A DNA stretch of 28,359 nt from Comamonas sp. (GTDB lineage: Bacteria; Pseudomonadota; Gammaproteobacteria; Burkholderiales; Burkholderiaceae_C). The stretch lies in the NCBI GenBank assembly GCA_019236485.1, contig JAFAIY010000523.1, positions 1 to 28,359 on the forward strand, read 5' to 3'. Of this stretch, positions 1-28,359 are shown piece after piece. Under the pieces are notes generated by a model. That model ran no database searches, had not been told where the DNA came from, and saw only the letters and a program-made list of their open reading frames with translations. The translations under genes and the position numbers were made by a program. The stretch's first letter is position 1. Every line of letters begins with the position of its first letter.

Positions 1-1047
1 CGGAAAAGCTGCGCCGCCGCGCCCGCGCAGGCCCGAATCCAGCACCTGCTGCACCACGGCCTCGGGCGCCATCGCGGCCGCATTCTTCAGGCCCTGCCAG
101 CCGCCCTGGGCTGCATAGTCGGCCAGGCTCAACGGGTCGGCAAGGCCCACGCGAGCAAAGGTCAGGCGCTCCTGGCGCGCCAGATAGGGCATGGCTTCGG
201 TCAGGCCATGGCATAGCGCATGGGGCCGGCCCTGGAGCAGGCCAGCGTCGAGCAGGCTGGGCACATCTGCCACCCCGACCGGGCCATAGGCCACACGGCC
301 CTCGGGCGTCTCGACCTCGACCAGGGTCTCCAGCCACAGCAGGCCACGCGAGCCGTTGCGCACGATCTGCACGGCCATGCCGCGTGCCGCACATTCGCGC
401 TGCAAGGCCTCGGCCACCGCATCGGCGCCCACCGCCAGCGCTGCGGCATCGCGCGGCACATAGAGGCGCACCGCTTCCGCTTTGATAGCTTCCAGCGCTT
501 GTCCTTCCTGGTTTGGAGCGGCTTCCGGCTCGAAATCCGGCTCCAGCCATTGCCGTGTCAACTGCTCCAGACGCTCGGGCGTGACCTGGGCATGAGGCTC
601 GCACTCATCGACCATCAGGGCCGGCGACTGGGCGCACAGGCCCAGGCAGTACACGGGCTCCAGCGTGACCGCGCCATCGCTGCGCGTGCCGTGCGCCGCA
701 CAGCCCAGCAGCTGTTCGGCCTGGCGCATCAGGCCAGCGGCACCGCGCGACTGGCAGGACTCGGCGCTGCAGATCTGGATCAGCCTGCGGCCCGTGGGCT
801 GGCTGCGCAAATGCGGGTAATAGGAGATCACGCCATACACCTCGGCGCGCGAGAGATTGAGCGCATCGGCGATGCGCGGCACGGCGGCTTCGGGAATATG
901 GCCTAGCGCATGCTGCACCGCGTGCAGCAACTCTATCAGCGCGCCGGGGCGCAGCGCATGCTGCGCGATGCAGCGCTCGAGTAGCGAAACCTGCTCCGGC
1001 GGCAGGGCTGGGGACGACGCTGGGGTCGCTGGCGTCAATGCGGGCAT
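1..1047 (-). CDS. NAD-dependent formate dehydrogenase, fused gamma-beta subunit (FdsG-FdsB), 3' end outside window
   Basis: The minus frame from ATG at 1047 stays open to the window edge (349 codons seen). Residues about 15-165 form a NuoE/FdsG-type thioredoxin-like [2Fe-2S] domain with ligands C93, C98, C134 and C138 (CSAESC and CLGLC). Residues from about 195 match the start of FdsB, a NuoF-like subunit, and the visible part ends in GLRGRGGAAFP, the beginning of the FMN/NADH-binding motif. In the soluble molybdenum formate dehydrogenases, FdsG and FdsB carry electrons from formate to NAD+ in the cytoplasm. They are usually separate proteins; here they are one chain joined by a linker at about 168-195. 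HoxF of NAD-reducing hydrogenase also fuses these folds, but the FdsB-like segment PRDAAALAVGAD favours formate dehydrogenase. The catalytic alpha subunit should lie beyond base 1. A LysR gene lies 141 bp upstream on the same strand. Confidence 0.88.
   Translation of the reverse strand, partial: MPALTPATPASSPALPPEQVSLLERCIAQHALRPGALIELLHAVQHALGHIPEAAVPRIADALNLSRAEVYGVISYYPHLRSQPTGRRLIQICSAESCQSRGAAGLMRQAEQLLGCAAHGTRSDGAVTLEPVYCLGLCAQSPALMVDECEPHAQVTPERLEQLTRQWLEPDFEPEAAPNQEGQALEAIKAEAVRLYVPRDAAALAVGADAVAEALQRECAARGMAVQIVRNGSRGLLWLETLVEVETPEGRVAYGPVGVADVPSLLDAGLLQGRPHALCHGLTEAMPYLARQERLTFARVGLADPLSLADYAAQGGWQGLKNAAAMAPEAVVQQVLDSGLRGRGGAAFP
481..517. repeat. Short interspersed GATAGC/AGCGCTTG repeat inside the fdsGB linker
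   Basis: The segment contains GATAGC followed by CCAGCGCTTGTCCTTCC. It resembles segments at 5531-5575 and 16231-16287 and, from memory, a short dispersed repeat common in Comamonadaceae intergenic regions. Here it is in frame and codes for the low-complexity linker NQEGQALEAIKA between the two domains of the fusion protein. The family assignment rests on eye alignment only. Confidence 0.4.
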
Positions 1048-1110
1048 GGCGGGGTGAATTGTTCGTGGTTCTGCCGGCCTTGGCATTGCGCCATGGCCTG
1101 TCTCGCGGGC

Positions 1111-1139
1111 ATTTCACCCGCGCGCGCGCAGCACGTCAA
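1111..1139 (-). promoter_or_regulatory. Candidate sigma70-type promoter for the fds operon
   Basis: Read on the minus strand there is TTGACG, a 17-nt spacer and TGAAAT, about 65 bp upstream of the fdsGB ATG. The -35 box matches consensus at 5 of 6 positions and the -10 box at 4 of 6. The spacer is an alternating CG run. A LysR binding site may be nearby, but I could not identify one. Confidence 0.4.
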
Positions 1140-1188
1140 ATTCATTCACCCAATGGCGGCATTTCTTTTGCGAATCAAGCAGACCGCT

Positions 1189-2148
1189 CTAGCCCTGATT
1201 CAGCTGCCCCGCAAAGCGCTGGCATTGCGCCTGCCATTGCGGGCTTTGCAGCAGCTCGGTCGCGGCCTGCAGGGCACGCGTGGCGCTGTCGGCTGGCTGG
1301 GCGAGAAAGGCGATGGCCGTCTGCAGCTGCGGCCGCACCAGCGGATGGATGGCCAGCCCCTGGCTCTGCGCCAGGGTCGCCACCAGGGCGCCGGGCAGCA
1401 CGCTGCTCATGCCGCATTCGGCCACGGCCATGGTCAGCGTCAGCACCGAGTTGGTCTCCATCGCGGCCTCGACCTTGCAGCCCGCGGCCCTGAAGCCCTC
1501 GTCGACGATCAGACGGTTGTGCATATCGGGCGTGAGCAGGCATAGCGGCGACTGCGCAGCCTGCGCCCAGGACATGGGCTTGCCCATGCCCGCACGCTTG
1601 CCGGGCCGCAGCAGATAGTAGTGCTCCAGATACTGGGGCCAGACCTGCAGGCGCGCCTTCTGCGCGCGCGCGCCGCGCCGGCCGTCACCTTCGGGCATGC
1701 GCTCGCTATAGCCTAGCGCCAGATCCAGGGACAGGTCCTCCAGCCCGCCCTCCAGCTCCAGCGAACTCATGGACAGCACCACGGGCGTGATGCCCGGATG
1801 CTGCTCGCGCAGCAGCGCCGCAAAGCGCGTGAGCATGGGCATGGCCGTGGGCACGGCCGCCATGCGCAGCTGCCCCTTGAGCCGGCCCGCGCCCAGGCTC
1901 AGATCCTGGCGCAGCGCCTCTTCGGACTTGAGCATGGACAGCGCCGTGGCCAGCACCTGCTGGCCCTCGGGCGTCAGCCCCGCGAACACCCGGCCGCGGC
2001 GCACGATGACGATGCCGAACTCTTCCTCCAGCGCGCGCAGCGCGTTCGACAGCGCGGGCTGCGTGATATGACAGGCCAGCGCCGCACGGCCGAAATGGCG
2101 ATGCTCGTTGAGCGCCACCAGATAGCGCATCGAGGTCAGAAGGTTCAT
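1189..2148 (-). CDS. LysR-family transcriptional regulator, probable regulator of formate dehydrogenase
   Basis: This 319-residue protein has the usual LysR length. Residues 1-60 form the winged helix-turn-helix (RHFGRAALACHITQPALSNAL), and residues about 90-300 form the type 2 periplasmic-binding-like effector domain. It binds DNA as a multimer and responds to a small ligand that cannot be read from sequence. It lies directly upstream of fdsGB in the same direction, so control of the fds genes, as by FdsR in other betaproteobacteria, is a reasonable inference. The start at 2148 places the HTH at the N terminus as expected; its ribosome site is weak. The 141-bp gap to fdsGB holds a promoter-like sequence, so fdsGB may not depend on read-through. 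Confidence 0.85.
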   Translation of the reverse strand: MNLLTSMRYLVALNEHRHFGRAALACHITQPALSNALRALEEEFGIVIVRRGRVFAGLTPEGQQVLATALSMLKSEEALRQDLSLGAGRLKGQLRMAAVPTAMPMLTRFAALLREQHPGITPVVLSMSSLELEGGLEDLSLDLALGYSERMPEGDGRRGARAQKARLQVWPQYLEHYYLLRPGKRAGMGKPMSWAQAAQSPLCLLTPDMHNRLIVDEGFRAAGCKVEAAMETNSVLTLTMAVAECGMSSVLPGALVATLAQSQGLAIHPLVRPQLQTAIAFLAQPADSATRALQAATELLQSPQWQAQCQRFAGQLNQG

Positions 2149-2227
2149 GGAGATTCAAGCCCTCAGCGACAAACCGTTAACAAGCCCCTGCCTCCCGAGC
2201 CATCACAGCGCAGCAAACGGACGCCGG

Positions 2228-2350
2228 GCAAGAGCCTGAGCCGGCCGCGCCGCCTCGCAGCGGGAGCGCCCAGCTGAGGGTGTCGTCCCCCTCCCGCGAA
2301 GCGAGAGAGGGGGAAGCCGCGGTGCCACCTAGGCGGGGCCGCTCAGGGGG
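2228..2350 (-). repeat. Dispersed stop-codon-proximal GC-rich element, copy A (after mrp)
   Basis: Read on the minus strand it starts a few bases after the mrp stop with CCCCCTGAGCGGC. It continues to a hairpin CTTCCCCCTC...GAGGGGGACGAC, the block ACACCCTC, and a GC-rich tail GCGAGGCGGCGCGGCCGGC ending near CTCTTGCC. The same order of blocks occurs at 7890-7976, 10257-10361 and 17893-17980. Each copy is just downstream of a stop codon and in the gene's own orientation. Confidence 0.75.
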
Positions 2351-2352
2351 TG

Positions 2353-2373
2353 TTTCTCAGGTCCCCTGAGAAA
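2353..2373 (-). other. Perfect 9-bp hairpin overlapping the mrp stop codon
   Basis: TTTCTCAGG (2353-2361) and CCTGAGAAA (2365-2373) are exact inverse complements around a 3-nt loop, and the TGA stop of mrp (2359-2357) lies within the structure. No U tract follows on the minus strand, so it is not a standard intrinsic terminator. It may act on the mRNA 3' end together with the repeat that follows. Confidence 0.5.
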
Positions 2374-3448
2374 CCGTGATCGTCGGGAACTTGCTCGAGA
2401 AGTCCTTGGCCTTCAAAGCCACCTTCACGGCCAGGTCGCGCGCCACCTTTTTGTAGACCTGGGCGGCCTCGCTCTCGGGCTCGGCCACCACCGTGGGCCT
2501 GCCGCTGTCGGCCTGCAGGCGGATCTGCAGCGACAGGGGCAGAGCGCCCAGATAGTCGATGTTCTGCTCGGCCGCCATCTTCTTGCCGCCGTCGGCGCCG
2601 AAGATATGCTCCACATGGCCGCAGTTGGTGCAGACATGGACCGCCATGTTCTCGACCAGACCCAGAATCGGCACACCGACCTTCTCGAACATCTGCACGC
2701 CCTTCTTGGCGTCGATCAGCGCGATGTCCTGGGGCGTGGTCACGACCACGGCACCCGTCATAGGCACGCGCTGGGCCAGGGTCAGCTGGATGTCGCCGGT
2801 GCCCGGAGGCATGTCGACCAGCAGATAGTCGAGGTCCTTCCAGTTGGTCTGACGCAGCATCTGCTCCAGCGCCTGGGTGGCCATGGGGCCGCGCCAGATC
2901 ATGGCCTGGTCGTTGCTGACCAGCAGGCCTATGGACATCACCTGCACGCCGTAGTTCTCCAGCGGCTCCATGGTCTTGCCGTCATGGCTTTCGGGCTTGC
3001 CCGAGACGCCCATCATCATGGGCTGGCTGGGGCCGTAGATATCGGCATCCAGAATGCCCACGCGCGCGCCTTCGGCGGCCAGCGCCAGCGCCAGGTTGGC
3101 CGTGGTCGTGCTCTTGCCCACGCCGCCCTTGCCCGAGGAGATGGCGATGATGTTCTTCACGCCAGGCAGCAGCTGCACGCCGCGCTGCACCGCATGGGCC
3201 GCGACCTTGGTGGTGATGTTGACGGAGACATTGCCCACGCCGGCCACGGACCTGGCCGCGGCGATGAACTGGCTGCGCAGCGCGGGCAGCAGGCTTTGGG
3301 CCGGATAGCCCATTTCCACGTCAAAGGCCACGTCATCGCCCGCAATCTGCAGATTGCGCAGGGCGCGCGTGCTTACAAAGTCCTTGCCCGTGTGCGGATC
3401 GAGCACTGCGGCGAGCGCCGTCAGTAGCGCTTGTTCTGTTACAGCCAT
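2357..3448 (-). CDS. apbC: Iron-sulfur cluster carrier protein Mrp/ApbC (P-loop ATPase)
   Basis: This 363-residue cytoplasmic protein is of the Mrp/NBP35 family, which binds and transfers [4Fe-4S] clusters to apoproteins. Residues about 5-80 form the MIP18-like (DUF59) domain. The deviant Walker A motif GKGGVGKST is at 106-114, DADIYGPSQPMMMG follows, and DMPPGTGD is the Walker B/switch region. CTNC near residue 275 holds the paired cysteines that bridge a cluster between subunits. The ATG at 3448 was chosen because conserved sequence begins there (MAVTEQALLTAL); the frame is open further upstream but shows no family similarity. It is transcribed away from the Mrr-like gene. A 9-bp hairpin overlaps the stop codon and a dispersed GC-rich element follows at once. 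Nothing looks truncated or foreign. Confidence 0.95.
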   Translation of the reverse strand: MAVTEQALLTALAAVLDPHTGKDFVSTRALRNLQIAGDDVAFDVEMGYPAQSLLPALRSQFIAAARSVAGVGNVSVNITTKVAAHAVQRGVQLLPGVKNIIAISSGKGGVGKSTTTANLALALAAEGARVGILDADIYGPSQPMMMGVSGKPESHDGKTMEPLENYGVQVMSIGLLVSNDQAMIWRGPMATQALEQMLRQTNWKDLDYLLVDMPPGTGDIQLTLAQRVPMTGAVVVTTPQDIALIDAKKGVQMFEKVGVPILGLVENMAVHVCTNCGHVEHIFGADGGKKMAAEQNIDYLGALPLSLQIRLQADSGRPTVVAEPESEAAQVYKKVARDLAVKVALKAKDFSSKFPTITVSQGT

Positions 3449-3534
3449 TGGATAAAGTTTTCCAGAGGTTTCTTCGATGAGGGATAGTCTAGCGAAGGCG
3501 GCCAACCCCAGAGCAGGAGAGACAATGTAGCTTT

Positions 3535-3558
3535 GCCCGAAGCCCCCTGGCCTCGGGC
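3535..3558. other. Possible 5' UTR hairpin upstream of the Mrr-like gene
   Basis: GCCCGA and TCGGGC pair across an inner GCC/GGC stem with a 4-nt loop, separated by one mismatch. It lies in the 145-bp divergent region between mrp and the Mrr-like gene. There is no T run, and the role is unknown. I saw no convincing promoter pair in this intergenic region. Confidence 0.3.
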
Positions 3559-3593
3559 TCCGCCCAAGACAGATACCGATAGAGAGACTCCCC

Positions 3594-4175
3594 GTGAAAC
3601 TGAAGATGGCCGAAAACTCCTTGTTCGCAGTCCTGATGCGCTCGCGCTGGTGGATCAGCTTTGCGATCTGCGCCGCCGTGGTACTGATCTCCCTGGCCGT
3701 CTTCCCCAAGGACATCTCGCCGTTCGCGGCCCTGGGCGCATTCCCGTTCTTCATCGTGGGCTGCATGGCTTTCTACAAGCAGTGGCGCGCGCCCAGCCCC
3801 GCGCGGCTGGAGCAGATCCGGCAGGTCCTGGCCGAGCAGTCCTGGGCCGACTTCAGCGCCCAGCTGCAGGCCGCCTGGCAGGCCGAGGGCTATGAGGTGC
3901 AGCGCCTGAACCAGCCCGGTGCGGATCTGCTGCTGACGCGCAACGGCCAGACCAGCGTGGTCGGCGCGCGCCGCTGGAAGGCCGCCGTCCATGGGGTGGA
4001 GCCGCTGCGCGAGCTGCTGGCCGCGCGCGCCAAGCAGCAGGCCGACCAGGCCGTGTATGTGGCCCTGCAGCCGCTGGGCGAGAACGCGGCCGGCTGGGCC
4101 GCGCAGAACCAGATCCTGCTGCTGGACGCCACCGCCATCGCCACGCTGATCGCCAAGGGGCGCCCCAACCGCTGA
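3594..4175 (+). CDS. Membrane-anchored Mrr-like (restriction endonuclease fold) protein, active site apparently degenerate
   Basis: This 193-residue protein has two hydrophobic segments (about residues 19-38 and 44-61) followed by a cytoplasmic domain at about 80-190 resembling the Mrr catalytic fold: SWADFSAQLQAAWQAEGYEVQRL, then GADLLLTRNGQTSVVGARRWKAA and GVEPLRELL. In active Mrr-type nucleases the acidic residue is followed by a Q/E-x-K motif, typically QCKRWK. Here the matching stretch is GARRWK, so both the Q/E and the metal-binding lysine appear to be replaced, while the preceding Asp remains. The protein may bind DNA or have another role without cutting. The GTG at 3594 is preferred because AGAGAG lies at suitable distance; ATG at 3606 is the alternative. 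It starts divergently from mrp and 60 bp precede the next gene. Confidence 0.75.
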   Translation: MKLKMAENSLFAVLMRSRWWISFAICAAVVLISLAVFPKDISPFAALGAFPFFIVGCMAFYKQWRAPSPARLEQIRQVLAEQSWADFSAQLQAAWQAEGYEVQRLNQPGADLLLTRNGQTSVVGARRWKAAVHGVEPLRELLAARAKQQADQAVYVALQPLGENAAGWAAQNQILLLDATAIATLIAKGRPNR

Positions 4176-4235
4176 GGGCCGGGCGCTGCGCCCAGAGGTC
4201 TGGCCGCGCAGTCGCAATCCGGGCACACTGCGGCC

Positions 4236-5525
4236 ATGGCCGCAGAGCAGTTCTCACCCACCCTCCCCCCGAGCCTGGCGGCTGCGGCCCGGCGCGACGC
4301 CGCAGGCCCGGCCTCCAGCGTGGGCCCGGCCGGCCTGCTGCTCAGCGGCGGCGGTGCACGCGCGGCTTACCAGGTAGGCGTGCTCGAGGCCGTTGCCGAG
4401 ATACGCCGCGACCACGGCCTGAGAAACGGGCCCAATCCCTTTCCCGTACTCACGGGCACTTCGGCGGGCGCCATCAATGCCGCGGCCCTGGCCTGCCATA
4501 GCGACAACTTCGACTACGCGGTGCGGCAGATGGTCCAGGTCTGGCGCAATATGCATACCGAGCAGATCTACCGGGCCGACTCGCTGAGCGTGCTACGCAG
4601 CGGCGCACACTGGCTCACGCTGCTGTCCCTGGGCTGGGCCGTGGCCCGCTGGAGCCGGCTGCGCCCCCGCTCCCTGCTGGACAACAGGCCTCTGAAGGCC
4701 TTGCTGCACAGCGAGCTCATACCGCTGGAAAGACTGCCCGCGCTGATCGACGGCGGCCATCTGCACGCGCTGGCCGTCACCGCCTCGAGCTACAGCAGCA
4801 GCCAGCACATCACTTTCTTCCAGACCCTCGAATGCCTGAGCCCCTGGGTGCGCGACCAGCGCAAGGCCTTGCAGACCACGCTCACGCCCAGGCATCTGCT
4901 GGCCTCCTCGGCCCTGCCCTTCATCTTTCCCGCCATGGCCCTGCCCATGGACGGGCATATCGAATATTTCGGCGACGGCTCCATGCGCCAGACCGCGCCC
5001 CTGGCCCCGCCCATACATCTAGGCGCACGCAAGCTGCTGGTCGTGGGCGCGGGCCGCCGCTACGAGGCACCCGAGCCCTGGCCGCGGCCCAGCGCCAGCT
5101 ACCCCACGCTGTCCCAGGTCGCGGGCCATGCTCTGTCCAGCATCTTTCTGGACACCCTGGCCGTGGACATAGAGCGTGCCGAGCGCATCAACCACACGCT
5201 GTCGCTGATCTCGCCGGCCGAGCGCATCCGCAGCCATCTGCGCCCCATAGAGCTGCTGGCCATCACCCCGTCCGAGCCCATAGACCAGATCGCCGCACGC
5301 CATATAGACCGGCTGCCGCTACCTATACGCACGCTGCTGAGCACGCTGGGCGTGCGCAGCGGCACGGGCGACGGCGCCCTGGCCAGCTATCTGCTGTTCG
5401 AGAAAAGCTATACGCGGGAGCTGATGGCCCTGGGCCGGCGCGACGCTCTGGGCCGCGGCGAGGAAATCGCCCAGTTCTTCGGCTGGAGCAAACCGCCGGC
5501 CGCGGCGCCCGCAGCCGACGCCTGA
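4236..5525 (+). CDS. Patatin-like phospholipase family protein
   Basis: The protein has 429 residues. The oxyanion-hole glycine loop SGGGAR is at 37-42, the nucleophile elbow GTSAG at 74-78 (Ser76), and the catalytic Asp is in FGDGS (Asp247), giving the Ser-Asp dyad of patatins. Such enzymes hydrolyse acyl esters of phospholipids or neutral lipids. No signal peptide is visible, so a cytoplasmic or membrane-surface location is likely. Residues about 250-420 form a C-terminal extension of unknown role. The ATG at 4236 leaves a polar, alanine-rich N-terminal stretch before the domain and has no strong ribosome site, so the exact start is uncertain. It lies between the Mrr-like gene and metG, and no functional link is obvious. 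Confidence 0.88.
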   Translation: MAAEQFSPTLPPSLAAAARRDAAGPASSVGPAGLLLSGGGARAAYQVGVLEAVAEIRRDHGLRNGPNPFPVLTGTSAGAINAAALACHSDNFDYAVRQMVQVWRNMHTEQIYRADSLSVLRSGAHWLTLLSLGWAVARWSRLRPRSLLDNRPLKALLHSELIPLERLPALIDGGHLHALAVTASSYSSSQHITFFQTLECLSPWVRDQRKALQTTLTPRHLLASSALPFIFPAMALPMDGHIEYFGDGSMRQTAPLAPPIHLGARKLLVVGAGRRYEAPEPWPRPSASYPTLSQVAGHALSSIFLDTLAVDIERAERINHTLSLISPAERIRSHLRPIELLAITPSEPIDQIAARHIDRLPLPIRTLLSTLGVRSGTGDGALASYLLFEKSYTRELMALGRRDALGRGEEIAQFFGWSKPPAAAPAADA

Positions 5526-5530
5526 GCTCT

Positions 5531-5575
5531 GCTATCAATGGCAAAGCGGCCAGCGCCTGCCATCCCTTGAGTTCA
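5531..5575. repeat. Degenerate GATAGC/AGCGCTTG-type interspersed repeat
   Basis: GCTATCAA followed by GGCCAGCGCCTGCCATCC lies directly after the patatin stop codon. It matches 481-517 in block order with several substitutions. The rest of 5576-5700 shows no recognisable feature. Confidence 0.35.
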
Positions 5576-5705
5576 GTCTGAATATTCATTGAGTTTCATA
5601 AACTACATGCGCCAGCAGCTTTGTTTTCAGGAGCATTGGCGGCCCAAGCGCCTATGCGCCCAGGCCGACAAGACCCGGTAATCGGCAGCCTGCGGCGGGC
5701 GCTCC

Positions 5706-5711
5706 TAAAAT
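5706..5711 (+). promoter_or_regulatory. Candidate -10 box for metG
   Basis: TAAAAT lies 31 bp before the ATG at 5742. The distance is close to that between the TAAAAT at 15984 and the DUF3460 ATG. No good -35 box is seen at 16-18 bp. If this box is used, transcription starts near 5717, too late for the AGGG that would serve the upstream GTG at 5724. This favours the ATG at 5742. Confidence 0.4.
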
Positions 5712-5741
5712 GCAGGGTTCACCGTGAAAGCTGTTTTTCTC

Positions 5742-7889
5742 ATGACCGCACGCAAAATCTTCGCTACCACCGCCCTGCCGTATGCCAACGGCAACTTCCA
5801 CATCGGCCACATCATGGAATACATCCAGGCCGACACCTGGGTGCGGGCGCAGCGAATGCAGGGCAATGCGGTCAACTTCGTGGGCGCCGACGACGCCCAC
5901 GGCGCGCCCATCATGATCGCGGCCGAAAAGGCCGGCAAGACGCCCCAGCAGTTCGTGGCCGATATCGCCGCGGGCCGCAAGCAGTATCTCGACGGCTTCC
6001 ATATCGCCTTCGACAACTGGAGCAATACCGACAGCCCCGAGAACCACGAGCTGTCCAAGCAGATCTATCTGGACCTGAAGCAGGCCGGCTTCATCGAGAC
6101 CCGCACCATCGAGCAGTTCTTCGACCCCGAGAAGAACATGTTCCTGCCCGACCGCTTCATCAAGGGCGAATGCCCGCGCTGCCACGCCAAGGACCAGTAC
6201 GGCGACAACTGCGAGGTCTGCAGCTCGGTCTATGCGCCCACCGACCTGATCAACCCGTTCTCGGCCCTGTCCGGCGCCACGCCGGTGATGAAGACCTCCG
6301 AGCATTTCTTCTTCAAGCTCTCCGACCCGCGCGCCGTGGAGTTCCTGACCGAGTGGACGCAGAACGGCAAGCATGTGCAGCCCGAAGTCGCGGCCAAGAT
6401 CAAGGAATGGTTCGGCGTGCGCACCAATCCCGACGGCTCGACCAGCGAAGGCCTGGACGACTGGGACATCTCGCGCGACGCGCCCTATTTCGGCATCGAG
6501 ATCCCCGATGCACCCGGCAAGTACTTCTACGTCTGGCTGGACGCCCCGGTCGGCTATCTGGCCTCGCTCAAGAACCTGCTGAACCAGCGCGGCGAGGACT
6601 ATGACGCCTATATGGCCGACCCCGATCTCGAGCAGTACCACTTCATCGGCAAGGACATCATCACCTTCCACACCCTGTTCTGGCCCGCCATGCTCAAGTT
6701 CAGCGGCCGCAAGACGCCGACCAGGATCTGCGTGCACGGCTTCATGACCGTGAACAACGGCGAGAAGATGAGCAAGAGCCGCGGCACGGGCCTGGACCCG
6801 CTCAAGTACCTGAGCCTGGGCATGAACCCCGAGTGGCTGCGCTACTACCTGGGCGCCAAGCTCAACGGCAAGAACGAAGACATAGACTTCAACCCCGAAG
6901 ACTTCATGCTGCGCGTGAACTCCGACCTGATCGGCAAGTACGTGAACATCGCTTCGCGCGCCGCGGGCTTCATCAGCAAGCGCTTTGAAGGCAAGCTGGG
7001 CCAGGTGTCCGAGGACGGCCAGGCCCTGCTGGCCGCACTGCGCGAGCAGAAAGACGCCATCGTCCACGCCTACGAGGCCCGCGACACGGCCCGCGCCGCG
7101 CGCGAGATCATGCTGCTGTGCGACAAGGTCAACAGCTATGTGGACGCCAACAAGCCCTGGGAGCTGGCCAAGAAGGAAGGCATGGAAGCGCGCCTGCACG
7201 ATGTGTGCAGCACCTGCATCGAGGCCTTCCGTATCCTGACCATCTACCTCAAGCCCATTCTGCCGGGCGTGGCCGCCGCGGTGGCCGAGTTCCTGATCGT
7301 GCCGCCCGAGAGTTTCGGCGAGGTGGCCCAGCCCCTGGGCCTGGGTCACCAGATCGGCGAATACAAGCATCTGATGCAGCGCGTCGACCCCAAGCAGCTC
7401 GAAGCCCTGTTCGAAGCTCCCGCCGGCCAGGCCGCCCCCGCGGCCGAGCCCGCCAAGGCCGAGAAAAAAGCTGCCAAGAAGGCCGAACCCGTGATCGACC
7501 CCAACGCGCCCGGCGGCGAACCGCTGGCCGAGACCATTGGCATAGACGACTTCGTCAAGGTCGATCTGCGCATTGCCAAGATCCTCGAATGCAAGAGCGT
7601 CGAAGGCTCGACCAAGCTGCTGCAGCTGACCCTGGATGTGGGCGAAAAGAACGAGGACGGCCAGCCCAGGACGCGCAATGTGTTCAGCGGCATCTCCAGC
7701 ATGTACAGCCCCGAGCAGCTGCAGGGCAAGCTCACGGTGATGGTGGCCAATCTGGCGCCGCGCAAGATGAAGTTCGGCCTGTCCGAAGGCATGGTGCTGG
7801 CCGCCAGCCATGCCGACGAAAAGACCAACCCCGGCATCTATGTGCTCGAGCCCTTCCCGGGTGCTGCGCCCGGCATGAGAATCCACTGA
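5742..7889 (+). CDS. metG: Methionine-tRNA ligase
   Basis: This 715-residue class I aminoacyl-tRNA synthetase charges initiator and elongator tRNA-Met. The HIGH signature is at residues 20-23 and KMSKS begins at residue 342. The zinc-binding knuckle in the connective peptide is visible as CPRC...CEVC at about 145-162. An alanine/lysine-rich linker (about 563-585) leads to a C-terminal tRNA-binding domain similar to EMAP/Arc1p (about 605-715), which also mediates dimerisation. The start at 5742 (MTARKIF) is where conservation begins; an in-frame GTG at 5724 has an AGGG upstream and would add six residues. The stop codon overlaps the ATG of the lipoprotein frame (TGATG), and a dispersed GC-rich element begins immediately after it. 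Confidence 0.97.
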
Positions 7890-8332
7890 TGCCCGCTGAG
7901 TCGCTTCGCGCCTTCCCCCACAGGGGGACGACACCCTCGCCGCGGGGCGGCGCGGCCGGCTCTGGCCCTTGCTCGGTATCCCTCCTGCGGGACAGGGGCA
8001 GATCAAGCATCTGCAAGCCATGGCTGGCAGGTGCTTTTTTATGTCTGGCGCTTTCGGGCTGCACCGTGGTGACCGTGGGCGCCGCGGCCGTCAGCGTCAC
8101 GGCCACGGCCGTGGGCCTGGCGGCGGATGCGGCCGTGGGCACGGCCAAGATCGTGGGCAAAGGCGTGGGCAAGGCCTATGACGCCGTGACCGACGACAAG
8201 CCCGACGACAGCGGCATCAGCATCAAATACCGCGAAAGCGACCCCAGCCATCTCTACCGGCCGCCGGCACCGGAAGCCGTGCCTGCTGCTCCATCTCAGC
8301 CGCAGCCCACGCCGCCGGCCTTTGCGCCCTGA
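7889..8332 (+). CDS. Small lipoprotein, start codon uncertain
   Basis: The frame ending at 8332 encodes KPWLAGAFLCLALSGC, a good lipoprotein signal with the lipidated Cys at 8054-8056. It is followed by a small-residue TVVTVGAAAVSVTATAVGLAADAAVGTAKIVGKGVGKAYDAV segment and a proline-rich tail, about 92 residues after the Cys. The segment resembles short glycine/alanine/valine-rich outer-membrane lipoproteins of Burkholderiales; function unknown. No ATG, GTG or TTG lies within 90 bp before the signal. The only in-frame ATG is at 7889, overlapping the metG stop, and would translate the dispersed element into a roughly 40-residue N-terminal extension. A second possibility is ATG at 8020 in another frame, which reaches the correct frame if one T is lost from the T6 run at 8035-8040. 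A non-standard start such as ATC at 8009, with AGGGG upstream, is a third. Confidence 0.6.
   Translation: MPAESLRAFPHRGTTPSPRGGAAGSGPCSVSLLRDRGRSSICKPWLAGAFLCLALSGCTVVTVGAAAVSVTATAVGLAADAAVGTAKIVGKGVGKAYDAVTDDKPDDSGISIKYRESDPSHLYRPPAPEAVPAAPSQPQPTPPAFAP
7890..7976 (+). repeat. Dispersed stop-codon-proximal GC-rich element, copy B (after metG)
   Basis: CTGAGTCGCTTCGCGCCTTC, a short CCCCC/GGGGG hairpin, GGGGGACGACACCCTCGC, and GCGGGGCGGCGCGGCCGGC ending in GGCCCTTGC. It is close to copy D (17893-17980) over its full length, roughly four bases in five by eye, and starts one base after the metG stop. Confidence 0.8.
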
Positions 8333-8413
8333 GCGGCCAGACATCTGCGGCGCAAAGCCAAGCACAATGCGCAAGCATAAATAAATAACCGAAAACTTCC
8401 TGTTACATCACCC

Positions 8414-8494
8414 GGGTATTGGCCCCGGAACAGGAAGCGGCCTTCCTAGAATCCGTTCACCCACCGATCTGCTTGTGCCGCGTGACGGCCGAGA
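8414..8494 (+). promoter_or_regulatory. Promoter and 5' leader motif of the cytochrome/flavoprotein operon (copy 1 of 2)
   Basis: Blocks in order: GGGTATT (8414-8420), 26 nt, TAGAATC (8447-8453, probable -10), 14 nt, then TCTGCTTGTGCCGCGTG (8468-8484) followed by ACGGC. The same blocks recur at 11496-11576 with spacings of 27 and 13 nt. The core contains GCCG-CGTGA-CGGC, able to form a 4-bp hairpin. The element ends about 135 nt before the cytochrome ATG, implying a leader of some 165-170 nt. The rest of 8333-8629 has an A/T-rich stretch near 8375-8395 and no gene. Confidence 0.6.
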
Positions 8495-8629
8495 GAAGGC
8501 ATGCCCTGCCTTCAGGCCTATAACAAAGGCCGTGAACGCTCAAGCATCGAGGCTTTTCCATCCACCTGTGATTGATGCTCCACGGGCACGCGCCTGTTGC
8601 CGCGAACCGTGGAACCATCGGGAGGCCCC

Positions 8630-8974
8630 ATGCCATTCAAACCTTGCTTTACCCCCGCCAGCCGCGCGCTCTGGCTGGCCCTCGCCATCACGGCCGGCGC
8701 GCCCGCATTGGCCGCCGACGGCCCCCCTGGGCTGCGCGCCCAGGACGTGGCCGTGCTGGCCGCCAGCTGCGCCAACTGCCATGGGCCGGATGGCCGCTCC
8801 ACGGGCGGCATTCCCGCGCTGCGCGGCGTGGCCGAAGCGCATCTGCTGGCCAGACTGCAGGCCTTCAAGGCTGGGACGGCCAAGGACGCCGCCGTCATGA
8901 CCCGCCTGGCCAAGGGCTATGACGACGAACAGCTCAAGGCTCTGGCCCAGTGGTTCGCCAAGGAGGGCAAATAA
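8630..8974 (+). CDS. Monohaem c-type cytochrome, probable electron acceptor of sulfide dehydrogenase
   Basis: This 114-residue exported protein has a Sec signal peptide ending near ALAAD (residues 1-29). A single haem-binding CANCH lies at 47-51, and a likely axial Met is at 90 (AAVMTRLAKGY). The size suits a class I cytochrome c553-like protein. It overlaps the next gene by one base (TAATG), which argues for translational coupling and a working pair, as in FccA/FccB flavocytochrome c, where the cytochrome accepts electrons from the FAD subunit in the periplasm. The FccA of Allochromatium is dihaem, so this is a shorter single-haem partner. The ATG at 8630 has a perfect GGAGG at 8621-8625. 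Confidence 0.9.
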   Translation: MPFKPCFTPASRALWLALAITAGAPALAADGPPGLRAQDVAVLAASCANCHGPDGRSTGGIPALRGVAEAHLLARLQAFKAGTAKDAAVMTRLAKGYDDEQLKALAQWFAKEGK

Positions 8975-10251
8975 TGCAGATCAATCGTCGTCAGATTCTC
9001 GGTGGCGCGGCCGCCGGTGCCGCCAGCCTGGCCCTGCCCGCCATCGTGCAGGCCAAGGCCGCTGCGGCCCATGTGGTCGTCATCGGCGGCGGCTTCGGCG
9101 GTGCCACGGCAGCGCGCTATCTGCGCCAGTTTGCGCCCCATGTCCAGGTCACGCTGGTCGAACCTGCCGAGCGCTTCTACACCTGCCCCTTCTCCAATCT
9201 GTACCTGGCCGGCCTGCGCAGTTGGGACAGCATAGGCCATGGCTTTGACGGCCTGCGCAAGGCCGGTGTAAACGTAGTCCATGCACGCGCCGACCAGGTG
9301 CTGAGCGACTCGCGCCGCGTGCTGCTGTCCACCGGCCAGGCCCTGAGCTACGACAGGCTGGTGCTCTCGCCCGGCGTCGACATGCGCTGGAACTCGCTGG
9401 AGGGCTATGACGAAGCGGCCTCACAACTCGCCCCCCATGCCTGGAAGGCCGGAGCCCAGACCCAGCTGCTCAAGCAGCAGCTCGAAGCCATGCCCGATGG
9501 CGGCAAGTTTGTGATGGTGATTCCGGCCAACCCCTTCCGCTGCCCGCCCGGCCCATACGAGCGTGCGGCCATGGTGGCGCATTACCTCAAGAAGCACAAA
9601 CCTAGGTCCAAGATTCTTCTGCTGGACGACAAGGACGCCTTTTCCAAGCAAGGCCTGTTCATCCAGGGCTGGAAGGCCTTGTACGGGGACATGATCGAAT
9701 GGGTCAAGCAGGCCGACGACGGCAAGGTCACGCGTGTGGACGCCAGGAATCTTGAAGTGGAAACCGCGTTCGGCACCAGGCACAAGGCCGATGTGCTCAA
9801 TGTCATCCCGCCGCAGAAGGCCGGCTTCATCGCCGACCGCGCCGGCGTGACGGATGCCAGCGGCTGGGTGCCCGTCAAGGCCGAGTCCTTCGAGTCCAGG
9901 CTGGTGTCCAATGTCTATGTGCTGGGCGACGCCACGATTGCCGCGCCCATGCCCAAGTCCGGCTTTGCGGCCAACACCCAGGGCAAGGTGGCAGCGGCCG
10001 CGATTGCGGCCGAGCTTACCGGCCAGCCCCTGCCCGCTGCGGCCTATGCCAACACCTGCTACAGCCTGATCGGCACCGACTACGGCATCTCCGTGGCCGG
10101 CGTCTACCGCGCTCAGCAGGGCAAGCTGATCGAGGTAGCCGACTCCGGCGGCGTCAGTCCGCTGGACGGCAATGCGGCTTTCCGCAAGGCCGAGGCCGAC
10201 TATGGCGCGGCCTGGTACAAGGCCATCGCCACGGATATCTGGGGAGCTTGA
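8974..10251 (+). CDS. Flavocytochrome c sulfide dehydrogenase flavoprotein subunit, covalent-FAD type (FccB-like 1)
   Basis: The 425-residue periplasmic flavoprotein starts with a Tat signal (NRRQILGGAAAG). The Rossmann motif VVIGGGFGG is at 35-43. FYTCPFSN places Cys71 where FCSD binds FAD through an 8-alpha-thioether. Cys189 (PFRCPPGPYERAAM) and Cys362 (ANTCYSLIGTDYGISV) are the redox-active pair that accepts sulfide sulfur. VYVLGDA near residue 318 is the second FAD-binding motif. The expected reaction is sulfide to sulfane sulfur with electrons passed to the preceding cytochrome. The start at 8974 overlaps the cytochrome stop by one base and has AAGGAGG upstream; the earlier in-frame GTG at 8950 lies inside the cytochrome gene. 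A dispersed GC-rich element follows the stop. Confidence 0.92.
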   Translation: MQINRRQILGGAAAGAASLALPAIVQAKAAAAHVVVIGGGFGGATAARYLRQFAPHVQVTLVEPAERFYTCPFSNLYLAGLRSWDSIGHGFDGLRKAGVNVVHARADQVLSDSRRVLLSTGQALSYDRLVLSPGVDMRWNSLEGYDEAASQLAPHAWKAGAQTQLLKQQLEAMPDGGKFVMVIPANPFRCPPGPYERAAMVAHYLKKHKPRSKILLLDDKDAFSKQGLFIQGWKALYGDMIEWVKQADDGKVTRVDARNLEVETAFGTRHKADVLNVIPPQKAGFIADRAGVTDASGWVPVKAESFESRLVSNVYVLGDATIAAPMPKSGFAANTQGKVAAAAIAAELTGQPLPAAAYANTCYSLIGTDYGISVAGVYRAQQGKLIEVADSGGVSPLDGNAAFRKAEADYGAAWYKAIATDIWGA

Positions 10252-10256
10252 TGAGG

Positions 10257-10361
10257 TTCACCCCCTGAGATGCTGACGCGCCTTTCCCCTTGTCTCGCGG
10301 TGCTTCGCTTGCGGGAAGGGGGACGCCACCATCGCTGCGAGGCGGCTCTTGCTTGGTGGCT
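10257..10361 (+). repeat. Dispersed stop-codon-proximal GC-rich element, copy C (after flavoprotein 1)
   Basis: CACCCCCTGAGATGC, CGCCTTTCCCCTT...GGGAAGGGGGACGCC hairpin arms, then ATCGCTGCGAGGCGGC and CTCTTGCTTGG. This is the most diverged copy but keeps the block order, the orientation and the position a few bases after a stop codon. It separates flavoprotein 1 from the transporter gene; the remaining bases up to 10437 show no clear promoter. Confidence 0.65.
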
Positions 10362-10437
10362 CTCACCTGCGCGCCGAAGGCCTGCACCAGTTGTATTTCA
10401 AGGCTGTACTTCCGCATGCCTTGCTTGAGTCATAGAT

Positions 10438-11481
10438 ATGTTGCTGTGGTGGTCCGTTTTTTTGCTGGGCGTGGCGTTTGGTGCGGCCGCGCGGCTGGGG
10501 CGTTTCTGCCTGCTGCGCGGTCTGCGCCAGCAACTGTGGCTGGACGCTGAAGTCGCAGCAGGCCAGACGCCTGCGCTGCAGGGCTTTGCCCTGGCGCTGG
10601 CCGTGGCCTTGCTGGCCTCGCAAGGCCTGAGCGCCCTGGGCCTGGTGGATCTCAAGCAGGCCGCGGTTGCCAGGTCCGGCTTTTCCATGCCTGCCGTGCT
10701 GACGGGCGGCGTCCTGTTTGGCATAGGCATGGTGCTGGCCCGCGCCTGCGGCGCGCGCTCACTGGTGCTGCTGGCCGGGGGCAATCTGCGCTCGCTGGTG
10801 ACGGTGATTTTTCTGGCGCTCGGCGCACAGCTGGCCATGACCGGCGTGCTGACGCCCCTGCGCCAATGGCTGCAGGCGCTGGCTCCGCTCCCCTTGCCCC
10901 ATGCCACGCTGCCCGGCTATCTGCCGGCCGGCGAAGCGGCTTCGGTGTTTGGCGCAGCGCTGCTGACCCTGACGCCGGCACTGCTGCTCCTTGCCTATGC
11001 GCTGCTGCGCCCCGCACTGCGCCAGAGCCCGCTGCAGCTGGCCAGTGCGCTGGTGATTGGCCTGCTGGTGGCCGCCGGCTGGTGGATCACGGCCCATGTG
11101 GATGTCGATCCCTTCGAGCCCGCCAGGCTCACATCGCTGAGCTTTGTCGGCCCGATTGCCGAAACCCTGCTGTATCTGCAGCTGTCCGTGGGTCGCGAAC
11201 CCGGCATTGGCCTGGCACTGACAGCGGGCGTGCTCGCCGGTGCATTTTTCGCAGCGCTGGCCAGCCGCACGGCCCGCTGGGAAGGCTTTGATTCCACCGG
11301 CCGCCTGGCCGCCAGCGCGGGCGGCGGCCTGCTCATGGGTTTTGGCGGCGTGCTGGCCGCGGGCTGCTCCATAGGCCAGGGCCTGACGGGGCTGTCCACG
11401 CTTTCATTGGCCAGCTTTCCTGCCATCGCCGGCATCCTGCTGGGAGCACTGGGCGCACTGGCTCTGCAGCGCCAGCAATAG
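10438..11481 (+). CDS. YeeE/YedE-family transporter, probable thiosulfate importer (TsuA-like)
   Basis: This 347-residue integral membrane protein has about nine hydrophobic segments. It has the family's three cysteines in membrane motifs: Cys24 (GRFCLLRG), Cys104 (LARACGARS) and Cys310 (LAAGCSIGQGLTG). In characterised TsuA the equivalent cysteines pass thiosulfate through the membrane. GGNLRSL after Cys104 and GLSTLSLASF after Cys310 are also typical. The position between two FCSD-like genes and upstream of soxYZ supports a role with reduced sulfur compounds, though other members move different sulfur species. The ATG at 10438 has only a weak ribosome site; no better start is seen. The frame ends 298 bp before the next gene. 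Confidence 0.88.
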   Translation: MLLWWSVFLLGVAFGAAARLGRFCLLRGLRQQLWLDAEVAAGQTPALQGFALALAVALLASQGLSALGLVDLKQAAVARSGFSMPAVLTGGVLFGIGMVLARACGARSLVLLAGGNLRSLVTVIFLALGAQLAMTGVLTPLRQWLQALAPLPLPHATLPGYLPAGEAASVFGAALLTLTPALLLLAYALLRPALRQSPLQLASALVIGLLVAAGWWITAHVDVDPFEPARLTSLSFVGPIAETLLYLQLSVGREPGIGLALTAGVLAGAFFAALASRTARWEGFDSTGRLAASAGGGLLMGFGGVLAAGCSIGQGLTGLSTLSLASFPAIAGILLGALGALALQRQQ

Positions 11482-11495
11482 CGCTGGCTTCGCTT

Positions 11496-11576
11496 GGGTA
11501 TTCGCCGATTCCGAATCAAAGCCAACTTCTAGAATCTCCAGCCACTAGCTCTGCTTGTGCCGCGTGTCGGCTGGGA
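11496..11576 (+). promoter_or_regulatory. Promoter and 5' leader motif of the flavoprotein2-soxYZ operon (copy 2 of 2)
   Basis: GGGTATT (11496-11502), 27 nt, TAGAATC (11530-11536), 13 nt, TCTGCTTGTGCCGCGTG (11550-11566) followed by TCGGC. The hairpin stem GCCG/CGGC is kept while one loop base differs from copy 1 (A there, T here). GATTCCGAATC (11507-11517) is a small palindrome between the first two blocks and has no counterpart in copy 1. From 11577 to 11779 the leader holds no clear gene. A reading frame from 11555 is open into the flavoprotein but lacks a ribosome site and codes for nothing recognisable. Confidence 0.6.
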
Positions 11577-11779
11577 GGGACTCTCATCCATTGCTGTGTG
11601 ACCACAAAAACACGTTCAGAACGTCACACTCCCTGCGCTCAAGCCTGCTTTCCTTCGCCCCTGAATGCCGGAACTCAGTCCTCTGCCTAAGCGGCAGATC
11701 TGGACAGGCTGCGCAATTCAGGGCTGATGAATCGCCTGCGCCAACTCGGCAGGCCTTCACGCTTACAGGAGCAACGCCT

Positions 11780-13117
11780 ATGCAACGTCGCCACTTTCTC
11801 CGGACTCCACCCGCCCTCGCCCTGGGAGCGGCCGCTGCCACCTCCTCGGCTTTTGCCGCGCCCGCCATCATCACGGGTCAGTCCCGTATCCTGCCGCGCC
11901 AGGGCAAGGGGCCGCGCATCGTGATCTGCGGCGGCGGCTGGGGCGGCCTCACGGCCGCACGCTATCTGCGCGAGCTGATTCCCAACTCCGAGGTGGTGCT
12001 GCTGGAGCGCAACCCCACCTTCTGGTCCGGCCCCATGAGCAACAAATGGCTGGTGGACATCGTGGGCACGGACTTTGTGAACCGCGACATGCTGCACCCG
12101 GCCAACAAATATGGCTACACCTTGCTGCAGACCGAGGTCACGGGCTTCGAGCGCGACAAGAAGCTGGTGCGCACGGCCCATGGCCTGATCGAATACGACT
12201 TCCTGATTCTCTCGGGCGGCATACGCAACGACTACGAAGCCTGGTTCGGCAACGACCAGCGCGCCATCGACTACACGCGCAAGCATTTCCCCAACGCCTA
12301 TATTCCCAACCAGGAGATGCTGGCACTCAAGAGCAAGGTCAAGAACTTCAAGGGCGGCACGCTGGTGATGACCCTGCCGCCGCCGCCCCATCGCTGCCCG
12401 CCCTCGCCTTACGAGCGCGCCTGCCTGATCGCCTGGCATATCAAGAAGAACAAGATTCCCGGCAAGATCCTGATCCTCGACCCCAAGCCCAAGATTGCCC
12501 CCATAGGCGTGGGCTACAAGCAGGCTTTCGAGGAGCTGTACGCCGACATCATCACCCATGTGCCCAACGCCGGCGTCAAGGAGCTCGATCCGTTCAACAA
12601 GCAGATCAAGACCGCCGCGGGCGACTTCAAGTTCGACGATGCCATCCTCATGCCCCCGCACCAGGCGGCCGACATGGTGTGGCAAGCCGACCTGATCGGC
12701 AAGGACCCCACCACCGGCAAGCCCACGGGCTGGGCCGATATGCACAACCGCCTGTTCCACGCCAGGACCGACGACCGCGTGTACTTTGTCGGCGATCTGA
12801 TGGGAGCGATCTCGCCCCAGTTCGGCCACTACCCCAAGAGCGGCCATGTGGCCAACTATGTCGGCAAGATCGTGGCCCAGAACATTGCCGAGCGCGTGGC
12901 CGGCAAGGAAGTCGTGGCCCGGCTGCCCGACAACCTCTGCTACATGATGGTCAACGGCGATCCGCAGGAAGAAATCTCGGTCAAGTTCGAATACGAGGTC
13001 GACGCCAGCGGCCAGGTCAACCAGACCCAGATCGATATGGATGTGCGCACCTCCGACCTAGTCAAGGAGGACTTCGCCTGGATCAACGGCAAGTTCCGCG
13101 ACTTTCTCGCTATCTAA
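11780..13117 (+). CDS. FCSD-like flavoprotein lacking the covalent-FAD cysteine (FccB-like 2, SoxF-related)
   Basis: This 445-residue flavoprotein has a Tat signal (MQRRHFLRTPPALALGAAAA). The dinucleotide motif IVICGGGWGG is at 47-56. The two sulfide-reactive cysteines are kept: Cys206 (PPHRCPPSPYERACL) and Cys387 (DNLCYMMVNGDPQEEISV). The segment matching FYTCPFSN of the upstream paralogue reads FWSGPMSN, so the covalent-FAD cysteine is Gly84 and FAD is presumably held non-covalently. The C terminus after Cys387 is also more charged and differs from the paralogue. It begins the operon with soxY and soxZ, like SoxF with Sox proteins, so SoxY may be its sulfur or electron partner. The ATG at 11780 has AGGAG at 11767-11771 and starts the signal peptide exactly. 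Confidence 0.9.
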   Translation: MQRRHFLRTPPALALGAAAATSSAFAAPAIITGQSRILPRQGKGPRIVICGGGWGGLTAARYLRELIPNSEVVLLERNPTFWSGPMSNKWLVDIVGTDFVNRDMLHPANKYGYTLLQTEVTGFERDKKLVRTAHGLIEYDFLILSGGIRNDYEAWFGNDQRAIDYTRKHFPNAYIPNQEMLALKSKVKNFKGGTLVMTLPPPPHRCPPSPYERACLIAWHIKKNKIPGKILILDPKPKIAPIGVGYKQAFEELYADIITHVPNAGVKELDPFNKQIKTAAGDFKFDDAILMPPHQAADMVWQADLIGKDPTTGKPTGWADMHNRLFHARTDDRVYFVGDLMGAISPQFGHYPKSGHVANYVGKIVAQNIAERVAGKEVVARLPDNLCYMMVNGDPQEEISVKFEYEVDASGQVNQTQIDMDVRTSDLVKEDFAWINGKFRDFLAI

Positions 13118-13120
13118 GAC

Positions 13121-13627
13121 ATGACGACAACCCACCATCTCACTCGCCGCCATTGGGTAGCCGGCACTGCGGCCCTGGCGCTGCCATCGGCCGTACTCGC
13201 CCAAGCCACCCAAGCCATCAATCCCGTGGCCAAGTCTGCCCTGGTCGGCCCGCTGGCACCCAACCCCGCAGAGTTCAAAAAGACCATGGAGCAGTTCAGC
13301 GGCGGCAAGCCCGCACAGGCCGATGGCCTGCTGCTCGATGTGCCCGTGCTGGCCGACAACCCCAGCGCCGTGCCCGTCAAGGTCAAGGTGACCCTGCCCA
13401 TCACCGAGCAGGACTGGTGTGAGGAAATCATCGTGCTGGCCGAACTCAATCCTTCGCCGCTGACCTGCCGCCTGCAGTTCACGGCGGCAGCCGGCACGGC
13501 CGAGGCCGCGGTGCGCATACGCCTGTCCCAATCCCAGAACATCCATGCCCTGGCCCGCATGAAGAGCGGCAAGGTGCTGCAGGCCAAGCAAGCCGTCACC
13601 GTGGCCGCCAGCGGCTGCGGCATGTGA
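13121..13627 (+). CDS. soxY: Thiosulfate oxidation carrier protein SoxY, with altered C-terminal tail
   Basis: This 168-residue periplasmic protein has a Tat signal (TRRHWVAGTAALALPSAVLA) and the SoxY immunoglobulin-like body. SoxY carries sulfur intermediates on a cysteine in a flexible C-terminal arm, classically GGCGG. Here the arm ends ASGCGM, with Cys166 in the right place but changed flanks. Two further cysteines, Cys100 and Cys116, lie in the body. It begins three bases after the flavoprotein 2 stop and forms a complex with SoxZ, encoded 13 bp downstream. No soxA, soxX, soxB, soxC or soxD is in the window, so the usual loading and release enzymes must be elsewhere or absent. Confidence 0.9.
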   Translation: MTTTHHLTRRHWVAGTAALALPSAVLAQATQAINPVAKSALVGPLAPNPAEFKKTMEQFSGGKPAQADGLLLDVPVLADNPSAVPVKVKVTLPITEQDWCEEIIVLAELNPSPLTCRLQFTAAAGTAEAAVRIRLSQSQNIHALARMKSGKVLQAKQAVTVAASGCGM

Positions 13628-13640
13628 AGGAGTCGCCAAG

Positions 13641-13976
13641 ATGAGTCAAGCCAAGCCACCGCGCATCTGGGTCAGCAATGCCAATCCCCAAAAAGGCGAA
13701 GTGCTGCGCGTGCGCGCGCAGATGGAACATGTGATGGAAAGCGGCCTGCGCACCGACCCGGCCACGGGCAAGTTGCGCCCGCGCAATATCGTCAGCCGCT
13801 TTGAAGCCAGGCTGGGCAACAGCCTGCTGTTCAGCTGGGAGCCCGGCATTTCGATTGCCCAGAATCCCTATATCGAATTCACCTTCCTGGCCCGCGAAAG
13901 CGGCGAGCTGCATATGCATTGGAAGGACGAACAAGGCCAGACGCTGAGCGCGCAAAAGGCGATTACCGTTGCCTGA
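13641..13976 (+). CDS. soxZ: Thiosulfate oxidation carrier complex protein SoxZ
   Basis: This 111-residue protein of typical SoxZ length has no signal peptide, as expected because SoxZ is exported by the Tat system together with SoxY. Recognisable segments are KGEVLRVRAQMEHVMESGLR near 17-37 and the closing beta strands HMHWKDEQGQTLSAQKAITV. It heterodimerises with SoxY and helps present the carrier arm. AAGGAG directly after the SoxY stop gives a strong ribosome site for ATG 13641. It is the last gene of the island, with an intrinsic terminator 20 bp after the stop. Confidence 0.93.
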   Translation: MSQAKPPRIWVSNANPQKGEVLRVRAQMEHVMESGLRTDPATGKLRPRNIVSRFEARLGNSLLFSWEPGISIAQNPYIEFTFLARESGELHMHWKDEQGQTLSAQKAITVA

Positions 13977-13996
13977 TCGCGCAAGCCCCTAGTAAG

Positions 13997-14032
13997 AAGC
14001 CCCGCCGGTGAATACCGCAGCGGGGCTTTTTA
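13997..14032 (+). terminator. Rho-independent terminator after soxZ
   Basis: AAGCCCCGC (13997-14005) pairs perfectly with GCGGGGCTT (14020-14028), with a further CGGT/ACCG stem inside, followed by a run of T to 14031. The opposite strand has only a broken U tract, so the terminator mainly serves soxZ but may also stop the convergent YitT gene, which ends at 14050. Confidence 0.9.
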
Positions 14033-14049
14033 CATGGCAGCCAGACGGC

Positions 14050-14703
14050 TCAGTTGCCCTGATAGCGCCCGGGCCGGTGGCTGATCCAGAGGAACACGCT
14101 CATGATCACGGCCGCCAGCACCGAATAGGCGACGCGCTCGAACGGCACGATGGCCAGCGCCAGCAGCACCACGCTGCAATCGATCAGCATCTGCACCTTG
14201 CCCGCACGGATGCCGTAGCGGTCCTGCAGATACAGCGAGACGATGGTGGCGCCGCCCAGGCTGGAATGGTGGCGCGCCAGGAACAGGCAGCCCGAGCCCA
14301 TGAGCAGGCCGCCCGCGATGGCCGCATACAGCGGGTTCAGATAATCGATATGAATGAAGCGCGGCCCCACATCGGCCATCAGCGCCAGCATGGCCACGGA
14401 CACAAAGGTCTTGAGCGTGAACTCCGGCCCCATGCGCTTCCAGGCAAACCAGTAGAACGGCAGATTGATCACGAAGAAGATGGCGCCGAACGGCAGGCCC
14501 GTCACATAGTGCAGCAGAAAGGCGACGCCGGCCGTGCTGCCCGTGAGCAGGCCGGCCTGGGCGAACAGCATCATGGTGATGGAGACGAACAGCGAGCCCG
14601 TGAACAGGGCCTGGGCGTCCTCGAAGCGGCCGTGGCGCAGCGCGGCGGCGGGAGACGAAGCTGCCGGCTCTAGCGCGGCAGCGGAAGTTAGCGGTGTGGA
14701 CAT
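14050..14703 (-). CDS. YitT-family membrane protein
   Basis: This 217-residue protein has about five hydrophobic segments: around GSLFVSITMMLFAQAGLL, AIFFVINLPFYWFAW, TFVSVAMLALM, AAIAGGLLMGSGCLFLA and MLIDCSVVLLALAIV. The motif LLTGSTAGVAFLLHYVTGLPFG and the block GGATIVSLYLQDRYGIRAGKVQMLID are typical of YitT/DUF161 proteins. The family's transport or other role is not established. This member lacks the C-terminal soluble DUF2179 domain found in longer relatives. The ATG at 14703 gives MSTPLTSAAA; a TTG at 14721 would add six residues. The 180 bp upstream (14704-14883) carries a possible -10 (TAAAAT, minus strand, near 14794) and a short CCGGAG/CTCCGG inverted repeat. Confidence 0.85.
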   Translation of the reverse strand: MSTPLTSAAALEPAASSPAAALRHGRFEDAQALFTGSLFVSITMMLFAQAGLLTGSTAGVAFLLHYVTGLPFGAIFFVINLPFYWFAWKRMGPEFTLKTFVSVAMLALMADVGPRFIHIDYLNPLYAAIAGGLLMGSGCLFLARHHSSLGGATIVSLYLQDRYGIRAGKVQMLIDCSVVLLALAIVPFERVAYSVLAAVIMSVFLWISHRPGRYQGN

Positions 14704-14883
14704 GTCGGGGTAAGACAGCAAGTTGCATGCCGGAGAGCGGGATATGGCCCTCCGGACTCAACGGCGCAGATCGCGTCGGTGTTTACCCTGATTTTAAAAA
14801 CATCACCGGCACGACGCTGTTGCACCCATGCCTATGAACCCATTATTTTTGTGCATTGCAGCACCCGAACCGGGCGGACCGTC

Positions 14884-15387
14884 TCAGCGCTGCTCGTCCT
14901 GCATTTTCTCGCGGCTGCCGCTGCGCAGTACCCGGCCGTCGGGGCCGAAGGTGACGGTGAACTCCATGCTGCGCGTGGGCGGATCTATCCAGTTCCAGTC
15001 CCAGTCGGTTTCCTGCTTGAGCTTGTAGGTCATCATCTTCGCGGGCTTGCCCAGCATGCGGCGCACCTCCTCCTCGCCCATGCCGGGCTCGATGCGCGCA
15101 AACACATGGGGTGCCAGCACCTGGCGCAGCGCACTCATCTTGCCGTCGGGGCCGATGGTGATCATGTAGTTCTTGGCGCCGGCAGGCTGGCGGTTGTATT
15201 CAAAGGTGCGCGAACCGTCCTGCTCGGGCCAGATGCGCTCGGGCTCGCCGAACCTGGCACGCACATCGGCCTCGGTGGACAGGCCCTCCTCCAGCTCCTT
15301 GATCTTCTGCTCGTCGCAGCCCATCAAGGCCAGAGTGCTGATCGCCGCGGCGGCCAGGGCCGCGGTCACACGGGAAAAAATATTCAT
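14884..15387 (-). CDS. BamE/SmpA-like lipoprotein with duplicated domain
   Basis: This 167-residue precursor has a lipoprotein signal MNIFSRVTAALAAAAISTLALMGC with the lipidated Cys at 24. Two similar segments follow. Residues 34-89 contain TEADVRARFGEPE and ITIGPDGKMSALR; residues 100-157 contain GEEEVRRMLGKPA and VTFGPDGRVLRS. Each resembles the SmpA/OmlA (BamE) fold, so the protein is a tandem duplication. BamE belongs to the outer-membrane protein assembly complex, but a tandem form is not canonical BamE, so a different envelope role is possible. The ATG at 15387 starts the signal; the frame is open upstream to 15465 without a better start. Divergent from the hypothetical gene at 15492. 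Confidence 0.85.
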   Translation of the reverse strand: MNIFSRVTAALAAAAISTLALMGCDEQKIKELEEGLSTEADVRARFGEPERIWPEQDGSRTFEYNRQPAGAKNYMITIGPDGKMSALRQVLAPHVFARIEPGMGEEEVRRMLGKPAKMMTYKLKQETDWDWNWIDPPTRSMEFTVTFGPDGRVLRSGSREKMQDEQR

Positions 15388-15491
15388 GGGCTGAATCACA
15401 ATGCTTGCCAGACGCTGTGCGGATTCTGACAGCATGCCGCTGCCGCGGAGCCGCCAGCATTGCAAACGCTTGTTAAAAACGGAGCCCCCTC

Positions 15492-15953
15492 ATGAGTGCA
15501 GCCATAGAGCCACTGTTTTCCGCATTCGCCACCGCCGCCCGGGCTGCCTGGGAGCAGCAGGACAAATGGCTGCTCATCGACCCCGTCTATGAACAGCTCG
15601 AAACCCTGCAGGCCGCGCCTCTGGAGCAGGTCCTGCCCCGGATCCTGGCGCTGGTCGAGAGCTATCCCGAACTCGACTACGGCGGCCCGGGCCCGTTCGG
15701 CAGCCTGATCGAGGAACACCCCATGGCCGCCTATACCCCGGCCCTGCTGGCCTCGCTGGAGCGCCAGCCCAGCACCCAGGTCATAGGCTGGCTGGACCGC
15801 ACCATGCGCGTGGACCCGGAGCTGCAGCGCCGCGACCCCAACCCGGTCGGCCCCGCCGAATTTGCGCTCGCACTGGAAAAAGTGCTGCAGCACCCGGGTG
15901 CGGCCCAGGACTGCAAGGAGTTTGCGCAGCTCTGCCTGAACGACCTCAAATAG
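15492..15953 (+). CDS. Conserved hypothetical cytoplasmic protein
   Basis: This 153-residue acidic protein has no signal peptide or membrane segment. It looks helical, with ELDYGGPGPFGSLIEEHP near 56-73 as the most distinctive stretch, followed by LLASLERQPSTQVIGWLDRTM. I recognise no family with confidence. GGAG lies at suitable distance before ATG 15492. Codon use and base composition are like those of the neighbours. It is divergent from the BamE-like gene and 62 bp upstream of DUF3460. Confidence 0.8.
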   Translation: MSAAIEPLFSAFATAARAAWEQQDKWLLIDPVYEQLETLQAAPLEQVLPRILALVESYPELDYGGPGPFGSLIEEHPMAAYTPALLASLERQPSTQVIGWLDRTMRVDPELQRRDPNPVGPAEFALALEKVLQHPGAAQDCKEFAQLCLNDLK

Positions 15954-15983
15954 CCGCCGCTACGAGTTTCATCCCCGAACGGC

Positions 15984-15989
15984 TAAAAT
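15984..15989 (+). promoter_or_regulatory. Candidate -10 box for the DUF3460-scpA genes
   Basis: TAAAAT 27 bp before the DUF3460 ATG, lying between GAACGGC and GCCGGTTC, which form an imperfect inverted repeat. No clear -35 box is seen. Confidence 0.4.
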
Positions 15990-16015
15990 TGCCGGTTCTG
16001 AGAGGTTTTACGCAT

Positions 16016-16222
16016 ATGTCTTTCTTCCGCCGCCCCGACTACCGTTCCGACACCACCAACTTCATCAACGACCTGAAGCAGCAAAAGCCCGAGCTGGACA
16101 AGCAGCAGGTGGCCGGCCGCGCCCTGCTGTGGGACAAGGATGTGAACGCCGAAGTCTGGGAAGACCTGCGCGCGGGCCGCGTGGAGCAGCAGCCCTACGT
16201 GTACCAGACCAACCACTCCTGA
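16016..16222 (+). CDS. DUF3460 family protein
   Basis: This 68-residue protein begins MSFFRRPDYRSDTTNFINDL and contains GRALLWDKDVN, matching the small DUF3460 family found in betaproteobacteria, usually next to scpA. Function unknown; charged and probably cytoplasmic. AGAGG at suitable distance supports ATG 16016; the frame is open to 15989 upstream but without conservation. Confidence 0.9.
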   Translation: MSFFRRPDYRSDTTNFINDLKQQKPELDKQQVAGRALLWDKDVNAEVWEDLRAGRVEQQPYVYQTNHS

Positions 16223-16230
16223 TCCTCTCC

Positions 16231-16287
16231 ATGAAATCAGCCTCGAGCGCTTATCTACCAGGCGCCTTCAGCTCTGTATTGCATAGC
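16231..16287. repeat. Degenerate GATAGC/AGCGCTTG-type interspersed repeat
   Basis: ATCAGCCTCGAGCGCTTATC, then ACCAGGCGCC and TTGCATAGC fill the gap between DUF3460 and scpA. It shares AGCGCTT(A/G)TC with 481-517. Confidence 0.4.
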
Positions 16288-16292
16288 ACGCA

Positions 16293-17150
16293 ATGAGCGA
16301 GGCTGAAACCCAGGCCCAGTTGCCGGGCCCAGGCCCGGATGCCCCTGACTCGTCGCCCTCGGTGATCGACCAGGTGGCTTTGGCGCGTCTGTATGGCGAG
16401 CCGCTGTTTGCGCTGCCCCAGGATCTGTACATCCCGCCCGATGCGCTGGAGGTCTTTCTCGAAGCTTTCGAAGGCCCGCTGGACCTGTTGCTGTATCTGA
16501 TCCGCAAGCAGAACTTCAACATCCTCGACATCCCCATGCTGGACGTGACGCGCCAGTACATGACCTATGTGGACGAGGTGCGCAGCCGCAATCTGGAGCT
16601 GGCCGCCGAGTATCTGCTGATGGCCGCCATGCTGATCGAGATCAAGTCGCGCATGCTGCTACCGCCCAAGAAGCAGGAAGACGGCGAGGAAGCCGAGGAC
16701 CCGCGCGCCGAGCTGGTGCGCCGCCTGCTCGAGTACGAGCAGATGAAGCTCGCGGCCCAGCAACTGGGCCAGTTGCCCACCTACGGGCGCGACTTCCTGA
16801 AAGCCACGGTCTATATCGAGCAAAGCCTGCAGCCGCGCTTTCCCGATGTGGAGATCGGCGAGCTGCAATCGGCCTGGCGCGACATCCTCAAGCGCGCCAA
16901 GCTGGTGCAAAGCCACAAGATCACGCGCGAGGAGCTTTCGGTGCGCGAATACATGAGCCAGATCCTCAAGCAGTTGCAAGGCCAGCGCTTTGTGGAGTTC
17001 GAACGCATCTTCGACCCCGAGAAGGGCTCTACCGTGCTGGTGGTGACCTTCATCGCCATGCTGGAGCTGGCCAAGGAAACCCTGATCGAGATCACCCAGG
17101 CCGAGGCCTATGCGCCTATCTATGTGCGCCTCGCCTACACCCCGGTCTAA
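16293..17150 (+). CDS. scpA: Segregation and condensation protein A
   Basis: This 285-residue kleisin subunit bridges Smc heads with ScpB in the chromosome-condensing complex. The N-terminal Smc-binding region is clear: FEGPLDLLLYLIRKQNFNILDIPM (about 59-82), followed by YLLMAAMLIEIKSRMLLPPKK. An acidic linker (EDGEEAEDP, about 129-138) and the C-terminal winged-helix region (about 205-285) follow. Residues 1-50 are a proline/acidic extension before the conserved part. The gene follows DUF3460 by 70 bp; scpB is not nearby. The start at 16293 lacks a good ribosome site, and a later start is possible. Confidence 0.95.
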   Translation: MSEAETQAQLPGPGPDAPDSSPSVIDQVALARLYGEPLFALPQDLYIPPDALEVFLEAFEGPLDLLLYLIRKQNFNILDIPMLDVTRQYMTYVDEVRSRNLELAAEYLLMAAMLIEIKSRMLLPPKKQEDGEEAEDPRAELVRRLLEYEQMKLAAQQLGQLPTYGRDFLKATVYIEQSLQPRFPDVEIGELQSAWRDILKRAKLVQSHKITREELSVREYMSQILKQLQGQRFVEFERIFDPEKGSTVLVVTFIAMLELAKETLIEITQAEAYAPIYVRLAYTPV

Positions 17151-17253
17151 GGCCTAGCACGGCGGCGCTGTAACCCTATGGCGCGCAGGCCGCCCAGCAA
17201 GGACTTACATTCGCTTTAACAGCGCAAGCGCAATCCTCAGCGACATCCTTGAC

Positions 17254-17892
17254 ATGACATACAGCGTCAAAGAAATTTTCTACACCTTGCAGGGCGAAGG
17301 CGGCCAGGCCGGCACGCCCGCCGTGTTCTGCCGTTTTGCCGGCTGCAATCTCTGGACCGGCCGCGAGCAGGACCGCTCCAGCGCCGTCTGCCGGTTCTGC
17401 GATACCGATTTCGTGGGCACGGACGGCACGCTGGGCGGCAAGTTCGCCACGGCCGACGAACTGGCCGAGCGCATCCTGGCCCAATGGCCGGCACAGGACA
17501 GCCGGCACCGCATGGTGGTGCTGACCGGCGGCGAGCCGCTGCTGCAGGTCGATGCCGCGCTGATAGCCGCGCTGCATGCGCGGGGCTTTCGCATCGCCGT
17601 GGAGAGCAACGGCACGGTGGCCGCGCCCGAAGGCATAGACTGGCTGTGCATCAGCCCCAAGGCCGGAGCGGACTGGATCCAGCGCAGCGGCCAGGAGCTC
17701 AAGCTGGTCTGGCCCCAGCCGGGCTTCGAGCTGCAGGACATCGTGGCCGGCACCCGGTTCGAGCATTATTTTCTGCAGCCCATGGACAACGCCGGCCAGC
17801 AGGCCAATATCGCGGCCTGCATAGAGCAGTGCCTGCAGCATCCGGCGTGGCGGCTCAGCCTCCAGACCCACAAGCTCACCGGAATTAGATGA
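17254..17892 (+). CDS. queE: 7-carboxy-7-deazaguanine synthase QueE
   Basis: This 212-residue radical SAM enzyme converts 6-carboxytetrahydropterin to 7-carboxy-7-deazaguanine, a step toward preQ0 and queuosine. The [4Fe-4S] cluster motif is the QueE variant Cys31-x14-Cys46-x2-Cys49 (CNLWTG...CRFCDTDF). LQGEGGQAG near 12-20 and the SAM-binding LTGGEPLLQ near 89-97 are present. The start at 17254 matches the family N terminus MTYSVKEIFYTLQGEG. A dispersed GC-rich element follows immediately after the stop, then the queD-like gene on the same strand. Confidence 0.95.
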   Translation: MTYSVKEIFYTLQGEGGQAGTPAVFCRFAGCNLWTGREQDRSSAVCRFCDTDFVGTDGTLGGKFATADELAERILAQWPAQDSRHRMVVLTGGEPLLQVDAALIAALHARGFRIAVESNGTVAAPEGIDWLCISPKAGADWIQRSGQELKLVWPQPGFELQDIVAGTRFEHYFLQPMDNAGQQANIAACIEQCLQHPAWRLSLQTHKLTGIR

Positions 17893-17980
17893 CCCTCCTG
17901 AGTCGCTTCGCGCCTTCCCCCCAGGGGGACGACGGCCTTTGCTGCGGGGCGGCGTGGCCGGCCCAGGCCCTTGCTGGCCG
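17893..17980 (+). repeat. Dispersed stop-codon-proximal GC-rich element, copy D (after queE)
   Basis: CCTCCTGAGTCGCTTCGCGC, CTTCCCCCC/AGGGGGACGAC, then TTGCTGCGGGGCGGCGTGG and GGCCCTTGC. It begins at the first base after the queE TGA and separates queE from the queD-like gene by about 150 bp. Confidence 0.8.
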
Positions 17981-18045
17981 TCCGCCATGGGGTCCGTGCC
18001 CAACCCAAAGGCCGAAGGCAATGCTCAGCGTCACAGACAACTGAT

Positions 18046-18411
18046 ATGCAGTTCACCGTTCACCAGCGTTTTTTCTTCGATGCAGCCCACACACTGGAGC
18101 GCGCTATCGAGACCGAGGGCAGCCGCCGCATCCACGGCCACACCTACTATGCGGAGGTCAGCGTCACCGGCCCGCGCAATCCCGACAACGGCATGGTCAT
18201 CGACCTCGGCCATCTGCGCGCGCGCCTGGAGCTGCTGCGCCAGCAGCTAGACCACCATTTCCTCGACGAGATCCCCGGCCTGGGCAAGCCCACGCTGGAG
18301 AACCTGAGCCTGTTCATCGCCAATGCCCTGGCCGACCTGCAGCCCGCGCCCAGCCGCGTGCGCGTCTGGCGCGACAGCATAGGCGACGGCTGCGTGCTCG
18401 ACCTCGCGTAA
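18046..18411 (+). CDS. queD: QueD-like 6-pyruvoyltetrahydropterin/6-carboxytetrahydropterin synthase family protein
   Basis: This 121-residue T-fold protein keeps the zinc ligands His15 (FDAAHTL), His30 and His32 (IHGH) and the LDHHFLDEIPGL block with His71. In E. coli QueD a Cys four residues before HGH, this His, and a Glu near the C terminus (KETCTAG) form the catalytic set. Here the Cys position is Ser26 (GSRRIHGH), and the Glu region reads VWRDSIGDGC, with Arg/Asp instead of the expected Glu. The carboxytetrahydropterin synthase activity is therefore not assured, although the position beside queE supports a pathway role. The ATG at 18046 gives the family N terminus; no clear ribosome site is seen. 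Symbol given by context. Confidence 0.85.
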   Translation: MQFTVHQRFFFDAAHTLERAIETEGSRRIHGHTYYAEVSVTGPRNPDNGMVIDLGHLRARLELLRQQLDHHFLDEIPGLGKPTLENLSLFIANALADLQPAPSRVRVWRDSIGDGCVLDLA

Positions 18412-18535
18412 ATCACCGGCCCGCCTAGGCCATTTGCGTTGGCGCCCGCGCATCGCTTGTGAAAGAATGCGCGCCGACCGATGCCCGCGGCCTCGCTGGC
18501 AGACAAGAATCAAGCCACTTTAAACTGGAGACATC

Positions 18536-18916
18536 ATGTTCCGCACCATGCTCAAGTCCAAGATCCACCGCGTCAAGACCACGCAGTGCGAGCTGCACTA
18601 CGAAGGCTCCTGCGCCATCGACGAAGACCTGCTGGACGCCGCCAATATCGCCGAGAACGAACAGGTCCATATCTGGAACATCGACAACGGCGAGCGTTTT
18701 GTGACCTATGCGATCAAGGGCCAGCGCGGCAGCGGCATGATCTCCGTCAACGGCTCGGCCGCGCGCCGCGCCGCCGTGGGCGACCTGCTCATTATTGCGA
18801 GCTTCGCCCAGGTCCATGAGAACGATGTGGCCGAGCACCAGCCCCAGCTGGTGTTCGTGGACGACAGCAACAAGCAGGTCGAGCTGCGCCACAAGGTTCC
18901 CACCCAGATGTTGTAA
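18536..18916 (+). CDS. panD: Aspartate 1-decarboxylase proenzyme
   Basis: This 126-residue pyruvoyl enzyme makes beta-alanine from aspartate for pantothenate synthesis. Self-cleavage between Gly24 and Ser25 (YEGSCAID) generates the pyruvoyl group. Lys9 and the [12 protein letters not shown] segment (about 70-81) are conserved. GGAG lies six bases before ATG 18536. panB and panC are about 8 kb away in the same window, and the three together cover beta-alanine and pantoate supply and their ligation except for PanE. Confidence 0.97.
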
Positions 18917-18946
18917 TCCCTTGTTTCCGCAACACGAAGGAATACC

Positions 18947-19306
18947 ATGCCCCATCTGCACATCGAATACACCGACAACCTGAGCGGCCTGAACGAGCGC
19001 GAACTCATGCGCGAACTCAACGCCGTGATCTGCGCCCATCCCACGGTCAGCGACGAGGCCGACGTCAAGTCCCGCATCGCCCGCCTCTCCAGCTACTACA
19101 TAGGCAACCAGCCCGAGAACCGCGGCTTTGTGCATGTGCTGCTGCAGCTGATGGCGGGCCGCAGCGAGCAGGCCAAGAAGGAAATGTCGGAAGGCCTGGC
19201 CGCCGTGCTGCGCCGCGTGGTGCCCCAGGCCGAAGGCATCATGGTGCAGCTCAGCGTGGACGTGGCCGATATGGACAAGGCCACCTACTTCAAGGGCCGC
19301 CTGTAA
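18947..19306 (+). CDS. 5-carboxymethyl-2-hydroxymuconate delta-isomerase family protein
   Basis: This 119-residue tautomerase-superfamily protein starts MPHLHIEYTDNL, with Pro1 after Met removal as the expected catalytic base, as in CHMI (HpaF). CHMI acts in homoprotocatechuate breakdown, but no other genes of that pathway are near, so the true substrate is unknown. GAAGGA six bases before ATG 18947 is a good ribosome site. It lies 30 bp after panD and may be cotranscribed with it. Confidence 0.85.
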   Translation: MPHLHIEYTDNLSGLNERELMRELNAVICAHPTVSDEADVKSRIARLSSYYIGNQPENRGFVHVLLQLMAGRSEQAKKEMSEGLAAVLRRVVPQAEGIMVQLSVDVADMDKATYFKGRL

Positions 19307-19412
19307 GCGCGCACGCGCTCTAGAAACTGTCCATGCGCAGCCGCCCCGCGGCTTGACAGACCGGAGCCCAGGAGTAGTCTGCAATGCTCCGGAACTCCCG
19401 AGGAGGCTAGCC

Positions 19413-21101
19413 ATGGACTCCAGCGTACCCGCCGACCAGCTGCCGCTGCAGCGTCTGTACCACTGGGAGCGGCAAGCGCCGCAGCGCATCACCCTGAGCC
19501 AGCCCCTGGACGGCGGCCGCCTGCAGGAGTTCACCTGGGCCCAGGTCGCCGACGGCGCGCGCCGCATGGCCGCGCATTTGCGGGCACAGGACTGGCCGCC
19601 CGGCTCCGCGGTGGCCATAGTCTCGAAAAACTGCGTCTGGTGGCTGCTCAGCGACCTGGCCATCTGGATGGCGGGCCATGTCTCGGTGCCGCTCTACCCC
19701 ACGCTGACGCCCGCGAGCATCGCGCAGCTGCTCGAGCACAGCGGCGCGCGCGCCTGCTTCATAGGCAAACTAGACGGCTGGGAAAGCATGTGCACGGGCA
19801 TCGCCGCCGACCTACCCTGCATCGCCTATCCGGTTGCGCCCGAGGATGCCCGCCTGCGCTATGAGGGCTGGGACGCGATCTGCACACGCACCCTGCCGCT
19901 GGCCAGCGAGCCCGTGCGCGATGCGCAGGAGCTGGCCACGCTGATGTATACCTCGGGCACCACGGGCCAGCCCAAAGGCGTGATGCACAGCTTCGCCACG
20001 CTCGCCTGGGCCGCCCACGCGGGCAACCAGCGCCTTGCGCTGCACGCCGAGGACCGCATGCTGTCCTATCTGCCGCTGGCCCATATGACCGAGCGCCTGC
20101 TGGTCGAGCATGGCTGGCTGATTTCGGGCATGCATCTGTTCTTCGCCGAAAGCCTGCAGACCTTTGCGGCCGACCTGCGGCGCGCCAGGCCCACGGTGTT
20201 CTTCTCGGTGCCGCGGCTATGGGTCAAGTTCCAGCAGAACATCCATGCCAGGCTGCCGCCCCAGCGCCTGGACCGGCTGCTGGGCACGCCGCTGCTGGGC
20301 CGGCTGCTGCGCCGCAGGATTCTGCACACCATGGGGCTGGACCGCTGCCGCCTCGCCGCCGGCGGCGCCGCCCCCATGCCGCAGGCCCTGCTGGCCTGGT
20401 ACCGTGGCCTGGGCTTGCCCATCGCCGAAGGCTATGGCATGACGGAGGTCGGGATCTCGCACACCACCTTGCCGGGCCGCAATCAGGAGGGCAGCGTGGG
20501 CCCGGCCCTGGAAGGCGTGCACACCCGCGTCGATGCCCAGACCAGCGAGCTGCTGCTGCACAGCCCGGCCCTGATGCTTGGCTACTACAAGGAGCCGCAG
20601 CTGACGCGAGCAGCTTTCACCGAGGACGGCTGGCTGCGCACCGGCGATCAGGCCAGCGAGGATGCCAGCGGCTGCCTGCGCATCACGGGCCGGGTCAAGG
20701 ATCAGTTCAAGACCAGCAAGGGCAAATACGTGGCGCCCGCACCGATCGAGGACCGGCTGGCCATGCATCCGGCCGTCGAGGCCTGCCTGGTGACCGGCGC
20801 CAATCTGGCCCAGCCGCTCGGCCTGGTGCTGCTGTCGCCCGAAGCTCTGGCCCGGGCCGGCGACGCCCAGCACAGGCCGCAGCTGCTGGCCTCGCTGGCC
20901 CGGCATCTCGACGAGCTCAACACCCGGCTAGACCCGCACGAGCGCCTGGACCGCCTGGTGCTGCTGCAAACGCCCTGGAGCGTGGACAACGGTCTCGTCA
21001 CACCGACATTCAAGCTCAAGCGCCAGTCCATCGAGGCCCTGTACGCGCCCCAGCTGGCGCAGTGGGCAGCGGCGCGCGAGCCCGTGTTGTTCGGGGACTG
21101 A
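19413..21101 (+). CDS. AMP-dependent long-chain acyl-CoA synthetase/ligase
   Basis: This 562-residue member of the adenylate-forming superfamily activates a carboxylic acid, probably a fatty acid, to acyl-AMP and then acyl-CoA. The P-loop YTSGTTGQPKG is at about 179-189, the YGMTE motif near 345, the hinge TGRVKDQFKTSKGKYV near 427-442, and the catalytic Lys lies in TPTFKLKR near the C terminus. ISHTTLPGRNQEGSVG resembles long-chain FAA-type ligases, but the chain is somewhat shorter than typical ones. The ATG at 19413 has a perfect AGGAGG seven bases upstream; the open frame before it (from 19353) is not needed. The stop overlaps an ATG in the frame of the next gene (TGATG). Confidence 0.92.
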   Translation: MDSSVPADQLPLQRLYHWERQAPQRITLSQPLDGGRLQEFTWAQVADGARRMAAHLRAQDWPPGSAVAIVSKNCVWWLLSDLAIWMAGHVSVPLYPTLTPASIAQLLEHSGARACFIGKLDGWESMCTGIAADLPCIAYPVAPEDARLRYEGWDAICTRTLPLASEPVRDAQELATLMYTSGTTGQPKGVMHSFATLAWAAHAGNQRLALHAEDRMLSYLPLAHMTERLLVEHGWLISGMHLFFAESLQTFAADLRRARPTVFFSVPRLWVKFQQNIHARLPPQRLDRLLGTPLLGRLLRRRILHTMGLDRCRLAAGGAAPMPQALLAWYRGLGLPIAEGYGMTEVGISHTTLPGRNQEGSVGPALEGVHTRVDAQTSELLLHSPALMLGYYKEPQLTRAAFTEDGWLRTGDQASEDASGCLRITGRVKDQFKTSKGKYVAPAPIEDRLAMHPAVEACLVTGANLAQPLGLVLLSPEALARAGDAQHRPQLLASLARHLDELNTRLDPHERLDRLVLLQTPWSVDNGLVTPTFKLKRQSIEALYAPQLAQWAAAREPVLFGD

Positions 21102-21178
21102 TGGGAAGCACACGGCCCGCGACGCATTCGGCTACAGTGCTGCGGCCGCCATCCCCGCTGCACCGACACTTCCACCCC

Positions 21179-21844
21179 ATGAGCACGCCCGACCCCAGAC
21201 CCTTCTTGCGCGCCCGCTGCCCGCACTGCCACCGGGCGCTGCGCACCTGCATCTGCGCTCTGGCGCAGACCGTGCCCCATGAGGCGGAAGTCCTGATCCT
21301 CATGCACCCTCTGGAAGTGCACGAGGCCAAGGGCACGGGCCATCTGCTCCATCTCTGCCTGCCGCGCAGCCGCGTGCTGGTGGGCGAGCAATGGCCGGCC
21401 GATGCGCTGCAGGAGGCCCTGCATGGCGACTGGGCGCTGCCCGGCCGGGACTCGGCGCGCCACAGCCTGCTGCTCTACCCCGAGACCGATACTCAGGATG
21501 CGGCCCTGGGCCTGCGGACTTCAGCGCCGCTGCCACAGCCCTGGCCCTGTGCCGCGCGGCAGCTGCGCCTGGTGATCATCGACGGCACCTGGCGCAAAAG
21601 CCGCAAGATGCTCTACCTCAACCCCGCTCTGCAGGCCTTGCCGCGCCTGCCGCTGCACGATGTTCCCGCCAGCGGCTACGCCATCCGCAAGGCCCAGCAA
21701 CCGGGCCAGCTCTCCACCTTCGAAGCCGCGGCTCTGGCCCTGGCCCAGTTGGAGGGCTGGGGTCAGGCCGGCCAAGCAGCGCAGACCCTGGCCCGGGTAT
21801 TCGAGAGCTTTGTGGCCGGCCGCATGCAGCGACCCGCGCACTGA
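21179..21844 (+). CDS. DTW-domain tRNA-uridine aminocarboxypropyltransferase
   Basis: This 221-residue protein of the DTW family (TapT/TuaA type) adds the 3-amino-3-carboxypropyl group from SAM to a uridine in tRNA (acp3U). The signature IDGTWRKSRKM is at 134-144, and four cysteines near the N terminus (Cys14, 17, 24, 26) form a probable zinc site. LILMHPLEVHEAKGTGHLL (about 39-57) is the conserved N-terminal block. An in-frame ATG at 21101, overlapping the ligase stop, would add 26 residues; 21179 is chosen because conservation begins there. Neither start has a clear ribosome site. Confidence 0.9.
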   Translation: MSTPDPRPFLRARCPHCHRALRTCICALAQTVPHEAEVLILMHPLEVHEAKGTGHLLHLCLPRSRVLVGEQWPADALQEALHGDWALPGRDSARHSLLLYPETDTQDAALGLRTSAPLPQPWPCAARQLRLVIIDGTWRKSRKMLYLNPALQALPRLPLHDVPASGYAIRKAQQPGQLSTFEAAALALAQLEGWGQAGQAAQTLARVFESFVAGRMQRPAH

Positions 21845-21876
21845 AAAGAAAAAACCTGCGGGTGGGCCCGCAGGTT
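21843..21876 (-). terminator. Intrinsic terminator for the YiaA-like gene
   Basis: On the minus strand a perfect 10-bp stem (AACCTGCGGG with CCCGCAGGTT) and a 4-nt loop are followed by TTTTTTCTTTTC. It starts one base before the end of the convergent DTW gene; the plus strand has no T run. Confidence 0.88.
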
Positions 21877-21897
21877 AGGCATCTGGATCTGTGGCGC

Positions 21898-22428
21898 TCA
21901 GCGGTTGGCCGTCAGCTCGGGCACTTCGGCGGGCTTGCCGCCGTCCTGGGTGACCAGGGTAGGAGCGCTGCGCTCGCCCTTGTCGCGGCGTCGTTCGGCC
22001 CGCAGGCTGTCGTCGGGCTGGGGCGCCACATAGAGGCTGTCACGGGTGTTCTTCTGCACTGCAATGGCGCCGAATAGGGCCAGCGCAAAAGCCATGGCGT
22101 AAAAGCCTTTTTCGCTGAGCTGCAGCGTGGCATTGAACAGGCCCGCACCCAGCAGCAGCACCGCGATGAGCAGCGCCACCCAGCTGATGCCGTAATAGAT
22201 GCCGGTGACGGAAATGCCTTCCAGTTTGTCGCGCACGGTTTTCTGCAGCGAGATGGCCGAGTACAGGCCCAGCACCAGCACCGCAAAGTAATAGCCTTTT
22301 TCGTTGAGCTGCATGCCCGCGTTCCACAGCCCGACCATGAAGGCGACGATGCCCAGCAACAATGCGGCCCAGGACGCGCCCACAAAGGCGGATGAAGGCT
22401 TGTTGCCCGATACAGCTTGGGAATTCAC
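21898..22428 (-). CDS. YiaA/YiaB-family inner membrane protein
   Basis: This 176-residue protein has four membrane helices arranged as two similar helix pairs (residues about 15-70 and 75-125). Both pairs share the pattern [23 protein letters not shown] / [23 protein letters not shown], typical of the YiaA/YiaB domain. The charged C-terminal tail is cytoplasmic or disordered. Function unknown. The start is GTG at 22428, supported by GGAG seven bases upstream on the minus strand. The terminator at 21843-21876 ends the transcript. Confidence 0.88.
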
Positions 22429-22532
22429 TGACTTGCTCCAGAAGTTGTGGTGTGCCGATCATATAAAGGCCGGCTGCACTTTCACACATCTTCCATAAAA
22501 GTATTACGCAGCGATACTTGGCGGACCGTCCC

Positions 22533-22913
22533 TCACTCGGCAAATGCATAGCGCACCAGCGCAAAGCACAGGGCGAACAGGAAACCGTAGCAAAACCGGT
22601 TGATGCGCAGCAGAGGCTCGCCCCTGCGTGCCCTCCAGGCGCCCATGGCCGCCATCAGCCCGCCCACGGCAAGCGGCGTGAGCGCCAGATTGAGCAGGCG
22701 CAGCGGCCCCTCGGGCGTCAGATGATGGGAGAGCAGCAACAGGCTCAGCGCGCCGAAGAGGGCGCCAAAAATCGCGTAGCCCGGAGCGGCAAGCCAGGGC
22801 CTGGGCGGCCGGCGAAACGGCTCGGCCACGGAATGCAGGCCCAGCTCCAGCAGGACTTCGCCCGCGGCCTGCAGCGCAAACTCGCCCAGAGCCTCAAACA
22901 GCAGCTCCAGCAC
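22533..22913 (-). CDS. Hypothetical membrane protein
   Basis: This protein of about 126 residues has hydrophobic segments around APGYAIFGALFGALSLLLLS, LLNLALTPLAVGGLMAAMGAW and FCYGFLFALCFALVRYAF. The N-terminal 40 residues are amphipathic. No family recognised. The GTG start at 22913 lies five bases after the stop of the DUF4274-like gene, so it is the last gene of that operon and probably translationally coupled. The region 22429-22532 to its 3' side holds no clear terminator. Confidence 0.75.
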   Translation of the reverse strand: MLELLFEALGEFALQAAGEVLLELGLHSVAEPFRRPPRPWLAAPGYAIFGALFGALSLLLLSHHLTPEGPLRLLNLALTPLAVGGLMAAMGAWRARRGEPLLRINRFCYGFLFALCFALVRYAFAE

Positions 22914-22918
22914 CCGCT

Positions 22919-23491
22919 TCAGTCTTCCGTATCGGCATCATCCTCTTTCATGGCCTCATCCAGTGCCTGCTGCACATGGGGCGGCATGCCTTCTTCCCAG
23001 CCCTGCTCGTCGACATAGGTGTAGATGTCGGGCTGCACGCCGGGCACGGCCTTCAGCATGGCGGCCGGGATTTCCCATTTGGCCTCGCCGTTCTTGACGG
23101 CTTCGCTGGTCCAGTCGTAGCCCGGGTGTTTGTCATTGCCCGTGGGCGAGGCCAGGTCGTTGGCGGGGTCCCAGCCGATGCTGGCGGGCGCCAGATCGCC
23201 GTCTTCAAAACGCTGGGCCAGCGCATGGATGCGCCCCCAGCCCGCACGGTTGATGCTGGGCACCTTGTCCGGCGTCGCGTAATGCTGGAGGTAGCCGGGC
23301 TGCTGATACCAGTACAGGGCCTTGGCCACGGCGGGCTCGAGCTTGGGCTGCTTGATGATCCAGTCCACCAGCGCGCCGTTGCCGTCGTAGTTCATGGTGG
23401 TGACCACGGCCAGCCACTCCACGGGGGTCGCGGTGGAGAGGAACTCCTTCATCAGATCCAGATACAGTTCATCAAAGTCAGCGTCATCCAT
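22919..23491 (-). CDS. DUF4274-like protein
   Basis: This 190-residue acidic cytoplasmic protein begins MDDADFDELYLDLMKEFL. The block MNYDGNGALVDWIIKQPKLEPAVAKALYWYQQPGYLQHY (about 33-71) resembles DUF4274, where W and Q/P positions are conserved; function unknown. The C-terminal part is rich in W, P and acidic residues. GGGAG eight bases upstream supports ATG 23491. It follows pabC by 49 bp on the same strand. Confidence 0.75.
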   Translation of the reverse strand: MDDADFDELYLDLMKEFLSTATPVEWLAVVTTMNYDGNGALVDWIIKQPKLEPAVAKALYWYQQPGYLQHYATPDKVPSINRAGWGRIHALAQRFEDGDLAPASIGWDPANDLASPTGNDKHPGYDWTSEAVKNGEAKWEIPAAMLKAVPGVQPDIYTYVDEQGWEEGMPPHVQQALDEAMKEDDADTED

Positions 23492-23540
23492 GGTTTGATC
23501 TCCCGCGGTTTGGCAGCCCCGCAACAATAGCAAACCCTCG

Positions 23541-24170
23541 CTAACCGATCAAACGAGCATCCAGCCAGCCACGCAGGCTATTGATGAAAGCCCAGGCCGT
23601 GACGCGTGGCACATCGTCGAGGCGCACCAGTTGCTCCGCCAGCCGCCCCTGCGACAGGGCCAGTGCGCGGCCCACGCCGGGCAGCAAGCCGCAGCTCAGC
23701 GGCGGCGTGACCCAGCGGCCATCGAGCTGCATGGCGATATTGCCGCGCGTGCCTTCGGTGATTTCGCCGCTTTCGTTGTGCAGCACCATGTCGAAGACCT
23801 CGGCGCTGCGGGGCCGGAAAGCATCGTACTGGGCGCGCACCGAGGTCTTGAAGCGCACGGCGTCGCTGTGCGCCACGGCATTGGGTATGGGTTGGCGCGC
23901 CAGCTCCAGCTGCACCGGCTCGGGCGTGGGCAGCAGGGGCTCGGCCGTGATGATGAGCGCACCGCCGGCCTGCAAGGCCAGTCGCACGCGCCAGTCGCCG
24001 CGCTCATGGGTCTGGGCCAGGCGCTGCATATCGCTCTCCAGCTGCATCTGCATCAGCGGGTAGCGGAAGTGGCCGGCCGCGATCTGCAGCCTGGCCCAGT
24101 GCAGCGGCCAGTTTTGCCAACGCCCGTCTTTCAGGGCCAGGGTTTCCAGGATTTCAAAATTCGTGTTCAT
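23541..24170 (-). CDS. pabC: Class IV aminotransferase, probable aminodeoxychorismate lyase (PabC-like)
   Basis: This 209-residue PLP-dependent protein is of the branched-chain aminotransferase/ADC lyase fold, shorter than E. coli PabC (about 270). Visible elements are RFKTSVRAQYDAF (about 106-118), whose Lys is the likely PLP lysine, FDMVLHNESGEITEGTRGNIAMQLDGRWVTPPLSCGLLPGVGR (about 126-168), and the C-terminal VTAWAFINSLRGW. It would release pyruvate from 4-amino-4-deoxychorismate to give 4-aminobenzoate for folate. Its ATG overlaps the pabB stop by four bases (ATGA), so the pair is translationally coupled. In many betaproteobacteria the two are fused; here they are separate. Confidence 0.88.
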   Translation of the reverse strand: MNTNFEILETLALKDGRWQNWPLHWARLQIAAGHFRYPLMQMQLESDMQRLAQTHERGDWRVRLALQAGGALIITAEPLLPTPEPVQLELARQPIPNAVAHSDAVRFKTSVRAQYDAFRPRSAEVFDMVLHNESGEITEGTRGNIAMQLDGRWVTPPLSCGLLPGVGRALALSQGRLAEQLVRLDDVPRVTAWAFINSLRGWLDARLIG

Positions 24171-25375
24171 GCTGAGACATCTTGGGCCAGCCCATGCAGA
24201 AACGCCTGCTTGTGTTGCCATTCCATCCATTCGTCCGCGGCCCTGGCGCTGGCCGTGATGCCGCTGCCTATGCCGCAGCTCAGGCGGCCGCCTTCCAGCA
24301 CCACGGTACGGATGGGAACGTTGAATGTAGCGTGAATGCGCCCCGGCGCAAGCCCCGGCCGCACGACGCCCAGCGCGCCGCAGTAGACGCCGCGCGGCTG
24401 CGGCTCCAGCTCGCGGATCAGGCGCATGGCCTGGCGCTTGGGCGCGCCGGTGATGGAGCCGCAGGGGAACAGCGCGGCAAACACATCGCCTAGCCTCACG
24501 CCGGCGCGGGTCTGCGCCACCACGTCCGAGGTCATCTGCCAGACCGCCGGCAGCGCCTGCACCTGGAACAGCTGCGGCACCTTCACGCTGTGCGGCACGG
24601 CGATGCGCGAGAGGTCGTTGCGCAGCAGGTCCACGATCATCACGTTCTCCGCCCTCTCCTTGGGCGACTCGCGCATGGTCTGCGCCGCACTGGCATCGGC
24701 CTCGGGCGTCTTGCCGCGGGCCGCCGTGCCCTTCATGGGACGGGTCAGAATCCGCTCGCCGTCCCAATCGAAGAACAGCTCGGGCGAGACGGACAGCACC
24801 TGCATCCGGCCGCTGTCCACCAGCGCCGCATAGCCTCCAGGCTGGGAGCGCTGCAGGCGCGCGAACAAGGCCTGGGCCAGTTCCGAGGGGTCGAGAGCAT
24901 CCGCCCCGCCAAGCTCGGCCCGCAAGGGAGCGGTGTAATTGATCTGATAGCACTCGCCGGCGGCAATGGCTGCATGGATGCGCGCGATATGCGCGTCGAA
25001 CTGCGCACGCTGCAGAGCGGCCCGCCACTGCACGGCCGGGACCTGCAGCGTGGGCGGCTTGGGCTCGGCCGCCAGCGGCCCCTGGTGCACGCCGAACCAG
25101 GCCAGAGGCTGTCCCGGAAGGCCCGCATGCACGGCGTCCGCATAGGCCGCATCAAAAGCGCTGGCCGCCTCATAGGCCAGCCAGCCCACGCACCACAGGC
25201 CCTGCTCGGCCGCCTGCTGCACGGCCTCAAGCACGGCGGGCACCTCATGGTGCTGGTAGGCCGCCAATACCTGCTGCGGCGCGCCAAAGCCGTGGCGCAG
25301 GCGCGCCGCATCGGCCTGCCAGGGGGCGCTGAAATCAAGAATGGTCTTCAAACAAACAACCTGCCAACGCAGCAT
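24167..25375 (-). CDS. pabB: Aminodeoxychorismate synthase component I
   Basis: This 402-residue chorismate-binding enzyme makes 4-amino-4-deoxychorismate from chorismate and ammonia from PabA. Conserved blocks are the active-site lysine motif RPMKGT, KERAENVMIVDLLRNDLSRIA, and FPCGSITGAPKRQAM, as in anthranilate synthase-type enzymes. The N-terminal domain is short, as in bacterial PabB-only forms. The ATG at 25375 gives MLRWQVVCLKTILDF; a TTG at 25351 (LKTILDFSAP) matches the usual N terminus and has AGG upstream, so the true start may be there. An 18-bp palindrome lies 15 bp before the ATG. Confidence 0.93.
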   Translation of the reverse strand: MLRWQVVCLKTILDFSAPWQADAARLRHGFGAPQQVLAAYQHHEVPAVLEAVQQAAEQGLWCVGWLAYEAASAFDAAYADAVHAGLPGQPLAWFGVHQGPLAAEPKPPTLQVPAVQWRAALQRAQFDAHIARIHAAIAAGECYQINYTAPLRAELGGADALDPSELAQALFARLQRSQPGGYAALVDSGRMQVLSVSPELFFDWDGERILTRPMKGTAARGKTPEADASAAQTMRESPKERAENVMIVDLLRNDLSRIAVPHSVKVPQLFQVQALPAVWQMTSDVVAQTRAGVRLGDVFAALFPCGSITGAPKRQAMRLIRELEPQPRGVYCGALGVVRPGLAPGRIHATFNVPIRTVVLEGGRLSCGIGSGITASARAADEWMEWQHKQAFLHGLAQDVSA

Positions 25376-25390
25376 CAATATGCGCCGAAT

Positions 25391-25408
25391 GCTATCAAGC
25401 TTGATAGC
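25391..25408. repeat. 18-bp perfect palindrome upstream of pabB
   Basis: GCTATCAAGCTTGATAGC is an exact palindrome, 15 bp before the pabB ATG at 25375. It could be a regulator site or a remnant of the GATAGC-type dispersed repeats that end in the same hexamer. Confidence 0.55.
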
Positions 25409-25433
25409 CCCTAAGGCGAATAGGCCGGCACAA

Positions 25434-25471
25434 CAAAAAAGCGCGCTGCAGGAATGAATCCTCCAGCGCGC
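25434..25471 (-). terminator. Intrinsic terminator for the DUF4148 gene
   Basis: On the minus strand a 12-bp stem with one mismatch (arms 25441-25452 and 25460-25471, GCGCGCTG core) and a 7-nt loop is followed by TTTTTTGTTG. It lies about 50 bp after the DUF4148 stop and separates it from pabB. Confidence 0.88.
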
Positions 25472-25522
25472 ATCCACCAAGGGTATCGCCTCTTGCGACG
25501 ACTACAGAAAAAAGCCAGCAGG

Positions 25523-25828
25523 CTATCTGTTGCTCGGGTGCCGCGACTCATACCTGGCCACGGCCGCCGTGTAGTCGGGGCTGGCCAGCAGGCGCTGGTA
25601 TTCGGCATAGGCCTTGCGGTATTCGGCGCTTTGCTCCGACTCTATATAGCCCATGGGCGAAGGCAGATAACCCAGGCCCGAACGCTGGAACATTTCCAGA
25701 TCGGCCATTACCTCCGCGCGGCTCTTGGCGGGAGCAGCAGCCACGGACTGGGGAACATCCTGGGCCATGGCAGCAGCAGCGCCGGCTGCCAGTGCAGCGG
25801 CGACAAACAAGCTGGTGATGGGGCGCAT
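25523..25828 (-). CDS. DUF4148 domain-containing exported protein
   Basis: This 101-residue protein has a clear Sec signal (MRPITSLFVAAALAAGAAAAMAQ). A short mature part contains SRAEVMADLEMFQRSGL, a pattern seen in the DUF4148 family, and YRKAYAEYQRL. Periplasmic, function unknown; such genes are numerous in Burkholderiales. AAAGGA eight bases upstream supports ATG 25828. The frame upstream to 25936 is open but lacks a signal. It stands alone between two minus-strand units, with its own terminator. Confidence 0.88.
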   Translation of the reverse strand: MRPITSLFVAAALAAGAAAAMAQDVPQSVAAAPAKSRAEVMADLEMFQRSGLGYLPSPMGYIESEQSAEYRKAYAEYQRLLASPDYTAAVARYESRHPSNR

Positions 25829-25960
25829 TTTCAATCCTTTCAACGTCGCCGCAGCGGGCAGGAAATCTGCCTCGCAACGGGATGGATCAACTATGCGCTC
25901 CGGGTCTGCGGACCGTCTGTGCGTTTTCTCACGCAAAAACCAATTTCACATGGCAAAAAA

Positions 25961-26671
25961 TCAACGCGCTTCCTCGAGCAGCACGCGCAGGCCATCCACA
26001 TGGCAGATGCGCAGATTGCGGCCCTCGCGCCTGAGCAGGCCCAGTCGCGTCAGCCGCGACATCTCGCGCGCGACCTCCTCGCGGCTGGTGCCCAGCATCA
26101 GCGCCAGATCGTTTTGCCGCGGCGCGGGCGACAGCAGGGCCTGCTCGCCCTCGATGCCCGCATGCTCGGCCTGCTCCAGCAACTGGGCATGCAGGCGCCC
26201 GCGCACCGACAGAGTGCCCAGGCTGACCACGCGCCGCGCCAGCACGCCGGTCAGCTCGCTCAGATGCTGAACCACGGCCCGCATGACCAGAATCTCGCTC
26301 ATGATCAGCGCCTCGAGCTCTTCATTCGATAGCGAGGCCACCAGGCTGGCCTGCATGGCATGCACTTGCACCGAGACCTGCGGCTGCGGCGGCGCAAAGG
26401 CGCCGAAGAAGAACCCAGGCTCCACATGCCCGAAGACCATGGCGCGGCCGCTGGCGCTGTAGCTGCCGAGGCTGAGCATGCCGCCGACCAGCACATACAT
26501 GCGCCGGTCGGTATAAGGGCCATGCAGCATCTGCCCGGGCTCGAGTCTGTGCCACCGGCATTGCGTGGCCAGAACGGCCAGTTTTTCGTCGGACAGCGAC
26601 TGCAGCCAGCTGACGCTGCGCAAACCCTGCCAGGAGGCACCCGATGGAAATTCCTGCGCGGCAATAGGCAT
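25961..26671 (-). CDS. Crp/Fnr-family transcriptional regulator
   Basis: This 236-residue protein has a cyclic-nucleotide-binding beta-roll (about residues 28-130, containing GQMLHGPYTDRRMYVLVGGMLSLG and PGFFFGAFAPP), a dimerisation helix (about 133-160) and a C-terminal winged HTH with recognition helix in QNDLALMLGTSREEVAREMSRL (about 182-203). There is no N-terminal cysteine cluster of the Fnr type, so oxygen sensing through Fe-S is unlikely; the ligand is unknown. The ATG at 26671 is preferred because GAGG lies six bases upstream; ATG at 26683 is the alternative. It is divergent from panB across 179 bp, in which I found no clear Crp/Fnr-type palindrome. Confidence 0.9.
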   Translation of the reverse strand: MPIAAQEFPSGASWQGLRSVSWLQSLSDEKLAVLATQCRWHRLEPGQMLHGPYTDRRMYVLVGGMLSLGSYSASGRAMVFGHVEPGFFFGAFAPPQPQVSVQVHAMQASLVASLSNEELEALIMSEILVMRAVVQHLSELTGVLARRVVSLGTLSVRGRLHAQLLEQAEHAGIEGEQALLSPAPRQNDLALMLGTSREEVAREMSRLTRLGLLRREGRNLRICHVDGLRVLLEEAR

Positions 26672-26850
26672 ACACAACCTCATGCTGGAAAAGACGGAAC
26701 GCCGCACGGCCTCGCCATACAGCAGCGCACATGGTATCGGAGCCGCCGCCGGACATGGTCTGTTTGCGGTTGTCCTGCCGGCCCGGCATCGCATAGACTC
26801 GCGAGCGATTTGCCCCATCGGCCGACCCATACCTAGACAAAGGAGACCGC

Positions 26851-27726
26851 ATGTCCGCCACCACCGCCGGCACCCCCTACGGCACCATCCCTCCCGCATC
26901 GCCGCTGCCCCAGCGCCGCCCCGTCAGCCTGCCGCGCCTGGCCCAGATGCGCGCCGCCGGCGAGAAGATCACCATGCTCACCGCCTATGACGCCACTTTT
27001 GCGGCCGTGGCCGACTCGGCCGGAGTCGAGTGCATTCTGGTCGGCGACTCCCTGGGCATGGTCTGCCAGGGGCTGCACAGCACCGTGGGCGTCTCGCTCC
27101 AGGACATGGTCTACCACACGGCCAGCGTGACCCGCGGCCTGCACCGCGCCCAGGCCACGGCCTGGGTGATCGCCGACATGCCCTATGGCAGCTATGCCGA
27201 AAGTCCCGAGCAGGCCCTGCGCAACGCCTGCCAGCTGATGCAGGCCGGCGCCCACATGGTCAAGCTCGAAGGCGGCGGCTGGACCGCGCCCACGGTGCGC
27301 TTTCTCGTCGACCGCGGCGTGCCCGTCTGCGCCCACCTGGGACTGACGCCCCAGACCGTGCATGCACTGGGCGGCTACCGCGTGCAGGGCAAGGACGCCC
27401 AGGCCGCGGCCACGCTGCGCCAGCATGCGCTGGAGCTGCAGGATGCGGGCGCTGCCATGCTGGTGCTGGAGATGGTGCCCGCCGCCCTCTCGGCCCAGCT
27501 GACCGCCGAGCTTCCCGATTGCCACACCATAGGCATAGGCGCGGGCAACGGCACGGCCGGCCAGGTACTGGTGCTGCACGACATGTTGGGCGTGAACCTG
27601 GGCAAGATGGCCAAGTTCGTGCACAACTTCATGGCCGATGCGGGCAGCGTCAAGGGCGCCATGGAAGCCTATGTCAAGGCCGTCAAGGATGGCAGCTTCC
27701 CCGACAACGCGCTGCACGCCTGGTAA
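26851..27726 (+). CDS. panB: 3-methyl-2-oxobutanoate hydroxymethyltransferase
   Basis: This 291-residue enzyme is the first committed step of pantoate synthesis: 5,10-methylene-tetrahydrofolate plus 2-oxoisovalerate give ketopantoate. Metal and substrate motifs are LTAYDATFA (Asp47), [22 protein letters not shown] and LEMVP. The first 25 residues are a variable extension rich in Pro/Ala before the TIM barrel. AAAGGAG eight bases before ATG 26851 is a strong site. panC follows after 43 bp. Confidence 0.97.
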
Positions 27727-27754
27727 GCCTTAGGATTGCGCTTTTCCCGCTTAG

Positions 27755-28359
<605 letters not shown>

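Follow-up and report, generated by a model that had tools for sequence, protein, structure and literature searches.

The stretch of Comamonas sp. DNA analysed here, which we call the window (28,359 nucleotides; contig JAFAIY010000523.1 of assembly GCA_019236485.1), carries an island of six plus-strand genes spanning positions 8630-13976, confirmed by sequence and by profile search of the window. These genes encode a small cytochrome c, two FCSD flavoproteins, a membrane transporter, a SoxY-like carrier and SoxZ. The island and the elements around it are as follows.

8447..8452, plus strand: -10-like hexamer TAGAAT before leader copy a; recurs in the listed leaders
8462..8581, plus strand: leader element copy a, before the cytochrome gene; 21-nt core at 8469-8489; 55.0 bits with model R1, of which it is a training sequence
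8630..8974, plus strand: monoheme cytochrome c, 114 aa, one CxxCH; PF00034 over cut-off
8974..10251, plus strand: FCSD1, FccB-type flavoprotein, 425 aa, RR near the start; PF21706 and PF09242 over cut-off
10438..11481, plus strand: YeeE/YedE-family (SoxT/TsuA-like) membrane transporter; PF04143 172 bits, 6LEO E 1e-6
11530..11535, plus strand: -10-like hexamer TAGAAT before leader copy b; recurs in the listed leaders
11544..11675, plus strand: leader element copy b, before FCSD2; core at 11551-11571; 67.0 bits with model R1, of which it is likewise a training sequence
11780..13117, plus strand: FCSD2, SoxYZ-linked FCSD-like flavoprotein, 445 aa, RR near the start; PF21706 over cut-off, without PF09242
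13121..13627, plus strand: SoxY-like carrier, 168 aa, C-terminus SGCGM; PF13501 96.9 bits, 2OX5 E 8e-15
13641..13976, plus strand: SoxZ, 111 aa; PF08770, TIGR04490 over cut-off
13990..14033, plus strand: terminator-like hairpin and T run; fold -28.4 kcal/mol, z -6.8

The sequence-only reading took these genes for one compact unit ending in a strong terminator. The gene set and the hairpin were borne out: none of 200 shuffles reaches the fold energy of the hairpin, which is absent from the list of a consensus terminator scan. The single unit may not hold, because one leader motif is repeated before the cytochrome gene and FCSD2. Flanking genes were rejected as members of the module in a comparison covering 12 representative loci, where non-island ORFs match at most 16 other loci, against at least 44 for the six genes where present.

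Proteins of the island

The two FCSD flavoproteins differ in kind, as first proposed. FCSD1 matches PF21706 and PF09242, retains the flavin-tether Cys and both redox Cys, is encoded next to a c-type cytochrome and matches structures 5N1T (E 3e-142) and 1FCD (E 2e-125); FCSD1 and its cytochrome agree in domains and in all key cysteines with FccAB of A. vinosum (1FCD) and Thioalkalivibrio (5N1T). The island cytochrome has one heme motif, whereas A. vinosum FccA is diheme, and a single CxxCH is present in all 53 orthologues found. Roles of the redox and tether residues follow PMC3504083; the covalent-FAD Cys is Cys42 in A. vinosum. FCSD1 and the cytochrome would thus constitute a second, ordinary FccAB-type sulfide dehydrogenase next to FCSD2-SoxYZ.

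FCSD2 is a different protein. It shares with FccB the disulfide-forming pair of redox Cys, present in 63 of 63 FCSD2 sequences, but the flavin-tether site is Gly in the window copy and non-Cys in 54 of the 63, and in the tree FCSD2 forms its own clade, split from FccB with 100/100 support. As an FCSD homologue encoded near SoxYZ it resembles SoxF of Paracoccus-type sox clusters; that identity was ruled out by the tree, in which FCSD-like proteins encoded beside soxCD (two SoxF-type sequences, L095 and L096) group on the FccB side of the same split. Judged by tree and residues, FCSD2 is neither FccB nor SoxF. Given that it mostly lacks the flavin-tether Cys, and that the window copy lacks PF09242, FCSD2 may have ceased to act as a sulfide dehydrogenase. 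Distant relatives of FCSD2 exist without SoxYZ, an observation that counts against the link between FCSD2 and SoxY proposed below.

SoxYZ is usually taken as a mark of thiosulfate oxidation via the Sox cycle. Like the carrier of canonical Sox (SoxXA, SoxB, SoxYZ, SoxCD), the island protein comes as a SoxYZ pair, with an RR-type SoxY start and a Cys in the C-terminal arm, but the island is without SoxXA, SoxB and SoxCD. While SoxZ passes its model (81.1 bits against a TIGR04490 cut-off of 76), SoxY falls below both the true SoxY model TIGR04488 (93.2 bits, cut-off 125) and SoxY_para_1, TIGR04487 (87.1 bits, cut-off 172). The arm Cys is kept in 61 of 61 island SoxY, which end in SGCGM (32), GGCGM (15), GGCGL (8) or other forms (6); all 11 canonical SoxY examined end in GGCGG, the window SoxY in SGCGM. 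Divergent variants (SoxY-S1b, S1c, S3, SoxYZ-S2 and S4) are likewise paralogues with altered arms and their own gene islands, and the legend to Fig. 4 of PMC11237559 places YeeE/D among those island genes. The variants discussed there adjoin genes for DMSO reductase, tetrathionate reductase, PQQ alcohol dehydrogenase or formate/methanol dehydrogenase; an FCSD-SoxYZ island is not described in that account of them.

The transporter has the features that define the long YeeE/YedE family (SoxT/TsuA) in PMC11582611: PF04143, a length of about 330-350 aa and three conserved Cys (Cys24, Cys104 and Cys310, kept in 47/48, 48/48 and 48/48). It falls far below the NCBIfam TsuA cut-offs (58 bits of 400 for NF052577, 50 of 645 for NF041049) and, differing in this too from SoxT/TsuA, adjoins FCSD2-SoxYZ. 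By its sequence it is 'TsuA-like', as first named, at the family level only. Transcripts of yeeE, yedE and pdo increase with thiosulfate in a Cupriavidus soxCD mutant (PMC9959259).

Recurrence of the gene set and its leader

Comparison of gene order across genomes, which had been put forward as a check, revealed that the arrangement is widely shared. The genes for FCSD2, SoxY and SoxZ directly follow one another in 61 of 63 loci, and the remaining two loci stop at a contig edge. All six genes occur in the same order in 39 loci, a recurrence that exceeds chance, with other orders or subsets in 24. FCSD1 is usually found alongside FCSD2 (57/63), and in five loci the trio stands without the other three genes nearby. 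The YeeE-family gene is absent near 15 of the 63 cores; thus import via YeeE cannot be essential.

The leader element was found in 24 of the 63 island loci and was seen only at this island; a search with model R1 did not find it in 16 sox-type loci. In the listed leaders the hexamer TAGAAT or TAAAAT is similarly spaced; a sigma-70 consensus scan found no full promoter. The same motif before the cytochrome gene and FCSD2 suggests that the island may be two transcripts, not one unit, and the two halves, sharing a leader, are probably switched on together.

Could the leader act as a structured RNA? Against Rfam, the leader region of the window has no match at E <= 1 and that of locus L064 none at E <= 5; locus L030 gives MIR531 and Six3os1_5 only, on the other strand and far below gathering scores. 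In the leader alignment 91.1% of cells are paired, a value reached by 5 of 500 shuffles. One pair is changed on both sides, and 237 of 500 shuffles do as well; five of six leaders are not more than 2 sd more stable than their own shuffles. Both of these last results count against the explanation that we prefer below. The candidate pairing P1 (GCUUG with CAAGC) was set aside: 22-25 of 25 rows pair, but with few changes.

Canonical Sox in island-bearing genomes

Other sox genes are absent from the window, as originally described, but the genome has them. Another contig of the assembly, C78, carries soxC, a soxD-like gene, soxY, soxZ, soxA, soxX and soxB, so the proposed search for soxA, soxX, soxB, soxC and soxD recovered the set, soxD as the soxD-like gene. 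SoxX, SoxA, SoxB, SoxC, SoxY and SoxZ of C78 score over their cut-offs (SoxY 162.7 bits against 125 for TIGR04488), and the SoxD-like cytochrome is also present. That reading had named a Sox set elsewhere in the genome, co-expressed with the island, as evidence against it, and the presence of the set answers to one half of that. This cluster rules out that the other sox genes are missing from the whole genome, and three SoxY places in the assembly rule out the island SoxYZ as the sole SoxYZ of the organism. Close Comamonas relatives (G001-G004) also carry a Sox cluster besides the island, and together these observations indicate that the island is here no substitute for canonical Sox. C78 is unlikely to be a contaminant, because its SoxB is 89-90% identical to SoxB of C. 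suwonensis and C. testosteroni, near the 91-93% of FCSD2, and in G002/G165, the C. testosteroni relative, island and Sox loci lie on one chromosome.

Looking across species, the picture differs. Among 50 named island-bearing genomes, SoxB is over cut-off in 12, SoxA in 15 and SoxC in 15, and 27 have a single SoxY with SoxA, SoxB and SoxC all below curated cut-offs. Hosts independent of canonical Sox include two Alcaligenes genomes (G032 and G034) whose locus contig spans the whole genome. SoxA, SoxB and SoxC are likewise all below cut-off in Simplicispira psychrophila DSM 11588, whose island lacks YeeE, and in Comamonas denitrificans, whose island includes yeeE. In a family sample of 200 genomes, 10 have the island, 4 of them with a SoxB match (E <= 1e-60); among the other 190 genomes the figure is 107 (Fisher p 0.35). 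The SoxA, SoxB and SoxC counts argue that the island can do without SoxXAB and SoxCD; by gene content it is, across species, independent of canonical Sox. In its independence from canonical Sox, the earlier idea of a minimal route is therefore borne out across species, but not as a description of this host, which has the canonical system; the hand-over of sulfur from the flavoproteins to SoxY is a putative step.

A possible route for charging SoxY

We tentatively favor, at somewhat under even confidence, an explanation in which the island is a portable module for handling sulfide in the periplasm, with FCSD2-SoxY-SoxZ as its core. FCSD2 would load SoxY with sulfane sulfur and need neither SoxXA nor SoxB for this; FccAB and a YeeE-family importer often accompany it. 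Sulfide would attack the disulfide between the redox cysteines Cys206 and Cys387 of FCSD2; two electrons would pass to the flavin and from there to a soluble cytochrome c, and the sulfane sulfur remaining on FCSD2 would move to the arm cysteine of SoxY, giving SoxY-S-SH. Charging of SoxYZ would thus require neither SoxXA nor thiosulfate. In loci that have it, the YeeE-family protein might then move the sulfane sulfur via its three cysteines into the cytoplasm, where it would be oxidized or assimilated. Of this picture, the gene content, its conservation, the cysteine patterns, the independence from SoxA, SoxB and SoxC and the shared leader are read from sequence, and the substrate, the transfer from FCSD2 to SoxY, the passage to YeeE, the electron acceptor and what the leader does are inferred. 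Mitochondrial SQOR, which uses small thiols as sulfane acceptor, offers an analogy for the SoxY arm in this role. SoxYZ-S-sulfane has been argued to be the working form of the carrier (PMC5336275). Counter to charging by FCSD2, the same paper reports that SoxAX is needed in vitro even for the oxidation of sulfane-loaded SoxYZ, and the island SoxYZ of the present genome could receive its sulfur from canonical Sox.

Alternatively, FCSD2 could be a SoxF-like helper that repairs or reactivates SoxY whose arm Cys is blocked by disulfide dimers or wrong adducts, in which case SoxY would obtain its sulfur from FccAB (FCSD1) or by spontaneous reaction with polysulfide. SoxF, the FCSD homologue of sox clusters, assists Sox, and the flavin tether of FCSD2 differs from that of sulfide dehydrogenases, and FCSD1 is usually its neighbor. 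Arm-Cys cross-linked SoxYZ and activation of inactive carrier are both described in PMC5336275. We nevertheless think repair unlikely, since FCSD2 does not group with the two SoxF-type proteins in the tree, FCSD2-SoxYZ occurs in five loci that lack a neighboring FCSD1, and in 27 of the 50 genomes the searches found no canonical Sox cycle that such a helper could serve.

Less probable again is that the island is an accessory of canonical Sox, its second carrier and two flavoproteins adding sulfide while SoxXAB and SoxCD on C78 complete the oxidation. The present genome and its close Comamonas relatives would fit such a role, but SoxB is over cut-off in just 12 of 50 island genomes and matched in 4 of 10 in the family sample, and the search of 16 sox-type loci did not turn up the island leader. 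It is improbable, finally, that the module serves to detoxify or assimilate some other sulfur compound or thiol, such as organic persulfides, thiosulfate or tetrathionate, and contributes little to energy-yielding sulfide oxidation. In its favor, a proposal in PMC11237559 has divergent SoxY proteins, their arms altered, bind other compounds, the flavin tether is mostly lost in FCSD2, and transporters of thiosulfate and, putatively, of selenium belong to the YeeE/YedE family; the adjacent cytochrome c and FccB-type FCSD1 suggest instead periplasmic sulfide oxidation into the respiratory chain.

Returning to charging by FCSD2, a fuller formulation seems to us possible but distinctly doubtful: FCSD2-SoxYZ may be a SoxXA/SoxB-independent sulfide oxidation system that uses the SoxY arm thiol as sulfane acceptor and, in most hosts, untethered FAD, followed by delivery to the YeeE-family importer, and in Comamonadaceae stands under its own undescribed leader, possibly a sulfur-sensing RNA. 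More generally, that genomes lacking SoxA, SoxB and SoxC often retain a SoxYZ pair downstream of this one type of FCSD relative suggests a second use of the carrier. If FCSD2 does charge it, 'Sox-positive' annotations would need revising, as for an Alcaligenes faecalis isolate from sulfur-oxidizer agar whose reported SOX genes are soxY and soxZ (PMC9872586), and the exit of sulfane sulfur from SoxY to the cytoplasm in truncated systems would become testable in Sox-free hosts.

Island genes and the Sox genes of the same genome

The window, contig C598, comes from an assembly in 672 contigs (4.08 Mb) that is 87% complete and 3.9% contaminated. Six plus-strand genes running into a terminator-like end, as described in the sequence-only reading, were recovered: folding of the window sequence places a hairpin with a T run directly 3' of the island, after SoxZ.

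Features in the window and on two further contigs of the assembly
8630-13976, + strand: island of monoheme cytochrome c, FCSD1 (FccB-type flavoprotein), YeeE/YedE-family transporter, FCSD2 (SoxYZ-linked FCSD-like flavoprotein), SoxY-like protein and SoxZ
C78 (L004), all on one strand: SoxC, SoxD-like cytochrome, SoxY (ending GGCGG), SoxZ, SoxA, SoxX, SoxB, then a YeeE-like protein
C180 (L005): fused SoxYZ of the quinoprotein-associated type

Next to the island are housekeeping genes encoding methionyl-tRNA synthetase and a NUBPL-type iron-sulfur carrier ATPase (5724-7886 and 2360-3766).

SoxY occurs at three places in the assembly. The absence of other sox genes beside SoxYZ holds for the window but not for the genome: a genome-wide search for soxA, soxX, soxB, soxC and soxD found the first four above cut-off and a soxD-like gene, all on C78. 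SoxY and SoxZ of C78 also exceed their curated cut-offs, the SoxD-like call is based on its place in the cluster and on genes found at the corresponding place in relatives, and the YeeE-like protein sits at the contig edge. C180 is a possible contaminant in this bin. Its stretch 833-6155 carries PqqE, the fused SoxYZ together with a SoxH-related hydrolase, and an FCSD1-like gene placed with Sphaerotilaceae in a tree, at weak support.

Conservation and relation to canonical Sox across hosts

We scanned 84,980 species genomes for FCSD2 and took the best 80 of 139 loci. Among these, the highest identities to the window FCSD2 (91-93%) were in Comamonas suwonensis and C. testosteroni, which makes the host a Comamonas or a near relative of that genus. 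The 62 loci at 64-93% identity, with the window, form a set of 63, hosted by Comamonadaceae, Sphaerotilaceae, Alcaligenaceae, Paracoccaceae and others. In 61 of the 63, SoxY and then SoxZ come next after FCSD2; the contigs of the other two loci (L031 and L039) stop directly after FCSD2. FCSD1 lies near FCSD2 in 57/63 loci, the cytochrome in 53/63 and YeeE in 48/63.

Gene orders among the 63 loci
cytochrome-FCSD1-YeeE-FCSD2-SoxY-SoxZ: 39
cytochrome-FCSD1-FCSD2-SoxY-SoxZ (no YeeE): 6
FCSD2-SoxY-SoxZ-cytochrome-FCSD1-YeeE: 6
FCSD2-SoxY-SoxZ alone: 5
FCSD2-SoxY-SoxZ, FCSD1 after: 4
cut off after FCSD2: 2
YeeE-FCSD2-SoxY-SoxZ: 1

In four Oligella-type loci, the gene between SoxZ and FCSD1 encodes a diverged CxxCH protein. 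In the remaining 18 loci (55-59% identity), some of them on short contigs, tblastn found none of the five partner proteins, and inspection of the neighbours of four loci (L069, L072, L075, L080) found no SoxYZ adjoining FCSD2. Thus, the SoxYZ partnership marks one branch.

Judged from sequence, the island shows INDEPENDENCE from canonical Sox across hosts. Sox profile searches covered 50 of the 62 named island loci (all but L018, L023, L031, L039, L042, L047, L050, L060, L062, L063, L065 and L082). SoxA was above cut-off in 15 of these 50 genomes, SoxC in 15 (the 50 lying within a search of 56 handles) and SoxB in 12, with a thirteenth, the Paracoccus genome G042, matching soxB in two overlapping pieces (L098, ~9508-11123; possible frameshift). 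SoxY was present in 50/50, at exactly one place in 27, and none of these 27 had SoxA, SoxB or SoxC above cut-off. A route bypassing canonical Sox, as earlier suggested, fits these 27 hosts; in the window's own genome, which has C78, the island does not replace canonical Sox.

Weaker matches in the 27 peaked at 57.9 bits for SoxA (cut-off 110), 76.9 for SoxB (550) and 187.9 for SoxC (420). We read them as related families, because among 14 control genomes 10 also matched the SoxB model weakly and 7 the SoxC model, none above cut-off. Going by their record titles, 16 of these 27 genomes are neither MAGs nor uncultured, whereas the remaining 11 could be incomplete; in two of the 16, Alcaligenes G032 and G034, the locus contig spans the whole genome. 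A weak SoxB-like match (25%) flanks a Pusillimonas island (L037, ~4696); at 67.5 bits in the genome scan against a cut-off of 550, it is probably another nucleotidase-family gene.

In 200 genomes of the host's family, FCSD2 at >= 76% identity occurred in 10. SoxB (E <= 1e-60) was found in 4/10 of these versus 107/190 others (Fisher p 0.35). Three of the six SoxB-less island genomes (G054, G115, G157) are single contigs listed as 100% complete, with two, one and one SoxY places, respectively. FCSD2 relatives at 52-58% identity are present in another ten genomes of this sample, 9/10 with SoxB. Equal coordinates indicate that four handle pairs are probably the same genome (G030/G188, G027/G243, G021/G172, G002/G165).

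A second partial cluster was observed at L097 (~8013-9465), L099 (5301-7744), L100 (9289-13019) and L101 (8825-12180). All four have SoxA above cut-off and a SoxY arm of GACT or GACE, and three have an FCSD-like gene; soxB had no match in the fetched stretches.

A leader before both halves of the island

A 21-nt core, picked by eye, occurs twice in the window, once ahead of the cytochrome gene and once ahead of FCSD2 (two copies in 0/100 shuffles), and nowhere else in the assembly. Across 399 family genomes the pattern has 18 sites, 14 beside island genes; the 4 others equal the number of sites of a reversed control pattern. Of the 10 family-sample genomes with the island, 7 contain the core. 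Common to the leaders are a TAGAAT-like hexamer, the core and a variable region, and most also have a second block near CAACGCYCAAGC.

Model R1, built from 25 leader sequences, found 26 places in 24/63 island loci (E < 1e-4), each one upstream of a cytochrome or FCSD2 gene; seven lie outside the training set, though known from pattern scans. It found none in 16 sox-type loci (L004, L086-L098, L100, L101) or at Alcaligenaceae or Paracoccaceae island loci, and across 250 genomes of the order it matched G000 (the window's assembly), G165 and two weak places (E 0.005, 0.009). Rfam gave no fitting match. The leader may be an RNA element or a DNA operator, since covariation was not significant and only 1/6 folds was more stable than its own shuffles by 2 sd. 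The common leader hints that both island halves form one regulon in Comamonadaceae.

An altered flavoprotein and a possible sulfur relay

FCSD1, with PF21706 and PF09242 above cut-off and a 5N1T match at E 3e-142, is by sequence a normal FccB. FCSD2 matches PF21706 and 5N1T (E 3e-43), and the domain search did not match PF09242. A 51-sequence tree separates FCSD2 and its distant kin from FccB, FCSD1 and sox-cluster FCSD-like proteins with 100/100 support. Compared with A. vinosum FccB, FCSD2 shares the redox cysteine pair (63/63; window positions 206 and 387) but mostly lacks the flavin-tether cysteine, Cys42 in that protein (residue roles as given in PMC3504083). The tether is present in 9/63 SoxYZ-linked FCSD2, all nine alphaproteobacterial by record title, versus 29/29 other sequences compared; elsewhere the site is Gly (50), Ala (2) or Leu (2). 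The distant relatives L069, L072, L075 and L080 (56-57%), without SoxYZ, keep both redox cysteines and the tether.

Three cysteines of YeeE are kept in 47, 48 and 48 of 48, a pattern as described for SoxT and TsuA in section 6 of PMC11582611. Island SoxY keeps its arm cysteine in 61/61 and has Met, Leu or Ile as its last residue in 60/61, whereas 11/11 canonical SoxY end in GGCGG. The SoxY tree separates canonical and island rows with modest support (83/77) and does not resolve island rows as a single clade. With starts chosen mechanically, an RR pair lies close to the start in 62/63 FCSD2 and R[RK] in 57/61 SoxY; the Pfam TAT signal on FCSD1 was below its cut-off.

The chemistry of FCSD and SQR enzymes deposits a sulfane sulfur on a cysteine of the active site. 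We infer that FCSD2 would pass this sulfur to the arm cysteine of the dedicated SoxY encoded beside it, a natural acceptor, and that SoxY would relay it to the YeeE-family transporter. SoxYZ-S-sulfane is argued to be the working carrier, with SoxAX required for oxidation of sulfane adducts in the same study (PMC5336275); for SoxT1 proteins, transfer from SoxY on to a YeeE-type channel has been proposed (PMC11582611); and transcripts of yeeE, yedE and pdo go up in a soxCD mutant with thiosulfate (PMC9959259). Titles, abstract starts and passages, searched mostly outside subscription papers, yielded no published description of the island. Its parts are known; the island differs from known systems in how they are paired, in the altered form of FCSD2, in being independent of Sox and in its leader.
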